The notes under the pieces are model-generated. The model worked only from the letters and a program-made list of their open reading frames with translations, had not been told where the DNA came from and ran no database searches. This document shows positions 1-64,000 of a DNA stretch of 64,000 bases, in pieces; the first letter of the stretch is position 1, and each line of letters begins with the position of its first letter. The translations under genes were made by a program, and so were the position numbers. Source of the stretch: Jezberella montanilacus (GTDB taxonomy: Bacteria; Pseudomonadota; Gammaproteobacteria; Burkholderiales; Burkholderiaceae_B); NCBI RefSeq assembly GCF_003003055.1, contig NZ_PVTV01000002.1, forward strand, positions 1 to 64,000. The letters are read 5' to 3'.

Positions 1-30
1 TCGTCCGTAAATCGTGCTTTCTTCATCACT

Positions 31-60
31 GCTCCTTGCTGTCAAGGAGCCATTGTCTCT
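31..60 (+). other. oriT: Candidate origin of transfer (oriT) with nic site
   Basis: A perfect 8-bp inverted repeat (GCTCCTTG, loop CTGT, CAAGGAGC, positions 31-50) is followed directly by CATTGTCTCTAA. In the IncW plasmid R388 the relaxase TrwC recognises a hairpin followed two bases later by TTGTCT and nicks after the final T. Hairpin, spacing and TTGTCT core match, which would put the nick after position 58. A TrwA-like and a TrwC-like gene lie downstream, as in R388. The match is by eye; the actual nick has not been shown. Confidence 0.55.
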
Positions 61-91
61 AATTTCGCGTGGTCTGAAAATCCCAGGGCAG

Positions 92-108
92 GTCAGCCTC
101 AGGCTGAC
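92..108. repeat. Perfect 7-bp hairpin in the oriT region
   Basis: GTCAGCC and GGCTGAC are separated by three bases. No T-run follows on either strand, so it does not look like a terminator. It may bind the accessory RHH protein or be part of an extended oriT. Confidence 0.45.
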
Positions 109-192
109 GAACGTCGAAATTAGCGTGATTAGTTTCAAGCGGCAGCAACCGAAATGTTTATGCCCACACCTGACGCCCAAACTGGCAACGTC

Positions 193-211
193 AGGTGCAT
201 ATCTTGCACCT
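193..211. repeat. Perfect 7-bp hairpin in the oriT region
   Basis: AGGTGCA and TGCACCT flank a five-base loop. No T-run follows. A smaller repeat (AGCG-AGTA-CGCT, 240-251) with GTCTAC after it lies just downstream and resembles a second, weaker relaxase-type site. Confidence 0.45.
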
Positions 212-538
212 AGTAACCTCTAGCAGCCTTATGCAACCTAGCGAGTACGCTGTCTACAAATTAGAACCGCGGGCTCCTTCATAATTTGGTGTGAAGCATT
301 TGCAATCGATTGAACACGCTGTAAACATGAGATTTAGAAGATCGTAAACACGTTTGTGTTGCGAGTGAGATACACCGTATACAAAAAATAAAAATAAATT
401 TTTTAGAGAAAATATTACCTGTGAGTTTCTTTATATTTCTTAAGTGTCACCAAGTACTTTGATGATACCGGAACGTGCTATTCCCTAATTGGAGGTCCAT
501 CACTAACATTGATTTGTCACCCACAAAGGAGCAAATCT

Positions 539-811
539 ATGATTGATAAAACCGTTGCAAAGACATTTCGATTCTCCGTTGGCCTCTACTCATTACTAGC
601 GTCAGAGTCAGAAAGACTAAAGACCTCAGAGGCTGATGTCGTTCGTCTTTCCCTTCGAAATTATTTTGATGATCGACAAAAAGATGACCAGCTGATGGTA
701 CTTGAGCAGCGCATAATCCAGCGATTAGATGCACAGTCCAGTCAGATAGTCTCGATGTTGCAGCAAGTGCTAGCACTTGCTCAGCCTCACGACGGAGACA
801 ATCATGCATAA
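539..811 (+). CDS. TrwA-like relaxosome accessory protein (ribbon-helix-helix)
   Basis: A 90-residue protein whose first half fits a ribbon-helix-helix DNA-binding fold (strand KTFRFSV, then helices ending in VVRLSLRNYF) and whose second half is a helical tail likely to oligomerise. In MOBF systems such a protein (TrwA in R388) binds oriT, helps the relaxase nick and stimulates the coupling protein. The start at 539 is chosen because AAGGAG lies at 526-531 with ideal spacing; an in-frame ATG at 509 has no such site. Its stop overlaps the start of the coupling-protein gene by 8 bp. The family is assigned from fold, size and gene order, not from strong sequence identity. Confidence 0.6.
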   Translation: MIDKTVAKTFRFSVGLYSLLASESERLKTSEADVVRLSLRNYFDDRQKDDQLMVLEQRIIQRLDAQSSQIVSMLQQVLALAQPHDGDNHA

Positions 812-2696
812 AGGAGAAAAAAGATTGCCTGGCGATCTTGGCTTTGGTCTGATACTGGGTTGTTTAACATCAGTAATTATTTTTGTGGGCTTGTCGTGGC
901 TGCTGTGGCAGATACCATTTCCATTCAAAATGGGAAATTATCTAGACCATTTGCTTGGATGGCTCTCGATGGAAATCAACTCGCTGATCCCCTTGATTTT
1001 CAAGGACAGAGGGCACGGATACCTTTTTTATCTTGCGCAGTTACGAGATCCAGTCCAACCTTGGATGTTAGTTAGCAGATTCTACGTGGCATTAGCAGCT
1101 GCTGGTCTGTTCGGTATTCTCGTCGGCTATATCGGTTCACGAGGGCAACTCACTGAGAGGCATATCGCGGGGCGTCAATTGCACGAAGGCCAGGCTGCTC
1201 TAAGGTTCATGGCAAGACGAGCAAAAATTCTAGCCGAAGCATCGGAACCTGGATTGCGACTCCATCCAAGTTTTAACTGGCAGTTATCCATCGACCGGGA
1301 GACCCGCCACACTTTGGTTTGGGGATCTCCGGGAGGCGGCAAAACCCAAATATTGATTCCGTGGATCCGAGCAGCGCGGGCACGCGGCGATAAGTTGATT
1401 ATTTTTGATAACAAAGGTGACTTCACTTCGTGGCTTCCAGACCCTTTTATTCTTGTCGCACCCTGGGATAGTCGCTCAGTAGTTTGGGACGTAGCCAAGG
1501 ATTGTAGAAATCAACAGGATGCACGTGAGTTGGCCGCTAGGCTTATCGCTGATGGCCACGATCCGCTGTGGCATATGTCTGCCCGGCAGATTCTGACCGC
1601 AGTCATCATTCGGTTGCAACGTGAGCAACCTGGTGTTTGGACATGGGCATCGCTGTATTCAAAAGCCTGCGGTTCGCAGGATGAGTTGATGCAGACTGTA
1701 AAACTATACATGCCCGAGGCGCGACACTTATTCGAGTCCCCAGGAAAAACGACTCAATCAGTGCTCATCAATCTTGGTTCGAATTTGAGTATGGTTGGAA
1801 CACTTGCAGCAGCATGGGGCGCAGCGGAACCCAAGAAAATGTTCTCATTTTCTAATTGGCTGATGACCGAGTCACCGAAACGTCGAACGATTGTGCTACA
1901 AGGGTCTGGGCGCTATATTGAACTTGCTCGGGCGTACCTTCAATCGGTGCTGACGTTGGTGTCTTCACGAATAAACTCGCCGCAGTTCCCCGATAGTAAT
2001 AAGCGTCGCTTATGGTTTTTTCTCGATGAATTTCCTCAGCTTGGCTTAATCAAAGATTTCTCGCCTCTGCTAGAAATAGGTAGATCGAAAGGCGTCAGAG
2101 TTGTCATTGGTGCCCAGGACACAGAACAGATTAAAAATCTATACGGTGAACATACCGCAGACAGCTGGACCAGTATGGTCGGTACCCAAATCGTTGTACG
2201 GGTGAATCCTGGCTCAACAGCAAACATACTTGCAAAAGAGATAATCGGTACTCGCACTGTTGATCGCGTCATTGTTCATAAAGGTAAGGTTGAACCACCT
2301 CAGCGGGAATATCCACTGGTCATTGAGCCCGCTCAGCTTGGAGAGGACTTAGGTCCAACAAAAAATGGTGTTCGAGCGCTAGTGCTAGGCTTTAATGACG
2401 TAGCTATGTTGGATTGGCCTTTCAGTGAGATCCCGAAATTACGGCCATCGTCAGTGCCTGCATCATGGTTGCTGAATTCAAATAATTCAGAACGGCCAAG
2501 CAGCGAGAATCAAGATCCGCGTGGAAAGATTGATGAACCGCAAGTAAAGAATCTCAAGCCGCATCTAAAGCTGCGGCTTGCATCTTCGAGTGAGCTATCA
2601 AAAATGGCTGCTACTGGAACGACGCTTAACATTGCCGCAGAGGATTTATCCGATTTTTCTGACACTGCGAAAGGGGGCACTCATGAACCCCGTTGA
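804..2696 (+). CDS. Type IV coupling protein, TrwB/TraD/VirD4 family
   Basis: A 630-residue DNA-pumping ATPase that links the relaxosome to a type IV secretion channel. Two hydrophobic segments in the first 110 residues anchor it in the inner membrane. A Walker A motif (GSPGGGKT) lies near residue 175 and a Walker B motif (WFFLDEF) near 406. The C-terminal 80 residues are polar and probably contact the relaxase. The start at 804 follows GGAG at 793-796 and overlaps the upstream gene; ATG 777 lies inside that gene without a good site. Downstream it overlaps the ArdC-like gene by 14 bp. No VirB/Trw channel genes are visible, so the element either carries them outside the window or borrows a helper's channel. 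Confidence 0.92.
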   Translation: MHKGEKRLPGDLGFGLILGCLTSVIIFVGLSWLLWQIPFPFKMGNYLDHLLGWLSMEINSLIPLIFKDRGHGYLFYLAQLRDPVQPWMLVSRFYVALAAAGLFGILVGYIGSRGQLTERHIAGRQLHEGQAALRFMARRAKILAEASEPGLRLHPSFNWQLSIDRETRHTLVWGSPGGGKTQILIPWIRAARARGDKLIIFDNKGDFTSWLPDPFILVAPWDSRSVVWDVAKDCRNQQDARELAARLIADGHDPLWHMSARQILTAVIIRLQREQPGVWTWASLYSKACGSQDELMQTVKLYMPEARHLFESPGKTTQSVLINLGSNLSMVGTLAAAWGAAEPKKMFSFSNWLMTESPKRRTIVLQGSGRYIELARAYLQSVLTLVSSRINSPQFPDSNKRRLWFFLDEFPQLGLIKDFSPLLEIGRSKGVRVVIGAQDTEQIKNLYGEHTADSWTSMVGTQIVVRVNPGSTANILAKEIIGTRTVDRVIVHKGKVEPPQREYPLVIEPAQLGEDLGPTKNGVRALVLGFNDVAMLDWPFSEIPKLRPSSVPASWLLNSNNSERPSSENQDPRGKIDEPQVKNLKPHLKLRLASSSELSKMAATGTTLNIAAEDLSDFSDTAKGGTHEPR

Positions 2697-3588
2697 TTAT
2701 CGCAAGCAGCTCACAGACCGAATAATCGAGCAACTTGAATCTGGCGTGGCTCCAAGGATTAAGCCATGGGATGAAAACGTCCAAATACTCGGTCGAGTCC
2801 ATAACGCGATTACAGGTCGACCATACACAGGCGGAAATAGTCTCTGGTTGCAGTGCCATGGCTATGCTGACCCACGGTGGTGCACCTATAAGCAGGCACA
2901 AGCTGCGGGCTGGCAAGTAAAAAAGGGACAGAAGGCGGCCGTCGTTGAGTATTGGAAATGGGAGGAAACCGCAAAGGAAGAGGCAGGTCAAGTTATTCGT
3001 GACCGTCTGACTATTCCGAAGGTTTTTTACGTACATATATTTAACGCTCAACAAATTGAAGGAATGCCCGAGGTCGTTCCCATTCAGCCTAATTGGGTTC
3101 CAGAGGATCAAGCCGAGCGAATTCTTATTGGTTCCGGTGCAAGTATTTATCATGACCAAGAGGCGCGAGCGTTCTATTCTCCGACGTCCGATGACATTCA
3201 TTTGCCACCCCGTTCGATATTTTCTGATGCTACAAAATATTACGCGACTGCATTACATGAACTGGGACACTGGACCGGTCATGAAAGTAGACTAGGTCGC
3301 GAAATAAGTAATCGGTTTGGAACAGAGGACTACGCGCGTGAAGAGCTTCGCGCTGAGCTTGCCAGTTTCTTTGTGGCATCGCGGCTAGGTATCCCCAATG
3401 ATCCGATAAATCATGCTGCGTACATCGGCAGTTGGATCAAAGTACTGCAGCAAGACCATAATGAAATATTTCGCGCGGCCGGAGATGCGGAGAAAATCAC
3501 TGAGTTCGTTTTGCAGTTTCAGCATGAAAAGTCGAACCAGATTCAGTCTGAGTCTGAAGCGACGTTTGAACCAGAGGCAGCGCTGTAA
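2683..3588 (+). CDS. ardC: ArdC-like antirestriction protein (ssDNA-binding plus zinc metallopeptidase domain)
   Basis: The 301-residue product starts with the ArdC N-terminal ssDNA-binding domain (roughly residues 1-130, with RPYTGGNSLWL) and ends with a zincin-like domain. The zinc motif HELGH is at about 192-196, followed by a conserved EELRAELASFF helix that supplies a further acidic ligand. ArdC proteins enter the recipient with the transferred strand and protect it from restriction. The start at 2683 follows AGGGGG and overlaps the coupling-protein stop; the longer upstream reading is shadow. The stop overlaps the relaxase start as TAATG. The position between coupling protein and relaxase suggests that it is co-expressed, and perhaps co-transferred, with them. 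Confidence 0.9.
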   Translation: MNPVDYRKQLTDRIIEQLESGVAPRIKPWDENVQILGRVHNAITGRPYTGGNSLWLQCHGYADPRWCTYKQAQAAGWQVKKGQKAAVVEYWKWEETAKEEAGQVIRDRLTIPKVFYVHIFNAQQIEGMPEVVPIQPNWVPEDQAERILIGSGASIYHDQEARAFYSPTSDDIHLPPRSIFSDATKYYATALHELGHWTGHESRLGREISNRFGTEDYAREELRAELASFFVASRLGIPNDPINHAAYIGSWIKVLQQDHNEIFRAAGDAEKITEFVLQFQHEKSNQIQSESEATFEPEAAL

Positions 3589-6026
3589 TGTTGAGCCTAA
3601 AAGCAATAGGCGCGGCAAACTCTGACGTGGCCGCGTATTATGAGCAACTCGCACAAGATGACTATTACCAAGTTGGTCTTGAGCCCGCTGGCCAGTGGTT
3701 CGGCGAGCTTGCTAAAGACTTACTCCTATTTGGCGACGTTCAAAAGGGTCAGCTCCGAGCAATGTTTCAAGGGTTTCATCCTCTGACAAACGAGCCGTTA
3801 GCCAGCAATGCCGGCGCTCAGCATAAGGCGGGCTGGGATTTAACCTTTTCTGCACCCAAAAGCGTAAGTGTGCTTTGGGCAGTGGCGGACGTTGAAAAGC
3901 GTGAATTGTTCGCGGTTGCGCATGATGAGGCAGTGCGTTCGGCGATGGTCTATTTGCAAAGTAGGGCATTCTCAAGTCGCGACAGGCTGGGTGCCTCTAG
4001 CGTTGATAGATTGTTGGCAGCAGTATTTCAGCACGGCAGTAGTCGAGAGCTAGATCCTCAGTTGCACAGCCATGTGCTGGCCGCAAATTTGGCCGCACGT
4101 GGGGATGGGACGTTTTCAGCAATCGATTTTGATTCACGCTACAAAATGGCAGCTGGAGCGATTTACCGAGCGGAGCTTGCTTCGCGGTTAAAGCAGGCCG
4201 GTTATCAGATAGAGCGCGAGCAAAAGTCATTTCGAGTGACTGGTGTCGATCAGTCGGTGTGTGATAATTTTTCAAAACGGCGTAATCAGATCCTACAAAG
4301 CATGCAGGCCACGGGATATATCGGAGCTAAGGCTGCAAGCATTGCCGCCTTGGCGACTCGCGAAGCGAAAGTAGCCGTTGCGAGAGCTGGCTTGCATGAG
4401 GCTTGGCGTGAAGAGGCATCTGAGCTCGGGTTTGTCGGAGTATCGGTCACCGAGCAAAACACGTTGGGTAAGTCAGAGCCTAACGACAAGGTAGATATCG
4501 ATAGCGTCCTTCGTACGCTGACTGAGAGCTCTTCAACATTTACGATCATGCAACTCGAAGCCGCGCTTGCGATTGAGGCGCAGGGCCGACTTGGTGCAGC
4601 TCAGGTAGAAAAATTGATTGAGGACACCCTAATAAGTCGAGTCGCTGACCCGAGCAAAGTCGGGTTGATCGAGCTTCGGGATGGTAAGGAACAACGGCGT
4701 ACGACAACACGGTATACGACAAGAGAAATGCGGGACTTGGAGACTAGCCTGGTGGCCCAAGCAGCCTCACGTCAAACCGAAACCGAACATTCAGTGGACT
4801 GCGCTCAGGCTATAGCTGCATTTCCAACCTTAAGTGACGAACAACGGTTTGCCTTGAAGCACATTACCGAGTGTGTTGGTGCCGTCAAAGTTGTCCAGGG
4901 TATGGCGGGAACCGGAAAGTCCTATCTCTTGAGGGCTGCCAAGGATTGCTGGGAGCGGGCAGGCTATTCGGTTCTTGGAGCAGCGCTTGCCGGTAAGGCA
5001 GCTGATTCTCTTGAACAAGGCAGCGGCATCCCTAGCCAGACGCTGCATAGTCTTTTGCTACAACTTGATAAAGGGCAGAGAAAGTTAAACAGTTCGGATG
5101 TGGTGGTGTTAGATGAATCAGGGATGATAGGTAGTCGGCAGATGGAGCGACTGCTTTCACATGTTCATGAAGCTAGAGCTAAAGCGGTGCTAGTGGGTGA
5201 CTACATGCAACTTCAGCCAATCGATGCAGGGACAATATTCAGGGCTTTAGCTGAACGCTTAGGGAGCGTTAAATTAGAACAAATACGTAGGCAGGAGAAG
5301 TCAGCAGATCGTCAGATGATTCACGACGTCATTTCGGGAAGAACTAGCGAGGTTCTTACCGGCTTGCACGAACGTGGTCTGTTGCAGATACATTCAAAGA
5401 ATGACCTATTCAATAAGATGATTGCGATGTGGGATGAGCTGAGAGACATCGCTAACCCATCTGAAACTATGATGCTCGCTGGAACACGCGCGGAGGTCTA
5501 TCAGTTGAATCAATTGGCGCGGAATCGTCTGAAGGAGCAAAACGCCTTGCGCTCCGAAATAACCGTCAATACAGAAGCTGGAGAGCGTCAATTCGCGATC
5601 GGCGATAGAGTGGTTTTCACGAGAAATAACAAAGCAATCGCCGTAAAAAATGGTCAAACTGGCAGCCTAACTGGTTGGCAAATTAGTGCGCGAGGCGATA
5701 TTCAATTTACGGTTCAGACTGATTCCGGCAGGCAGGTTAGTTTTTCGTCAGGCAAATACAACCATCTTGATCATGGATATGCGTTATCCGTGCATAAGGC
5801 ACAGGGTCAGACGTTAGATAATGCTCTGATTATGTTGTCGGAATCGATGAGCGACCGGGAATGGGCTTATGTTGCTGCTAGCCGTCACAGACAGGAACTG
5901 CGTGTTTTCGCAGATCGTGATCAATCGGATCTGCTCAGCCTTATGCTTAGTCGTTCTCGCCCAAAAGACGTTACGCTGGATTACGTTCATCTTGACCAAG
6001 GATCGGATTTGGAGATGGATCGTTAG
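3588..6026 (+). CDS. MOBF conjugative relaxase-helicase, TrwC/TraI family
   Basis: An 812-residue bifunctional protein that nicks oriT, stays covalently bound to the 5' end and unwinds the strand. The N-terminal relaxase has the paired catalytic tyrosines (Y17/Y18 and Y26/Y27) at the spacing of TrwC. Its metal-binding histidine cluster lies near residues 148-162 (DPQLHSHV). The C-terminal helicase has Walker A GMAGTGKS near 438, Walker B VVVLDESGM near 503 and a late motif HKAQGQT. R388 TrwC is about 966 residues, so this is a compact member. Translation is probably coupled to the ArdC-like gene by a one-base overlap. All key residues appear intact. Confidence 0.95.
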   Translation: MLSLKAIGAANSDVAAYYEQLAQDDYYQVGLEPAGQWFGELAKDLLLFGDVQKGQLRAMFQGFHPLTNEPLASNAGAQHKAGWDLTFSAPKSVSVLWAVADVEKRELFAVAHDEAVRSAMVYLQSRAFSSRDRLGASSVDRLLAAVFQHGSSRELDPQLHSHVLAANLAARGDGTFSAIDFDSRYKMAAGAIYRAELASRLKQAGYQIEREQKSFRVTGVDQSVCDNFSKRRNQILQSMQATGYIGAKAASIAALATREAKVAVARAGLHEAWREEASELGFVGVSVTEQNTLGKSEPNDKVDIDSVLRTLTESSSTFTIMQLEAALAIEAQGRLGAAQVEKLIEDTLISRVADPSKVGLIELRDGKEQRRTTTRYTTREMRDLETSLVAQAASRQTETEHSVDCAQAIAAFPTLSDEQRFALKHITECVGAVKVVQGMAGTGKSYLLRAAKDCWERAGYSVLGAALAGKAADSLEQGSGIPSQTLHSLLLQLDKGQRKLNSSDVVVLDESGMIGSRQMERLLSHVHEARAKAVLVGDYMQLQPIDAGTIFRALAERLGSVKLEQIRRQEKSADRQMIHDVISGRTSEVLTGLHERGLLQIHSKNDLFNKMIAMWDELRDIANPSETMMLAGTRAEVYQLNQLARNRLKEQNALRSEITVNTEAGERQFAIGDRVVFTRNNKAIAVKNGQTGSLTGWQISARGDIQFTVQTDSGRQVSFSSGKYNHLDHGYALSVHKAQGQTLDNALIMLSESMSDREWAYVAASRHRQELRVFADRDQSDLLSLMLSRSRPKDVTLDYVHLDQGSDLEMDR

Positions 6027-6620
6027 TTAGAGTTAGCAGCATTTATATGTAATGCATTCTTTAGTCTCAGAAATATCGCCAAACGATTGATCAGAGACCA
6101 TTCGGCCTGACGCACGTTGATCCTCTCGGATTAGCCATATGAGGCAAGTGCTTATGCATAGGGTGATTGACAGGTTTTATGCCAAACTACTAACTGATGC
6201 AATTTCTGAAGTTAGATGGGCATTTGCTGAAGTAACCTTGCCTAGTGAGGGGCAATTAAAATCAACTGCATTAATGCACCGAAACCCAATGTTATGGAGT
6301 AGTCCGGGTACTGTTATAAAGTGAAAAAATCGGAGCGTTGAAAGAAATGAAGGATGTACTGATTGTAGGATCAGTAACCGAGAAAATAAAAATCGAAGAT
6401 AGTGTCATGATTAGCCAAAGTTCCCAAACCGCGCTTGAGTCGCATATCGAAATCACACCTGAATGGACAGCTATCGCGTAGGCCATTCGACTAAACTTGA
6501 TCGATAGTTTCGATTAGACATGAGTTTCCTAGAACCGAAGCATAAAACTGCCAGACCTAGTTTCTTGTTAGATCATCTGATTTTGTAATGATTCAGTAGA
6601 TAAAGAGTAGGGGATGTTAA
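6027..6620. other. Intergenic stretch without a confident gene
   Basis: Two short plus-strand frames exist: 6139-6324 (61 residues) and 6347-6481 (44 residues, with no recognised domain). Neither has a clear ribosome binding site or a recognisable family. A loose inverted repeat (GTCTCAG near 6065, CAGAGAC near 6092) lies just after the relaxase gene. Composition becomes more AT-rich from here into the MBL gene, marking a change of module. Confidence 0.5.
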
Positions 6621-7820
6621 TTGGATATGAATTTCATACATAGACGCCAACAATGGTCGGTCGGCCACGGTTTCTTTCACACAGCCACTATTGATATTGA
6701 GAGGTATTTATATCGTTACATATACGATTGTGGTGCTCAGCAAGGACGGGTAATAGAGCGCGAAATTGATCGATATGAAAAGAATGTAGACTTGGAGGGG
6801 AGTGGGAAGGAAATAGACATGTTAGTTATTTCACACTTCCATGCTGATCATATAAAGGGTATTCCAGAATTATTAAAGCGATTCAAAATAAAACATTTGG
6901 TAATTCCCTATTTGTCCGAAGAGGCAAAATCTTTAGTGTTGGCATACCTTGCAGCAATTGGTGTAGAGGAGTGGATTGTTTTTTCGAGTCTGATTCTCAC
7001 CCCTGAGGTTTGGCTAACCGATCTAGGATCCGATGCGCAACTTGTGCAAATTTCTGCTGAAAACGGCAATAGCTCGGATGAAGCTAGTATTCCACGTGCT
7101 GGAAATGGCCTATCAATTGGCATCGGAATCTCCAATCAGAGCACACCTAGTGCTATTTTTTTAGATGGTGTACCAATATGGCGATTTAAATTCCATGTAG
7201 AGGATAATTCACAGTATGTCGCAGCGATAGTTAAAGAGATTGCAACCGAACTGGCATTGAATGAGGCGCAGTTGAAGGCATGTTTACGAGATAACAAATG
7301 GATTAATGCCAATTGGGAAACTTTGAAAAAATGCTTTACTTCAATAGGAACTGCAAAACAAAATGCTACTAATCTTTCTATGTTCTCAGGACCTATTAAA
7401 GACATATATGTTGCACGCGCTACCTTCCAGCCCAATGAGAGGAATTTAGGCTGCCGGTGCTGTATGAGGGACGGAATAGGATGGTTAGGCACAGGTGATG
7501 CAAACTTGAAAACTTCAAAAGCATATACAGCTTTCGAGTCAAGTTTTAATAACTACTTGTCACAGATCGATACAGTCACAATTCCACATCATGGATCAAA
7601 GCATGATTACAACGCGAAAATTGGTGATTTGTGTATTCGGTATGTAATTACTTCAAATCACTTGATCGACCCCAAGGATAAACATCCGGCGAGCGAGGTA
7701 TTGGTGAATCTGAGGTCAAAGGGCGCTGCTATAGACATAGTGACCGATGACCCAAGCACCACGCAATTTGACAGTTTTTTTGGTTTCTTAAATTGTAAAA
7801 ACTACGTAACGGTCCGGTGA
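6621..7820 (+). CDS. MBL-fold metallohydrolase, ComEC/Rec2-type domain
   Basis: A 399-residue soluble protein with a metallo-beta-lactamase fold. The metal motif HFHADH is near residue 73, a later aspartate occurs in GTGDAN, and the PHHGS motif plus a distal histidine (DKHPASE) are those of the ComEC-type MBL domain. Two unusual clusters, GCRCC and the surrounding cysteines, may bind another metal. The start is TTG 6621, six bases after AGGGGA; ATG 6627 is the alternative. It has no signal peptide or membrane span, so it is not a full DNA-uptake protein; stand-alone relatives occur in mobile islands, where a nuclease or nucleotide hydrolase role is plausible. The last codons (VTVR, stop) lie inside an IS66-like terminal repeat, so the true C-terminus may have been lost. 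Confidence 0.8.
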   Translation: MDMNFIHRRQQWSVGHGFFHTATIDIERYLYRYIYDCGAQQGRVIEREIDRYEKNVDLEGSGKEIDMLVISHFHADHIKGIPELLKRFKIKHLVIPYLSEEAKSLVLAYLAAIGVEEWIVFSSLILTPEVWLTDLGSDAQLVQISAENGNSSDEASIPRAGNGLSIGIGISNQSTPSAIFLDGVPIWRFKFHVEDNSQYVAAIVKEIATELALNEAQLKACLRDNKWINANWETLKKCFTSIGTAKQNATNLSMFSGPIKDIYVARATFQPNERNLGCRCCMRDGIGWLGTGDANLKTSKAYTAFESSFNNYLSQIDTVTIPHHGSKHDYNAKIGDLCIRYVITSNHLIDPKDKHPASEVLVNLRSKGAAIDIVTDDPSTTQFDSFFGFLNCKNYVTVR

Positions 7821-7826
7821 ATACCG
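7806..7826 (+). repeat. IS66-like terminal repeat, solo copy at the end of the MBL gene
   Basis: This 21-bp sequence begins GTAACGGTCCGGT and matches the left end of the mini-element at 8047-8067 at 19 of 21 positions. It overlaps the final codons and stop of the MBL gene. No transposase or matching right end is associated with it, so it is a scar or a solo end. Confidence 0.6.
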
Positions 7827-7938
7827 TACGCTACCCCTGTGTTTAGTTTATGCTGGTGAAGCAATTTTTATCAAAGCCACTGTAGTTATTAGCATTGGCA
7901 ATAGAGCAACACATGGCAAATCTGCTATCTAGCCTATA

Positions 7939-8072
7939 GTCTCTGATATTACGCGCAGCGACTTATTAATCTTTCTGAGCGCAAACTGGTGGACTGTTTG
8001 ACACGATTGGGCTACGACATTGAAATAAAGCTTCGTTCGAACAAAGGTAACGGTCCGGTCAGTACCGCCTAG
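7939..8072 (+). pseudogene. 3' remnant of an XRE/HigA-type antitoxin gene
   Basis: The frame ending at 8072 reads LSERKLVDCLTRLGYDIEIK, the typical C-terminal dimerisation strand of HigA-like XRE antitoxins. The preceding VSDITRSDL, which looks like the end of the HTH, lies in another frame, so there is a frameshift near 7962. Upstream frames are closed by stops. The last codons fall inside the IS66-type repeat starting at 8047, so the gene was also cut by the insertion. It resembles the C-terminus of the intact XRE gene at 8720. Confidence 0.55.
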
Positions 8073-8590
8073 AAATCTCTCTCAAATCTAGTCACCATAG
8101 CGTCCATTAAGTTCTTAATGGACACTTGAGATGATAGAAAAATCTATGCCTGCCTTAGGTTTGGACTGGATCGAGCCACTTAAACCTGTTCGCAAAAATC
8201 GCTCAGTTGAAGAAAAACGAAAAATCGTTTTTGAGTCATTATCTTCTGAAGCTTCGATTGCGGCGGTCGCTCGCGCCCATAACATCAACTCAAATTTACT
8301 ACATACTTGGCGCTGGCAATACCGTCGGGGTGAACTTGGCGAAAAAAGTGCTAACCCAAGTTTCGTGCCCGTTCAAATTGCAGCGCAGCCTGCTCCTATT
8401 AGCGCGCCTATACTCGGGGCGCACTTAGAGATTATTGTTGGCCCGGCAAAGGTCTTGGTTCACGGCACAGTGCCGGTTGAAACCCTCAGTGCGGTGCTCA
8501 GAGCATTGCATGTTCGCTTATTTTTAGGTTGACACCTATTCTGGCGAGATCATCGGAGAATGGCTAGTGCGTTGTTGACCGGACGCTTAC
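8047..8590 (+). mobile_element. Deleted IS66-family element carrying only tnpA
   Basis: The left end (8047-8067, GTAACGGTCCGGTCAGTACC...) and the inverted right end (8570-8590, reading GTAAGCGTCCGGTCAACAAC on the minus strand) match at 16 of 21 positions. Both start with the GTAA typical of IS66 ends. Between them lies only a tnpA frame; tnpB and the large tnpC transposase are absent, so the 544-bp unit cannot move by itself. The flanking octamers (GAACAAAG and ACCAAATG) are not a clear target-site duplication, so a later deletion or recombination is likely. Confidence 0.7.
8131..8532 (+). CDS. tnpA: IS66-family accessory protein TnpA (OrfA)
   Basis: The 133-residue product has an N-terminal helix-turn-helix (VEEKRKIV, then IAAVARAHNINSNLLHTWR) like IS66 TnpA. 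The C-terminal part is a small beta-rich tail (LEIIVGPAKVLVHG) also seen in that family. In complete IS66 elements it acts with TnpB and the DDE transposase TnpC, neither of which is here. It lies between the terminal repeats of the 544-bp element. It is probably full length but functionally orphaned. Confidence 0.85.
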   Translation: MIEKSMPALGLDWIEPLKPVRKNRSVEEKRKIVFESLSSEASIAAVARAHNINSNLLHTWRWQYRRGELGEKSANPSFVPVQIAAQPAPISAPILGAHLEIIVGPAKVLVHGTVPVETLSAVLRALHVRLFLG

Positions 8591-8659
8591 ACCAAATGCG
8601 CTTTCAGTTCCCAATTTTGGGTGGTTGTCAATAGACTGAATCAGCAACGGCAATTTACC

Positions 8660-8689
8660 TTGCAATTCCAATATCCATATAGGTATAAT
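8660..8689 (+). promoter_or_regulatory. Predicted sigma-70 promoter of the defence cassette
   Basis: TTGCAA (8660-8665) and a perfect TATAAT (8684-8689) are 18 bp apart, about 30 bp upstream of the XRE regulator start. It lies outside the IS66 right end. The genes that follow on the plus strand to 18,920 have only short gaps, so this may drive the whole cassette under control of the regulator. Confidence 0.6.
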
Positions 8690-8719
8690 TTGCCATTGAT
8701 TCATGGAGTAAATGCAGCC

Positions 8720-9106
8720 ATGCCGAATCGTCGCCAAGTTAAGGAAGGTGGGCCTAAAAATACCCCGAATGCGCCCCGTGATCTCGTGCCCTTGTCATCT
8801 TTGGGACATGTGGGAAGTGGTCAATTGCTCAATGAGTTCTCTGATACAAGTCACGATGGATCGGTCAAAGCAACACTGGCATCCAGGCTCAACGCATTAC
8901 TTGATGAGAGTGGGCTAAGTCAAAGTGCAGCGGCGCAGTTGCTAGGGATGCCTCAGCCTAAAGTTTCAGCGATCAGAAACTACAAGCTTCGCGGGATTTC
9001 ATTGGAGCGCCTGATGCAGGCTCTCCTTGCGTTAAATCAGCAAGTCGAGATCGTCGTGAAGCCAGGTCGAAAAGCTGGTCATTGTTCAATTCGGGTTGCG
9101 GCCTGA
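8720..9106 (+). CDS. XRE-family HTH regulator (HigA-like)
   Basis: A 128-residue DNA-binding protein. The C-terminal half is an XRE helix-turn-helix (LNALLDESGLSQSAAAQLLG, then MPQPKVSAIRNYK) followed by the HigA-type tail ISLERLMQALLALNQQVEIVV. The N-terminal 55 residues are polar and probably disordered. ATG 8720 is preferred: it follows GGAG at 8705-8708 and the predicted promoter, while the longer frame from 8621 crosses that promoter. No toxin gene is adjacent. As first gene of a defence cassette it is probably the autoregulator, although an antitoxin that has lost its toxin is an alternative. Confidence 0.82.
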   Translation: MPNRRQVKEGGPKNTPNAPRDLVPLSSLGHVGSGQLLNEFSDTSHDGSVKATLASRLNALLDESGLSQSAAAQLLGMPQPKVSAIRNYKLRGISLERLMQALLALNQQVEIVVKPGRKAGHCSIRVAA

Positions 9107-9151
9107 GAAAGTACAGGGATACATGAATTTATTGTTGCGAGAGGTGGACAT

Positions 9152-10126
9152 ATGTCACGAGCTGACCTCATAGTTAGTCTCGTCAAAGCGGGGAGTCAGG
9201 GCGATCAGCAACTGTTGCGCACGACCGTGGAAGCGATGGCGGCGGAAGAGCGTGCCAAGCATCATCACCAGCTTGCTGACAAGCTTGAAGAAAATCTGCA
9301 GGCTGCTAACGGGCGACCACGCGCACCGGAGGTTGTACGTTCATTTGACGGCGGTCATGGCGGCTTACTGTATGAAGTGGAGCCACGCCGTGCCCTCGAA
9401 GCATTGTTTCTGGAAAGCTCGACACTTGAGGCATGCCGCGAACTGGTGGAAGAGCAGCATCGCAAGGACATCCTGCGTTCTTATGGCTTGGAGCCAAGGA
9501 ATCGTGTGTTGCTTTCTGGTCCTCCTGGCAATGGTAAGACTTCGCTCGCCGAAGCGATCGCTGCGCAGTTGCTCGTGCCACTCTTTGTCGTGCGTTATGA
9601 AGCGGTTATTGGCAGTTTCTTGGGTGAAACCAGTGGCCGATTGAAGCGTTTGTTTGACTTTGTTCGGACGCACCAATGCGTGCTGTTTTTCGACGAGTTC
9701 GACACGCTTGGCAAGGAACGCGGCGATGTCCACGAAACCGGGGAAATCAAGCGTGTTGTCAGTTCGCTCCTGCTTCAGATCGACGCTTTGCCTAGTCATG
9801 TCGTGGTCGTGACCGCCACCAATCATGCTGAATTGCTTGACCGCGCTGTTTGGCGGCGGTTTCAGTTGCGGCTCTCGTTGCCTGCGCCGACTCTCGCGCA
9901 GAAAGAAGAATGGTTCACGCGATTTCAGGCTCGCCTGGATGCCCCGCTCGGCTTCTCCCCGAAAACCTTGGCTGCAAAGATTCAAGCTTCCAGTTTTTCA
10001 GACTTGGAGCAGTTTTGTGAGGACATCCAGCGTCGCTACGTTTTGGCTCTTCCTGATTCGAATCTGAAGCGCATCGTGACGGCACGACTCAAGCAATGGC
10101 AAGCGCGATTTACCATCAACCAATAA
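9152..10126 (+). CDS. AAA+ ATPase partner of the S8 protease
   Basis: A 324-residue single-domain AAA+ ATPase. Walker A GPPGNGKT is at residues 123-130, Walker B LFFDEFD near 178, sensor 1 in VTATNHAELLDRA, and an arginine finger candidate in WRRF. The first 110 residues are helical and charged, and may be the substrate or protease contact. ATG 9152 follows GAGAGGTGG. The next gene, 27 bp downstream, is a subtilisin-like protease; paired AAA+/S8 genes recur in bacterial defence islands, where the ATPase is thought to gate or feed the protease. Substrate and trigger cannot be read from the sequence. Confidence 0.9.
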   Translation: MSRADLIVSLVKAGSQGDQQLLRTTVEAMAAEERAKHHHQLADKLEENLQAANGRPRAPEVVRSFDGGHGGLLYEVEPRRALEALFLESSTLEACRELVEEQHRKDILRSYGLEPRNRVLLSGPPGNGKTSLAEAIAAQLLVPLFVVRYEAVIGSFLGETSGRLKRLFDFVRTHQCVLFFDEFDTLGKERGDVHETGEIKRVVSSLLLQIDALPSHVVVVTATNHAELLDRAVWRRFQLRLSLPAPTLAQKEEWFTRFQARLDAPLGFSPKTLAAKIQASSFSDLEQFCEDIQRRYVLALPDSNLKRIVTARLKQWQARFTINQ

Positions 10127-10153
10127 CAAACAATAACAAGGGATGGTCAACGG

Positions 10154-12748
10154 ATGGCAACAGGAAATTTCCCACTTCTATTTTTTCCCGAACCGACACC
10201 CGCTGATCGAAACCTCCTCCCCGGCGGAGGAGGCAAGGTGCATATTCCTGATATTGCACGCCAGCGTTCTCGCATCGCCCCACAGCTCACCGTGCTGCAA
10301 CAGGCTTTCGATGCACAACGCCTAAAGCTGCAACAGACGGCGCCGATGGAGAACCCAGAACTGATCCTGGTTCTGGAAGTTGCGGGCACGGTGGAGGACT
10401 TCGCCAAGGCCGTTGCGAAGATACCTGGACTGGAATGGCTCGTTGAATGGGCTGAGGACCAAATTACGCCGGACAACGATTTTTTCATCCAAGGCAAGGA
10501 AGACAAGGCTTTTTCGGGACGCCTGTTCTTGCTTGCGAGCAATCAGGCGGCGCTCACGCAGTTGCTGTCGCTTTGGACCCGTTACCAGAATGACCCTGCC
10601 GCGCAGTTCGATCGAGGACTGAATAAGTTTCGCAACATGTTTGGACAGTTGCGCAATATTCGCCATTGGAGCGTAGCGGACCGTATTGATCAAGATGTTC
10701 GCCAGTATTGGCAGAACTGTATCGACGATGGCTTGCAGGTTATCCGGTTTGAGATCGAGGCGTGGTGCTTCGTCTCACAGCAGAAGAATGACGCGGCCCG
10801 TTCGGAAATCGAGACTCTGGTCCAAAGTCTTGGCGGGCAGATTCTGCGTCGTGCGCTGATTGGCGAGATCGCCTACCACGGGTTTCTTGTGGAGTTGCCT
10901 GCGCAAGCCGTTACCCGTGTCATGGCTGGCGAGACGCCTGAGTTGGTGTTGTCCGACCGAATCATGTTCTTCCGGCCCAAAGCGCAATCAATAACGGATG
11001 GCGTGAACGAGGCAGATGTATTTCCGCAAGCTGTGGCGGCTGGAGTCTCAGAGCTGCCGCCGGTCGTAGCACTGCTCGACGGGTTGCCTTTGCAGAATCA
11101 TGCGCAGCTACAAGGGCGGCTGCTGGTGGATGACCCAGATGGCTGGGAAGGAAACTACGCGGCCAAGGACCGGGTTCACGGCACTGCCATGGCCTCTCTG
11201 ATTTTGCACGGCGAATTGGACGGTGCCGCCGAACCTCTGCAACGTCGCCTCTATGTGCGCCCCGTCCTGCGTCCTGATTCCAATGACAACTTCAACGCGC
11301 GCCGGCGCGAACACACGCCGGACGATGTATTGCTGATCGACTTGATTCACCGAGCAGTCAAACGCATTTGCGTGGGAGAAGGTCAGGAGCCTGCAGTAGC
11401 TCCGTCGGTGCGTGTCATCAACTTGTCGATCGGCGACGAAGCTCGCTTGTTTGAACGCCAGATGTCACCGTGGGCGCGCCTGCTGGACTGGCTTTCGTTC
11501 CGGTATTCCGTGCTGTTCATTGTTAGTGCGGGTAACGACATGCGGCCACTGAGTCTGGATACGCCGAGTCATACTTTGGAAGGACTGACAGCCGAACAGC
11601 GATCAGCATTGGCATTCACTGCGATGACCACCGAGCATGCAGAGCGGCGTCTGCTGGCGCCTGCGGAGGCACTGAATGTGCTGACTGTCGGTGCCTTGCA
11701 CGCCGACCAGGCAAATCCGCCCGTGGTGCCAGGCCGCTACGACCTCTTCCAGGCCGGTGGGCTCAGCCCGCTGTCGCGGGTTGGGCATGGTTTCCGTCGA
11801 GCCATCAAACCGGACATCCTGATGCCGGGAGGGCGTGTGCTTTATCGCGCAAGGATGCAGGCCAATCCCGCCGCAAGTGTGCTGGATGCCGTAACGGCAG
11901 GAGTGGCACCAGGCCATCGCGTTGCGGTACCTCCGCTACAAGGTGAAACACTGGCCGCAACCGCGTACACGCGGGGCACCAGCAACGCCGCTGCGCTTGC
12001 CAGTCGAGCTGCCGTGCAAGCCTATGACATGCTCGAATCGCTGCGTGCCGAGGCGGAGGACGCGCCGGGAAGCGTATACGACGCGGTGCTGCTCAAAGCA
12101 TTGTTGGTTCATGGCGCGCAATGGGGCGACTGGCCGGAACGGCTGCTGGCGGAACATCCCGAGTTCGAGTCCATCCATGGCGTCGCGAGGCATGCGGCCC
12201 AGAAGGACTTGGTGACGCGATGGCTAGGGTACGGTCCCGTTGATGTCGAGCGGGCGATTAGCTGTGCGGCCGAGCGCGCAACGTTGCTTGGTGTAGGAGA
12301 GTTGGGTGCGGATGAGGCCTTTGTGTTTTCTGCACCGCTGCCACCGACATTGGCCGGCAAGATTGCGTGGCGTCGTTTAACGGTGACATTGGCATGGATG
12401 TCACCAATCAACTGTACACATCAGGGCTATCGCCGCGCCAAACTCTGGATAACGCCGCCGCAAGACCAGCTTCGAATCAAGCGAATGAACAGTGTGCATG
12501 ACAAGGCCGCACTACGCGGCTCTGTACAGCACGAAATTCTTGAGGGTGAGGATGCAGTTGCATTTGTCGATGGCAACCGGTTCGAGTGCAAGGTTAATTG
12601 TGCGGCTGACGCCGGTGACCTTACGGGAAAAATTCGGTTTGCAGTTTGTGTTTCTCTTGAGGTGGGAATCGGATCAGGTATTCCGGTGTACCAGGAGATT
12701 CGCGACAGAATTAGGCCGCCGGTCATCATTCAACCTGCTGCGGGGTAG
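10154..12748 (+). CDS. Subtilisin-like (S8) serine protease, AAA+ associated
   Basis: An 864-residue cytoplasmic protein (no signal peptide). An N-terminal domain of about 290 residues of unknown fold precedes an S8 peptidase domain. The triad is intact: Asp309 in VALLDGL, His342 in VHGTAMA and Ser610 in GTSNAAA. The interval between His and Ser is long for the family and holds insertions. A beta-rich C-terminal domain follows from about residue 690. It lies directly after its AAA+ partner and 70 bp before the methyltransferase gene. A cytoplasmic protease with a dedicated ATPase next to restriction-type genes suggests regulated proteolysis on phage infection. That role is inference; the enzyme class is clear. 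Confidence 0.9.
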   Translation: MATGNFPLLFFPEPTPADRNLLPGGGGKVHIPDIARQRSRIAPQLTVLQQAFDAQRLKLQQTAPMENPELILVLEVAGTVEDFAKAVAKIPGLEWLVEWAEDQITPDNDFFIQGKEDKAFSGRLFLLASNQAALTQLLSLWTRYQNDPAAQFDRGLNKFRNMFGQLRNIRHWSVADRIDQDVRQYWQNCIDDGLQVIRFEIEAWCFVSQQKNDAARSEIETLVQSLGGQILRRALIGEIAYHGFLVELPAQAVTRVMAGETPELVLSDRIMFFRPKAQSITDGVNEADVFPQAVAAGVSELPPVVALLDGLPLQNHAQLQGRLLVDDPDGWEGNYAAKDRVHGTAMASLILHGELDGAAEPLQRRLYVRPVLRPDSNDNFNARRREHTPDDVLLIDLIHRAVKRICVGEGQEPAVAPSVRVINLSIGDEARLFERQMSPWARLLDWLSFRYSVLFIVSAGNDMRPLSLDTPSHTLEGLTAEQRSALAFTAMTTEHAERRLLAPAEALNVLTVGALHADQANPPVVPGRYDLFQAGGLSPLSRVGHGFRRAIKPDILMPGGRVLYRARMQANPAASVLDAVTAGVAPGHRVAVPPLQGETLAATAYTRGTSNAAALASRAAVQAYDMLESLRAEAEDAPGSVYDAVLLKALLVHGAQWGDWPERLLAEHPEFESIHGVARHAAQKDLVTRWLGYGPVDVERAISCAAERATLLGVGELGADEAFVFSAPLPPTLAGKIAWRRLTVTLAWMSPINCTHQGYRRAKLWITPPQDQLRIKRMNSVHDKAALRGSVQHEILEGEDAVAFVDGNRFECKVNCAADAGDLTGKIRFAVCVSLEVGIGSGIPVYQEIRDRIRPPVIIQPAAG

Positions 12749-12818
12749 AAGTGCAACGAAGAAGAATAAATATGTGTGACGCAATGAAAGCAATGATGCC
12801 ACGTAGGCAAGATACCCC

Positions 12819-15620
12819 ATGAATGCAGTAGAAATCGAAGCAGCCATATCGGAACTAGCTTTGCAGCCCTTCGACGCGGCAGAGTTCCCATTCGCGTTCC
12901 TGGCCGCTTTCGGTAATAAGGACACGGCCCTCAGTCGCCTGCGTGCAGGCAACAACAACACCTCGGATGTGTCTGGTGGCGTGCTCCAGCGGAACAACAT
13001 CCATATCGCCGTGTGCGATGTCGGCACCGTAGGCGAAACCCTCAAGGCATTGCGCACCAGCCCGGCCACTACAAAAGCCAAGGCCAAATTTATCCTCGCC
13101 ACTGACGGGCAGACGCTTGAGGCCGAAGACCTGACTGGCGGCGAAACCAAGACCTGCGACTATCCGGACTTCCCCAACCACTTCGGCTTCTTCCTGCCGC
13201 TGGCCGGTATCTCCACCATCAAGGAGATCAAGGACAACCCCATCGACGTGCGCGCGACCGGGCGCATGAACAAGCTGTACGTCGAATTGCTGCGCGAAAA
13301 CCCGGACTGGGCCACGAACGAGCGTCGCCACGACATGAACCATTTCATGGCGCGCTTGATTTTCTGTTTTTTTGCCGATGGTACCGATATCTTCAACGGC
13401 ACCGGCCTGTTCATCCAGACCGTAGAGCAGATGGGTGAGCGCGATGGCTCCAATACCCATGCTGTGTTGGAAACTATCTTCCGCGCCATGAATATCAAGA
13501 TTGCCGAGCGCGCCAATGCCCAACCTCGTTTGCCGAACTGGGCCAATGGCTTCCCCTATGTGAATGGTGGCCTGTTCTCCGGCAGTACCGACGTGCCACG
13601 CTTCACGCGCATGGCGCGCACCTACCTGCTGCACGCGGGCGGACTGAAATGGAGAGAGATCAACCCGGACATCTTCGGCAGCATGATCCAGGCTGTGGCC
13701 GACGACGAAGAGCGCGGTGCCTTGGGCATGCACTACACCAGCGTGCCAAACATCCTGAAAGTGTTGAGCCCCTTGTTCCTGGATGAGCTGCGCGCGCAGT
13801 TGACCGAAGCCGGTGATAACGAGCGCAAGCTATTGAATCTGCGCAAACGCATGGCGCGTATCCGCGTGTTCGATCCGGCTTGCGGTTCCGGCAACTTCCT
13901 AGTGATCGCCTACAAACAGATGCGCGAGATCGAGGCGGAAATCAACCGCCGCAGGGGAGAACTCCATCTGGGCAGCGAGATTCCGTTAACCAACTTTCGG
14001 GGTATTGAGTTGCGCGATTTTCCGGCTGAGATTGCGCGCCTGGCGCTCATCATTGCCGAGTTCCAATGCGATGTGCTGTATCGCGGGCAGAAGGATGCTC
14101 TGGCGGAGTTTTTGCCGCTGGATGCACAGAACTGGATTGTTTGTGGGAATGCGCTGCGGCTGGATTGGTTAAGCATCTGCCCGCCCACAGGCACGGGCGT
14201 AAAACTGGTGGCTGATGATTTGTTTAGCGCACCGCTCAATCAGACAAAAATCGACTTCGAGAACGAAGGTGGAGAGACGTATATTTGTGGCAATCCGCCG
14301 TATCTTGGCTCCACTTGGCAGACTGATGAACAGAAGGCTGACTTGGAGGCCATTTTCACCACGCGTACCAAGAACTGGAAATCTCTTGATTATGTGGCGG
14401 GTTGGTTCATGAAGGCCGCAGACTACGGAACTAAGACCAAAGCCGCCGCCGCGTTTGTGTCCACCAATTCAATTTGCCAAGGGCAGCAAGTGCCCATTCT
14501 CTGGCCATTGGTCTTTGCTACGGGGCACGAGATTGCCTTTGCCTATACTTCCTTCAAGTGGACGAATCTTGCCAGCCACAACGCTGGTGTGACCGTGATC
14601 ATTGTTGGTATTGCCAGCTTTGCGCAGAGAAATCGAAAACTGTTCTCGGTATCTGAAGACGGGAATGTCAACGCCAAAGAAGTTGACAATATCAATGCCT
14701 ACTTGGTGGCGGGGAAGCAAGTGGTCGTTGAGAAGTCAGCAAAGCCCCTCACGAGTATTTCTGAAATGATGTTCGGTAGTAAGCCAGTAGATGGCGGACA
14801 TCTATTATTTTCACAAGATGAGCTGGAATCGCTTGGGCTAAGCCAGCAAGACAAAGAGCGATTTATCCGTCCGATAGTTGGGTCCGAAGAATTCATCGGC
14901 GGGAAGCAGCGTTTTTGTATCTGGATAGAGGATGAAGACGCAGCTTATGCCCACGCACATCCTGTCATTGGACCGCGCCTGCAGATGGTCCGTTCAATGA
15001 GGTTGAGCAGCACCAAACTTGCGACGCAGCGGGGCGCAGAATGGTCGCATCGGTTCGACGAGCGACGCCAAACGGGCGATGAGACAGTGGTGATTGTCCC
15101 GAGCGTTTCCTCTGAGTCACGCGATTACCTTCCAGTTGGGTATATGCCCAAGGGGACGATCATTAGTAACCTGGCATTCGCCCTCTACGACGCCCCGCTC
15201 TGGAACATGGCTCTTATTGCTTCCCGACTGCATTTGATTTGGATTGGCACTGTCTGCGGCAAACTCGAAACGCGTTATCGCTATTCCAACACCATTGGAT
15301 GGAATACTTTCCCAGTGCCGCTACTCACCGAGCAGAACAGGGATGACCTTACCACATGCGCCGAGGACATCCTGCTGGCGCGCGACGCGCATTTTCCTGC
15401 CACCATTGCCGATTTGTACAACCCGGTCAATATGCCAGACAACCTGCGCCGCGCGCACGAACGTAACGATGAAGTGCTGGAGCGCATCTACATCGGCCGC
15501 CGCTTCAAGAACGATACCGAGCGATTGGAAAAACTGTTTGAGCTTTATACGAAGATGACGTCTGCAACAGGCAAGGCAAAGCCTGCAATAAAAGCAACAA
15601 GGGAGAAGAAAGCATCATGA
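12819..15620 (+). CDS. MmeI/YeeA-like class I DNA adenine methyltransferase
   Basis: A 933-residue N6-adenine DNA methyltransferase of the MmeI/YeeA type. The AdoMet motif FDPACGSGNF starts near residue 351 and the catalytic NPPY is at 492-495. The C-terminal 350 residues should contain the target-recognition and spacer domains. The N-terminal 160 residues occupy the place of the MmeI nuclease, but I see no clear PD-ExK signature, so it may only methylate. The stop overlaps the helicase start (ATGA). Methyltransferase, helicase and T5orf172 nuclease in this order match Bacillus subtilis yeeA-yeeB-yeeC, a restriction-like arrangement in which cleavage would be supplied by the third protein. 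Confidence 0.9.
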   Translation: MNAVEIEAAISELALQPFDAAEFPFAFLAAFGNKDTALSRLRAGNNNTSDVSGGVLQRNNIHIAVCDVGTVGETLKALRTSPATTKAKAKFILATDGQTLEAEDLTGGETKTCDYPDFPNHFGFFLPLAGISTIKEIKDNPIDVRATGRMNKLYVELLRENPDWATNERRHDMNHFMARLIFCFFADGTDIFNGTGLFIQTVEQMGERDGSNTHAVLETIFRAMNIKIAERANAQPRLPNWANGFPYVNGGLFSGSTDVPRFTRMARTYLLHAGGLKWREINPDIFGSMIQAVADDEERGALGMHYTSVPNILKVLSPLFLDELRAQLTEAGDNERKLLNLRKRMARIRVFDPACGSGNFLVIAYKQMREIEAEINRRRGELHLGSEIPLTNFRGIELRDFPAEIARLALIIAEFQCDVLYRGQKDALAEFLPLDAQNWIVCGNALRLDWLSICPPTGTGVKLVADDLFSAPLNQTKIDFENEGGETYICGNPPYLGSTWQTDEQKADLEAIFTTRTKNWKSLDYVAGWFMKAADYGTKTKAAAAFVSTNSICQGQQVPILWPLVFATGHEIAFAYTSFKWTNLASHNAGVTVIIVGIASFAQRNRKLFSVSEDGNVNAKEVDNINAYLVAGKQVVVEKSAKPLTSISEMMFGSKPVDGGHLLFSQDELESLGLSQQDKERFIRPIVGSEEFIGGKQRFCIWIEDEDAAYAHAHPVIGPRLQMVRSMRLSSTKLATQRGAEWSHRFDERRQTGDETVVIVPSVSSESRDYLPVGYMPKGTIISNLAFALYDAPLWNMALIASRLHLIWIGTVCGKLETRYRYSNTIGWNTFPVPLLTEQNRDDLTTCAEDILLARDAHFPATIADLYNPVNMPDNLRRAHERNDEVLERIYIGRRFKNDTERLEKLFELYTKMTSATGKAKPAIKATREKKAS

Positions 15621-17737
15621 GCGAGCAAGTCAGCAACCCGACCAACGCTTACACCGTTCCATCGGTGTCCATCGCCACGGCGCGCACGGGCGCTTCTAGC
15701 AAAGCCAACGCGCTGGGGATGCGCGCGATGCAGGAGCGCGCTTATGCCAAGCGTGGCGAACAGTATCTGCTGATCAAATCGCCACCGGCATCAGGCAAAT
15801 CTCGTGCGCTGATGTTCATCGCGCTGGACAAGCTCAACAACCAGGGCCTGCAGCAGGCCATTGTCGTAGTGCCTGAGCGATCCATTGGCGGCAGCTTTGC
15901 TGATGAACCCCTGAGTCAGCAGGGATTCTATTGGGATTGGCAGGTGGCGCCACAGTGGAACCTGTGCAACGCGCCTGGTGTGGACGAGCCGCGCGTGGCG
16001 AAGTCCAAGGTAGATGCCGTGCGCAAGTTCCTTGAAAGCACTGACAAGGTGCTAGTCTGCACCCATGCTACCTTTCGCTTTGCGGTGGAAGAGTTGGGTG
16101 TCCAAGCGTTCGATAACCGCCTGATCGCCATTGACGAGTTCCACCACGTCTCCAGCAACCCGGACAACAAGCTGGGTAGTCAGTTGGGCGCGTTCATCGT
16201 CCGTGACAAGGTGCATCTGGTGGCCATGACCGGCTCCTATTTCCGTGGCGACAGTGAGGCAGTTTTGGGTCCGGCGGATGAGTCCAGATTCGAGACGATC
16301 ACTTACACCTACTACGAGCAGCTCAACGGCTATCGTTGGCTCAAGTCACTGGACATCGGCTACTTCTTCTACACAGGCCCTTACGTTAATGCCATCGCCA
16401 AGGTCTTGGACCCGGCACTGAAAACCATCGTCCATATTCCCAATGTGAATGCCCGTGAAAGCCTCAAAGACAAGGAGCGCGAGGTGAATGAAATCATGCA
16501 CGGTTTGGGTGAATGGAAAGGTGTCGACCCGGCCACCGGCTTCCATCTGGTGCAGGCCCATGATGGACGTACTCTGAAAGTAGCGGACTTGGTGGACGAC
16601 AGCGATCCAGCCAGACGCTCCAAAGTGCTCACTGCGTTGAAAGACCCGACGCAGAAGAACAATCGCGACAGTGTGGATGTGATCATTGCGCTTGGCATGG
16701 CGAAGGAAGGCTTTGACTGGATTTGGTGCGAACATGCATTGACTATTGGCTACCGCAGCAGCCTGACTGAAATCGTGCAGATCATTGGCCGCGCCACTCG
16801 TGATGCTGAGGGCAAGGAGCGATCGCGCTTCACTAACCTGATCGCAGAACCTGCGGCCGAACAATCCGCCGTAGCCGAAGCTGTTAACGACATGCTCAAA
16901 GCCATTTCTGCCAGCCTGCTGATGGAACAGGTACTGGCCCCGCGCTATGAGTTCACCCCCAAAAACGCTGGCCCGAAGGAAGGCTTCAATTACGGCGAGG
17001 ATGGCTACAAGGAGGGTGGACACAACATCGGTGTAAATCAGGAAACAGGCCAGTATCACGTGGAGATCAATGGGCTGACAACTCCACAAAGCTCGGAAGC
17101 TACGCGCATCTGCAAGGAAGATTTGAACGAAGTCGTCACCAGTTTCTTGCAGGACAAGACTGTGCTGGAGCGCGGCCTGTTCGACAAGGAAAACACCCTG
17201 CCCGAAGAGATAACCCAGCTACGCATGGGCAAGATAGTGCGGGAGCGTTACCCGGACTTGAGCGAGACCGACCAGGAGGCTATCCGACAACACGCCGTCG
17301 CCGCCATGAACATCACCCAGCAGGCCAAATTGGCGTTGGCCCAGGCCGATGCCAACGGGAGCGGCACGGCGCAGGGCAATACGGCGTTGCTGGATGGGGT
17401 GCGAAAATTCGTCAATGTGCGTGACCTGGACATTGACCTGATCGACCGCATCAATCCCTTCGATGCCGCCTATGCGGTGCTGGCGAAAGCAATGGATGAG
17501 AAATCGCTGCGCCAAGTTCAGGCCAGCATTGCCGCCAAGAAGGTGAGCATTCCTGAAGATGAAGCCCGTGAGCTGGCCAAACGCGCCTTGCAGTTCAAGA
17601 ATGAGCGTGGCCGCCTGCCAGATATCAACTCTGCCGATGCATGGGAAAAACGCATGGCCGAAGGCGTGGCGTCTCTGGCCCGTTACCGTGCGCAGGTCAA
17701 GGCAACGCAGGTGCAAGGAGAGTCCGGCAATGGCTGA
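15617..17737 (+). CDS. DEAD/DEAH-box helicase, YeeB-like
   Basis: A 706-residue superfamily 2 helicase. Motif I is SPPASGKS (residues 55-62), motif II is DEFHH (from 173) and motif VI is QIIGRATRD (from 388). The C-terminal 270 residues are mostly helical and unlike core helicase domains. It overlaps both neighbours by a few bases, so the three proteins are probably made in fixed ratio. In the restriction-like reading it would translocate or remodel DNA for the methyltransferase and nuclease. Confidence 0.9.
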   Translation: MSEQVSNPTNAYTVPSVSIATARTGASSKANALGMRAMQERAYAKRGEQYLLIKSPPASGKSRALMFIALDKLNNQGLQQAIVVVPERSIGGSFADEPLSQQGFYWDWQVAPQWNLCNAPGVDEPRVAKSKVDAVRKFLESTDKVLVCTHATFRFAVEELGVQAFDNRLIAIDEFHHVSSNPDNKLGSQLGAFIVRDKVHLVAMTGSYFRGDSEAVLGPADESRFETITYTYYEQLNGYRWLKSLDIGYFFYTGPYVNAIAKVLDPALKTIVHIPNVNARESLKDKEREVNEIMHGLGEWKGVDPATGFHLVQAHDGRTLKVADLVDDSDPARRSKVLTALKDPTQKNNRDSVDVIIALGMAKEGFDWIWCEHALTIGYRSSLTEIVQIIGRATRDAEGKERSRFTNLIAEPAAEQSAVAEAVNDMLKAISASLLMEQVLAPRYEFTPKNAGPKEGFNYGEDGYKEGGHNIGVNQETGQYHVEINGLTTPQSSEATRICKEDLNEVVTSFLQDKTVLERGLFDKENTLPEEITQLRMGKIVRERYPDLSETDQEAIRQHAVAAMNITQQAKLALAQADANGSGTAQGNTALLDGVRKFVNVRDLDIDLIDRINPFDAAYAVLAKAMDEKSLRQVQASIAAKKVSIPEDEARELAKRALQFKNERGRLPDINSADAWEKRMAEGVASLARYRAQVKATQVQGESGNG

Positions 17738-18920
17738 TATGAATGATGACGAGTTGCTGGATGCTCTGGGGGTAGAAGTCACCCCACTCAAGGCCTCCAG
17801 CCGCACCCCGCGTGAGGAACGAATCATTGCGGGTTTTGAGGATATTCTGCGATTCCATCAGGCCCATGGCCGCGCCCCGCTGCATGGCGAGGAACGTGAC
17901 ATCTTCGAGCGCCTGTGTGCCGTGCGTCTGGATCAACTACGCAAGTTGCCGGAAGCGAAAACCCTGCTGGCTGGGCTGGATAGTCCTGGCCTCTTGGCTG
18001 GTGTGGCAACCACCTCGGCAAATGTGGATGACTTGGACGAAGACGCCTTGCTAGCCGAACTGGGTATTGGCCATGAACCCGCCGACCAAAACGACATCAC
18101 CGTGCTACGCCATGTACGTTCCAGCACTGAAAAGCGTGCGGCGGAGGAAATCGCAGACCGTACATCATGTGCGGATTTTGACAAGTTCGAATCGCTGTTT
18201 GAGCAGGTGGAGCGGGAGCTGAAGTCTGGCATTCGAATAACGTTGCGCTTCGGACGCGACACAAGCATTGCCAATGGAAACTACTTCATCGTCGGCGGGC
18301 AGCTCGCCTATGTCGCTGAAACCGGCGAAACCATCAAGGCTCCGAATGGCGAAAGTGATGCGCGTCTACGCGTCATTTACGCCAACGGTACTGAAAGTAA
18401 TTTGCTACGGCGCTCGCTACAGCGGGCGCTCTATAAGGACGACACTGGCCGCCGCCTGACCGACCCGGACATGGGGCCACTGTTTGGCGATGCGCCGGAG
18501 CCTGATGATATTGAAACCGGAACCATCTATGTGCTGCGCAGCCTGTCCAATCATCCATTCATCGCCGAGCACCGTGAACTGATCCACAAGATCGGCGTAA
18601 CCGGCGGCAAGGTGGAGACTCGCATCACAGGCGCTGAAAAAGATGCCACTTATTTGCTGGCCGACGTGGAGGTGGTTGCCACCTACAAGCTGCACAACTT
18701 GAACCGCACGAGGCTGGAAAACATCTTCCACCGCTTATTCGGCGCAGCGCAGCTCGACTTGACCATCGAAGACCGCTTTGGACATCCGGTCAAGCCGAGG
18801 GAATGGTTCCTGGTGCCACTCCATGTGATTGACGAAGCGGTTCTGCGTATTCGGGGTGGATCGATTACCGAGGTGGTCTATAACCCGACGACGGCACGGC
18901 TGGTAGATCCCAAGACATGA
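17730..18920 (+). CDS. GIY-YIG nuclease family protein (T5orf172/MUG113), YeeC-like
   Basis: A 396-residue protein. The C-terminal third (about 265-370) is a T5orf172-type GIY-YIG nuclease domain: TIYVLRS, then HKIGVTGG with the invariant Arg region, and the catalytic glutamate in LENIFHRLF. The N-terminal 250 residues contain acidic stretches (DLDEDALLAELG) and no recognised fold. ATG 17730 follows AAGGAG and overlaps the helicase stop; the frame extends further upstream only inside the helicase gene. It is the best candidate for the DNA-cutting subunit of the methyltransferase-helicase-nuclease set. Confidence 0.87.
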   Translation: MADMNDDELLDALGVEVTPLKASSRTPREERIIAGFEDILRFHQAHGRAPLHGEERDIFERLCAVRLDQLRKLPEAKTLLAGLDSPGLLAGVATTSANVDDLDEDALLAELGIGHEPADQNDITVLRHVRSSTEKRAAEEIADRTSCADFDKFESLFEQVERELKSGIRITLRFGRDTSIANGNYFIVGGQLAYVAETGETIKAPNGESDARLRVIYANGTESNLLRRSLQRALYKDDTGRRLTDPDMGPLFGDAPEPDDIETGTIYVLRSLSNHPFIAEHRELIHKIGVTGGKVETRITGAEKDATYLLADVEVVATYKLHNLNRTRLENIFHRLFGAAQLDLTIEDRFGHPVKPREWFLVPLHVIDEAVLRIRGGSITEVVYNPTTARLVDPKT

Positions 18921-18961
18921 AGTCATCACGCTAGGTTCCAATAGGCGAACCTGTCGCGCAT

Positions 18962-19474
18962 TCACTCGGTGTACACCCCTTTGGCTTCGTTGGCATATAG
19001 CTGGTAGAACCGTTCAGCCCTAGACGGTGCCTCGGGAAAGAAGCCGTCATCATCTTCATGCGATAGCAGGTAGTCGTGAAGGTAAGCGACGCTCTGTCGG
19101 GCGACCCGCAATCTGGGGATTTGCATTATTTCGTCGAGATCGAGGTGTGCGACAAACTTGTCGCGGTATGTCCGCATATCATTGATGTAGGCCTCAAACT
19201 GATCCTCGGTTAACCGTAGCGTTCTAAGCATGTCGTTTAAGAACGCGTTTTGGTCTGTCACAACCTTCCGCCAGTGATGTTTGCCCCGGCCATCCGCGAA
19301 TAGTTTGCACCATTCAAGGACGCAATGGTCCAAAAAGTTACCGTTCGCAGTTACCCAGAATTGGCTCTTGCGGCGAGCTACACGGTTTCGCCAGCCTGCT
19401 TTATAAAAAGCCAAATTTCTGAGAAAGTGGCAACACAAAATCAACGCCCGCCGAACCCGTTCTCTGCGCGTCAT
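18962..19474 (-). CDS. AbiU2/HEPN-like protein
   Basis: A helical protein of about 170 residues with the pattern R-D-K-F-V-A-H (R-x5-H) in a helix, the catalytic signature of HEPN ribonucleases, as in the AbiU2 group. HEPN proteins act as RNase toxins in abortive infection. ATG 19474 is used; TTG 19498, which overlaps the upstream gene, is possible. It runs opposite to the methyltransferase cassette and ends 41 bp from it. The gene upstream (19482-19811) is on the same strand and overlaps the longer reading, so the two probably form an operon. The toxin role is inference. Confidence 0.7.
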   Translation of the reverse strand: MTRRERVRRALILCCHFLRNLAFYKAGWRNRVARRKSQFWVTANGNFLDHCVLEWCKLFADGRGKHHWRKVVTDQNAFLNDMLRTLRLTEDQFEAYINDMRTYRDKFVAHLDLDEIMQIPRLRVARQSVAYLHDYLLSHEDDDGFFPEAPSRAERFYQLYANEAKGVYTE

Positions 19475-19481
19475 AACGAAC

Positions 19482-19811
19482 TTATCGGGTCGTAGCAATG
19501 GTGCTTGTCATGGCGGCATCCAAATCAGCAAGACTAAATATCTCAAGTTGAGCAGCCGGACTGCGTTGCTCAACGGGGGTGAGCGCCAAGCCGACGTTAT
19601 TGATTGCAAGGGTAAAAAACCGGACCCCAAAGGCTCCGATCGCACTTGCCAGCATAGACAATTCCCATGCATCAGGTCGAATGTCACCGTGCACTAGATC
19701 ATCAATCGCGCGACTAATCACCGTGACTGCCCATTCCCGTTTCTGGACATCGTCAAGAACTATCCAAGCTCCGTCAATTGGGCACCCATCAAAGATTGCG
19801 CGCCCATCCAT
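19482..19811 (-). CDS. Unrecognised protein upstream of the HEPN-like gene
   Basis: A 109-residue protein I do not recognise. It has a mixed alpha/beta pattern with a central hydrophobic stretch (LASAIGAFGVRFFTLAI) that is probably a buried helix and no signal peptide. ATG 19811 is chosen because AAGGGAG lies just upstream; the longer frame from 19844 has no such site. Being first in a two-gene unit with a HEPN-like protein, it could be its antidote or sensor. Confidence 0.55.
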   Translation of the reverse strand: MDGRAIFDGCPIDGAWIVLDDVQKREWAVTVISRAIDDLVHGDIRPDAWELSMLASAIGAFGVRFFTLAINNVGLALTPVEQRSPAAQLEIFSLADLDAAMTSTIATTR

Positions 19812-20166
19812 GTTTTTCTCCCTTTGAAAACCACGGTATGACATTGCACCCTAACGCTGGGGTTTGGGTTCAATTGTTGGGTGAATTGCCATGGCTCTTG
19901 TGGATGCCCGTTGGTTTAAGTCATTGCACGTGGAACAAACTGTAACCAACCGATGACCGATCATCGCTGAACGGGTAAACGTATCCTAAGTTAACTGGGA
20001 TTATAAGTAGAGTTTTCTCACCTACGCCTCTACGCACTAGATAAATTCTTATATAAATTTCTTCAATACACCCAATGGGTGTATTTATTTCTGTACAATC
20101 GAAAGAGCGTAATGTGCACGCAAGACTTCTTCCCCCGCAGGCTGAGGATTTTGACGGAAAAAAATT
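19812..20166. other. Divergent intergenic region with operator
   Basis: It separates the minus-strand HEPN pair from the plus-strand HTH gene. No gene is seen. It becomes strongly AT-rich between 20,000 and 20,100 and holds the palindrome at 20,065-20,085 and a TACAAT -10 candidate at 20,094-20,099, placing a promoter for the HTH gene here. Confidence 0.6.
20065..20085. promoter_or_regulatory. Palindromic operator before the HTH gene
   Basis: Ten-base arms (AATACACCCA and TGGGTGTATT) match perfectly around a single central base. The site sits where the -35 region of the TACAAT promoter (20,094-20,099) should be, so a bound repressor would block transcription. The obvious candidate is the HTH protein encoded 80 bp downstream (autorepression). 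Confidence 0.65.
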
Positions 20167-20754
20167 ATGGGCGAACACTATAGACTATCTGCCGCATCTG
20201 ACCAAATTAAACAAATAGTGAGCGATTATTTTTCGGGTGAAGCGCACTATGAAGCTGTCGATGCCATTAGTGCGCAGGCAGCGGCGTTAGCTTATAACGA
20301 TGGTGAGCAAACATTCATGAAGGCAGTTAATAACTATCTCGCAAGCATCGGGCGTGCAGAAGAGTTGTCAGCAGAAGAGTTCGCACGCAGGTTTGTCCCC
20401 AATGACAGCATTTTTGGCTTTGATGAAGGAAAATTTAAGGGCAAAATTTTCTCGGTGGATTATGCAAACGACAAATTTTTCGTTGGCACACCCGATGAAT
20501 ATGGGGATCACTGCTGGCTGGAACTCATAAAGGATATCCCAGCGCTAGTTGATGACATGCTGGAGTCTCCGGAACCTGAGGACGTCGCAGCCGCTCGTGC
20601 TGTATCTGGTCTCACTCAGACTGAAGCAGCTCGAGTGATTCACTCGACGCTCAGAGCTTGGCAGAACTGGGAGGGTGGGCACCGATCAATGCACCCGGGC
20701 CTTTTTGAGCTGTTTAAAATCAAAACTGGTCAGTTAGATATTGACGCCGGATGA
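20167..20754 (+). CDS. HTH-containing protein of unknown N-terminal fold
   Basis: A 195-residue protein. The last 55 residues form a Cro/CI-like helix-turn-helix (ARAVSGLTQTEAARVIHST, then AWQNWEGGHRSMHPGLFELF) of the kind found in phage and mobile-element regulators. The first 130 residues are an acidic alpha/beta domain I cannot assign. The start ATG 20167 is preceded only by an A-rich stretch. The perfect palindrome at 20,065-20,085 is a likely binding site. No toxin gene follows. Confidence 0.75.
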   Translation: MGEHYRLSAASDQIKQIVSDYFSGEAHYEAVDAISAQAAALAYNDGEQTFMKAVNNYLASIGRAEELSAEEFARRFVPNDSIFGFDEGKFKGKIFSVDYANDKFFVGTPDEYGDHCWLELIKDIPALVDDMLESPEPEDVAAARAVSGLTQTEAARVIHSTLRAWQNWEGGHRSMHPGLFELFKIKTGQLDIDAG

Positions 20755-21039
20755 AAATTGACCTTCAAAGGGGGTGCGGCCATGAAGTTTGAAGTCCGCC
20801 CAACCTTCTGAGGTCAGCCTTTTAATATTTGCAGCAATCACTCAGCCTTATGTACATAGCTATGCTTGTAAGTTAGCAAGCCTACCCAGCCTAAGGTATC
20901 CCGTAAATAAGTGATACTTGCAACTTACAATCTTAGCTAATTTGACAGGTGCAAAGTGCGTATGTTGGCAATAGTCAAGATTAGAGAGCAAAGTGCAGCG
21001 CCGACACGTGGGAACATTTATCGCCCGCTGGAGAGAATG

Positions 21040-21592
21040 ATGTTTCAAGTTCTCTCTCTAATTTTTGCTAGTTTCTTTTCTTCTATAGTCTTTGGGCAAT
21101 TGCAATTTCCGGTGTTGCCAGCGCCAGTGCCGACCTTTTCTGCAGAGGATAAGGACTGGAGTGTTGAACCCTCAACAACTCTTAAAAGAGGATCGGCCCG
21201 TGCACTTACTCCGAAATCCATTCCTGGCGCTCGGGTGATCAAGACAACGTAACTCAAAGCTCTTTTGGAAAGGAATAATCAGGTAATAGTCGTCGATGTC
21301 CTTTATTCATCAAGTAGAAGAACGGTTCCCGATGCTTTCTGGATGTTTGGTGCAGGTGATAGAAGATTTTATGGTGTAGAGAAAAGCAGATTTTCATCTG
21401 CCATGAACCAACTTACGGGTGGAGATAAAAAACTTCCGATCGTTTTTGTGTGCAAAAGCGCTGAGTGCTGGTTATCCTATAACGCCTCGTTGTACGGCTC
21501 TTGAAGCCGGGTACACAGATGTTATTTGGTACCGTGGACGCTCAGACGCTTGGAGGTGCGAATCTCGACTTGAAAACACAAGAAAGCGTTAG
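21040..21592 (+). pseudogene. Broken rhodanese-like gene (PQQ-associated CXXCW-type family)
   Basis: Three pieces of one frame-damaged gene are visible. A start with signal peptide (MFQVLSLIFASFFSSIVFG, GGAG at 21,030) runs to an in-frame TAA at 21,250-21,252. The same frame continues with LKALLERNNQVIVVDV and the active-site region VFVCKSAECWLSYNAS, then meets a stop at 21,504. The family's C-terminus (ALEAGYTDVIWYRGRSDAW) continues in the +1 frame to 21,592. So there is one nonsense mutation and one frameshift near 21,485-21,500. Intact relatives are periplasmic rhodanese-like proteins linked to PQQ-dependent oxidation of alcohols. A sequencing error could explain one lesion but hardly both. 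Confidence 0.75.
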
Positions 21593-21759
21593 TTGGTAAC
21601 GGATTGACTAGACACCTAGTTCGGGCACCAGCTTGAGGTGGTAAATTTACTAGCTGAAAGTGACAGGGTGTCTTCAAGACAACACAATCTCGCTTACGTA
21701 TTGTGTATCGTTAGTGTCTGATTTGAGCTAAGATAGAGACCCGATTGCGTGACGTGTTT

Positions 21760-21806
21760 CCTTCACACGGCAGGGGTCACAAGTTCGAAACTTGTACCGC
21801 CCACCA
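21760..21806 (+). other. 3' fragment of tRNA-Val(CAC): integration scar (att site)
   Basis: From 21,760 the sequence is a perfect tRNA 3' part: two bases of the 5' anticodon stem, the loop TTCACAC (anticodon CAC, valine), stem GGCAG, variable loop GGGTC, T arm ACAAG-TTCGAAA-CTTGT, acceptor strand ACCGCCC, discriminator A and encoded CCA. No 5' half lies upstream; the sequence diverges within the anticodon stem. Integrases of genomic islands often use exactly this anticodon-to-3'-end segment. With this orientation the intact tRNA and integrase should lie beyond the left edge, and everything from there to here would be the island. Confidence 0.85.
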
Positions 21807-22061
21807 AAAATTGCTTTTCAATCAGGCCTAATCGACAACGCAAAGTGTCCCGTCCAAATCGATATAGGTTTTGGGGACGCAGTCACACCAGCGCCTGAGT
21901 TAGCCATATACCCGGTCATTTTGCGAGACACACCCTTAGATCAAAAGATTCTGTCGAAGGCTGTTGTCGCAACCTTAACGAATCGTAGAACGAAAATGCC
22001 TAATAATTTCCCCGTGGGACTGAGTTTTCTTGAGCTAGATAGAGATTTCGAAATGCTCTAA
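21807..22061 (+). pseudogene. Fragment of an AbiEii-type nucleotidyltransferase gene
   Basis: The plus frame running through the end of the tRNA fragment contains CPVQIDIGFGDAVTP followed by a YPVILRD segment and KAVVATLTN. This is recognisable as the central block of AbiEii/AbiGii family nucleotidyltransferase toxins, whose homologues continue with a YPxETVVAEK-like motif. Both the N-terminal catalytic part and the C-terminus are missing. The remnant ends over the 3' end of the amidotransferase pseudogene. It suggests an older defence gene was destroyed at the integration site. Confidence 0.5.
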
Positions 22062-22805
22062 ACCACGCTCGGTCCAATGAACGCCATTACGCTCTTCGAC
22101 TTTGAACCAATGTGCAGCGTCTGAGTCTGATGGTTCGGATGCAATGGTTGTGATTGCGTGCAATTGGTTTTCACCGGCACGTGTATGCGGAGAGCCATAA
22201 TACATACTGGGCGACTGGTCGTCACTTGAAAATCTAAAAGCCCACATTTCTCGGCCGTTGGTCAAGGCACAAGAGATTCGCATCGGTTCATCTGCATTGT
22301 GTCGCTCCATGATTTTGGTCACATCTCGCAGAGTTGATTGCAATGCCCTGATCGGGTCATGGATTAAGCCCTTGCTAAGTGCAACTAAAAACAAGGCTTC
22401 ACTGTCAGTGGTGCCTTCCCTGTGTGGATAGTGCACATGGTCAATGAGATCTTCTACACTTTTTCTGCAGTCATGCCAATTGCCAATCTTGCCGTTGTGC
22501 ATGAAGGTCCAGTTTTGCCAAATAAACGGATGGCAATTACTTCTGTTAATCGCAGTGCCAGTGGTAGCGCGGACATGAGCGAAAAATAATCTTGTTCGAA
22601 TATGGGCTGCAAGCGAGCGAAGATTGGCATCGTTCCAAGCTGGCAGTACATCTTTAAATAGTCCAGGTGTTGTGCGTTGGGTGTACCAGGCAACGCCAAA
22701 GCCATCGTCATTTGTGACCCATGCAGATTGGGTTGCAGCCAAGCTTTGGCTCACAATGGAATGCTCTTGATGGAAGATCAAGTCTTCAAGGTAAATTTCT
22801 GGACC
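22035..22805 (-). pseudogene. Class II glutamine amidotransferase lacking its N-terminal cysteine
   Basis: The frame encodes most of a YafJ-like class II amidotransferase: EHSIVSQSLAA, DDGFGVAWY, FFAHVRATTG, FMHNGKIG and TDSEALF are all present. These enzymes need the mature N-terminal Cys of an MCR-type start. Here the frame runs upstream only to GPTDAGPEIYLEDL and then to a stop at 22,863-22,865, with no ATG or GTG and no MCR-like sequence in any frame. The gene has lost about ten codons and its promoter, so it is probably dead. The rest is well preserved, suggesting a recent loss. Confidence 0.7.
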
Positions 22806-22897
22806 GGCGTCAGTTGGGCCTAAGCGCCCTTGGGCCCAATGCGGCTGCGCGTCTTGCAGCGGTCACCAGGCCTTAAGCCTGTTAGCCGAAGCAGTAG

Positions 22898-23005
22898 CTA
22901 AAAGCCAAGCAGCGCTTCACAGAATAATGCGACTGGCACGACGATTGTGACAGTGAGCAAAACAGATACTGAAGCGCGACCGACTTGTTTTAAAAGCTGA
23001 GTCAT
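22898..23005 (-). CDS. Small single-span membrane protein
   Basis: A 35-residue product, too short for usual gene finders. A polar N-terminus (MTQLLKQVGR) is followed by one hydrophobic span (VSVLLTVTIVVPVALFC). GAGGA lies 10 bases before the ATG. It is the last of four small ORFs on this strand. No family is recognised. Confidence 0.45.
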   Translation of the reverse strand: MTQLLKQVGRASVSVLLTVTIVVPVALFCEALLGF

Positions 23006-23048
23006 GATGAATATCCTCGAGGTGGGTTTAGTTCAGAAAACTTTGTAT

Positions 23049-23207
23049 TTAGAGGCAGCCACTACAGGCTTGTGCCGCATCGTTTAACCTAAACTGGACA
23101 AGGTGTTCAGCTTGTGGCGCATTTGGGTTAGCTGTCACGCTCTCACCAAAAATCATGGTCCCAAAACACAACGCGATGACTGCAGCGACTAAAACGACTT
23201 TGTTCAT
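23049..23207 (-). CDS. Small secreted-peptide candidate ending in CSGCL
   Basis: A 52-residue product. The first 26 residues form a signal peptide (MNKVVLVAAVIALCFG onward, with cleavage likely at VTA-NP). The mature part would be about 26 residues and ends in ACSGCL, so a disulphide or thioether is possible. AGGAG lies eight bases before the start, and only two bases separate it from the stop of the preceding ORF, so it is probably co-translated. It could be an exported signal, a bacteriocin-like peptide or a periplasmic metal-handling peptide; I do not recognise it. Confidence 0.5.
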   Translation of the reverse strand: MNKVVLVAAVIALCFGTMIFGESVTANPNAPQAEHLVQFRLNDAAQACSGCL

Positions 23208-23209
23208 GG

Positions 23210-23497
23210 TTAAGCTCCTGTGTTCCGATTGCTCGGGAGTTGTGTGGCGGGTTTCGAAAATAAAGCAGCAATAAACACGAATACGTTTTCGATATATTTC
23301 GACTTCAATTGATTAGTGCTGAGTTGTTCGGGCGTTTGCGCTAAATCAACAATGCGTGTGAGCTCGTGTAGGCGAGGATGCCGAGACATCCTTTTGTTAT
23401 TTGCTTCTGACTCTGGAGCCAGCTCGCTCGCGATTTGACCCCGCTCTTCATTCTCGACAGGAGCATCAAAAGAAAGGCTATCTATACATATAGTCAT
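23210..23497 (-). CDS. Unrecognised small protein
   Basis: A 95-residue protein starting at MTICIDSLSF, overlapping the end of the preceding 69-residue ORF by 20 bp. It is acidic in the first half, with a helix around LHELTRIVDLAQTPEQL and a hydrophobic patch (VFVFIAALFS) near the end. The same frame is open further upstream, but that part has the composition of a shadow frame. No domain is recognised. Confidence 0.5.
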   Translation of the reverse strand: MTICIDSLSFDAPVENEERGQIASELAPESEANNKRMSRHPRLHELTRIVDLAQTPEQLSTNQLKSKYIENVFVFIAALFSKPATQLPSNRNTGA

Positions 23498-23687
23498 TTG
23501 CAATTTCCTCGATATCACTGATGGATTTGGGCTCTTTACTACTGATGTAGGCTGCAATATCTTGGGCTTTCGTGTTTCGCGCAAAGGCGAGCACAAATAA
23601 ATTGAGATGAAATTTGAGTGAATGGCCTGTATGCGGGCGCGCCATGGCCATAGCGTCTGAGAAGGATAGGTCTGTGATTTTGTCCAT
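23478..23687 (-). CDS. Unrecognised small protein, first of a four-ORF unit
   Basis: A 69-residue soluble helical protein (LNLFVLAFARNTKAQDIAAYI). GAGGA lies nine bases upstream of the ATG, a good site. It leads a tight minus-strand series (69, 95, 52 and 35 residues) whose members overlap or nearly touch, except for the last. No homologue is recognised. Confidence 0.5.
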   Translation of the reverse strand: MDKITDLSFSDAMAMARPHTGHSLKFHLNLFVLAFARNTKAQDIAAYISSKEPKSISDIEEIANDYMYR

Positions 23688-23999
23688 GGCCGGTGGTCCT
23701 CACTGTGAAAGTTATCCCGCAAAAAGGGATTAACTTGACTACTCATTCACAAAGATTACGACCGAACCCAATACAATATTGTTAACTATTGTTACCCGCG
23801 TACTTAATAATTAGTCGACAGCTGAGACATGGTGCAAGCGTTGATATTTGCTGAGGTGGACTCGGTCTGAGCTAACTGTTATTGACACACAATTGAAATA
23901 TTTATGTAACATCTGACGGGTTAACAGCGCTGGTTGGCGCCCTGAAGGTGCAGTGATAAATTCGCAAATAGAATTATCAAAAAAATGAAGCGAGACAAA
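23688..23999. other. Divergent intergenic region with direct TATTGTTA repeats
   Basis: No gene is seen. Two copies of TATTGTTA (23,777-23,784 and 23,787-23,794) are exactly ten bases apart, one helical turn, and overlap the small palindrome ACAATATTGT. Such spacing suggests a regulator binding one face of the helix, controlling the small-ORF unit or the binding-protein gene to the right. Confidence 0.4.
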
Positions 24000-24983
24000 A
24001 TGAAATTAATAAAAAAGTGTCTGTTGCTGGTGACCGCCGCAGCGATGTCAATCTTTTTACCGCTCACTGGGCATGCCCAAGACAAATGGCCGACACAAGC
24101 GATCACTTTTGTTGTTCCCTACCCACCTGGGGGGCCAACCGATGTCATGGCTAGATTGCTATCAGTGCCATTGAGCACCAAACTTGGGGTCTCGGTTGTT
24201 GTTGAGAACAAGGCTGGGGCAAGTGGCAATATCGGCACCGCGCAGGTGGCCAGAGCGAAACCCGATGGCTACACGATCTTGCTAGCCGCCAGCGGCAACA
24301 TGACCATTAACAAAGTGATCTTTAAAGATCTCGCTTACGATCCGGTTAAAGATTTTGCGCCTATCACGCAGATTTCGAAATTTCCGCTGGTCCTTGAAGT
24401 CAAGGCGGATTCAAAGATCAAAACACTGCAAGAATTCATTGATTACGCGAAAGCTAATCCCACAAAAGTCACCTTCGGTTCAGCAGGTAGCGGTTCGCCA
24501 CAGCATTTAGGGCCCGAATTACTTAAAAAAGTAACTGGGGCGCCTATGCAGCACGTTCCGTACAAGGGTGCTGGGCCAGCGGCCAATGATTTGCTCGGCG
24601 GTCAGATTTTCAGCATGTGCGACATCACTGCTGGCTCAATGAAATATATTCAGTCGGGCTTGTTGCGCCCAATCGCGGTCACGACAGCAACTCGCTCTCC
24701 TGTGTTGCCAGATGTGCCCACGATGGATGAAGCGGGTGTTAAAGGTTTTGATTTTTTTGCCTGGCATGGTATTTCTGCACCTGCGAACACACCAGTTGCC
24801 ATCATCGATATTTACAACAAAACGCTTCTGGAAATTTTCAAAGATCCGGATTTCCGAAAAAAATGGGAAGCTATCGGAAGCGAAATCGTTGCCGGGACAC
24901 CTCAACAATTCGCAGATCTGATTGACTCGGAATCGATCCGTTTGGGTGCGCTGGTTAAGGATCTTAATATTCAGCTGGACTAA
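24000..24983 (+). CDS. Tripartite tricarboxylate transporter substrate-binding protein (Bug/TctC family)
   Basis: About 327 residues with a Sec signal peptide (MKLIKKCLLLVTAAAMSIFLPLTGHA) and the Bug-family landmarks VVPYPPGGPTDVMAR, GKA-type NKAGASGNIG and the periplasmic two-lobe fold. Bug proteins bind carboxylates or amino acids; most are orphans without their own membrane genes, as here, and are especially abundant in Burkholderiales. ATG 24000 gives a compact signal peptide; ATG 23985 adds five residues and cannot be excluded. An esterase gene follows after 47 bp on the same strand, so the ligand may be linked to an ester hydrolysed outside the cytoplasm. Confidence 0.9.
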   Translation: MKLIKKCLLLVTAAAMSIFLPLTGHAQDKWPTQAITFVVPYPPGGPTDVMARLLSVPLSTKLGVSVVVENKAGASGNIGTAQVARAKPDGYTILLAASGNMTINKVIFKDLAYDPVKDFAPITQISKFPLVLEVKADSKIKTLQEFIDYAKANPTKVTFGSAGSGSPQHLGPELLKKVTGAPMQHVPYKGAGPAANDLLGGQIFSMCDITAGSMKYIQSGLLRPIAVTTATRSPVLPDVPTMDEAGVKGFDFFAWHGISAPANTPVAIIDIYNKTLLEIFKDPDFRKKWEAIGSEIVAGTPQQFADLIDSESIRLGALVKDLNIQLD

Positions 24984-25030
24984 ATACTGAATCACGATAC
25001 TTAATCAATCAATAACAAATAGACAAAATT

Positions 25031-26077
25031 ATGAAAATTAAAAAGCTGATCATCAGCGCAATCCTCGTTGCTTTACCGCTTCAAGCAGGCTTCTCACAAA
25101 CACTCGCCCCACGAGAAGTACCGGCTAAAGTGATCGCGGTGCCAGACACGGTCAGTCCGCAAATCCAAAAGCAGATCGCGATGCCGTTAACCCCAACCTG
25201 GAATGTCATCCCCGACACGGCAGAGGGCTGGCGTGAGCAGGTTCGCGCAGGTGCTATCGCCACGGAGAAAACGATCCCAGCACTGCTGGAGTTATTAAAG
25301 GTAAAAGTTGAACCGACGATCATCAACGGTGTGAAGGCGTTTGTGATCACCCCAGCGGTCATTGCACCTCAGAATAAGGACAGGTTACTTGTTCACGTGC
25401 ACGGTGGTTGCTTTGTAAGTGGACCAGGTTTGGCTGGGACGGTTGAGGCGATCTATATGGCGGGCCTTGAGCACTTTAAAGTGATCTCGGTCGATTACCG
25501 GATGCCACCCGACTATCCCTACCCAGCTGCGCTAGATGACGCGATGGCTGTATGGAAAGCAACCACTGCCACGCATGATCCCAAGAAAATGGGTATTTTT
25601 GGTTCTTCAGCTGGCGGCAACTTAACGCTTGCGATGGTGTTGAGAGCAAAGCAAGATAAATTACCGTTGCCTGCTGCAATCGCACCCGGTACACCGATGT
25701 CTGACTTAACCGGCGCGGGCGACTCGTTTCAGACAAACGCAATGATTGACAATGTGCTTGTCGCTTATGGTGCAAGCTGCGATAAGCGCGCGGCGCTCTA
25801 TACCAACGGACACGACCTGAAGGATCCGATGCTCTCGCCGGTGTATGGAGACTTTAAGGGTTTCCCACCGACGATCTTAACGACTGGGACACGCGATCTG
25901 CTCTTAAGCAACACTGTTCGTGTTCACAGAAAGCTTCGCAATGCTGGCGTACTTGCCACGCTGCAAGTTTTTGAGGGGCAGTCACACGCGCAGTTTTACA
26001 GAGATATCAACGCGCCAGAAACGAAAGAAGCGTTTGACGAGATCGCTATGTTTTTTAATCAATATTTGAAGCGGTAA
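25031..26077 (+). CDS. Exported alpha/beta hydrolase, HSL-type carboxylesterase
   Basis: A 348-residue enzyme with a signal peptide (MKIKKLIISAILVALPLQAGFSQ). It has the HSL oxyanion motif VHGGCF, the nucleophile motif GSSAGG, an acid in TGTRDLLL and the histidine in GQSHAQF, so the triad is complete. It should hydrolyse small esters or lactones in the periplasm. Its last 38 bp recur exactly after the next gene. Confidence 0.88.
   Translation: MKIKKLIISAILVALPLQAGFSQTLAPREVPAKVIAVPDTVSPQIQKQIAMPLTPTWNVIPDTAEGWREQVRAGAIATEKTIPALLELLKVKVEPTIINGVKAFVITPAVIAPQNKDRLLVHVHGGCFVSGPGLAGTVEAIYMAGLEHFKVISVDYRMPPDYPYPAALDDAMAVWKATTATHDPKKMGIFGSSAGGNLTLAMVLRAKQDKLPLPAAIAPGTPMSDLTGAGDSFQTNAMIDNVLVAYGASCDKRAALYTNGHDLKDPMLSPVYGDFKGFPPTILTTGTRDLLLSNTVRVHRKLRNAGVLATLQVFEGQSHAQFYRDINAPETKEAFDEIAMFFNQYLKR
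26033..26070 (+). repeat. 38-bp direct repeat, copy 1 (inside the esterase 3' end)
   Basis: This block starts TTTGACGAGATCGC and ends AATCAATATTTGAA. It codes for the last residues of the esterase. An identical block lies at 26,699-26,736. Confidence 0.9.
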
Positions 26078-26211
26078 AACGACTTGCTCAATAGCCAATT
26101 TGTAAGACTTTGAAACAGCCGCCCAAACTCTATTGTTTTTACTCTTCAAAAAGTTCAGACTTCATCCTGTGAGTCGCTTCAAGGCTCAGTTGGATTTTTT
26201 GAAGGGTAGTC

Positions 26212-26703
26212 ATGAGTACATTTAATTCTCTTTCTTACGCCAAGCAACTTATTAACGCTGGCGTCCCGAGCGATCAGGCCGAAGTACATGCGCTGATGCT
26301 CCAAAGCCTTTATGACGAAGAGCATAATAAATATGCGACCAAAGCTGATTTTTTGAGCCTGAGCCATGATGTCAGAACGCACATTAATCAGCTTGAGGTA
26401 AAAACTGATCGGTTAGAGGGTAAGACTGATCATCTAGAAACTAAAATCGTTCAGGTTGAAACTAAAATCGTTCAGGTTGAAACTAAAATCGATCAGATCG
26501 AAACAAAAATTTCTGCTGAAATCGCAGATCTAAAAACGACAATCTATCAATGTAAAGACGACTTTGCAGAGTTTCGATCCGATCTCTCGGCGTTGCGGAC
26601 ATCTCACAAATACATTATCTGGATTGGTGGTGGGGTAGCTACCCTGTGTTTAAGTGCTTTTGGCCTGTGCATCACGATGTTTTTACACACAGTAAAGATT
26701 TGA
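26212..26703 (+). CDS. Coiled-coil protein with C-terminal membrane anchor (DUF1640-like)
   Basis: A 163-residue protein. An N-terminal globular part (NAGVPSDQAEVHALML) is followed by a heptad-repeat coiled coil (about residues 60-110, built from xETKIxQV units) and one membrane span near the C-terminus (IIWIGGGVATLCLSAFGLCITMF). This matches DUF1640/CCDC90-like bacterial proteins of unknown function. AAGGG precedes the ATG. The stop codon lies inside the second copy of the 38-bp repeat, which suggests that the gene arrived as a unit within the esterase 3' region. Confidence 0.75.
   Translation: MSTFNSLSYAKQLINAGVPSDQAEVHALMLQSLYDEEHNKYATKADFLSLSHDVRTHINQLEVKTDRLEGKTDHLETKIVQVETKIVQVETKIDQIETKISAEIADLKTTIYQCKDDFAEFRSDLSALRTSHKYIIWIGGGVATLCLSAFGLCITMFLHTVKI
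26437..26498 (+). repeat. 21-bp in-frame tandem repeat encoding heptads
   Basis: Two exact 21-bp copies (26,437-26,457 and 26,458-26,478, beginning GAAACTAAAATCG) and a partial third encode the heptad ETKIVQV. Weaker copies precede them. The repeat length keeps the coiled-coil register, so copy number can change without a frameshift. Confidence 0.85.
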
Positions 26704-26736
26704 CGAGATCGCTATGTTTTTTAATCAATATTTGAA
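26699..26736 (+). repeat. 38-bp direct repeat, copy 2
   Basis: Identical to 26,033-26,070 and offset by 666 bp. It contains the stop codon of the coiled-coil gene. The flanks outside the 38 bp differ, so the duplication is limited to this block. Confidence 0.9.
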
Positions 26737-26795
26737 AGGATTAGCGGGTTGCTATTGCTAAGCAGGTGGTGACTTCGACCTGTAAGACGAGCAGA

Positions 26796-27845
26796 TTAGC
26801 TGATGATTAGCTGTTGTGACTGTGCCTCACCCATTTCACCAATCACCGTAGCTTCATGAAACCCGTGGCGCTTGAAGACAGCCAGGACCTCTGTGACGGT
26901 TTCTGGCGCACAACACACCAGCAATCCGCCACTCGTTTGCGGATCAGATAACAAAGTCTGACAGTCAGGCGGCAATCCCGTCGCGAGGCCGATATCTTGG
27001 CCATAACTGGCCCAATTTCTGCCGGAGGCGCCCGTCACCATGCCGGCTTTAACAAGCGCTGATACTTGTGGCAACAAGGGCACCTCTGCCCATTTGATAT
27101 GAGCAGTCAACTTTGCACCGCGCGCAAGCTCTAGCGTGTGCCCAGCCAGACCAAAACCCGTCACATCTGTTAACGCATGCACGCCAGCTGTCTGCGCAAG
27201 TTCTGAGCCTGGAGTGTTAAGTTTAGTGGTGGTGGCGATCATGGATGCGTAGCCAGTCGCATCAAGTGCTTCTTTCTTTAGTGCAGCCGACAGAATCCCA
27301 ACGCCTAGAGGTTTGCCAAGGATTAGGACATCACCTTTGCGAGCGCCGTCGTTTCGCTTCACGCGATCAGGATGAATCAAACCTAAAACCACCAAACCGT
27401 AAATCGGTTCGACAGAATCGATGGTGTGACCCCCAGCAATGGGTATCCCAGCCTCACGACAAATTGAAGCACCCCCTTCGAGGATTTTTCCAATGGTCGC
27501 TGTCGATAACACGTTGATCGGCATCCCGACCAAGGCTAGTGCCATGATCGGTGTGCCACCCATGGCGTACACATCGCTAATCGCATTGGTTGCAGCGATC
27601 CGGCCAAAGTCATGCGGATCGTCCACGATAGGCATAAAAAAGTCGGTCGTTGCGATCAAGGCTTGTTGGTCATTTATTTTATAGACTGCAGCATCATCCG
27701 ATGTCGCGATGCCGACCAGCAATTCTTTAGGGATGGGCATCTGCACGGTGTCTTTCAAAATCTCAGCCAAGACTCCCGGCGCTATTTTGCAACCGCAGCC
27801 GCCTCCGTGTGATAGGGAAGTGAGGCGGGGTTCAGTTGAATTCAT
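26796..27845 (-). CDS. selD: Selenide, water dikinase (selenophosphate synthase)
   Basis: A 349-residue enzyme making selenophosphate from selenide and ATP. The catalytic Cys17 and Lys20 lie in the glycine-rich loop GGGCGCK; the codon is a normal TGC, so this is the Cys rather than the Sec form. Further landmarks are SDDAAVY, GGTPIMALALVGMP, GGHTID and TDVTGFGLAGH. Selenophosphate feeds selenocysteine tRNA synthesis or 2-selenouridine formation; selA, selB or a tRNA 2-selenouridine synthase is not in the window. It stands alone on this strand. Confidence 0.96.
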   Translation of the reverse strand: MNSTEPRLTSLSHGGGCGCKIAPGVLAEILKDTVQMPIPKELLVGIATSDDAAVYKINDQQALIATTDFFMPIVDDPHDFGRIAATNAISDVYAMGGTPIMALALVGMPINVLSTATIGKILEGGASICREAGIPIAGGHTIDSVEPIYGLVVLGLIHPDRVKRNDGARKGDVLILGKPLGVGILSAALKKEALDATGYASMIATTTKLNTPGSELAQTAGVHALTDVTGFGLAGHTLELARGAKLTAHIKWAEVPLLPQVSALVKAGMVTGASGRNWASYGQDIGLATGLPPDCQTLLSDPQTSGGLLVCCAPETVTEVLAVFKRHGFHEATVIGEMGEAQSQQLIIS

Positions 27846-27996
27846 GGGGAGGTCTCTTAAGCACGAGCGGCAGTGAGGAACAGATAAACTGGCATGTCAA
27901 GCTATTGTAATCAATTCGTTCTGACTTAATTGTCCCCTGTAAAATCAAACAAGTAGCTATTATTTTATTAATCTGCAATTAACGAGATCATCTCGC

Positions 27997-28443
27997 ATGA
28001 CCCTTAGCACTGAACATCTGTTGCGCACGGCGAGCACCCTAGAGAGAGCGCTTGACGCCTTGAGCAGGATTCCGGCCGGCCAACGCGATGTAGAGCAGGA
28101 CATTATGTACGACTTGTATCGTAATGCGGCTGTCAAAAGTTTTGAGTTATCCCTTGAAACCACCGGCAAGCTGTTGCGTAAAGCGATCAAGGCATTCAAC
28201 GCGAATCCGCGCGAAGTGGATTCGCTCGTTTTTAATGATGTATTGAGGTATGCCGGCAAGCATAGTCTGATGGATGAAGCAGCGGTGGTTCGTTGGATTC
28301 AATATCGTGCCAACCGAAACAGTACAGCGCATGACTATGGGGTGTCGTTTGCAAACGAAACGTTGGCACTTTTACCTCAGTATCTGATTGATTTGCGACA
28401 ATTAGCAAAGCGTATTCAAGGCGTTTTTGATGCCGCAAATTAA
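27997..28443 (+). CDS. HepT-like HEPN protein (HI0074 family), toxin candidate
   Basis: A 148-residue helical protein of the HI0074/HEPN family. The RNase signature R-x4-H occurs as RNSTAH near residues 107-112. It overlaps the following nucleotidyltransferase gene by 14 bp. In type VII toxin-antitoxin systems HepT is the RNase toxin, neutralised by AMPylation from MntA. Many chromosomal HI0074 pairs have no proven toxicity, so the name refers to the pair only. Confidence 0.85.
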   Translation: MTLSTEHLLRTASTLERALDALSRIPAGQRDVEQDIMYDLYRNAAVKSFELSLETTGKLLRKAIKAFNANPREVDSLVFNDVLRYAGKHSLMDEAAVVRWIQYRANRNSTAHDYGVSFANETLALLPQYLIDLRQLAKRIQGVFDAAN

Positions 28444-28753
28444 TCTGCAACAGCTTCAGTTGTCACCGAATCATCTCGAACTGCTGAGAATCCTCTTGCG
28501 ACAATGTGTACCCGCAGCTGAGGTTTGGGCCTACGGTAGTCGGGTGACTGGTGGCTGCCATGAGGGCAGTGATCTTGACCTTGTTTTACGAAACCCAAAG
28601 CAATTAGATTGCGTTGTGGACGGGCTTGAGGACTTGACCAAAGCGATACAAGCAAGCTTGCTACCCATGCTTATTGATCTTCATCTTTGGGCGGGATTGC
28701 CAGAAGAATTTAAGCGCAACATTGAAAATGCGTACGTCAAAATTCAGGGGTAG
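28430..28753 (+). CDS. MntA-like minimal nucleotidyltransferase, antitoxin candidate
   Basis: A 107-residue nucleotidyltransferase with the motif GSRVTGGCHEGSDLDLV: GS, then the two metal-binding aspartates in DLD. ATG 28430 is used; TTG 28427 adds one residue. It is translationally coupled to the upstream HEPN gene. In the MntA/HepT pairs the enzyme transfers AMP to a tyrosine near the HEPN active site and so silences it. It is separated by one base from a convergent dehydrogenase gene. Confidence 0.85.
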   Translation: MPQINLQQLQLSPNHLELLRILLRQCVPAAEVWAYGSRVTGGCHEGSDLDLVLRNPKQLDCVVDGLEDLTKAIQASLLPMLIDLHLWAGLPEEFKRNIENAYVKIQG

Positions 28754-28754
28754 G

Positions 28755-30323
28755 TTACGTCAGTACATGCCGAATTGTTTTTGACACACCGATTGTATTA
28801 AGCAGATATAAATGATGCCCAACGAGTTCGATTAAGTCGTCGGTTAGCACAGCACCGTACTGACCGAAGACAGTCTCGACTTGGCACAGCGCTCTCGCTC
28901 GGGCTTGGCATGACTGTCGGTCCCCATCCAACGCCGGTGCGACCACCAGCTTTTTTTTAAGGTCATCAGCAAGCGGGTCACTGATCTCGTAACGATTACC
29001 GGCCTCGTCATATCCCTGCAAGTATCTCAACCAGCCAGCCAGGCACAAGCTCAATAGCTTGGTTTCGCCTTTCATGTTGCTTTGATCGGTGAGTGTCCCG
29101 AGCCATCGTTGTGGGATTTTCTGCGATCCATCCATGGCGATTTGTTGGGTTCGATGAGCGAGTGCTGGGTTGGCAAAGCGAGCAAGCAGACTGTCTCGAT
29201 AGCTAGCTAGATTTATTCCCGACAGCGAAGACAGGGTTGGTTCGACCTCGTCTCGCAACAGCGCCTCGATGCAGGCGCGCAGTTCTGGTTGTTTGATGGC
29301 GATATCAACGGTTGACCAGCCCGCAACTGAGCCTAAATAAGCAATGCCTGAATGCGCGCCGTTCACCATGCGAAGTTTGAGGGTCTCCCATGGTGTGGCG
29401 TTCTTTACAAAACGGGCGCCACCAGCAGCCCAATCGGGTCGGCCAGCAGCAAATTCATCTTCGATCACCCAATCGATAAATGGCTCGGCGATAACAGGCC
29501 AGTTATCCAGTGCGTTGAGTGCCCCCGCAATCTTGTTTATGTCTGCTTGAGGGGTGCGCGGCACAATTCGGTCAACCATTGAGCAGGGGAAGGTACAGCG
29601 CTGTTCAATCCAGTGAGCGAGATCGCTGTCATATTTGCGAGCAAAAGCCAAGACCAGGCTTTTGAGCAGATGACCGTTTGACGGCAGGTTATCCAGAGAC
29701 ATCAACGTTAAGGGCGAGCCCGATTGTCGCTTGCGTGCCGCTAGGCCATAAACGATAAAGCCGATAGCGGTTCGAGGCGACTCGGGGTGTGCAAGGTCAT
29801 GTTGTATATCTGGGTGGGCGAAGTGCAAGGTACCGTCCGCCGGGGTGTGACAGTAGCCTTTCTCGGTAATGGTTAAGCTAACAATTTTGATATCGGGATG
29901 CGCGATCTGATCGAGCACTGCCTGCGAGGAATCCGGCGCGACGAGGATTTGTCTGACACAGCCAATAACTTGAAGTACCTGTCTGGGTTTGCCATCCTGA
30001 TCGGCATCCCGGATCCCGAGTGTATAGAGCCCCTCTTGGGGAGTCAGCGCATCGCGAGTGTCAGTCTGACGAAGTGAAACGCCGACTATGCCCCACTTTG
30101 TCCAATGGCCCTCGTCTCGCTCAGACAAAGCTGCAGGACTAGTTTGGCTCTCGATGAAGGCGTCATGAATTGGCCCAAGGTGGGCTCGCATGAAGGCGCC
30201 AATACCCAAATGAACAATACCTGATTTCAGTTTCGTCCGATCATATTGAAAGCATCTGACCCCTACAGCTAAGCGAGACAGATTGTCAGGATGTAGTTTC
30301 ACTGCGGGCAAGCGATCCACCAC
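28755..30323 (-). CDS. uxuB: Mannitol dehydrogenase family oxidoreductase, fructuronate reductase (UxuB-like)
   Basis: A 522-residue long-chain polyol dehydrogenase. The N-terminal Rossmann start is GIVHLGIGAFMRAH; the family's catalytic block LKLRMVNGAHSGIAYLG has Lys, Asn and His in place. UxuB interconverts D-fructuronate and D-mannonate. The adjacent upstream gene makes ManD, which dehydrates D-mannonate, and the two genes are five bases apart, so D-mannonate is the likely shared metabolite. It is last in the six-gene minus-strand operon starting at 35,645. A mannitol- or arabinitol-type specificity is less likely in this context. Confidence 0.85.
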   Translation of the reverse strand: MVDRLPAVKLHPDNLSRLAVGVRCFQYDRTKLKSGIVHLGIGAFMRAHLGPIHDAFIESQTSPAALSERDEGHWTKWGIVGVSLRQTDTRDALTPQEGLYTLGIRDADQDGKPRQVLQVIGCVRQILVAPDSSQAVLDQIAHPDIKIVSLTITEKGYCHTPADGTLHFAHPDIQHDLAHPESPRTAIGFIVYGLAARKRQSGSPLTLMSLDNLPSNGHLLKSLVLAFARKYDSDLAHWIEQRCTFPCSMVDRIVPRTPQADINKIAGALNALDNWPVIAEPFIDWVIEDEFAAGRPDWAAGGARFVKNATPWETLKLRMVNGAHSGIAYLGSVAGWSTVDIAIKQPELRACIEALLRDEVEPTLSSLSGINLASYRDSLLARFANPALAHRTQQIAMDGSQKIPQRWLGTLTDQSNMKGETKLLSLCLAGWLRYLQGYDEAGNRYEISDPLADDLKKKLVVAPALDGDRQSCQARARALCQVETVFGQYGAVLTDDLIELVGHHLYLLNTIGVSKTIRHVLT

Positions 30324-30328
30324 CTGAG

Positions 30329-31540
30329 CTACCAGCTAGTGAGCGTGCCATCATGCTGCAGGCGATTCACGGGCAGATAGGCGCGTTGGTAGGGGTATTT
30401 TGCAGCGAGTGCTTCGTCAATATCAACGCCATGCCCAGGCACATCCCCTGGATACATGAAGCCTCGATCGAACGTGTAGGCATGAGGGAAAACCGCCTCC
30501 GTTTCTTCGTTGTGCGGCATATGTTCTTGTATGCCGAAATTAGGCACCCAGAGATCAAAATGCAACGCAGCGCCCATACAGACCGGTGAGAGATCTGTTG
30601 CACCATGCGATCCCGTTCTCACTTGATAGAGTGATGCAAAATCCGCAATACGCCTCATATGCGTTATCCCGCCTGCGTGTACAACGGTTGTTCGAATGTA
30701 ATCGATCAGTTGATTCTGAATCAGGTCTTTGCAATCCCAGATCGTATTGAATACTTCGCCCACAGCCAAGGGGGTAGTCGTGTGTTGTCGTATTAGTTTG
30801 AATGCCTCTTGATTTTCAGCAGGCGTGAGATCTTCAAGCCAGAACAGGCGATAGGGCTCGAGATCTTTACCGAGTCTGGCAGCTTCGATGGGCGTGAGTC
30901 GATGATGAGCATCGTGCAGCAGGTGGTGATCCCAGCCAATTTTCTCGCGCACGGCATCAAACAGCTTGGGTGTGTGTCGCAGGTATTTTTCGGTCGACCA
31001 GTCGTGCTCTGACGGCAAGTCAGCATCGGCAGGCTCGTAAAAAGTCGTGCCTTTTCCGACCCCGTAAACCTTGTCGAGCCCAGGTACACCGCTTTGTGCG
31101 CGAATGGCGGTGTAACCCATTTCAGCGTGTCGAAGGACTTCTTCAACTGTATGGGAAATATCTCGACCGTTCGCATGGCAGTAAACCATGATTTTGCTGC
31201 GGCTCTTGCCCCCAAGCAGCTGATATAGCGGCATGTTGGCAGCCTTGGCCTTGATGTCCCACAGGGCCGTATCGACTGCTGCGATCGCTGACAGGGTGAC
31301 TGGGCCTCGACGCCAATATGCGCCTTTGTAAAGATACTGCCAGATATCTTCGATCTGCTGCGGATCGCGTCCGATTAAACAGGGGATAACGTGATCCTGC
31401 AGATAGCTGGCGACGGCCAGCTCGCGGCCGTTTAGCGTGGCATCGCCCAAGCCAGTTAGACCCTCATCCGTCTCTATTTTCAGGGTCACGAAGTTACGCC
31501 CAGGACTGCAGACGATGACACGCGCTGAAGTGATCTTCAT
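30329..31540 (-). CDS. manD: D-mannonate dehydratase, enolase superfamily (ManD)
   Basis: A 403-residue enolase-superfamily enzyme. The metal ligands and catalytic residues fit ManD: Asp and His in [11 protein letters not shown], Glu in FWLEDLTP, Glu in AVGEVFN, His in TGSHGATD, and the Arg/Tyr pair in [14 protein letters not shown]. It converts D-mannonate to 2-keto-3-deoxy-D-gluconate. High-activity ManD enzymes belong to hexuronate pathways, and the neighbours (UxuB-like and a TRAP importer) support this. No KDG kinase or aldolase follows in the window. Confidence 0.93.
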
Positions 31541-31556
31541 GTAATTGGTCCCTAGC

Positions 31557-32963
31557 TTACTTGATCATGTCGAAGTACTTGGGCAACCAAAGGGTGATCG
31601 ACGGGATATAGGTAATTGCAATCAGAGCCAGCATCAAAGGGATAAGCCAGGGCAAGATGGCTACCGTGGTTCGCTCAACTGACAGTTTGGATATTCTCGC
31701 CAGCACAAATAGCACCATGCCCAAGGGTGGATGTAGCAAGCCCACCATCAGATTCAAAGTCATGATGAGGCCGAAGTGCACCGGATCAATACCCAGTTTG
31801 AGAACAAGTGGTAATAAGATGGGGACTAGGATCGTGATCGCAGCTGTGGTGTCGATAAAGCAGCCCACAAACAAGATCAGCAAGTTTGCCAGTAGCAAGA
31901 ACACCCACTTTTCAGAAGTGATCGATAGAATCCAGGCAGTCAGCGCTTGAGCAGCTTGCGTTGTCGTTAACAGCCAAGCAAAGATCGATGCTGCCGTGAC
32001 GATAAATAAAACAGAAGCGGTAGTCTCGATCGTATCAAAACTTGCTTTCACCAGGTTTTTTAAAGTCATCGAGCGATAGCGCACTAATCCGAGAAACAGC
32101 GCCCAGATGACTGCAGCGACTGCGGCTTCAGTCGGTGTGAACCAACCCATGGTCATGCCACCGATCAAAATGACTGGTGTCATCAAAGCCATGACAGCGG
32201 AGAAATTGAACTTCCAATCCAAAGCCAGCAAGAGAACAAACGCGCCGAGCGTGGCAAGGTTGGGCGATACGCCGCGCTCGACCAATAACCAGACGCCTAA
32301 GGGGAAAGCCAACACAATCAGGATTTCGAGTGTGGCGCCGCCCAAGCGCTTCCAGTCGAATGCGACATCACTGCCCCAGTTGTTTTTGCGTGCGAAATAA
32401 GCAACGGTGAGCATCATGAGCGCTGTCATGAAGATACCTGGCAGGATCCCCGCTACAAACAAGGCACCGATCGACACGTTTGCCATCATGCCGTAAATCA
32501 CAAACGGCAGTGATGGTGGGATGATGGGACCCAGCGTGGCTGATGCAGCCGTCACACCGACTGCGAACTCGGTGTCATAACCGTGATCCTGCATGGCTTT
32601 GATTTCGATTGAACCAAGGCCCGCAGCATCAGCAATCGCAGTGCCTGACATGCCAGAAAAAATGACGGAACCAATAATATTGACATGGCCCAGGCCACCG
32701 CGCATCCAGCCGACCAGTGCAACAGCGAAATCATAAATACGCCCAGTGATACCGGCGATATTCATCAAATTTCCAGCCAGAATGAAAAATGGTACGGCAA
32801 GCAGCGGGAAAGATTCAACCCCAGAAATCATCCGCTGAGCGACCACCACATCAGGAACCGATCCGGAGACAAAGATAAACAATAAAGAAGAACCCGCCAT
32901 GGCGACTGCGACGGGCAAGCCAATAATCATCAAAATCAAAAAAGAAACAATCAAAATTAACAT
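31557..32963 (-). CDS. TRAP transporter large permease (DctM type)
   Basis: A 468-residue membrane protein with about twelve hydrophobic spans. Family signatures include [15 protein letters not shown] and [13 protein letters not shown]. It is the sodium-driven channel subunit of a TRAP importer, partnered by the small permease 17 bp upstream and the periplasmic binding protein before it. Context points to a hexuronate or aldonate substrate. Confidence 0.95.
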
Positions 32964-32980
32964 GTCAATATCCGATGAAA

Positions 32981-33562
32981 TCAGTCGTATGCTTCGGGTC
33001 GTTCAAGGACCGAGTAGCCTTGCTTGAGGTGTAAAAAACTCACCTGTATTGCGCGGATTGTCATCAGAAACATGCCCACAAACGAGAGCCAGTAAACATC
33101 GCTTTTGCTCCAGGTAATCGTCGTCATGGGCTCGCCATCGACTGCCATGGCGTAGCGGGCAAACAACCATGAAACATAGCCAAAAAACAGAATTGACATC
33201 ACATCGGTAATGGTTGCCAGCACTCTGCCAAGTCCACCAGGCAGGTAGCGATAAATGAAATTCACCTGTATGTGGCGACTACGACGAACACAAGCGGCCG
33301 CGCCGATAAAGACGACAGGCATGAGGCAATAGACGGCGAGTTCTTCGGTCCAGGCGACTGAGTCGTTCATGACGTAGCGTGTAAAGAATTGCACGCACAC
33401 GAGCACCGTCATGATCCAGAAGAAGACCAGACAAATCCAGTCTTCTGCCGAATAGCCGGATAGGTCGGCTTCGTGATGGTCCGCCTCGGCGAAGCTCGCC
33501 ACAATGTCACTGGCACTGACAGTGTGGGGCCCTGTTTTGTTTACTTCAGCGGTTGTCGACAT
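32981..33562 (-). CDS. TRAP transporter small permease (DctQ type)
   Basis: A 193-residue protein with four membrane spans and a longer than usual, acidic cytoplasmic N-terminus (about 40 residues, ADHHEADLSG). The core contains SVAWTEELAVYCLMP, a typical DctQ segment. It lies two bases after the binding-protein gene and just before the large permease. Confidence 0.92.
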   Translation of the reverse strand: MSTTAEVNKTGPHTVSASDIVASFAEADHHEADLSGYSAEDWICLVFFWIMTVLVCVQFFTRYVMNDSVAWTEELAVYCLMPVVFIGAAACVRRSRHIQVNFIYRYLPGGLGRVLATITDVMSILFFGYVSWLFARYAMAVDGEPMTTITWSKSDVYWLSFVGMFLMTIRAIQVSFLHLKQGYSVLERPEAYD

Positions 33563-33564
33563 GT

Positions 33565-34554
33565 TTATTTGACTGCCTGAATGCGGTCCCAGTCTGCCTT
33601 GCTATAACCGTATTGCTCAAAGGGCACTTTCTGCAATACGGTGTCACGAAACTCATTTGTATCGATGCTCACCACATTGATGCCTTTTGCCTTGAATATA
33701 TCTACCAACTCTTTCTCACGGGCCGCGACTTCTTTTGATGCCTTTGCAGCTGCTTCTTGCATCACTTCAGTGAACATTTTTTTATCATCATCACTGAGTT
33801 TTTTCCAAGTACTGCTTGAGACAATGGTGTTCAAGTGATCAACGATATGACCGGTCAACACGATATTCTTTTGTACCTCATAAAACTTCTTGGCTTCTAT
33901 GGTGGTTAGCGGATTCTCTTGTGCTTCGACCGTGCCATTTTGCAAAGCCAAGTAGACTTCTGCAAACGCGATTGGGGAAGTGTTGGCGCCGCAAGCGCGC
34001 GGCATGGCAAGATAAGCAGGTACGTCAGGAACACGGATTTTCAGACCTTTCATATCGGCGCATTTTGCAATGGGCTTGTTGCTGCTGGTGTGACGAACGC
34101 CGTAATAGGTTGTTGCAACAATCGTGTTGGCAGTTTTGTCTTCGTAGCCTTTGTTTAGTTCTTTATAAATATCGCTTTTGGTGTACGCCAGCAAATGATC
34201 AACACCGCGGAAGGTGTAGGGATAGTAAGTCACCCCGATGCGGGGGAAAGACTTCGCGGCAAAGCTTGAGCCGGAGATGATGATATCGACAGTACCTAGC
34301 GACAAGCCTTGATTGATGTCGTTCTCTTTACCAAGCTGAGACGAGGGATAGACGTCGATTTCATATTTGCCATTTGAGCGTTTCTTGATTTCTTCAGCAG
34401 CCCAAACCGATGAGGTATGGAAGGGCTCGCTCGGTTCGTATACGTGTGCCCATTTCAGTTTGACGGGATCAGCTTGTGCGGGCGATATCGCCGCAATGGT
34501 AGCCCCTGCGACTAACAGAGTAGCGAAGGCAAGCTTCATGGGTTTCATATTCAT
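33565..34554 (-). CDS. TRAP transporter periplasmic binding protein (DctP type)
   Basis: A 329-residue protein with a signal peptide ending near SPAQA. The DctP landmarks are LKWAHVYEPSEP at the N-terminus, the basic residue in KGLKIRVPD that binds the ligand's carboxylate, and EAQENPLTTIEA. AGGAG stands before the ATG. It delivers an organic acid to the two membrane proteins downstream; a uronate or aldonate is expected from the operon. Confidence 0.94.
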   Translation of the reverse strand: MNMKPMKLAFATLLVAGATIAAISPAQADPVKLKWAHVYEPSEPFHTSSVWAAEEIKKRSNGKYEIDVYPSSQLGKENDINQGLSLGTVDIIISGSSFAAKSFPRIGVTYYPYTFRGVDHLLAYTKSDIYKELNKGYEDKTANTIVATTYYGVRHTSSNKPIAKCADMKGLKIRVPDVPAYLAMPRACGANTSPIAFAEVYLALQNGTVEAQENPLTTIEAKKFYEVQKNIVLTGHIVDHLNTIVSSSTWKKLSDDDKKMFTEVMQEAAAKASKEVAAREKELVDIFKAKGINVVSIDTNEFRDTVLQKVPFEQYGYSKADWDRIQAVK

Positions 34555-34616
34555 TTTTGGTCTCCTGAATAGTTTTGTATGGTTTGTGCTTGTTGATGAC
34601 TTTTTTAAAGCAAAAT

Positions 34617-35645
34617 CTAGTCGAACGTAATCTGTACCTTTGTGCTGCGTTGTCGGTCGAGTGCAAGGTCAAATGCGGCTTGAGATTGGGCAAGTGGTAA
34701 TTGAGCGCTGATGATTGGTCTGACATCAGCACGCCTGGTTCGAATTGCCTCGACGGCCCAATCAAAGGCGGCCAAGGCACGAAACGCACCCACATACTCA
34801 AGTTCTCGCGACATGATTTGATTGGCAGGGAAAGTCATCTCAGACGGAAGCGTGCCGACCTGAATAATCCGACCGCCGCGTTTTGCCGCAGTCAGGCAAG
34901 TAACTACTGCGGACGGGTGTCCGGCTGCTTCAATACAGACATCTGCACTATCCGCGAGCTCAGAGGCAGAGATCAAATCGGACCTAAGGCACAAATCAGC
35001 ACCAACTGCCTTGGCAATTGATAACGCTCTGTCTTGCACATCACACACAATGATTCTTGCGGCTCCAGCAATACGTGCAGCGATGGCTGTCATACAACCA
35101 ATCGTTCCGCCACCTGTGATGAGCACGGTTTTTCCTAAAACCGACCCTGCACGATGAATCGCATGTAAGCCAATTGATAGCGGTTCGGCACAGGCAATTT
35201 CACCCAGGGAGATTTCAGCCTCGCTGATAGGTGTGAGTTGGCGCTCACCCACGATGAAGTGCTCACGAAACAAGCCAGGCAAGTGAGGGAATATTGCTGC
35301 GCTGCCTAAAAACACCATTTGATTACATAGATTGCCACGGCCTGCGCGGCAGAATTCGCATACGCCACAGGGATGTGAGGGGTTAACCGCCACTTTGTCG
35401 CCGACTTTGACCTGCGTCACACCGACACCAATGGACTCCACGACCCCAGACGCCTCATGGCCGGGTACGAACGGTGCCCTGATTGCGAAAATACCGGCCC
35501 GGCCATGCTCGTAGTAATGCAAATCTGAGCCGCAAATACCGCCGGCACCCAGCCGGACTCGCACTTCGCGCTCGCCTGGCGCGGGTACTTCGTGATCCGT
35601 TAGCCTCAAATCCCGAGGACCGAAAAGGGTGCAGGCAATACTCAT
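34617..35645 (-). CDS. Zinc-dependent sugar-acid dehydrogenase, L-idonate 5-dehydrogenase-like
   Basis: A 342-residue medium-chain dehydrogenase. The catalytic zinc site is in GGICGSDLHYYEHGRAG and GHEASG; the structural zinc loop has four cysteines (CGVCEFCRAGRGNLC). The cofactor loop is GGGTIGCM. The YYEHGRAG segment is characteristic of L-idonate 5-dehydrogenase relatives. It is the first gene of the operon, 62 bp before the TRAP binding protein, and is preceded by a palindromic operator. L-gulonate or L-galactonate are other possible substrates. Confidence 0.82.
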   Translation of the reverse strand: MSIACTLFGPRDLRLTDHEVPAPGEREVRVRLGAGGICGSDLHYYEHGRAGIFAIRAPFVPGHEASGVVESIGVGVTQVKVGDKVAVNPSHPCGVCEFCRAGRGNLCNQMVFLGSAAIFPHLPGLFREHFIVGERQLTPISEAEISLGEIACAEPLSIGLHAIHRAGSVLGKTVLITGGGTIGCMTAIAARIAGAARIIVCDVQDRALSIAKAVGADLCLRSDLISASELADSADVCIEAAGHPSAVVTCLTAAKRGGRIIQVGTLPSEMTFPANQIMSRELEYVGAFRALAAFDWAVEAIRTRRADVRPIISAQLPLAQSQAAFDLALDRQRSTKVQITFD

Positions 35646-35666
35646 GCTTGTCTCGTTGTATTGTTC

Positions 35667-35685
35667 AAATTGGTCAGACCAATTT
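35667..35685. promoter_or_regulatory. GntR/FCD-type operator of the hexuronate operon
   Basis: A perfect 19-bp palindrome: AAATTGGTC, central A, GACCAATTT. It begins 22 bp upstream of the dehydrogenase start. TTGGT...ACCAA is the core of sites bound by GntR regulators of the FCD class, including UxuR/ExuR, which respond to hexuronates. The matching regulator gene is not in the window. Confidence 0.75.
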
Positions 35686-35782
35686 CATACTAAACCGCAG
35701 CAAAGATTTGTCGATATTAGGGACTACCCTGCCTAGCTTTCGTGCGCTAGACTAACGCTGACAGAAACAGGATTCAGGCCAA

Positions 35783-36745
35783 ATGAACGATAAGACTAAA
35801 ACTGCGCAAGTCACTAACGATAATCTGTTGGACTTTGCGAGTGATGATGATCAGCCTATTCGTTATATGCAACGTACCCGCGATTGGTACCTCGGCTTGG
35901 GCTACGACAATCCTTATCGCTGGGCGCACTATACGGATGTGCCGTTCACCTCGGTCGTTAAGCCGTTGAAAAACAGTTGTGTCACGCTTATTACCACTGC
36001 TGCTCCGTATCAGGCAGATAAAGGCGATCAGGGTCCTGGTTCGACCTATAACGCAGCAGCTAAATTTTATGAGGTCTATTCAGGCGATACGAATGCAGAG
36101 CACGACTTGCGCATCTCGCATGTCGCAATTGATCGCAAGCATACGAGTATGCAAGATAGCAATACTTGGTTCGCCTTGCCCATGCTGAAAGCACTCGAGC
36201 GAGAAAATATTATTGATCGGGTGGGGCCAAATTTTTATGGCGTGCCAACTAATCGAAGTCAACGCCACACACTAGAAGTCGACGCGCCCGAAGTGTTGAA
36301 GAGATGCCGAGAAGATGGTGTAGAGGCTGCCGTACTCATCCCCAATTGCCCGGTGTGTCATCAAACCTTGAGTCTCATTGCACGTTTTCTTGAGGCTTCT
36401 GGGATACCCACAGTTGTCATGGGCTGTGCCAAAGACATTGTCGAGCATTGCGGCGTGCCGAGATTTTTGTTCAGCGATTTCCCGTTGGGTAATTCGGCTG
36501 GGCCGCCTGACGATGCCGACGCCCAGCGTTTCACTCTGTTGCTGGCTTTGCGCTTGTTGGAGACTGCCCCAACGGCTCGCACCACGGTGCAGTCGCCCCT
36601 GCGCTGGGCTGCCTCGCATGAGTGGAAGTTCGACTACTCGAATATCGACAGAGTGAGCCCTCAAGAGCTGCTTAAACTTAAGCAGGAGTTTGATCGCGGC
36701 AAGGCTGTAGCGGCAAGCCTGCGTCAAACGCAGATCAAGAGTTGA
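35783..36745 (+). CDS. GrdB/PrdB-like reductase family protein (Cys form)
   Basis: A 320-residue protein related to the selenoprotein B family of glycine/sarcosine/betaine and D-proline reductases. The redox motif is CPVCHQT near residue 195; the first Cys stands where clostridial enzymes may have selenocysteine. The codon is TGC and no in-frame TGA occurs. Another conserved block is CAKDIVEHCGVPRFLFSDFPLGN. The partner subunits are absent, so it is unlikely to be a complete reductase; such solitary proteins are widespread in proteobacteria with unknown substrate. It is divergent from the sugar-acid operon, and its promoter shares the interval with the GntR site. Confidence 0.8.
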   Translation: MNDKTKTAQVTNDNLLDFASDDDQPIRYMQRTRDWYLGLGYDNPYRWAHYTDVPFTSVVKPLKNSCVTLITTAAPYQADKGDQGPGSTYNAAAKFYEVYSGDTNAEHDLRISHVAIDRKHTSMQDSNTWFALPMLKALERENIIDRVGPNFYGVPTNRSQRHTLEVDAPEVLKRCREDGVEAAVLIPNCPVCHQTLSLIARFLEASGIPTVVMGCAKDIVEHCGVPRFLFSDFPLGNSAGPPDDADAQRFTLLLALRLLETAPTARTTVQSPLRWAASHEWKFDYSNIDRVSPQELLKLKQEFDRGKAVAASLRQTQIKS

Positions 36746-36780
36746 AGCCTTAGTCTGGTGGCAAAGCCGTCTTTAGTTGG

Positions 36781-37572
36781 TTATGCAAAAACCAGTTTGG
36801 TGCTGACCCAAGCCAAAACCAGCGAAAGTAGCCCTCTGATGAGACGATCAGGTACTTTATGGGATAGGCGAGAGCCCAGCCAAATCCCAGGCAGCGAACC
36901 AGCAAGCAAAGACGCCAGCAAATACCAGTCAACTGACCCGAGCGAGGCATGCCCCAACCCGGCCACCATGGTCAGGGGTACAGCATAAGCAATATCGGCC
37001 GCAATGATGCCGGCCAAGGGCAGTCGAGGATAAAGAATCATCAGCACGGTGACACCAATCGCGCCCGCGCCGACCGAGGTTAGGGTGACGAGACTGCCGA
37101 TGACTGCGCCGAATAAAATGGGCAAGGACCAATGACGTGGCCGAGTGGCTTCTGCCAGTCCCTCTGCGGTGGTTGCTGGCGCTAACTGGCGACCCCGGAT
37201 CGCTTTGTAGAGCATGGCACAGGCTGTCAGCAACAGAGCAATCCCTAAGCTAGTGGACATGACATGCTGGACTTCGGGGCTCGACGGCCCAACTTCGTGC
37301 AAAACTAAAAGCGTGACTAGTGCCGCAGGGATGCTACCCGCGCAGAGCGACAGCACTGGCTTCCAAGGTACCAGGCCTCGTCTGGACAGGCTAAAGGTTC
37401 CACCAGCCTTGGTGAATGCAGCAAAGAGCAGGTCGGTTCCAACCGCCAGATAGGGTTTGATGCCGAAGAAAAAAATCAGCAAAGGGGTCATGAGTGAGCC
37501 GCCACCTACCCCAGTCAGCCCAACGATGAGACCGACAAAAAAACCTGCGATGACGAAGCCATAATTTTCCAT
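36781..37572 (-). CDS. TauE/SafE family membrane transporter
   Basis: A 263-residue protein with about eight spans and the family's GLTGVGGGSLMTPLL start, repeated in degenerate form in the second half (TSVGAGAIGVTVLMILYP). Members export sulphite, sulphoacetate or related anions. It is convergent with the GrdB-like gene; no sulphur-compound enzyme is adjacent to fix the substrate. Confidence 0.92.
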   Translation of the reverse strand: MENYGFVIAGFFVGLIVGLTGVGGGSLMTPLLIFFFGIKPYLAVGTDLLFAAFTKAGGTFSLSRRGLVPWKPVLSLCAGSIPAALVTLLVLHEVGPSSPEVQHVMSTSLGIALLLTACAMLYKAIRGRQLAPATTAEGLAEATRPRHWSLPILFGAVIGSLVTLTSVGAGAIGVTVLMILYPRLPLAGIIAADIAYAVPLTMVAGLGHASLGSVDWYLLASLLAGSLPGIWLGSRLSHKVPDRLIRGLLSLVLAWVSTKLVFA

Positions 37573-37654
37573 GGCTCCACTTTAGGTCTGGTTGGCACTA
37601 AAACAAACGATTTGTTTGTTTTACCGATATGCCTTGGGGAAATATGGCACCCGA

Positions 37655-39187
37655 TTAAAAACGTTTCTTGTTTAGCTTTTCAAACAAAAACTGAAGGAGT
37701 AGGGCGAGGCTTGCGGCCGGGATCGCACCGGCTAGTAACAACTCGTTGTTATTTAAAGCTAATCCCTGGGCAATTCGATCGCCGAAGCCGCCGGCACCAA
37801 CAAAAGCCGCAATGGTTGCGGTGCCGACGCTCAGCACGGCGGCAATCTGTATCCCACCCAAAATAACTGCTTTTGCGATCGGCAGCTCGATGAGTATCAG
37901 TCTATCTAAGGGTTTGAGCGCCAGTGCGGTGGCCGCCTCACGCATCCCCGGAGATATTTCTCGCAGCCCCGCGTGCGTGTTCTGCACGATGGGTAAAAGG
38001 GCGTAGAGAAATAGTGCGGTGATCGCAGGCACCATGCCAATCAGACCAAAGGCTGATATGAGAAACGCTAACATGGCCAGTGACGGGATGGTTTGGACAA
38101 TGTTGCAGGCTGAAAGCACCCAGCGCCCGGTTTTGGGTTGATAAAAACAAAGAATACCCAACGGTAATCCGATGCAAGTCGCCAACCCAACGGAGATCAG
38201 CACAAGCAAGCAATGCTGAAGACCCAAGCGCCAGAAATCGTCACCAAAAAGAAGCTTGAAAAAAGACTTGTTGACCGGATTTTGTTGATCACGACTCAAA
38301 AACTGAGCCGCTGCCTTCTCGAAAGTCGAGCCTTTAATTTCAACGCTCGTATTCAGTTCAAGCATTTTTTGTTGCGAAATACTATTTCGCAGGCTCAGCA
38401 GTGCCTGCCATGATGAGGGAAAACGAGTGGGGAAATCGGCTCGATAGAGCAGCACAGCCTCGTAGACAGGAAAAAAATGCCTGTCGTCTTCCAGAACCGT
38501 TAAGTCGTAGCGAATTAACTTCGAGTCGGTCCCGTAGGCATCCACGATATCAATTTGCCCGGACGCGATCGCCTCGTAAGCCAACCCGTGATCTAGCCCG
38601 CGAGGGTGAAGTTGGTCGAGCTGATAGGCGCTAACTAGCCCCTTCCACCCGTCTTCACGACCGATAAACTCGTGCGATAAGCCTGGAATCAGCGCTGGAT
38701 GTTTACTCAGGTCTGATATCTTGCTGATCTTGAGCTTAGCCGCCTGTTCTCTTCGCATGGCAAGCACGTATGCGTTATCGAACCCTAACAAGACGCCTGC
38801 TTGTAAGCCAAGCGGTAACAGACGCTTGTTGATGTCGGTTAGAGACAATGCCTGGTCAGTTTTTAAAATCTCACGGGTGATCGTACCGGTGTACTCGGGA
38901 TAGAGATCGATCTCTCGACTACTGAGCGCGGCAACGAGGATGCCGGTATTGCCAAGCCCGGACTTCAGCGTCACCTTGTCTTGGCCGGCCTGTTTCAGTC
39001 GCTGACTAATGATTTCGCCAAGAATATACGCTTCAGTGAACCGCTTTGATCCGATCACGACCCCCGTATCAGAGGGATTTGACGCCACAGTGTTCAGCGG
39101 ACAGGAGGCAACCAATAAACAGCAGGCCATCAGTCGCAGAAGCTTTGACGCCCGGCGCGTTGCCGGATTATCGGGATGGGTTGTCAT
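37655..39187 (-). CDS. Osmoprotectant-type ABC transporter: binding protein fused to permease
   Basis: About 510 residues. After a signal or anchor segment (LMACCLLVASCPLNTVASN), residues 40-290 form an OpuC/ProX-like binding domain (VIGSKRFTEAYILGEI, LYPEYTGTI). The last 200 residues form a permease domain with the EAA-type loop MREAATALALKPLDRLILIELP. The family imports quaternary amines such as glycine betaine or choline; some fused members import ergothioneine. ATG 39187 is preferred; the frame is open to 39,331, but that stretch looks non-coding. No ATPase gene of this family is adjacent; the ABC genes to the right belong to a glycerol importer on the other strand. Confidence 0.87.
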   Translation of the reverse strand: MTTHPDNPATRRASKLLRLMACCLLVASCPLNTVASNPSDTGVVIGSKRFTEAYILGEIISQRLKQAGQDKVTLKSGLGNTGILVAALSSREIDLYPEYTGTITREILKTDQALSLTDINKRLLPLGLQAGVLLGFDNAYVLAMRREQAAKLKISKISDLSKHPALIPGLSHEFIGREDGWKGLVSAYQLDQLHPRGLDHGLAYEAIASGQIDIVDAYGTDSKLIRYDLTVLEDDRHFFPVYEAVLLYRADFPTRFPSSWQALLSLRNSISQQKMLELNTSVEIKGSTFEKAAAQFLSRDQQNPVNKSFFKLLFGDDFWRLGLQHCLLVLISVGLATCIGLPLGILCFYQPKTGRWVLSACNIVQTIPSLAMLAFLISAFGLIGMVPAITALFLYALLPIVQNTHAGLREISPGMREAATALALKPLDRLILIELPIAKAVILGGIQIAAVLSVGTATIAAFVGAGGFGDRIAQGLALNNNELLLAGAIPAASLALLLQFLFEKLNKKRF

Positions 39188-39390
39188 AAGGCGGGGCGGA
39201 TATTTAACAGGGCGACTCACGGTCACGGGTACCGGCTCAACCTTAACGTAAAAAAAGCTCAAAAATCCCAAGCGCGGGTTTTCACTGATTACACATTTCT
39301 GGCCATCAGGCGTATAACTGAGTGCAATCACTAAGATTAACGTTGGTATAAGACCGCGGAGTGATTAGGTGACAAAGGGGTGGGCGAGCA

Positions 39391-40485
39391 ATGCGCCTGA
39401 AGTTACAAAAAATAGAAAAGCAGGTCGGGGCCGAGCAGTTTTTATATCCGATGAGTATCGACTTACAGCCCAATACGGTCAACGTATTGCTTGGGGCGAC
39501 CTTGGCTGGCAAAACGACGCTCATGCGATTGATGGCAGGGCTTGAACCACCGACAGGAGGCGAGATTTTCGTTGATGATCAGGATGTCACCGGCTTGACC
39601 GTGCGTAATCGCGACGTGGCTATGGTGTACCAGCAATTCATCAATTATCCCTCAATGACGGTATTTGACAACATCGCTTCGCCCTTGCGCTTGCGGCGCG
39701 AAAAAAATATCGCTGCCCAAGTCAATGCGCTCGCGGCCAAGCTACACATCGACCCTTTTCTTAAAAGATTGCCGGCAGAATTATCGGGTGGACAACAACA
39801 GCGGGTCGCCCTGGCAAGGGCGCTTGCCAAACGGGCGCCGCTGATCTTGCTGGATGAGCCCCTTGTCAACCTTGACTACAAGCTCAGAGAAGAGCTGCGT
39901 GACGAGCTAACGCAAATTTTTGCTAATGGTGAATCAACGGTGGTTTACGCGACCACTGAGCCTAGTGAGGCATTGTTATTGGGTGGTTATACCGCGGTGC
40001 TTGAGGCGGGTCGACTGCTGCAGTACGGCGCGACCCCAGAGGTTTTTCATCAGCCCGCGTCGCTGAGCGTTGCGAGAGCCTTCAGTGATCCTCCAATTAA
40101 CTTGATTGCCGCCCGAGTTTCAGCGGATGGTCATCAGATCGCCTTTGGTCAAGGTTTAATTCTGAATCTGACAGCGGCGCTTCAGCCTAGTCAGACTGTG
40201 ACTATCGGGATGCGAGCTAACGCATTACGAGTGCAGGCTCGACCAGGTGATTTGTCGCTGAGTGGGTTGGTAGAGCTGGCGGAGATATCGGGATCTGACA
40301 CGTTTTTACATGTCAAGACTCAGTTAGGTAATGTCGTCGCACAGCTAACGGGTGTGCATTATTTTGACATTGCATCGACTATTACTTTGTATATGAGTTC
40401 CGAGCACGCTTACTTGTTTGATAGCACTGGGATATTGACTGTTGCGCCCCGCGGCACAGCGATTTCGTTTAAGGCGGGGGTGTGA
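39391..40485 (+). CDS. glpS: Glycerol ABC importer ATPase GlpS
   Basis: A 364-residue ATPase with a C-terminal regulatory (TOBE/MOP-like) domain. Walker A is the unusual GATLAGKTT, the ABC signature LSGGQQQR is intact and Walker B is LILLDEPL. The switch histidine is absent: where it should be, the sequence reads VVYATTEPSEA. This unconventional ATPase followed by a second ATPase, two permeases, a small membrane protein and a large binding protein is the glpSTPQUV arrangement described for glycerol uptake in Rhizobium leguminosarum. It overlaps nothing upstream and ends one base before the GlpT start. Confidence 0.9.
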   Translation: MRLKLQKIEKQVGAEQFLYPMSIDLQPNTVNVLLGATLAGKTTLMRLMAGLEPPTGGEIFVDDQDVTGLTVRNRDVAMVYQQFINYPSMTVFDNIASPLRLRREKNIAAQVNALAAKLHIDPFLKRLPAELSGGQQQRVALARALAKRAPLILLDEPLVNLDYKLREELRDELTQIFANGESTVVYATTEPSEALLLGGYTAVLEAGRLLQYGATPEVFHQPASLSVARAFSDPPINLIAARVSADGHQIAFGQGLILNLTAALQPSQTVTIGMRANALRVQARPGDLSLSGLVELAEISGSDTFLHVKTQLGNVVAQLTGVHYFDIASTITLYMSSEHAYLFDSTGILTVAPRGTAISFKAGV

Positions 40486-40486
40486 T

Positions 40487-41589
40487 TTGGCTCAGATAGA
40501 TCTCGATCTGGCTCACTCCTATCGACCTGGTCCGCAGTCCGATAGTGACTATGCCTTATTGCCGCTCAAAATGAGTTTCCGTGATGGGGGCGCCTATGCA
40601 CTGTTAGGGCCTTCAGGCTGTGGCAAGACTACCATGCTCAATGTCATTTCGGGTCTGGTTCAGCCGTCTCAAGGATCGCTGCGCTTCGATGGTAAAGACG
40701 TTACGACCTTGACCCCTCAGCAAAGAAATATTGCGCAGGTGTTTCAGTTTCCGGTGATTTACGACACGATGACTGTTGCTGAAAACTTGGCATTCCCGTT
40801 GCGAAATCGGGGCGTATCCGTCGATCATATTGCCAAGCGGGTGGGTCAAATTGCCGAGATGCTCGAGATCAGTCATCAGTTGAATCAGCGCGCAGCGGGT
40901 TTGTCTGCCGATGCTAAGCAGAAGATCTCGCTTGGACGGGGCCTGGTTCGTGAGGATGTTTCAGCCGTTCTGTTTGACGAGCCCTTAACTGTTATCGATC
41001 CGCATTTGAAATGGCAATTGAGACGCAAACTCAAACAAATCCACCACGAACTGAAACTCACCCTGATCTATGTCACGCACGATCAGGTCGAGGCCTTGAC
41101 CTTTGCTGAGGAAATTGTCGTCATGACCCGGGGCAGAGCGGTACAGACAGGATCGGCAGCCGAGTTGTTTGAGAGACCACAACATACCTTCGTGGGTAAT
41201 TTTATTGGCTCACCAGGCATGAATTTCTTGCCTGCTCACTGCCTTGGCAATCAAATCCAAATTGGCTCTCATGCCTTTGATATCCCTGAGCAAGCTCAGC
41301 ATGCCTCGTTGCACGCGATCGGCGACTTCCTTATTGGCATTCGCCCGGAGTACGTTGAACTGACGACAGCTGGTCATGCAGGTGCTCTGCCTGCGCACGT
41401 CGTGCGGGTTCAGGATGTGGGTACTCACTGGATAATCACCGCGACAGTCGACACTGCTCAGGTAGCCGGTCTGATTACTGTAAAGGCCAGACTGAGCGCC
41501 GAGACGACAATGCCTGACGCCGGGGATACAGCGTGGCTTCGGATCATCAATCCCCACACGCGCTTTTATGATAACGAGGAGATGATCGC

Positions 41590-41593
<4 letters not shown>
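40487..41593 (+). CDS. glpT: Glycerol ABC importer ATPase GlpT
   Basis: A 368-residue ATPase. Walker A (GPSGCGKTT), Walker B (AVLFDEPL) and the switch histidine (IYVTHDQVEAL) are canonical, but the ABC signature is degenerate: LSADAKQK in place of LSGGQ. The TTG at 40,487 is the likely start: it follows an AAGGCGGGGG stretch directly after the GlpS stop, and the frame upstream lies inside glpS. GlpS has the signature but lacks the histidine, so the two ATPases complement each other. The stop overlaps the GlpP start. Confidence 0.9.
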
Positions 41594-42463
<870 letters not shown>

Positions 42464-42471
<8 letters not shown>

Positions 42472-43312
42472 AACCCCGACGATTGTTGCCAGCGACGCTG
42501 GCACACGCCCAGGCTTCAAAAAGCGCACCATATTTCTAATTGCTTACTTGGTGTTCGCCATCTTGCCCATCTACTGGATGATCAATATGTCGTTTAAAAC
42601 GAATGAAGAAATCGTCGCCAGTTTTTCGTTTTTCCCACAAGCGTTTACGTGGGCTAATTACAAAACTATTTTGACTGATGTGTCGTGGTATTCGGGGTAC
42701 ATCAACTCGTTGATTTATGTCGCCATCAATGTGGTGATTTCCTTAACGGTTGCCTTGCCGGCAGCCTATGCGTTTTCACGTTATCAATTTATCGGCGATA
42801 AGCATGTCTTTTTCTGGTTGTTGACCAATCGCATGACGCCAGGCGCAGTTTTTTTGCTGCCGTTTTTTCAACTCTATACAGCAGTCGGGTTGATGGATAC
42901 GCATCTTGGGGTTGCCTTAGCGCACTTGGTGTTTAACGTTCCACTGGCGGTCTGGATTCTTGAAGGATTCATGAGCGGAATCCCCAGAGAAATTGATGAG
43001 ACTGCATATATTGATGGTTATAGCTTCCCGCGGTTTTTTCTGACAATCTTTGTGCCTTTGATTAAAGCTGGCATTGGCGTTGCCGCATTCTTTTGTTTTA
43101 TGTTCAGTTGGGTTGAGCTGCTGTTGGCGCGCACGCTGACCAGTGTGAATGCCAAGCCGATTGTGGCGACGATGACTCGCACCGTTTCAGCAGCAGGTAT
43201 GGATTGGGCCACCCTTGCTGCTGCAGGTGTGCTGACGATCGTCCCAGGTGCCATTGTGATTTGGTTTGTTCGGCATTACATCGCGAAAGGTTTTGCGATG
43301 GGTCGCGTTTAA
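42464..43312 (+). CDS. glpQ: Glycerol ABC importer permease GlpQ
   Basis: A 282-residue MalG-like permease with six spans. The coupling loop is PREIDETAYIDGYSFPRFFLTIFVPL. ATG 42464 follows AGAGGG and overlaps the GlpP stop by 8 bp; GTG 42458 is a less likely start. Confidence 0.93.
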
Positions 43313-43324
43313 GGAGGCGTCAGC

Positions 43325-43633
43325 ATGTTTGAATGGATGGCGTGGACCACACCGATCGCAGTTTTTTTTATTTGTATCGTTTTGATGCTTATCGGGTTGA
43401 CGATTTGGGAGATCAAATCGCCCACCATCATGCGTAAAGGCTTTTTGCCTATTGCGACGACCCGGGGTGATCGTGTATTTATCGGTTTGCTTGGCGCTGC
43501 CTACATCAATCTGGCCTTTGTGGGGATATCTGAAAAATTAATGGGATGGCTCAGCCTCGAACAAGAGCCCAGTGTCTGGTTTAGTTTTGTGTTGTCAATG
43601 ATTTTTGTGGCTGTTGTGCTGCGCAACGGTTAG
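43325..43633 (+). CDS. glpU: Small membrane protein of the glycerol importer (DUF2160)
   Basis: A 102-residue protein with three hydrophobic spans. GGAGG precedes the ATG. Proteins of this type are found almost only between the permease and binding-protein genes of this importer; their exact role in uptake is not known. It is placed 12 bp after GlpQ. Confidence 0.82.
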   Translation: MFEWMAWTTPIAVFFICIVLMLIGLTIWEIKSPTIMRKGFLPIATTRGDRVFIGLLGAAYINLAFVGISEKLMGWLSLEQEPSVWFSFVLSMIFVAVVLRNG

Positions 43634-43728
43634 GAAGTTTGTCGATTTTTTACTGTACTGGTCGCTGTGTTTCCCGAAGGGGATCAGTATTCTTTACACA
43701 AAACGGGAAAAATTGTCAGGAGACGACG

Positions 43729-45459
43729 ATGAAACTGCGATACAAAGCACTAGCATTTGCGACGGTAGTTGCAATGGCTGGACTCAGCCATGCGGGGGCT
43801 CCCGAAGCCCAGAAGTGGATTGACTCTGAATTTCAACCATCTACGCTGACCAAAGATCAGCAGATGTCTGAGATGCAGTGGTTTATGGATGCGGCCGCGA
43901 AACTGAAGGCCAAAGGCGTGACTGAAGTGTCTGTCGTGTCAGAGACTCTCACGACGCACGAGTACGAATCTAAAGTACTGGCAAAAGCGTTCGAAGAAAT
44001 CACTGGTATTAAAGTCAAACATGATTTGATTCAAGAAGGTGACGTGGTTGAAAAGCTGCAGACGTCTATGCAGTCTGGCAAGTCGATTTATGACGGCTGG
44101 ATCTCTGACTCAGACTTGATCGGTACCCATTACCGCTATGGCAAAATTTTGTCCCTGACCGATTACATGGCTGGTGCAGGTAAAGAATTCACAAATCCCG
44201 GGATCGATCTTAAAGACTATATCGGTACTAGCTTCACCACAGCACCTGATGGCAAGCTCTATCAGTTGCCTGACCAGCAGTTTGCCAATCTGTACTGGTT
44301 CCGTGCCGATTTGTTTGCGCGCAAAGATTTGCAAGATAAGTTCAAAGCCAAGTACGGCTATGAGTTGGGCGTACCGAAAAACTGGAGTGCCTATGAGGAT
44401 ATCGCAGCCTTCTTCTCGAATGATGTAAAGACGATTGATGGCAAGCCGATTTACGGTCATATGGATTACGGCAAGAAGGATCCTTCGCTTGGTTGGCGCT
44501 TTACAGACGCCTGGTTGTCGATGGCAGGCGAAGCCGATAAGGGTATCCCTAACGGTATGCCTGTAGATGAATGGGGTATCCGCGTCGCCGACGACAAGTG
44601 CACGCCAGTTGGCGCCTCTGTGTCGCGTGGTGGTGGTACTAACTCGCCAGCAGCTGTCTACGCATTGGCTAAATATGTTGAGTGGATGAAGAAGTATTCG
44701 CCTAAAGAAGCGACTGGCATGACGTTTGGCGAGGCGGGTCCTGTGCCTGCACAAGGTCAGATTGCTCAGCAGATCTTCTGGTACACCGCGTTTACGGCTG
44801 ACATGACCAAGGCTGGTTTGCCTGTGGTTAATGCAGATGGCAGCCCAAAATGGCGTATGGCGCCAGGCCCGCATGGCCCATACTGGAAAGAAGGGATGCA
44901 AAATGGCTACCAGGACGTCGGTTCATGGACTTTCTTTAAAGATCATGATGCCAACAAAGTGGCCGCTGCTTGGCTCTATGCCCAGTTCATCACTGCTAAA
45001 ACGACCTCGCTTAAGAAATCGATCACGGGCCTGACGTTTATTCGTGATAGTGATATCCGCAGCGAGTTTTTCACCCAAAACGCTAACAAGTACGGCGGCC
45101 TGATTGAGTTCTATCGAAGCCCAGCACGGGTTGCCTGGACCCCAACTGGTACCAACGTACCTGACTATCCGAAACTGGCTCAGCTCTGGTGGAAGAACGT
45201 TGCCTTGGCTGTAACGGGCGAAAAGACTCCACAGCAGGCGATGGACAACTTGGCCGAAGAGATGGATCAGGTCATGGCTCGTCTTGAGCGTGCAGGGATG
45301 GCAGTTTGCGCACCAAAACTCAATGCTAAGAGTGATCCAAGCAAGTGGCTGAGCGATCAGCATGCACCTTGGAAGAAGTTAGCAAACGAGAAGCCCCAGG
45401 GCGAGACGGTGGCTTACGAGAAACTCCTGCAAGCCTGGAAAGAAGGTCGCGTGCAGTAA
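43729..45459 (+). CDS. glpV: Glycerol ABC importer binding protein GlpV
   Basis: A 576-residue periplasmic protein, much longer than average for the cluster, with a signal peptide (MKLRYKALAFATVVAMAGLSHA). ATG 43729 is chosen for its CAGGAG site; the open frame from 43,639 is upstream leader. It supplies glycerol to GlpSTPQ. A strong terminator follows. No glpK or glpD is in the window, so glycerol metabolism is encoded elsewhere. Confidence 0.92.
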   Translation: MKLRYKALAFATVVAMAGLSHAGAPEAQKWIDSEFQPSTLTKDQQMSEMQWFMDAAAKLKAKGVTEVSVVSETLTTHEYESKVLAKAFEEITGIKVKHDLIQEGDVVEKLQTSMQSGKSIYDGWISDSDLIGTHYRYGKILSLTDYMAGAGKEFTNPGIDLKDYIGTSFTTAPDGKLYQLPDQQFANLYWFRADLFARKDLQDKFKAKYGYELGVPKNWSAYEDIAAFFSNDVKTIDGKPIYGHMDYGKKDPSLGWRFTDAWLSMAGEADKGIPNGMPVDEWGIRVADDKCTPVGASVSRGGGTNSPAAVYALAKYVEWMKKYSPKEATGMTFGEAGPVPAQGQIAQQIFWYTAFTADMTKAGLPVVNADGSPKWRMAPGPHGPYWKEGMQNGYQDVGSWTFFKDHDANKVAAAWLYAQFITAKTTSLKKSITGLTFIRDSDIRSEFFTQNANKYGGLIEFYRSPARVAWTPTGTNVPDYPKLAQLWWKNVALAVTGEKTPQQAMDNLAEEMDQVMARLERAGMAVCAPKLNAKSDPSKWLSDQHAPWKKLANEKPQGETVAYEKLLQAWKEGRVQ

Positions 45460-45476
45460 GCTGCATCTTGATCTAG

Positions 45477-45507
45477 AAAAAAAAGGGACCTCCGGGTCCC
45501 TTTTTTG
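45477..45507 (+). terminator. Rho-independent terminator of the glp operon
   Basis: An A-run, the stem GGGACC-TCCG-GGTCCC and a run of six T residues follow the binding-protein gene by 17 bp. The A-run pairs with the T-run, so it could work in both directions, but no minus-strand gene is close on the right. Confidence 0.92.
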
Positions 45508-45688
45508 CATGTTGGCCCGTTAGAAACCAATTGAAATAAGTGCATAGATTTGAGTTGATATTGATAGAACCAAGAGGCTTTTCTGAGCTCCAAGCCTTAT
45601 ACCGTTCGCAAATAGATCAACAGTGCGGGTCGGTATTAAAGCGAAGCTGGCTTTATTAATCAAGCTACAACGAGTTCAGGAGCAGATC

Positions 45689-45976
45689 ATGAAAAATACA
45701 GTTCGCATTGCTACCGGTGTCTTGATGCTTTCAAGCGCTCTGTATGGGTGCGCAGCCGCGGGACATGGTTACGAAGGTTACGCTTATGGCTCTTCATATT
45801 ACAGACCAGCCTACAGGCCAGTGGTTGTCGTGCAGCCTAGCCCTTACTACACACCACCTGTCTATGTCGCGCCACCAGCGGTTTACATACAGCCTTCAGT
45901 GCGGTACGGCTACGCGAGGCCGTGGTATCAACATGAGCGCGATGAACGAGCCTGGCATCATCACCACCGTGACTGA
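45689..45976 (+). CDS. Small Tyr/Pro-rich lipoprotein
   Basis: A 95-residue protein with a lipoprotein signal (MLSSALYGCAA, lipidated Cys). The mature part is low in complexity: YGSSYYRPAYRPVVVVQP, repeated PP-x-Y units and a His-rich tail (HHHH). Similar small envelope proteins of unknown function occur in Burkholderiales. CAGGAG precedes ATG 45689. The His tail might bind metal. Confidence 0.7.
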   Translation: MKNTVRIATGVLMLSSALYGCAAAGHGYEGYAYGSSYYRPAYRPVVVVQPSPYYTPPVYVAPPAVYIQPSVRYGYARPWYQHERDERAWHHHHRD

Positions 45977-46020
45977 ATTATGAAATACACTGACCCCGTC
46001 AAATCATTATTTCTCAGCAC

Positions 46021-46914
46021 ATGAAAAAAATATTGATCGGGGTCATGCTGATGGTATTGGCCGGTGTCGCAGTTGCGGCAGATCGAGCGACCAAAAAACA
46101 AGAAAAGAATGGCGCGTCGCAAAACGCGCTCAGGTCTTACGCTCAAATGGTGTCCAGCGGTGAAATTCGGATCGCCGTGGCCGAGGATGCCAGCCTTTAT
46201 TTCTTGCGTGAAGGCAAAGAACAAGGTTTTGCCCCCGAAATCGCTCATGCCTTCGAGATATGGATAAATCAGAAGTTTGTGCAGCGTAAAAAACAGAGAG
46301 TCATACACGTTGTCCTGGTCAAGAGCTCACGTGATGATTTGTTTAACAAAGTCAAAAAAGGTGAAGCAGATCTGGCCTTTGCCGATCTAGGTGAAATGGC
46401 CTCTGATAAGAATAAAGCCCGAGGCTTGAGCCTGCAGCACTCTCGCAAACCTGCCGAAGAGGTGTTGGTGAGCGGAAGAAGCGTGCTTAACTTTAGCCGG
46501 ATTGACGATCTGTCAGGTCAAACAGTTTTAAGCGCGCGTCAAACGAATCTTGAGAAGTCCCTGAGTGCTACTAATATGAAGTTAATAGCAGACGGCAAGC
46601 CACCAATCGAGCTGGTTAAATTGGCAGCGACCGAGAGGGCGCAGGAAGAAAAAGTGCTTGAGCGACTGGATGCAGGAACTGCGTCCTTCGTGATCGTGAG
46701 CGAATGGAAGGCGAATCTCTGGCAATCAGTTTTTCGCAATATCCAGATACATCAAGATATTTCGGCACAGGATCCAAATTGGCTTGGATGGGCTGCTCGC
46801 AGGGACTGTACTGACCTGCTAAAGGATGTCGCAGCGTTTGAGGCCAGTGGTTATGATGCACTGGCCAAGCAACGCTTCAGATTGGCTTATTTGAAACTAG
46901 TTGACCGCAAGTAA
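46021..46914 (+). CDS. Family 3 extracellular solute-binding protein
   Basis: A 297-residue periplasmic protein with a signal peptide ([19 protein letters not shown]) and the polar amino-acid binding-protein start [15 protein letters not shown]. It has an unusually long basic linker after the signal ([14 protein letters not shown]). No ABC permease or ATPase is adjacent. Sensing or lytic-transglycosylase-type (MltF-like) roles are possible; no lytic domain is seen. Its 3' end overlaps the convergent FKBP gene by 18 bp. Confidence 0.75.
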
Positions 46915-47244
46915 TTCGACGTCAAACACCAGCGTGGCATTCGGGGGGATCACGCCGCCAGCCCCGCGGGCGCCGTAGCCCATCTCTGAAGGGATAATAA
47001 GCGTGCGTTTTCCACCGACTTTCATGCCGGCTACGCCTTCATCCCAACCCTTGATCACGTGACCTGCGCCAAGCGGAAAATCAAAAGGCTGGCCCCGATC
47101 AACTGAGCTATCGAATTTACTGCCTTTATTGTCCGTGGCGGTATCGCTGAAAAGCCAGCCGGTATAGTGGACAACTACCTCTTGGCCTGCACTTGCTTCT
47201 TGGCCAGAGCCAACAGTGGTATCGATTTTTTGTAGTGTGCTCAC
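46897..47244 (-). CDS. FKBP-type peptidyl-prolyl cis-trans isomerase
   Basis: A 115-residue single-domain FKBP without signal peptide. The core has [36 protein letters not shown] and the [23 protein letters not shown] end, all canonical. It catalyses proline isomerisation in the cytoplasm. Confidence 0.95.
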
Positions 47245-47385
47245 AGTGTGAATGCTCCGGAAAAATGACTTTTATGGATAAGATGAAATCGCAGTGTATA
47301 AACTTCTAGGTGAAACAAGCAAATTGACTGATTGCAACGCTGAAGATCCGTACGTTTACGGGGTTGCCAGAAAAGGATAACAAAC

Positions 47386-48246
47386 ATGAATAGTTTTCGA
47401 CAGGTGCAACAGTTGGTTCAGGGAGTAGCGACTTCTGACGGTGCAGGAGTCAAGCTGACACGCGTGTTAACGCAATCATTGCAAAAAAGGCTGGATCCGT
47501 TTCTGATGCTGGATGCGTTTCGTAACGAAAACCCCGATGACTATATTGGCGGCTTTCCGAATCATCCGCATCGGGGGTTTGAGACGGTCACTTATATGAT
47601 AGCTGGCAATATGCGGCACCACGATAGCGCAGGTAATGAGGGCCTGCTTAGGCCTGGTGGGGTTCAATGGATGACCGCGGGCAGTGGTTTGATTCACTCA
47701 GAGTTGCCCGAGCAATCCGACGGACTCATGGAAGGTTTCCAGTTATGGCTAAATTTACCGTCGCATAACAAAATGGTGAAGCCCAGCTACCGCGATATCC
47801 CGAGCGACAAAATCCCTGAATTCACGACCACTGACGGAATCCTAATTCGAGTGATTGCAGGTCAGTGTCGCGAGGTGACTGGCGCCGTCACGCGGCCCGA
47901 TACAGAGCCGCTTTATCTGGATGTTCATATGCCGGCGGGCACTCAGTTCACCCAAGTAATCCCTGCTGGCCATAACGCTTTTACCTATACCTACCGCGGC
48001 AGCGTGCTGATCGCTGGTACAGAGGTTAACGATCGCAATATGGCTTTACTGGCGAACGACGGTGGTGAGGCGATTCGCGTGAAAGCGACCGTCGACGCGC
48101 GATTTTTAGTCATTGCTGGTAAACCATTAGGCGAACCGATCGCGCAATATGGTCCCTTCGTGATGAATACCGCAGATGAGATACAGCAGACTTTGCGTGA
48201 CTACCGCAACGGATATTTCGAAGCAGCTAGCGTGCAAGCATTGTGA
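47386..48246 (+). CDS. Pirin family protein
   Basis: A 286-residue bicupin. The N-terminal cupin holds the metal site (FPNHPHRGFETVTYM, with further His and Glu in GAGS-type loop WMTAGSGLIHSELPE). Bacterial pirins can act as quercetin dioxygenases or regulate central enzymes. No flavonoid or redox partner gene is adjacent. Confidence 0.94.
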   Translation: MNSFRQVQQLVQGVATSDGAGVKLTRVLTQSLQKRLDPFLMLDAFRNENPDDYIGGFPNHPHRGFETVTYMIAGNMRHHDSAGNEGLLRPGGVQWMTAGSGLIHSELPEQSDGLMEGFQLWLNLPSHNKMVKPSYRDIPSDKIPEFTTTDGILIRVIAGQCREVTGAVTRPDTEPLYLDVHMPAGTQFTQVIPAGHNAFTYTYRGSVLIAGTEVNDRNMALLANDGGEAIRVKATVDARFLVIAGKPLGEPIAQYGPFVMNTADEIQQTLRDYRNGYFEAASVQAL

Positions 48247-48311
48247 CGAGCAGTAGTTGATTTACCAGCAAAGTTAGGCCTGAGGGCGCGTCACCCAACA
48301 GGCCTCGGTTG

Positions 48312-49175
48312 TTACTCGTGCTTGGCGCGTGGATCCCGCTCTACCCAAGTCCCAGCCTCAACGTGAGCGATGAAATCCGCTAGAAACATGTTGAACCAAT
48401 CCGGCTCTTCGAGATTGATGGTGTGACCTGTTTTAGGCAACATCAACAAGCCGCAGGCGGGCAGCATTTTCTTCAAGAAAATGCCGGGGTTGATGCAAGG
48501 ATCGTCTTCATCGCCATTGATCACGAGGGTCGGTACTTTCATGACTTTGAGTTTTTCCTCAAAGTCGTAGATCGAGGGGCGTGAGGACTGCACGCCGAAC
48601 ATCGTATTGGCAGAGCCAAGGCTGTCATGTTCACCCAGTCGCGTCATGAACTCGTGCCAGCCTCGTGGATCTTTATTTTGTAGCTGAACACGTGTGGGGC
48701 TTAAGGCGTACCCGGGGGCAACTGCTTTGGCTCCCTCGTTCAAAAAGCGCTTTGAGGTCTCGCGAGCCTTGCCGCGATAATATTCTTGCGTTGATTTCTC
48801 GGCTGCAAAACCTGCCCCAGCAACACAAAGCGACAGCGCGCGCTCCGGGAACATCATCCCGAAATGAATCGTCGCAAAGCCACCCATGGATAGGCCAACG
48901 ATATGTGCTTTCTCTATACCGGCTGCGTCAAGCACAGATACTGCGTCTTTGACGGCTTGTTCTTGTGAATAAGAACTGGCATTTGGCGGTACGTCCGACG
49001 GGGTGTAGCCGCGAGCCGAGTAGGTGATGCAACGGTGACGACGCGAGAAGTAGCGCATCTGGGGCTCCCAGGCACGCCAGTCACCGGCAAACTCATGTAC
49101 AAAAAGGATGGGGGTACCTTTGCCTGCTTCTTCGTAATGAAGGCGGAAATTGTCTGTCGTGGTTGCCCAAGTCAT
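48312..49175 (-). CDS. Alpha/beta hydrolase
   Basis: A 287-residue cytoplasmic alpha/beta hydrolase with nucleophile motif GLSMGG, acid in INGDEDDP and histidine in TGHTINLEEP. ATG 49175 follows GGAGACC; the frame beyond it overlaps the upstream gene. It lies 11 bp after a glutathione transferase gene. Substrate unknown; related enzymes act on ring-cleavage products or enol lactones. Confidence 0.9.
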   Translation of the reverse strand: MTWATTTDNFRLHYEEAGKGTPILFVHEFAGDWRAWEPQMRYFSRRHRCITYSARGYTPSDVPPNASSYSQEQAVKDAVSVLDAAGIEKAHIVGLSMGGFATIHFGMMFPERALSLCVAGAGFAAEKSTQEYYRGKARETSKRFLNEGAKAVAPGYALSPTRVQLQNKDPRGWHEFMTRLGEHDSLGSANTMFGVQSSRPSIYDFEEKLKVMKVPTLVINGDEDDPCINPGIFLKKMLPACGLLMLPKTGHTINLEEPDWFNMFLADFIAHVEAGTWVERDPRAKHE

Positions 49176-49186
49176 GATTGGTCTCC

Positions 49187-49798
49187 TTATACTTCGGGTT
49201 GGCAGTTGGTGAAGGCGGGCGTGGCTTCGCAAGCTTGCGAATGTGCTTTGAGCAGATAAAAACGCTCTGAGTCCGCCGCCACAGGCATGGCTTTCGCCAA
49301 GAAGCGCCAGCCGACGACTGCGGTGACGCCGCCTAGGGTCATGTTTGCACCGCCTGGCATGTTACCCAACGCCAGTGTTTTCTCAATCAGGACTAGACCG
49401 GCGGTCACCTGGTCGACCAGACCGTCAACCACAGGCTGATGGACTTTCTCTGGCGGGCGCTTCATGTGTTCATAGACAAAGTTAACGGCTTTATCTAATG
49501 CATTGGTCATGATGGCACATTGCTGTAACACATGCCGCCTTTCAATTCCGCTAGCTGGCAACAGCGTCTGACCGGGCGTCATTTCGCAAAGCGAATCCAG
49601 TATCGCGCTGCTGTCGACCAACACTTCACCGTCAGAGAGGATGAGCGCAGGGACTTTGCCCATGGGGTTGTGAGCTCTGATTTTGTCACCGTCGGTCAAT
49701 GCCGAGATCGAACGGTGTTCGAAGTCAAGGCCCATGAGGGTCATCGAAATGCCAACTCGGCGAACGAAAGGTGATGCATAGCGGCCGATCAAAATCAT
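49187..49798 (-). CDS. Glutathione S-transferase family protein
   Basis: A 203-residue protein with a thioredoxin-fold N-terminus (RYASPFVRRVGISM, then NPMGKVPAL and the glutathione-binding VDSSAILDSL) and a helical C-terminus. ATG 49798 has a GGAG site; the longer frame lies in the intergenic region. It forms a two-gene unit with the hydrolase. Confidence 0.9.
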   Translation of the reverse strand: MILIGRYASPFVRRVGISMTLMGLDFEHRSISALTDGDKIRAHNPMGKVPALILSDGEVLVDSSAILDSLCEMTPGQTLLPASGIERRHVLQQCAIMTNALDKAVNFVYEHMKRPPEKVHQPVVDGLVDQVTAGLVLIEKTLALGNMPGGANMTLGGVTAVVGWRFLAKAMPVAADSERFYLLKAHSQACEATPAFTNCQPEV

Positions 49799-49904
49799 AT
49801 TTGGCTCCAGTTTTGTGTTGTGATTAGATTTCGTAATAACATCAGGGTTTTGCAGTGGTGACAAGAGATTACTGCAACCGATATGACACCACCGGAGATT
49901 ATTC

Positions 49905-50249
49905 ATGGCCACGCCCATTAACGCTTTGACCCCTGATTTTGGTGTAGCGCCCCAGATGAACCCAGATGATATGGCCGCAGTGGCGGCTGCAGGCTTTAAA
50001 AGTGTCATCATCAATCGCCCCGACTACGAGGGTGGTCCGGATCAGCCTACGGCAGCGTCTGTTAGCGCGGCCGCGCTTGAGGCTGGTTTGCAAGTGGTAT
50101 TTCAGCCTGTGGTCAGTGGGGGGATGACGCGTGATGATGTGGTTCGGTTCGCCGAATTACTCGAAACACTGCCCGCACCAGTTTTGGCTTATTGCCGCAC
50201 GGGGACGCGGTGCACTAATCTCTATCAGGCCGCAAAGAGTTTGAATTAG
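49905..50249 (+). CDS. TIGR01244-type sulfur transferase/phosphatase domain (Blh-like)
   Basis: A 114-residue protein with the DUF442 fold. The active-site loop is YCRTGTR (Cys-x4-Arg), as in rhodanese- and tyrosine-phosphatase-like enzymes; the preceding RPDYEGGPDQP is family-typical. In other bacteria this domain is fused or linked to an MBL-type persulphide dioxygenase and helps in sulphide detoxification; here it is alone. It is divergent from the glutathione transferase gene. Confidence 0.88.
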   Translation: MATPINALTPDFGVAPQMNPDDMAAVAAAGFKSVIINRPDYEGGPDQPTAASVSAAALEAGLQVVFQPVVSGGMTRDDVVRFAELLETLPAPVLAYCRTGTRCTNLYQAAKSLN

Positions 50250-50710
50250 GCGTAATCCAAGGGTAGTGCAGTGGTGCATTTAATTGTTTCCATTGCAAAA
50301 GCCGAGCTAACGTCGAGCAAATCCACTGACCGGATCAGTCGTTTATAAACACTGTCATAACGGCTGATATCGGGCACCACAATCTTGAGCAAATAATCCG
50401 CATCGCCGCTTAGCCGGTAAATCTCAACAATTTCGGGGATGGCCGTGGCCCCGTCGACAAAGCTTTTCATCCATTGTTCGTTGTGTTGACTGGTGCGTAT
50501 GGTCACGAAGGTGGTGAGCCCGAGATTGAGCTTAGTGGCATTGCACAACGCCACCTGTTTCTCGATCACCCCGTCTGCTTGTAGCTTTTGTATGCGACGC
50601 CAGCATGGCGTCGGCGTCAGGCTCACCGCGTTTGCCAAATCGGCGAGCGGCACACTTGCATCGTCTTGTAACAGTCGAAGGATTTCACGATCTTTTTTAT
50701 CGATAGCCAT
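50246..50710 (-). CDS. Lrp/AsnC family transcriptional regulator
   Basis: A 154-residue regulator with an N-terminal winged HTH (DREILRLLQDDASVPLADLA, then LTPTPCWRRIQKL) and the C-terminal ligand-binding RAM domain (IYRLSGDADYLLKIVVPD). It is divergent from a cysteine-dioxygenase-like gene, and their shared AT-rich 105-bp region is the likely site of action, so it may respond to cysteine or another amino acid. Confidence 0.94.
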   Translation of the reverse strand: MAIDKKDREILRLLQDDASVPLADLANAVSLTPTPCWRRIQKLQADGVIEKQVALCNATKLNLGLTTFVTIRTSQHNEQWMKSFVDGATAIPEIVEIYRLSGDADYLLKIVVPDISRYDSVYKRLIRSVDLLDVSSAFAMETIKCTTALPLDYA

Positions 50711-50815
50711 AATTTTCTAAATATTAGTAAAAAATTAGAAATAAATACTATTTTAATAGCAAATATCGAGAAATAAGCAAACAAATGCTATGGGGCTCTC
50801 TCTAAGATAGAGTCT

Positions 50816-51439
50816 ATGCAAAGTGAACAAATTGTTACCCCAACCAGCACCGCCTTAGTCACGCGTGCCCAGTATTTCGGGCAAACGGAATCCTTGCTCG
50901 ATCGTTGGCTGCCTGGCTGTTCTGCCAGGTTAAGTCGTGTCTGTTGCAGTTTGGCCGAGCGCTTACCTTTCAGTGTTCGTGAGGTGTTGAACGAGGCTTT
51001 AACGCAGGATCGTCTAGCAAATATTGTCGATAGCCTATTAGCGTTACCTCAGTCAGAAAATCAATACACTCGGCACGTCCTGCATGCTGATCCGGAAGGT
51101 CGCTTTACGGTGGTGGGTTTGGTTTGGGCGCCGCAACAATTCAGCCCAGTGCACGCTCACTTTACCTGGTGTGCTTATCGAGTGTTGACTGGCGAATTGA
51201 CAGAAACTCAATACACTTGGGATTCAGCGACGGATACTGCTGTGTCAGCTAAGACGATAACGCGCAGAGCAGGCCAGAGTGCCTGTGGGCATGCTGGCTT
51301 GGATTTCATTCATCGACTCGGCAATGCGACACGTACCAACAAAGCAGGCTCGGAGCCAGCCGTTTCAATACACGTCTACGGGGTCGACGCTGACCGCATC
51401 AGCAGTCATGTGAATCGCTTGTTAGCGGTCAATGAATAG
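50816..51439 (+). CDS. Cysteine dioxygenase family protein
   Basis: A 207-residue cupin. The iron ligands are HAH in FSPVHAHFTWCAY and a third His in SIHVYGVD. The WCAYRVLTGELTETQY segment matches bacterial CDO-like thiol dioxygenases, which oxidise cysteine or 3-mercaptopropionate to the sulphinate. The divergent Lrp-type gene is the probable regulator. The exact thiol substrate cannot be read from these motifs. Confidence 0.87.
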   Translation: MQSEQIVTPTSTALVTRAQYFGQTESLLDRWLPGCSARLSRVCCSLAERLPFSVREVLNEALTQDRLANIVDSLLALPQSENQYTRHVLHADPEGRFTVVGLVWAPQQFSPVHAHFTWCAYRVLTGELTETQYTWDSATDTAVSAKTITRRAGQSACGHAGLDFIHRLGNATRTNKAGSEPAVSIHVYGVDADRISSHVNRLLAVNE

Positions 51440-51590
51440 TATCTTTTGGCGTCAGACTCAAAGCCCAGTGGTCAGATTAAAAAGGACTACTGGTATTACC
51501 CATTTTTCTATTAGCTAGCTTATGATTGTGTCCACTCGGGGTTCAAGTTGAGGCGGCCATCGTCGCCCGTGATATCCCAGGAGTCCGAAC

Positions 51591-52094
51591 ATGACGATTA
51601 AAGTTGGCGATCATCTGCCCGAAGCAACCTTAACTGAATTCATCGAAACCGAAACTGCGGGTTGCACCTTGGGACCAAACGCTTTCAAGGTCTCTGATCT
51701 TGTTAAAGGCAAAAAGATTTTGATGTTCGCTTTGCCTGGCGCTTTTACACCGACTTGTTCTGCCAAGCACGTGCCTTCCTATGTCGAGCATTTTGATGCA
51801 ATCAAAGCTAAAGGCGTTGACGAAGTGTGGTGTGTTTCGGTTAATGATGCGTTTGTTATGGGTGCGTGGGGTCGTGAGCAGCACGCATCCGGGAAAGTGC
51901 GCATGATGGGTGACGGGTCTGCAGCGTTTACTAAGGCGATGGGCTTAGAACTGGATTTGGTCGCTCGCGGTATGGGGGTCCGGTCACAGCGTTATGCAGC
52001 CTACATCGTTGATGGTGTCGTCAAAGTCTTGCACGTTGAAGAGGGTGGTGGCTATGCAGTGAGCGATGCAGCATCTATGCTCGCAGCAATCTGA
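51591..52094 (+). CDS. Peroxiredoxin, Prx5 type
   Basis: A 167-residue peroxidase with the peroxidatic Cys in PGAFTPTCSAKHVPSY. The Prx5-type C-terminal region (AAYIVDGVVKVLHVEE) is present; a resolving Cys is not obvious, so it probably relies on glutathione or glutaredoxin. A strong terminator follows 20 bp downstream. Confidence 0.95.
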   Translation: MTIKVGDHLPEATLTEFIETETAGCTLGPNAFKVSDLVKGKKILMFALPGAFTPTCSAKHVPSYVEHFDAIKAKGVDEVWCVSVNDAFVMGAWGREQHASGKVRMMGDGSAAFTKAMGLELDLVARGMGVRSQRYAAYIVDGVVKVLHVEEGGGYAVSDAASMLAAI

Positions 52095-52113
52095 TTTAAG
52101 ATTGAGTTTGACG

Positions 52114-52157
52114 TTCGCCCGCTTGGGATTTCGCGCCCAAGCGGGCGAAACTTTTTC
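52114..52157 (+). terminator. Rho-independent terminator after the peroxiredoxin gene
   Basis: A perfect 14-bp stem (TTCGCCCGCTTGGG and its complement, loop of eight bases) is followed by ACTTTTTC. It insulates the transporter gene starting at 52,183. Confidence 0.93.
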
Positions 52158-52182
52158 TATCTGCAGCTTATAAAGAGGTGCA

Positions 52183-53316
52183 ATGCTCGGCACAATGATT
52201 TCTTTTTCGTCTTTGTATTGTTCAACTTTTCTCATGCTCATGGGCACGGGATTATTCAATACTTATATTGGCTTGAGTTTGACAGCCCGCTCAGTCAGCG
52301 AGGTATGGATTGGCGCCTTGATCTCTGCTTATTACCTCGGCCTCGTTGGCGGTGCTAGATTGGGTCACTTGTTGATCTCCAAATTTGGTCACATTCGCAC
52401 TTACGTTGCGATGGCAGCAGTTGTGGTGACCATGGTTCTGCTTCAGATGCTGGTCGACTCGGTGCCTGTGTGGGTGTTGTTCCGATTTGTCGTGGGCTTA
52501 GGGACAGTGGCTCAATACATGGTGCTCGAAAGTTGGCTAAATGAACAGACCGAAAATAACAAACGCGGTCGAGTGATGTCAATTTATTTGGTGATGTCCA
52601 ACTTAGGGACAGCGCTGGGCCAACTGGCGATCACCCTTTATCCTACTCAAGATGTCCGGCCGCTAACTTTTGTAGCAATTTGCCAGGTGCTTTGCATTTT
52701 GCCGATAGCCTTGACCAAGCGCTCGTCGCCTTTGCCACAGCCTCTGCGCCCGATGGATCTTGCCTATTTCTTTAAGAAAATACCGAGACCCATGATCATT
52801 CTCTTTATGTCTGGCAATATCGTCGCGTCGTTTTACGGTCTGGCCGCGGTTTATGCCGCCAAGCGAGGCCTATCGACTGAGCAGGTCGCATTGTTTGTCT
52901 CAGCGACAGTCATCGCTGGTCTGCTTTCTCAGTTGCCCATCGGGTTTTTGTCCGACAGGATTGGGCGAGCTCGCGTGCTGGGGTTTAGCGGCCTTGTGTT
53001 GGCCGGATTGATGTTTTTGCTTTGGGGCTGGATTGATTGGCCCTATGCTGCCATGCTGGTCGTCACGATTGCAATTGGGTGTTTGCAATTCACGCTCTAC
53101 CCAACTTCCTCCGGTTTTGCCAATGACTCGATTGATTCGGACAGACGGGTTGCCTTAGCTGGGGTGATTTACATGACCTACGGTGTTGGTGCCGGGATTG
53201 GGCCACTCATTGCGGGAGCGTTGATGCGGTCGGGTGGCCCCGGTATGCTTTACGTTTTTACTTCGCTTTGCGCAGTGGTACTCGTCTTAGCTACGCGCGT
53301 GAACGTGTCGAAATAA
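52183..53316 (+). CDS. MFS transporter, YcaD-like
   Basis: A 377-residue protein with about twelve spans. The first cytoplasmic loop is GHLLISKFGHIRTYV and the second-half signature is GFLSDRIGRARVL. It resembles small YcaD-type MFS proteins; substrate unknown. Its last 26 bp overlap the convergent flavoprotein gene. Confidence 0.9.
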   Translation: MLGTMISFSSLYCSTFLMLMGTGLFNTYIGLSLTARSVSEVWIGALISAYYLGLVGGARLGHLLISKFGHIRTYVAMAAVVVTMVLLQMLVDSVPVWVLFRFVVGLGTVAQYMVLESWLNEQTENNKRGRVMSIYLVMSNLGTALGQLAITLYPTQDVRPLTFVAICQVLCILPIALTKRSSPLPQPLRPMDLAYFFKKIPRPMIILFMSGNIVASFYGLAAVYAAKRGLSTEQVALFVSATVIAGLLSQLPIGFLSDRIGRARVLGFSGLVLAGLMFLLWGWIDWPYAAMLVVTIAIGCLQFTLYPTSSGFANDSIDSDRRVALAGVIYMTYGVGAGIGPLIAGALMRSGGPGMLYVFTSLCAVVLVLATRVNVSK

Positions 53317-54679
53317 TAGTTTGCGCCGCGATATAGCCACCCGCAATCGCGCTCAGCAAACCATTGCCAGACAAATAGCCCCAGACTGCCTTGCCTGAGA
53401 CCCCACGCGCCGCGCCACCCGCAGCGAACAGGTTTGGCAGGGTGGTGCCATCAGGTCGCCTGACTCGGCAAGTGGCGTCAATATCCAAACCACCTTGAGT
53501 ATGAAACAAAGCGCCGGTTACTTTGATTGTATGAAAGGGGGCCACCAAATTACGCTTGAACCGTCGGCCTGTTTGTGCGTCGAGGCCTTCACCCATTGCG
53601 GACAGTGTTTCAGCAAGTGTTCGCTCATCGCAACCGATATGCTCTGAGAGCGCTTTAACATGATCAAAGCTTCTCACGGCGCCATTACTTTGGGCGTCTC
53701 TAAAATCCGGGAACCCCTGTGCAAAGTGAAGTAATGGATCATCGAATACATTCCATGCAACGCCAGCCGGTTGTGCAAGTACCTGAACAGCGGCCTCTGA
53801 GTAACCTTGCGTCTCATCGTGAAAGCGCTGACCGTGCGAGTTGATCTGAACGCCGCCTTCCATCATGATCGCCCACGAAATAAGTGCGCCTTGCGGCGTC
53901 GCCCAAGAGCCGTGGCCCTGGTAACCACCGAGATCCGAGAGTTGAGCGCCAAGCTGCTGCCCCCAGATAATGGCACTGCCATCGTTGCCTTGATGGCCGG
54001 CATAGGTGGCATGCGTCATCTCTGGTAACAACTTTGACACGAGCTCACCATTGCCACCAAAGCCGTTACAGGCCAAAAGCACATGAGCGCAAGAGAGATA
54101 CTCGATTTGATTATCTGGTCTCACGAAGCCAAGACCAAGCACCTTGTCTTGTGCATTCACCCAAAGCTCAGTCACGCGCGCCTCGTTGAGCAGCATAACG
54201 CCAGCGGCATCTGCAGCGCTGTGCAAGCGCATCATCAATCCCGCACCGGTTCTTTCAGGGACTGCGTGCATACGATGCACGCTGTGACCAGGATATAAAA
54301 AGCTATCCAGTATTTGCCACGGTATTTGGTGATTCGATTGCAATGCATCCATCGCTGGACCAATTGCCTGTGTATAAGCGTGCACTAGTTCTGCACTGGC
54401 TGTCCCGTGAGCTTTAGCTTGGATGTCTTTTGCAAATAGCTCGGACGAGTCACTAATGCCTAATGTTCGTTGCGCCAGACTACCTGCAGCCGGAACAAAG
54501 CCCGAGGATAGTGCGGTTGATCCGGCTGCCAGAGCATCTCGTTCAAGGACAACGCAATCCACCCCAACTTGATTCAGGCTTAGTGCGGCGGTTAGGCCAC
54601 AAGCCCCGCCACCGACAATTGCAACGGTGACATGAGCCGGCGCATCAAAATGCTCGCTTCGGTGAATAGTCGGCTGCAT
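53291..54679 (-). CDS. FAD-dependent oxidoreductase (fumarate reductase/ketosteroid dehydrogenase type)
   Basis: A 462-residue flavoprotein. The dinucleotide fold is VAIVGGGACGLTAALSLN, and the C-terminal FAD contact is LFAAGGAARGVSG. The middle shows the FAD_binding_2 domain, as in fumarate reductase and 3-ketosteroid dehydrogenases. It closes the nine-gene operon beginning at 63,598, three bases after the preceding gene. It probably oxidises, or reduces a double bond of, a product of the hydantoinase step. Confidence 0.88.
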   Translation of the reverse strand: MQPTIHRSEHFDAPAHVTVAIVGGGACGLTAALSLNQVGVDCVVLERDALAAGSTALSSGFVPAAGSLAQRTLGISDSSELFAKDIQAKAHGTASAELVHAYTQAIGPAMDALQSNHQIPWQILDSFLYPGHSVHRMHAVPERTGAGLMMRLHSAADAAGVMLLNEARVTELWVNAQDKVLGLGFVRPDNQIEYLSCAHVLLACNGFGGNGELVSKLLPEMTHATYAGHQGNDGSAIIWGQQLGAQLSDLGGYQGHGSWATPQGALISWAIMMEGGVQINSHGQRFHDETQGYSEAAVQVLAQPAGVAWNVFDDPLLHFAQGFPDFRDAQSNGAVRSFDHVKALSEHIGCDERTLAETLSAMGEGLDAQTGRRFKRNLVAPFHTIKVTGALFHTQGGLDIDATCRVRRPDGTTLPNLFAAGGAARGVSGKAVWGYLSGNGLLSAIAGGYIAAQTIISTRSRA

Positions 54680-54682
54680 TGA

Positions 54683-55288
54683 TTAAAAACTAGCGATGAA
54701 ATCCGCACAGGTCATGACATCAGCTACGGTTCGCATATCGGCCAGTGCAGCTTGCTGCGCGGCATCGGCAAAGGTTGCACAGCCGTCGCTCAATACAATG
54801 GTGTGGTAATCACGCATATGGGCATCGCGCACAGTACTCGCTACCCCGCCATTGGTCAGAATGCCGCAGACCGCAACCGTATCAATGCCTGCCCGACGCA
54901 GGACCCAATCCAACTGCGTGTTGAAAAAAGCCGAAAAAGCAACTTTGCACACCGATACATCTACTAGCGGTTTAATTTCATCGATGTTGGCCTGTCCCCA
55001 GCTGCCGGGTTCAAAGTCGCCTTTGCGCAAGAACGGACGACGCTCAAGTAAGTGAGGCGAAATCATCGGTTGACCCGAGGTATCAGGCCATAAGGTAAAT
55101 AAGCTCGAGGCGACTAAGCCCCCATTTTTCTTAACAACCTCGGCAACAGGGACCACGCGAGCTGCTAATTTCAGGGCTTCTGGACTAAAGGTATTGCCTC
55201 TTGCGTAAGCTCCAGCGGGTGCTAAAAAATCATTTTGCAAGTCGACCACAATCAGCGCAAGGTGTCGATTTTTTAGACTCTCGTTCAT
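54683..55288 (-). CDS. Isochorismatase-like hydrolase without the nucleophilic cysteine
   Basis: A 201-residue protein of the cysteine hydrolase/isochorismatase fold. The acid (VVDLQNDF) and the lysine (VCKVAFSAF) are in place. In the block that normally reads TNxCVxxTxRDA this protein has LTNGGVASTVRDA: the catalytic Cys is Gly (codon GGG). Such a change is known in PhzD-type isochorismatases, which do not use a thiol. So it is probably not an N-carbamoyl-amino-acid amidohydrolase in the usual sense. It overlaps HyuA by four bases. Confidence 0.87.
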   Translation of the reverse strand: MNESLKNRHLALIVVDLQNDFLAPAGAYARGNTFSPEALKLAARVVPVAEVVKKNGGLVASSLFTLWPDTSGQPMISPHLLERRPFLRKGDFEPGSWGQANIDEIKPLVDVSVCKVAFSAFFNTQLDWVLRRAGIDTVAVCGILTNGGVASTVRDAHMRDYHTIVLSDGCATFADAAQQAALADMRTVADVMTCADFIASF

Positions 55289-57375
55289 GCCGAAACCTTT
55301 TCAACAAGCAGATTGCCAAGCGTATCGACCCGGGCTGAAAAGTTCGGTTCAAGCCAAACGGTCGTGTCTGCCTGTTCCAGAATTGCTGGGCCCTGGATCT
55401 TTGTACCAATGGGTAAATCCAGACGAGCGTAGCGCTTGGCATCCCACCATTGCCCTGCGTGATAAACGCGTTGTAACCCTAACGAGGCTGTACTACCTAA
55501 GCCTTTGGGGGCGAGAACTGCCAGATCAAATTTCGGTCTGACCCCGATTCGAGCGTAGCGCAAGTTCATCACGCGAATGACCAGACCGGTCAATACACGA
55601 CCAAATGATGAGGCATAAGCTTTTTCGAAGGCTGTTTGGATATGCTCGCGCGTCAGATTGCCTGAATCGATCGTAACTTGCAGAGTATGTGTCTGCCCCA
55701 TGTACAACATATCGAGCGCAACGACTTCTTGGATGGCGTCAAACTTGACGCCAGCTGAGTCCAAGCGGGCCTGACAGGCCTTGGCTAATTCTGCTACGCG
55801 TTTTTGGAGTTGCACAAGATCCAGACTGTTCAGAGACTGATTGAGCGTCTGTACGGCATCGTGGCGCATATCAGCCATGACGCATCCAAGCGCCGAGGTG
55901 ACACCGGGGTAGCGCGGTACGATGCCGGTTTTAACGCCAACCTCCCGCATCATGGCGCAGACATGCAGGGCACCGCCACCACCGAAAGGCATGTAGGCAA
56001 ATTGACGAGGGTCGTGACCCTTCTCGATTGAAACAACTCGGATAGCACCCGCCATTTTGGCATTCGCGACGGTCAGAATTGCCTCGGCTGCGGCCAGTAC
56101 ACCCAAGCCAAGTGGTTCGGCCAGATGGAGACGAATCGCTTCTTCGGCGGCGGTTGCGTTGAGCGCTTTGAGCAGACCACCGCCCAAAGGACGATCAGCG
56201 GCGATCCGACCCAGCACCACATTCGCGTCGGTGACGGTCGGCCTTGTGTTACCCCGGTCATAACAGACAGGGCCAGGGATACTCCCGGCAGATTCAGGAC
56301 CCACTTGCAACATACCGCTGGCGTCAACCGAGGCGATCGAGCCACCCCCTGCACCAATCGTTTCAATCTGAATCATCGGTGATCGGACCACTAAACCGAA
56401 ATCGATCGATGTTTGGGCAGCAAGCGAGGCTTCACCATTTGCGACGAGTGATACATCAAACGAGGTGCCACCCATGTCGCCTGTGATCACATTTGGATAG
56501 CCTGATGCACGAGCCACTGCAGCACAAGCGATGACACCTGCGGCGGGGCCAGACAGCGCAGTGCGTACGGGGATATCGCATGCGGTTTCGCGCGACATCA
56601 CGCCGCCATTACTTTGCACAATGAGCAACTCACCGCTGAAACCGTGTGCCCGCAAATCGTCCTCCAGACGAGCAAGGTAACTACCGACGACAGGTTGGAG
56701 AGCCGCATTGAGGGTTGCAGTCGAACATCGTTCGAACTCGCGTATTTCCGGCAATACCTCACTAGCCGATGTGACATAAGGATTTGGCCAAAGCTCACGC
56801 ACGAGGGCAACTGCCTGTTGCTCGTTGACGGGATTAGCGTAAGCGTTGATAAAAAATACACAAACCGCTTCGCACCCTGCATCAAGTAACGCCTGTGTTT
56901 GGGCGCGAACCTGGGTCAGGTCGACTGCGGTGTGCAAGCTGCCATCGGCCAGCACGCGTTCATCAACCTCAAGCCGCAAGTCACGCGATACGACTGGGGT
57001 GAAGCTACCCCTTAAGCCCCAAGTTTGGGGACGATCGCGACGGCGCATCTCTAGCACGTCACGAAATCCGCGGGTAGTGATGATGCCTGTTCGGGCAACC
57101 TTGCGCTCAAGCAGCGCGTTAGTTCCAACAGTCGTGCCGTGAACAATCGTAGCCAGAGTGGCCGCAATACCATTGGGGCTCTCAGGGGTGGTTGGGTTTT
57201 CACTGACTCGCGCAACACCGTTCATGAAGCCGCGTGCTTCCTCGCCACGAGTCGAAGGAACCTTGATAATCCGGGCTGAGCCATCGTGTTCGTCCAGCAC
57301 GAACAGATCGGTGAAGGTGCCGCCGACATCCACACCGACAACCAGGTGGGGTTTTATGGTGTTTTGCTCACTCAT
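55285..57375 (-). CDS. hyuA: Hydantoinase/oxoprolinase subunit A (HyuA)
   Basis: A 696-residue ATP-binding subunit with the ASKHA start VVGVDVGGTFTDLFVLDE, GTTVGTNALLERK, and TGDMGGTSFDV. With HyuB it opens cyclic amides or imides (5-oxoproline, N-methylhydantoin, lactams) at the cost of ATP; acetone-carboxylase subunits are distant relatives. Start and stop overlap the neighbouring genes by four bases. Confidence 0.94.
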   Translation of the reverse strand: MSEQNTIKPHLVVGVDVGGTFTDLFVLDEHDGSARIIKVPSTRGEEARGFMNGVARVSENPTTPESPNGIAATLATIVHGTTVGTNALLERKVARTGIITTRGFRDVLEMRRRDRPQTWGLRGSFTPVVSRDLRLEVDERVLADGSLHTAVDLTQVRAQTQALLDAGCEAVCVFFINAYANPVNEQQAVALVRELWPNPYVTSASEVLPEIREFERCSTATLNAALQPVVGSYLARLEDDLRAHGFSGELLIVQSNGGVMSRETACDIPVRTALSGPAAGVIACAAVARASGYPNVITGDMGGTSFDVSLVANGEASLAAQTSIDFGLVVRSPMIQIETIGAGGGSIASVDASGMLQVGPESAGSIPGPVCYDRGNTRPTVTDANVVLGRIAADRPLGGGLLKALNATAAEEAIRLHLAEPLGLGVLAAAEAILTVANAKMAGAIRVVSIEKGHDPRQFAYMPFGGGGALHVCAMMREVGVKTGIVPRYPGVTSALGCVMADMRHDAVQTLNQSLNSLDLVQLQKRVAELAKACQARLDSAGVKFDAIQEVVALDMLYMGQTHTLQVTIDSGNLTREHIQTAFEKAYASSFGRVLTGLVIRVMNLRYARIGVRPKFDLAVLAPKGLGSTASLGLQRVYHAGQWWDAKRYARLDLPIGTKIQGPAILEQADTTVWLEPNFSARVDTLGNLLVEKVSA

Positions 57376-59081
57376 GCCTGCGCCTTTGTTGAATGAGTTG
57401 AATCAAGGCTGACATAGCCTAAGTCCTGATCTGTCTGCCGGGCAGCGCTACTGCGATCGGCCGCGTGTCCCCAGCCACCGCCACCAGGGGTTTCTAGTCT
57501 TACCCTTTCGCCTTTCTTTAACTTGATGCCAAGCATTTTCGAGACCATAGGCGGCTTGCACCATTGACCGTCTTGTTCATAGGAAAAGACATTTGGCAAG
57601 GCATTACCACCGCCTGCAATCCCTTTGGGCGAAGCTTTGCCGCGCTCGCCAAAGATGAAGGCCTCGGCTTGATCTTCGAGTAATTCGATTTCGTAAATAG
57701 CACCCAGGCCACCACGATTGGTTCCGTCCCCACCTGAATTGGGCCTTAAGGCCCATTGAGTAAAACGCACCGGGTAGGCCGCCTCAAGGATCTCAAGCGG
57801 AGGAATGGTGGCAGTAGAGATCGGCGCGTTACCGTGGCTAAGCCCATCGCTGCCACTATGGCCGCCATGACCACCGCCAAAGAAACTGAACATGACCCAG
57901 CGCTGCCCCTTGCGCGCCGCGTCAGTTCGATGTCCTGCAATCGATAGCGCGTTGATGGTGCCGTAGGCTTGAGCCACCGCGCGATTAGGATCCGCTTGTG
58001 CCGTCGCACTAAAGATCACGTCAATCATGCGCAGAATGGTTTCGGTGTAACCACCCACTGGGCAGGGACGAGCGGCCGTGATCACGAGCCCTTCTGGCAT
58101 CACGACGTTGACCGCATCCAACACACCAGCGTTAGCCGGCACATCAGGGAAAACATGTTTCAACGCCACGTAGCACGCAGCAACCGCGGTCGCGCGGGAA
58201 ATGTTGACGGGGCCCGCACACTGCGGTGACGTGCGTGAGAAATCAAGCGTCATCCGATCACCTCGAATCGTCATGTCGAGCGCGATAGTGAGTAGTTCGT
58301 CTTTCACCCCATCGTTATCAAGCAAATCGTCAAAGCTATAGCAACCGTCGGGTAGGTCTTGGATATGAGCCCGCATGAGAATAAGCGCTCGTTTACGTAA
58401 CTCTCCCATCGCCTGCAACACTGTGCTGTCACCATACTCATCGAGCAAGCCGTCCAGACGTTTAGCCCCAAGTTCAAGCGCTGCGAGTTGCCCGTTCAAA
58501 TCGCCCCACAGGCTGTCTGGTAAGCGGGTGTTGGCACGCAAGATCGCTAGCACGTCCTCATCCAACTGGCCTTGCCTGATGATACGAACTGGAGGAATTT
58601 GTACGGCTTCTTGCCAGCACTCGGTGGCGGCTGGGTTGTAGTTGCCCGGCACCGCGCCACCCACGTCATGCCAGTGCGCGGCCGAGGCGAGATAGCAGAA
58701 CAATTTGCCTTCGCGAAAAAAAGGCCGTACCAACTTGAAATCGTTGGCGTGCGTACCACCTTCGTATGGATCATTAAACAGCCAGGTGTCGCCATCAACC
58801 ATGCCTCCCCTTTCTTCGGCGATTCTTGCTGCAGCACGCACGGCAAAGGCCATGGCCCCCACGAATACCGGCAGACCTGATTTGCCCTGAACGAGCGTGT
58901 CACCACTGCGTGCATCATAAAGGCCGTGACAGGCGTCGTGTGCTTCGGCAATGATGGGATTGAAGGCGCTGCGATAAAGCGTTGCATCCATCTCATCGGC
59001 GATTTGTTCTAACCGACCTTTCAGTACGGCGAGTGTGACGGGATCCAGCGATACCGTATCGGTCTGTTGCTTCGTAGTCAT
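57372..59081 (-). CDS. hyuB: Hydantoinase/oxoprolinase subunit B (HyuB)
   Basis: A 569-residue subunit of the hydantoinase_B family, with DPVTLAVLKGRLEQIADEM at the start, HANDFKLVRPFF, and the glycine-rich end ETPGGGGWGHA. It holds the hydrolytic site acting on the substrate activated by HyuA. It sits two bases after the LivF-like gene. Confidence 0.95.
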   Translation of the reverse strand: MTTKQQTDTVSLDPVTLAVLKGRLEQIADEMDATLYRSAFNPIIAEAHDACHGLYDARSGDTLVQGKSGLPVFVGAMAFAVRAAARIAEERGGMVDGDTWLFNDPYEGGTHANDFKLVRPFFREGKLFCYLASAAHWHDVGGAVPGNYNPAATECWQEAVQIPPVRIIRQGQLDEDVLAILRANTRLPDSLWGDLNGQLAALELGAKRLDGLLDEYGDSTVLQAMGELRKRALILMRAHIQDLPDGCYSFDDLLDNDGVKDELLTIALDMTIRGDRMTLDFSRTSPQCAGPVNISRATAVAACYVALKHVFPDVPANAGVLDAVNVVMPEGLVITAARPCPVGGYTETILRMIDVIFSATAQADPNRAVAQAYGTINALSIAGHRTDAARKGQRWVMFSFFGGGHGGHSGSDGLSHGNAPISTATIPPLEILEAAYPVRFTQWALRPNSGGDGTNRGGLGAIYEIELLEDQAEAFIFGERGKASPKGIAGGGNALPNVFSYEQDGQWCKPPMVSKMLGIKLKKGERVRLETPGGGGWGHAADRSSAARQTDQDLGYVSLDSTHSTKAQA

Positions 59082-59083
59082 CG

Positions 59084-59794
59084 TTAAACGCCTAAATATG
59101 CTTGGCGTAGCGAGTCGCTAGCCAATAATTCTGTTGGTGTGCCACTGAAACGGATGCTACCGTTTTCCATGACGTAGGCCCGGTCGGCAATCTCAAGAGA
59201 CTGGCCGACATTTTGTTCGACTAATAAGATGGCGAGACCTTCTCGCCTGAGTTTCGCAATCAGGGTGAACATTTCTTCGACAAGTAAAGGTGACAAGCCC
59301 AGCGATGGTTCATCAAGAATCAATAATTTGGGCTCTGCCATCATGCCGCGGCCGATAGCAAGCATTTGCTGCTCTCCGCCGCTCATGGTGCCGGCCAACT
59401 GAGTTTGTCGCTCACGCAAGCGAGGGAAGGTATCGAATACTTTATCGAGATTGCTTGCGCGACGAGTGCGGGCGCGAGTAAAGGCGCCTAGTTCGAGGTT
59501 TTCTCGCACGTTGAGATTGGGGAAAACCTTGCGCCCCTCAGGGACTTGAATCAAGCCCGATTGCACAACCTGCCGGTAATGAATATTGGTCATGTCTTGA
59601 CCGTCGAACATGATTCGCCCAGACCAAGCGCGGACAAGACCCGACATAACAGAGTTGAGCGTTGTCTTGCCGGCCCCATTGCTGCCTAATAGGGCAACGA
59701 GCTCCCCTTTGTTCACGCATAGATCGACCTTGCGCAGAATCTCTACCTCACCGTAACCAGCTCGAATACCGTCAATGACAAGGAGCTCGGTCAT
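59084..59794 (-). CDS. livF: Branched-chain-type ABC importer ATPase (LivF-like)
   Basis: A 236-residue ATPase: Walker A GSNGAGKTT, signature MSGGEQQML, Walker B LLILDEPSLGLSP, switch histidine replaced as usual in LivF (LLVEQN). It overlaps the LivG start by four bases. The symbol describes family position; the cargo is probably the hydantoinase substrate. Confidence 0.95.
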   Translation of the reverse strand: MTELLVIDGIRAGYGEVEILRKVDLCVNKGELVALLGSNGAGKTTLNSVMSGLVRAWSGRIMFDGQDMTNIHYRQVVQSGLIQVPEGRKVFPNLNVRENLELGAFTRARTRRASNLDKVFDTFPRLRERQTQLAGTMSGGEQQMLAIGRGMMAEPKLLILDEPSLGLSPLLVEEMFTLIAKLRREGLAILLVEQNVGQSLEIADRAYVMENGSIRFSGTPTELLASDSLRQAYLGV

Positions 59795-60543
59795 ACGCTG
59801 TCCTGTTTGGCTTTTCGCAGTCGTGCCGCTGTGCCTTGACCCAGGTATGCCTCGATTACCTGTGGATCTTGCGTGACGGACTCGGGAGATCCCTCGGCAA
59901 TCAGTTGGCCTTGGGCAAGGACCCAGACATGTTGCGCGAGATTCATGACGGCTTGCATGACATGTTCGATTAACAGAACCGTCACACCACTCTCGGCGAT
60001 ACCTCTAACAACTGGCAACATGTCTTGGATTTCTTGCGGATTCAGTCCAGCCAAAACCTCGTCAAGGAGCAGTAATTTTGGTTGCGTAGCAAGCGCGCGG
60101 GCGAGTTCAAGCCGCTTACGCCCAGCGACCGTTAAATCTTTGGCGGGCTTGTCGAGTTGAGAGGCCAGACCAACTCGTTCTGCCACGGTTTCAGCAGCGT
60201 GCAGGGCGTCGACGCGTCTGGCGTGTTGGAGATGCGCCCCAACTGCAATGTTTTCTCTGACTGTTTGTGCGGCGAAAGGCTGAACAATCTGGAAGGTTCT
60301 CGTTAAACCAAGTTTGGCACTGAGATGGGGTGCTTGACCAGTGATATCTTTACCATCAAATATGACAGTGCCTGTGTCTGGGGTCGTGAAGCCTGATATC
60401 AGTGAAAATAAAGTCGTCTTACCTGCGCCGTTGGGACCGATCAAGGCGGTCAGACTACCTAGCGGGATACTCATGCTCACATCCTGAACTGCTTTAACTC
60501 CGCCAAAACTGCGCGATAGATGGCTAACGGTCAACAGGCTCAT
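59791..60543 (-). CDS. livG: Branched-chain-type ABC importer ATPase (LivG-like)
   Basis: A 250-residue ATPase with Walker A GPNGAGKTT, signature region LTVAGRKRLELARAL (the LxxAGRKR variant common in this subgroup), Walker B LLLLDEVLAGLNPQE and switch histidine in LIEHVM. Overlaps both neighbours by four bases. Confidence 0.95.
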   Translation of the reverse strand: MSLLTVSHLSRSFGGVKAVQDVSMSIPLGSLTALIGPNGAGKTTLFSLISGFTTPDTGTVIFDGKDITGQAPHLSAKLGLTRTFQIVQPFAAQTVRENIAVGAHLQHARRVDALHAAETVAERVGLASQLDKPAKDLTVAGRKRLELARALATQPKLLLLDEVLAGLNPQEIQDMLPVVRGIAESGVTVLLIEHVMQAVMNLAQHVWVLAQGQLIAEGSPESVTQDPQVIEAYLGQGTAARLRKAKQDSV

Positions 60544-61505
60544 GAGCTGTCCTTTTTGCTGCCAAAAAGCTTACGGCACGATTCGCCCAAGCCGCTAATG
60601 CCGCGTGGCAAAAACAGCATGATCAAAATCAGTACACAACCGTAGATCACCATATTGATGCCTGGTAATTGACCGAACATATTGCGAGTCACATCCCCAA
60701 GAATGCTGAGTACCACAGCACCGAGCAATGGCCCCCAGAGCGTACCCATACCACCTACGATGGCACCCACTAAAGCTTCAACCGAAGTTGCCGGGCCGAA
60801 GGCGAGACCGGGATCAATATAATGAAAGACTTGAACATAAAATGCGCCGCCCGCCGCCATCAAACCACCCGAAAGAATGGTCGCCCACAGTTTGACCTTG
60901 AATGGATCGACACCAATGGCGCGCGCTGCATCTTCGTTATCACGAACAGCTTGCAGGTAAGCACCAAAGCGCGATTGACGCAACCAGGTCGTGGCAAGCA
61001 GAGCGATGGTAACCAAACCCAGCATCAACCAAACGTATCCAGCTTTGTCAGTAAACTGCATGTTGGCTGCGGATTCTTTCAGTGGCAGCATCAAACCGAC
61101 ACCAGCGCCAGTAAACGGCACTGATAAAGCAATAATTCGAAATACTTCAGCAAAAGCTAAGGTAATCAACGCGAAGTAGGATCCTTTGAGTCCGTAGCGA
61201 AACGATACTGAACCAATGAAACAGCCCACTGCGGCGCCTGACATCACCGCTAAGATCAGGGTGAGCCATGGATTTAAGCCCGCATGCACTTGCGCCATGG
61301 CCTGCACATAGGCCCCAGTCCCAAAAAACAGTGAATGCCCAAAAGAAAATTGTCCGCCATAGCCGCCGAGAATATTCCAGGCTTGCGCAAGGAGACAGGC
61401 GTAAAGTGACATCATGACGAAGTTCAGCACCACACCCGAATGAGTCAAAAGGGGTACGAGCGCAATCAGCGCCGTGAACAGTGCGATAGCACGAAGGTCT
61501 CTCAT
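60540..61505 (-). CDS. livM: Branched-chain-type ABC importer permease (LivM-like)
   Basis: A 321-residue membrane protein with about nine spans; the N-terminal GGYGGQFSFGHSLFFG and the coupling loop AVRDNEDAARAIGVDPFKVKL are LivM signatures. Translationally coupled to LivH and LivG. Confidence 0.95.
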   Translation of the reverse strand: MRDLRAIALFTALIALVPLLTHSGVVLNFVMMSLYACLLAQAWNILGGYGGQFSFGHSLFFGTGAYVQAMAQVHAGLNPWLTLILAVMSGAAVGCFIGSVSFRYGLKGSYFALITLAFAEVFRIIALSVPFTGAGVGLMLPLKESAANMQFTDKAGYVWLMLGLVTIALLATTWLRQSRFGAYLQAVRDNEDAARAIGVDPFKVKLWATILSGGLMAAGGAFYVQVFHYIDPGLAFGPATSVEALVGAIVGGMGTLWGPLLGAVVLSILGDVTRNMFGQLPGINMVIYGCVLILIMLFLPRGISGLGESCRKLFGSKKDSS

Positions 61506-62374
61506 GCTCGAGCTCCGAATAAACCCTGAGGACGAAAGAGCAGCACAGCGATAAAGATCACAAAGATGCCAACTTGACCGAGAGATTCGCCAAGATACAA
61601 ACCACCAATTGATTCAACCACCCCGATCAGGAGCCCCCCTAGCAGAGCCCCCATGAAACTGCCCATCCCACCGAGTACGACAATGGTGAAAGCGATCAAG
61701 ACGAAGCCGTTCCCGACCAAGGGATTAACGTAATAGGCGGGCAACAAAAAACAGGCTGCCGCACCCAGGCAGGCTAAACCAATCCCAAACGACATGGCGT
61801 AAACGTGATCAACGTCTATGCCCATCAAACGGGCACCGTGCTTTTCTTTCGCCACAGCTCTGATGGCCCGACCTAAATCTGTGTAACGCATAATTGCCAG
61901 GAGAACGCCGGATACTGCCAAGGCACCTGCAAAGGCCACCATTTTTGGTAGGGCGATCATCGCTGGGCCGATCGTAACGGTTGCCAGCGTGTATGAAGTG
62001 TCGATACTGCGAGTATCAGATTTGAAAAACAATAGCGCTAGATTTTCGAGCACGATTGAAATCCCGAGCGTGACCAGCAAAATGTTCTCGTCTTTGCCAT
62101 GACTTGCTCGGTTAATGATCCCTCGCTGCAAAAAATAACCCAAAGCAAACATCGCCGTGACAACAATTGGCAGCGCTGCATAAGGATCAATGCCCAACTG
62201 TTCTTTTAAGAAGTACACGCCATAGAGCGCCACCATCAACGACGCACCGTGTGCGAAGTTGATGATGTGGAGCACACCGTAAATCAACGTGAGCCCCAGA
62301 GCAATCAGAGCGTAGACAGCCCCGGTGGTGATGCCGTTTAAGACAGACGTGAATAGAATCGATAAATCAAACAT
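61502..62374 (-). CDS. livH: Branched-chain-type ABC importer permease (LivH-like)
   Basis: A 290-residue membrane protein: NGITTGAVYALIALGLTLIYG at the N-terminus, RAIRAVAKEKHGARLMGID as coupling loop, and GGMGSFMGALLGGLLIG near the end. It follows the binding-protein gene by 21 bp. Confidence 0.95.
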   Translation of the reverse strand: MFDLSILFTSVLNGITTGAVYALIALGLTLIYGVLHIINFAHGASLMVALYGVYFLKEQLGIDPYAALPIVVTAMFALGYFLQRGIINRASHGKDENILLVTLGISIVLENLALLFFKSDTRSIDTSYTLATVTIGPAMIALPKMVAFAGALAVSGVLLAIMRYTDLGRAIRAVAKEKHGARLMGIDVDHVYAMSFGIGLACLGAAACFLLPAYYVNPLVGNGFVLIAFTIVVLGGMGSFMGALLGGLLIGVVESIGGLYLGESLGQVGIFVIFIAVLLFRPQGLFGARA

Positions 62375-62395
62375 ACATCAGCGTTGCGTCTACCC

Positions 62396-63598
62396 TTAAG
62401 CCTTCATCGGGAACATGGGCTCAACTTCACGATAGTCACTTGGTACGATCACTTTGATGTCACCTTTGACCACTTGAGTCATCAACGGTTGTGCGCCCAA
62501 GTTCTGACCGTCGACAAACTTTGTTGCGCCGTAGGGCATGAAGTGATTGGCAAAGGTGCTGGTAGCGAGCGCCTCAGTGATGGCTGCGCGATCTGTCGAT
62601 TTGGCGCGTGTGATTGCATCTGCCAGCAGCATCATGGCTGTGTATGACATGAACAACTCATAACTGAAGAACAAGCCCTTAGCGTCGACACGTTTCTTCA
62701 GGGCAAGTGCTTGCTTGTCTTGTGGATTGAACCAATGATTACAGTCAATAATGCCATTGGCCGCATCGGGAAACTCTTTCACAAACTTGTAGCTTGATGC
62801 AGCACCGCCCAGGACAGAGTAAATTGCTTTGGGCGCCACTTTTTGTTGTTGCATCGTGCGAAGCAGCAAAGCGTATTCATTGTAGTAATTAGCTGGAATA
62901 ACAATATCAGGATTGATCTGTTTCATGCGCAAAACGATATTGTTGAAGTCGCGAGTGGGGTTGGCGTGTTTGATCACGTCTTTCACTTCAAAACCGTAGC
63001 CCGGTAGTTCGCTCGCTAACAAATTTGCTGTGCCGGTGCCAAACAGTGACTCTTCATGGATAATCATGACGGTCTTGGCTGGTTTGCCAGCGATTGTGTT
63101 GAGCACGTTCAAGTTCGAGATACCGACTTGCGTGCATTTTTTATAGCCAGGTCCGAAGCGGAAAGTATTTTTCAAACCGCGTTCGACGATCTGATCCGCC
63201 ACCCCGACGTCGACGACGTGCGGCAAATTATATTTAGCGGCTGCTTGGGTGGTAGCCAGACAGATTGCCGACGCGTACGCACCGACAATGGCGCTTGCAC
63301 CCGCTTCGTTTACTTTTTCAACTTCGGCAATACCACCTTGTGGCGTGGACTGGGCGTCGCCCAGCAAGGCCTCGATTTTTGCCCCGCCCAAAGATTTAAT
63401 CCCACCTGCTTTGTTGAGGTCGTCGATCGCCATTATGACGCCTTCGCGGCATTGCTGACCCGAATACGCCAGAGCCCCTGTGACCGGGTGTATAACACCG
63501 ATTTTCACTGTGTTTTGTTGAGCTCGCCCAAGAAGTGGGAAAGCTAAACTAGAAGCTGCTACGGCCGACTGGCCGATAAACTGACGACGTGAAGTCAT
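62396..63598 (-). CDS. Branched-chain-type ABC importer binding protein with Tat-like signal
   Basis: A 400-residue periplasmic type I binding protein (VKIGVIHPVTGALAYSGQQCREGV). The signal has a twin-arginine motif (TSRRQFIG) and ends near LLGRAQ, so it may be exported folded by Tat. ATG 63598 follows GGAG; the longer frame upstream is leader. It is the first gene of the nine-gene operon, and its ligand is probably the cyclic amide or imide opened by HyuAB. Confidence 0.93.
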   Translation of the reverse strand: MTSRRQFIGQSAVAASSLAFPLLGRAQQNTVKIGVIHPVTGALAYSGQQCREGVIMAIDDLNKAGGIKSLGGAKIEALLGDAQSTPQGGIAEVEKVNEAGASAIVGAYASAICLATTQAAAKYNLPHVVDVGVADQIVERGLKNTFRFGPGYKKCTQVGISNLNVLNTIAGKPAKTVMIIHEESLFGTGTANLLASELPGYGFEVKDVIKHANPTRDFNNIVLRMKQINPDIVIPANYYNEYALLLRTMQQQKVAPKAIYSVLGGAASSYKFVKEFPDAANGIIDCNHWFNPQDKQALALKKRVDAKGLFFSYELFMSYTAMMLLADAITRAKSTDRAAITEALATSTFANHFMPYGATKFVDGQNLGAQPLMTQVVKGDIKVIVPSDYREVEPMFPMKA

Positions 63599-63693
63599 GG
63601 GGTTCTCCGGTGAGGAAATCGATGAGATGCTACCCACAACATGTGAGTACGCGAGACTAGGCACCATAGCCCAGAATACTATCAGGATTTTTA

Positions 63694-64000
63694 CTATTTC
63701 TCTTCTGAATTTTTCGTCTGCGGCTTACCGTTCTTCCAATCGCCAAAGAACTTGCGTCCGCTCCCCATCGTTAGCGTCCCCCGGCCATCAGGCAGTCCAT
63801 TTTTAAATTCTCCCACGTATTTAGTTCCGTCTGGCCAGGTCATCGAGCCCTCACCCGTCGGTTCGCCATTGAAAAACCCCCCTGTGTATTGTCTGCCACC
63901 AGGGTAGGTGTAGGTGCCTTTTCCGTTGGGTCGGCCGCGCAACCATTCGCCAGAGTATTGGCCGCCGTCTGCTTTGCGCAAGGTGCCCGGGCCGTTCGGT
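63694..64000 (-). CDS. MORN-repeat protein, C-terminal part (runs off the right edge)
   Basis: At least four MORN units are visible (YSGEWLRGRPNGKGTYTYP, YTGGFFNGEPTGEGSMTWP, YVGEFKNGLPDGRGTLTMG, FFGDWKNGKP). The frame is open to the window end and reads PNGPGTLRKADGG upstream, so the gene starts outside. MORN repeats form beta hairpins used in membrane or peptide binding; function here is unknown. Confidence 0.85.
   Translation of the reverse strand, partial: PNGPGTLRKADGGQYSGEWLRGRPNGKGTYTYPGGRQYTGGFFNGEPTGEGSMTWPDGTKYVGEFKNGLPDGRGTLTMGSGRKFFGDWKNGKPQTKNSEEK

Follow-up and report, generated by a model that had tools for sequence, protein, structure and literature searches.

Six genes on one strand of the Jezberella montanilacus genome probably form a composite defence cassette, in which a regulator and a protease module (REG-IetA-IetS) have been joined ahead of a restriction module (YeeA-YeeB-YeeC), the whole being read from an upstream promoter and the two layers of protection being additive. 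The cassette lies in the 64,000-nucleotide stretch analysed here (contig NZ_PVTV01000002.1, positions 1 to 64,000), referred to as the window, and comprises the following features.

8660..8689, plus strand: promoter-like sequence TTGCAA-18-TATAAT upstream of the cassette, 10/12 consensus
8720..9106, plus strand: REG, HTH_37 regulator (Pfam PF13744, E=5e-19)
9152..10126, plus strand: IetA, AAA+ ATPase and antitoxin-type partner (PADLOC PDLC04232, 507 bits; Walker A/B)
10154..12748, plus strand: IetS, S8 subtilase and toxin-type protease (PADLOC PDLC04233, 1073 bits; PF00082)
12749..12818, plus strand: IetS-yeeA junction, 70 bp, shared with locus L017 and, with ~90 nt more, with L021
12819..15620, plus strand: YeeA/DnmA-like, MmeI-family DNA methyltransferase (PF20464/20465/20473/20466/20467)
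14712..15323, plus strand: target-recognition domain of YeeA (PF20466, residues 632-835)
15617..17737, plus strand: YeeB-like SF2 helicase (PF00270; motifs PASGKS, DEFH)
17730..18920, plus strand: YeeC-like T5orf172/GIY-YIG nuclease (PF10544, PF13455)

The original prediction described six open reading frames on the plus strand in this order and with these domains, separated by at most 70 bp and overlapping in the second half, and this operon-like layout is borne out. REG and IetA are 45 bp apart, IetA and IetS 27 bp, and IetS and yeeA 70 bp; yeeA and yeeB overlap by 4 nt, and the GIY-YIG reading frame overlaps that of the helicase by 8 nt. The start of the GIY-YIG gene, previously placed at 17559, has been mended to ATG 17730. 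It had also been postulated that a single strong promoter drives the set. The site at 8660 is indeed the top match of the promoter scan, but the scan as a whole performs no better than shuffled sequence (5 sites versus 5.2 expected). The REG reading frame opens at GTG 8621; because the promoter-like site falls within this longer frame, ATG 8720 is the likely start. No single system label spans the six-gene set in scans with PADLOC, Pfam, and NCBIfam. Full-length PADLOC matches among the six genes are limited to IetA, IetS, and REase_MTase_IIG, those to DrmMI, PglX, and PbeA being partial or weak, and in the same scan the genes of BREX (PglZ with BrxC), DISARM (DrmAB), and Hma (HmaABC) are absent from the cassette.

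Each half of the cassette corresponds to a described module. In the front half, the PADLOC matches cover residues 1-321 of IetA and 1-859 of IetS. The Walker motifs of IetA are intact (GPPGNGKT, FFDEFD), the catalytic residues of IetS (D309, H342, N461, and S610, which include the Asp/His/Ser triad) are invariant in 22/22 aligned homologues, and the predicted AF2 structure of IetS matches subtilisins. Scores against the NCBIfam models IteA NF042959 (221 bits, cut-off 510) and IteS NF042956 (79 bits, cut-off 900) fall below threshold, and the IetAS pair of the window is, as judged from its sequence, a divergent branch outside these equivalogs. A match to REG is found upstream of IetA in eight of the nine loci whose IetS is at least 70% (L017-L024, the exception being L045), and REG accompanies IetAS with or without yeeABC. 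Gao et al. 2020 reportedly describe IetAS as anti-phage. In the IetAS-type pair of SGI1, which resembles IetS/IetA of pTiC58, the protease is the toxin and the AAA+ protein is the antitoxin (PMC5006074).

The back half is the DnmA-YeeB-YeeC module, a conserved cluster (PMC9973331). YeeA contains the methyltransferase motifs DPACGSG and NPPY. Its phmmer alignment with MmeI (5hr4) begins at MmeI residue 108, and the nuclease part of MmeI is not recognised in YeeA in that alignment; Pfam MmeI_N nonetheless matches YeeA residues 1-159, and within residues 1-200 E-x-K occurs at just two sites, beginning at 109 and 136. The helicase matches at 65% a plasmid protein annotated YeeB (NC_019327.1), and the active-site residues Y267, G289, R298, and E330 of the GIY-YIG protein are invariant in 7/7 aligned sequences. 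Deletions of dnmA and yeeB make V. crassostreae more sensitive to some phages; in B. subtilis, by contrast, single deletions left the outcome with three phages unchanged (PMC9973331).

The gene content, the active-site residues, and the joint common to three Burkholderiales genomes are observed; co-transcription and the disappearance of a separate promoter for yeeA are inferred, as are DNA methylation and restriction, the toxicity, and the layered action. In such a model, YeeA would mark host DNA by adenine methylation, and YeeB and YeeC would translocate on and cut DNA that is unmarked, the GIY-YIG domain standing in for the nuclease that MmeI holds in its own chain. IetA would restrain IetS; infection or loss of the cassette would free the protease, leading to protein degradation and a halt of the cell. 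Restriction would be the front layer, with protease-mediated killing as the layer behind, and the two would protect additively. Because the promoter is shared, the layers would be inherited together.

The original prediction coupled the halves more tightly, for example with YeeABC switching IetS on when it meets unmodified DNA. Operon-like joining speaks for such a system, and so does the finding that in several partners the first gene after IetS encodes a methyltransferase. However, a relative of the front half is a toxin-antitoxin alone on vectors (PMC5006074), nor was any fusion between the two halves observed; this coupling is very improbable. We give similarly little credence to a safety valve in which IetA/IetS degrades YeeB/YeeC and relieves self-restriction, as ClpXP does by acting on HsdR. 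An AAA+/protease pair does stand beside restriction subunits, and ClpXP is known to alleviate restriction by EcoKI (PMC11109961, PMC12255303), but a protease of the IetS type is toxic alone and is neutralised by its AAA+ partner (PMC5006074), the opposite of an ATPase-fed protease.

For the favoured reading, a layered cassette, the joint between IetS and yeeA is informative. The window and two other Burkholderiales (L017, L021) share it at the DNA level, and Afipia, an alphaproteobacterium, carries a separate IetS-yeeA union; the union looks to be more than the accident of one genome. All four unions have the same order and strand, with gaps of 70 to ~160 bp. In its last 14-26 nt, the junction matches the leader sequences of the most closely related yeeA genes that stand alone (L010, L104, L106, L109), and beyond this leader the DNA that precedes yeeA in those relatives is absent from the joint. 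DNA identity between the window and L017 is 92-100% in the bins of 8900-14000 (80% in the first bin) and then falls inside the methyltransferase, so that the joint has persisted while the recognition region changed; against L021, identity within that region (14300-15200) is 48-56%. Against the favoured reading, the YeeB and YeeC trees do not unite the window with L021, stand-alone modules being equally near, so either the back half has recombined or its history is more complex.

Taken more widely, IetAS adjoins or lies inside same-strand modification-based operons, of which at least five types are represented (YeeABC, type I, type III-like, Hma, and BREX-3-like). True embeddings are seen at L038 (type I), L047 (Hma-like), and L035 (BREX-3-like). 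When the next gene after IetS is counted (same strand, at least 250 aa, within 300 bp), a methyltransferase motif is present in 6/17 cases versus 14/557 genes elsewhere in the same loci, a crude, motif-based count in which several, but not all, of the matches are confirmed by Pfam or PADLOC. In other IetAS relatives, the downstream partner is unrelated, as with a TIR protein (L024) and a HEPN protein (L075), or lacking. The recurrence of IetAS beside or within other modification-based operons lends unexpected support to the functional link that had been proposed.

AbiE served as a control, with 40 places hand-picked from the better-scoring rows, others being skipped, several of them close to the end of a contig; an ORF was obtained at 37 of the 40 places. 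Among same-strand genes of at least 250 aa within 300 bp, the motif is present in 0/9 downstream and 1/8 upstream, compared with 5/113 elsewhere. The downstream figure for IetAS, 8/22, combines the 17 with five counted by eye (L137 was left out, its next ORF being the second half of a broken IetS), and its difference from 0/9 is weak (p=0.04), the two samples being of different origin, near relatives being non-independent, and the control being a single family. Of the nine genes downstream of AbiE, three encode proteins of 1039-1072 aa, and AbiE may thus also precede restriction subunits. AbiE too has long same-strand genes behind it, so IetAS is not alone in being joined to its neighbours in operon-like fashion.

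PrrC, beside a type I R-M enzyme, follows a guard-type logic. In an analogous guard here, IetS would be kept silent by an intact YeeABC, or by IetA bound to it, until an anti-restriction factor of a phage put YeeABC out of action; the freed protease would then kill the cell. The recurrence of IetAS next to or inside at least five kinds of modification operon, and the excess of methyltransferase motifs behind IetS, speak for such a guard. Nevertheless, 73 of 87 IetS loci have no restriction-type gene recognised in the same-strand run (neighbours being typed in part), which suggests that IetAS does without a restriction module, and since its partners are unrelated to one another in sequence, it is difficult to envisage a specific interface. 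A guard appears unlikely. It is tentatively possible, though still rather unlikely, that IetAS serves modification-based immunity in general as a plug-in proteolytic arm. The pair would be recruited repeatedly into YeeABC, type I and type III-like R-M, Hma, and BREX-3-like operons, often directly ahead of the methyltransferase, and the state of the restriction machine would arm or disarm it. Such an arm would be the protease counterpart of PrrC. The window would supply a stable, transferable example, with a DNA recognition domain free to vary beside a protease half that hardly changes.

The layered cassette itself is uncommon. YeeA follows IetS in 3/80 genome loci; among plasmids, no record with a match (0/189) covers 80% of a DNA query that extends across the two halves, and the composite is present in 0/10 other Afipia-family genomes with IetS. 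Thus, the co-occurrence search finds the union shared by a few genomes and rare overall, and the halves, both of which match described systems, are separate in the majority of the genomes and plasmids searched, a result that weakens the original proposal of one unnamed system in part. Within Burkholderiales, YeeB is present in 2/9 IetS genomes versus 28/399 overall (Fisher p=0.13, not significant); co-occurrence by chance is possible at the genome level, and the enrichment is one of adjacency only. It could be argued that this is a plain defence-island neighbourhood, with modules side by side that have only an address in common. For the most part each half is found alone, the genes downstream of further IetAS relatives are unrelated (TIR, HEPN) or no partner is present, and the AbiE control has its own long genes behind. 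However, conservation of the joint in three genomes, and of order, strand, and close spacing in four unions, makes a mere neighbourhood quite improbable.

If the link between the halves is functional, a protease toxin for which no trigger was found described would gain a concrete candidate, namely the condition of the methyl-directed restriction system linked to it, and YeeABC, reported inactive in B. subtilis, would gain a partner that possibly explains when it is active. Even without direct coupling, the cassette would be a clean example of two defences brought under one promoter and inherited together, and their point of joining can be located to the base. The embedding of defences is a published theme: DarTG2 or PrrC lies within type I R-M and Septu in Hma (PMC12255303, PMC12629846), and the embedding preprint of Payne et al. 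2024 is cited in PMC12255303, PMC12629846, PMC12755874, and PMC12988326. The IetAS-YeeABC pairing was not found described in the available parts of open-licence papers; Payne et al. 2024 may already hold IetAS embeddings. In the available text of a BREX survey (PMC12839542), 'subtilisin' is absent, and two mentions of 'peptidase' and four of 'protease' are unrelated to IetAS.

Compared with known systems, the window resembles IetAS (IetA/IetS of pTiC58, SgiA/SgiT of SGI1) in having an AAA+ ATPase followed by an S8 subtilase, but it differs in the HTH_37 regulator ahead, the restriction module behind, and its divergent sequence. It has the gene order of DnmA(YeeA)-YeeB-YeeC, with an MmeI-like methyltransferase, SF2 helicase, and T5orf172/GIY-YIG protein, but places this module behind IetAS; in several stand-alone relatives additional DNA or a further gene separates yeeA from yeeB, whereas in the window nothing does. 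The type IIL enzyme MmeI has methyltransferase, spacer, and recognition domains like those of YeeA in a single chain, whereas in the window nuclease and helicase are separate genes and the MmeI nuclease part is unaligned. Finally, as in embedded systems, one defence module is joined to the operon of another, but here IetAS lies upstream of, rather than between, yeeA, yeeB, and yeeC.

The original prediction joined a protease half and a restriction half into one coupled six-gene system behind a single promoter. The row itself was borne out: all six genes are real ORFs on a single strand, closely spaced and with active-site residues intact. For the single upstream promoter, the best promoter-like match of our scan does lie ahead of the regulator, and the 70 bp separating IetS from the methyltransferase gave no match, but the scan overall performed no better than on shuffles.

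777-6026 (+): TrwB-type coupling protein, ArdC-like anti-restriction protein and TrwC relaxase
6621-7820 (+): protein of the metallo-beta-lactamase fold; the PADLOC models LmuA and PDC-M48B match parts of it
8131-8532 (+): transposase-type HTH ORF (HTH_Tnp_1), immediately ahead of the regulator
8660-8689: promoter-like site
8720-18920 (+): cassette of regulator (HTH_37; likely start 8720), AAA+ ATPase IetA, S8 subtilase IetS, methyltransferase yeeA, helicase yeeB and GIY-YIG gene yeeC (start 17730)
18962-19844 (-): AbiU2-like HEPN gene facing the cassette, its Pfam score slightly short of the cut-off; a small partner ORF overlaps it

Because of the TrwB-type, ArdC-like and TrwC genes upstream, the cassette is probably part of an element that is conjugative or mobilisable and brings anti-restriction with it. 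The AbiU2-like gene and its overlapping ORF are a possible toxin-antitoxin pair.

IetA and IetS match the PADLOC IetAS models over nearly their full length (507 and 1073 bits), yet both score far under the NCBIfam equivalog cut-offs, and the pair is therefore placed on a divergent branch. The regulator was found with eight of nine close IetS relatives. Modelled with AlphaFold2 (mean pLDDT 83.5), IetS shows a subtilisin core plus additional domains, and it might conceivably have a built-in propeptide-like domain. At two comparison loci, L005 and L137, the IetS gene appears broken into pieces. IetAS reportedly has an anti-phage role (Gao et al. 2020). In the pair of Salmonella Genomic Island 1, related and similar to that of pTiC58, the subtilase is the toxin and the AAA+ protein the antitoxin (PMC5006074).

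In the YeeABC half, the methyltransferase has all five Pfam MmeI domains, and its alignment to MmeI (5hr4) starts at MmeI residue 108, leaving the MmeI nuclease part unaligned. YeeABC seems to have a cargo site of its own. In nine stand-alone modules (L010, L104, L106, L108-L111, L113, L116) the yeeA and yeeB matches lie about 0.9-2.4 kb apart, and in L010 the intervening gene is annotated as a PDDEXK nuclease. In L009 and L013, VapC/PIN-type toxin-antitoxin genes lie 98 and 76 bp upstream of yeeA on the same strand, a further such pair, besides IetAS, ahead of YeeABC.

The predicted union recurs, but the halves mostly occur apart. Among the best 80 of 118 IetS genome loci, yeeA follows IetS in three: L017, where the contig ends inside yeeA, L021 (Undibacterium griseum) and L062 (Afipia massiliensis). 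None of seven viral loci has yeeA behind IetS. The window's order, presumably Burkholderiales, was covered by 399 genomes: YeeB occurs in 28 of them and IetS in nine, and both in the window's genome and that of U. griseum. The L017 genome is a third with IetS, and none of 18 other YeeB loci fetched from the order shows IetAS. In the Afipia family IetS occurs in 11 of 296 genomes, the other ten showing no YeeABC in the fetched stretch. Among 72,556 plasmids, 71 records have IetS relatives and 264 have YeeB relatives, with no accession common to the 60 of each that were listed. YeeABC was absent from the stretch examined at five IetS plasmid loci (the record of one, L002, ends 0.7 kb behind IetS), and IetAS from nine YeeB plasmid loci. 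A DNA query spanning both halves, which can miss distant IetS DNA, matched 189 plasmid records, none across as much as 80% of its length, and the 15 matches listed all begin after IetS.

The DNA behind IetS is homologous across the gap in the window, L017 and L021: the junction is 97% identical to that of L017 over 100 nt, and matches L021, about 90 nt longer, in two blocks of 86% and 89%. Over the final 14-26 nt ahead of yeeA, the sequence agrees with the leaders of yeeA in its nearest stand-alone relatives (L010, L104, L106, L109), whose upstream regions vary among themselves and whose farther-upstream DNA is missing from the joint. This shared junction and missing DNA suggest that the fusion was probably a single event in this lineage and that yeeA probably lost its own promoter. 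In 300-base bins, identity to L017 is 92-100% at 8900-14000 (first bin 80%), then declines within the methyltransferase from 86% to 72% to 55%; identity to L021 is 77-94% in most bins (first 74%, at 15200 70%, last 69%) and 48-56% at 14300-15200. Thus the recognition region has changed and the joint has persisted. The history is not a simple one, though: trees of YeeB and of YeeC fail to group the window with L021 and place stand-alone modules equally near, which makes recombination likely in the back half. The Afipia union has identical order and strand, with 40% (IetS) and 48% (YeeB) identity to the window and an IetS-yeeA gap of about 140 bp; DNA comparison found no joint similar to the window's, and on this comparison it is a separate event.

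An operon scan around 87 IetS loci considered same-strand neighbours, mostly within 300 bp, adjoining or enclosing IetAS.

Modification-type operons with IetAS, by comparison locus
L038: type I R-M, HsdM-x-HsdS-IetAS-HsdR
L148: type I R-M, IetAS-HsdM-S-R
L039: type I R-M; short contig
L049: type I R-M; short contig, gene behind IetS assigned by clustering only
L043: type I R-M; three ORFs between
L047, L054: Hma-like sets
L035: BREX-3-like set
L041: BREX-3-like set; one 0.4-kb gap
L056: type III-like R-M
L023, L091, L147: other methyltransferase sets

Taken together, L035 and L041 yielded typed DUF6079, PglXI, helicase and PglZ. Downstream of IetAS in L023 (12801-20384) lies a restriction-type set of a UvrD/PDDEXK protein, an N6_N4 methyltransferase and a ResIII protein whose end resembles TnsA. 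Modification-type partners occur at no fewer than 14 of the 87 loci, the three YeeABC loci included, and at two or more of 16 further loci (L146, among these extra loci, repeats L027), both lower bounds because other neighbours are untyped. A methyltransferase motif occurs in 6 of the 17 same-strand genes that are 250 aa or longer and start no more than 300 bp behind IetS, in 2 of 18 upstream ones, and in 14 of 557 other genes in the same loci; the Fisher p values (8e-6 downstream, 8e-5 with L017 dropped, 0.09 upstream) are too small, because closely related loci do not count as independent. In a control with AbiE the motif was present in 0 of 9 downstream and 1 of 8 upstream genes, a weak downstream contrast with IetAS (p=0.04).

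That one protease pair accompanies unrelated methyl-directed systems would be explained if IetAS acted as a guard, a PrrC-like partner of the restriction system; PrrC beside its type I R-M enzyme is the precedent (PMC2610378). Of the readings considered, a layered cassette transcribed as one unit has the most support. In such a cassette, methyl-directed restriction would form the front layer of defence and protease-mediated arrest or death the layer behind it, while IetAS, as a toxin-antitoxin pair, would addict the host to the cassette.

A literature search found no paper joining IetAS with YeeABC. Each module is itself already known: the window's methyltransferase, helicase and T5orf172/GIY-YIG protein have the same arrangement as DnmA-YeeB-YeeC, a cluster described as conserved, whose single deletions in B. 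subtilis left three phages unaffected and which in V. crassostreae is linked to sensitivity to phages (PMC9973331). The embedding of one defence in another is likewise a known habit (PMC12255303, PMC12629846, PMC12988326).
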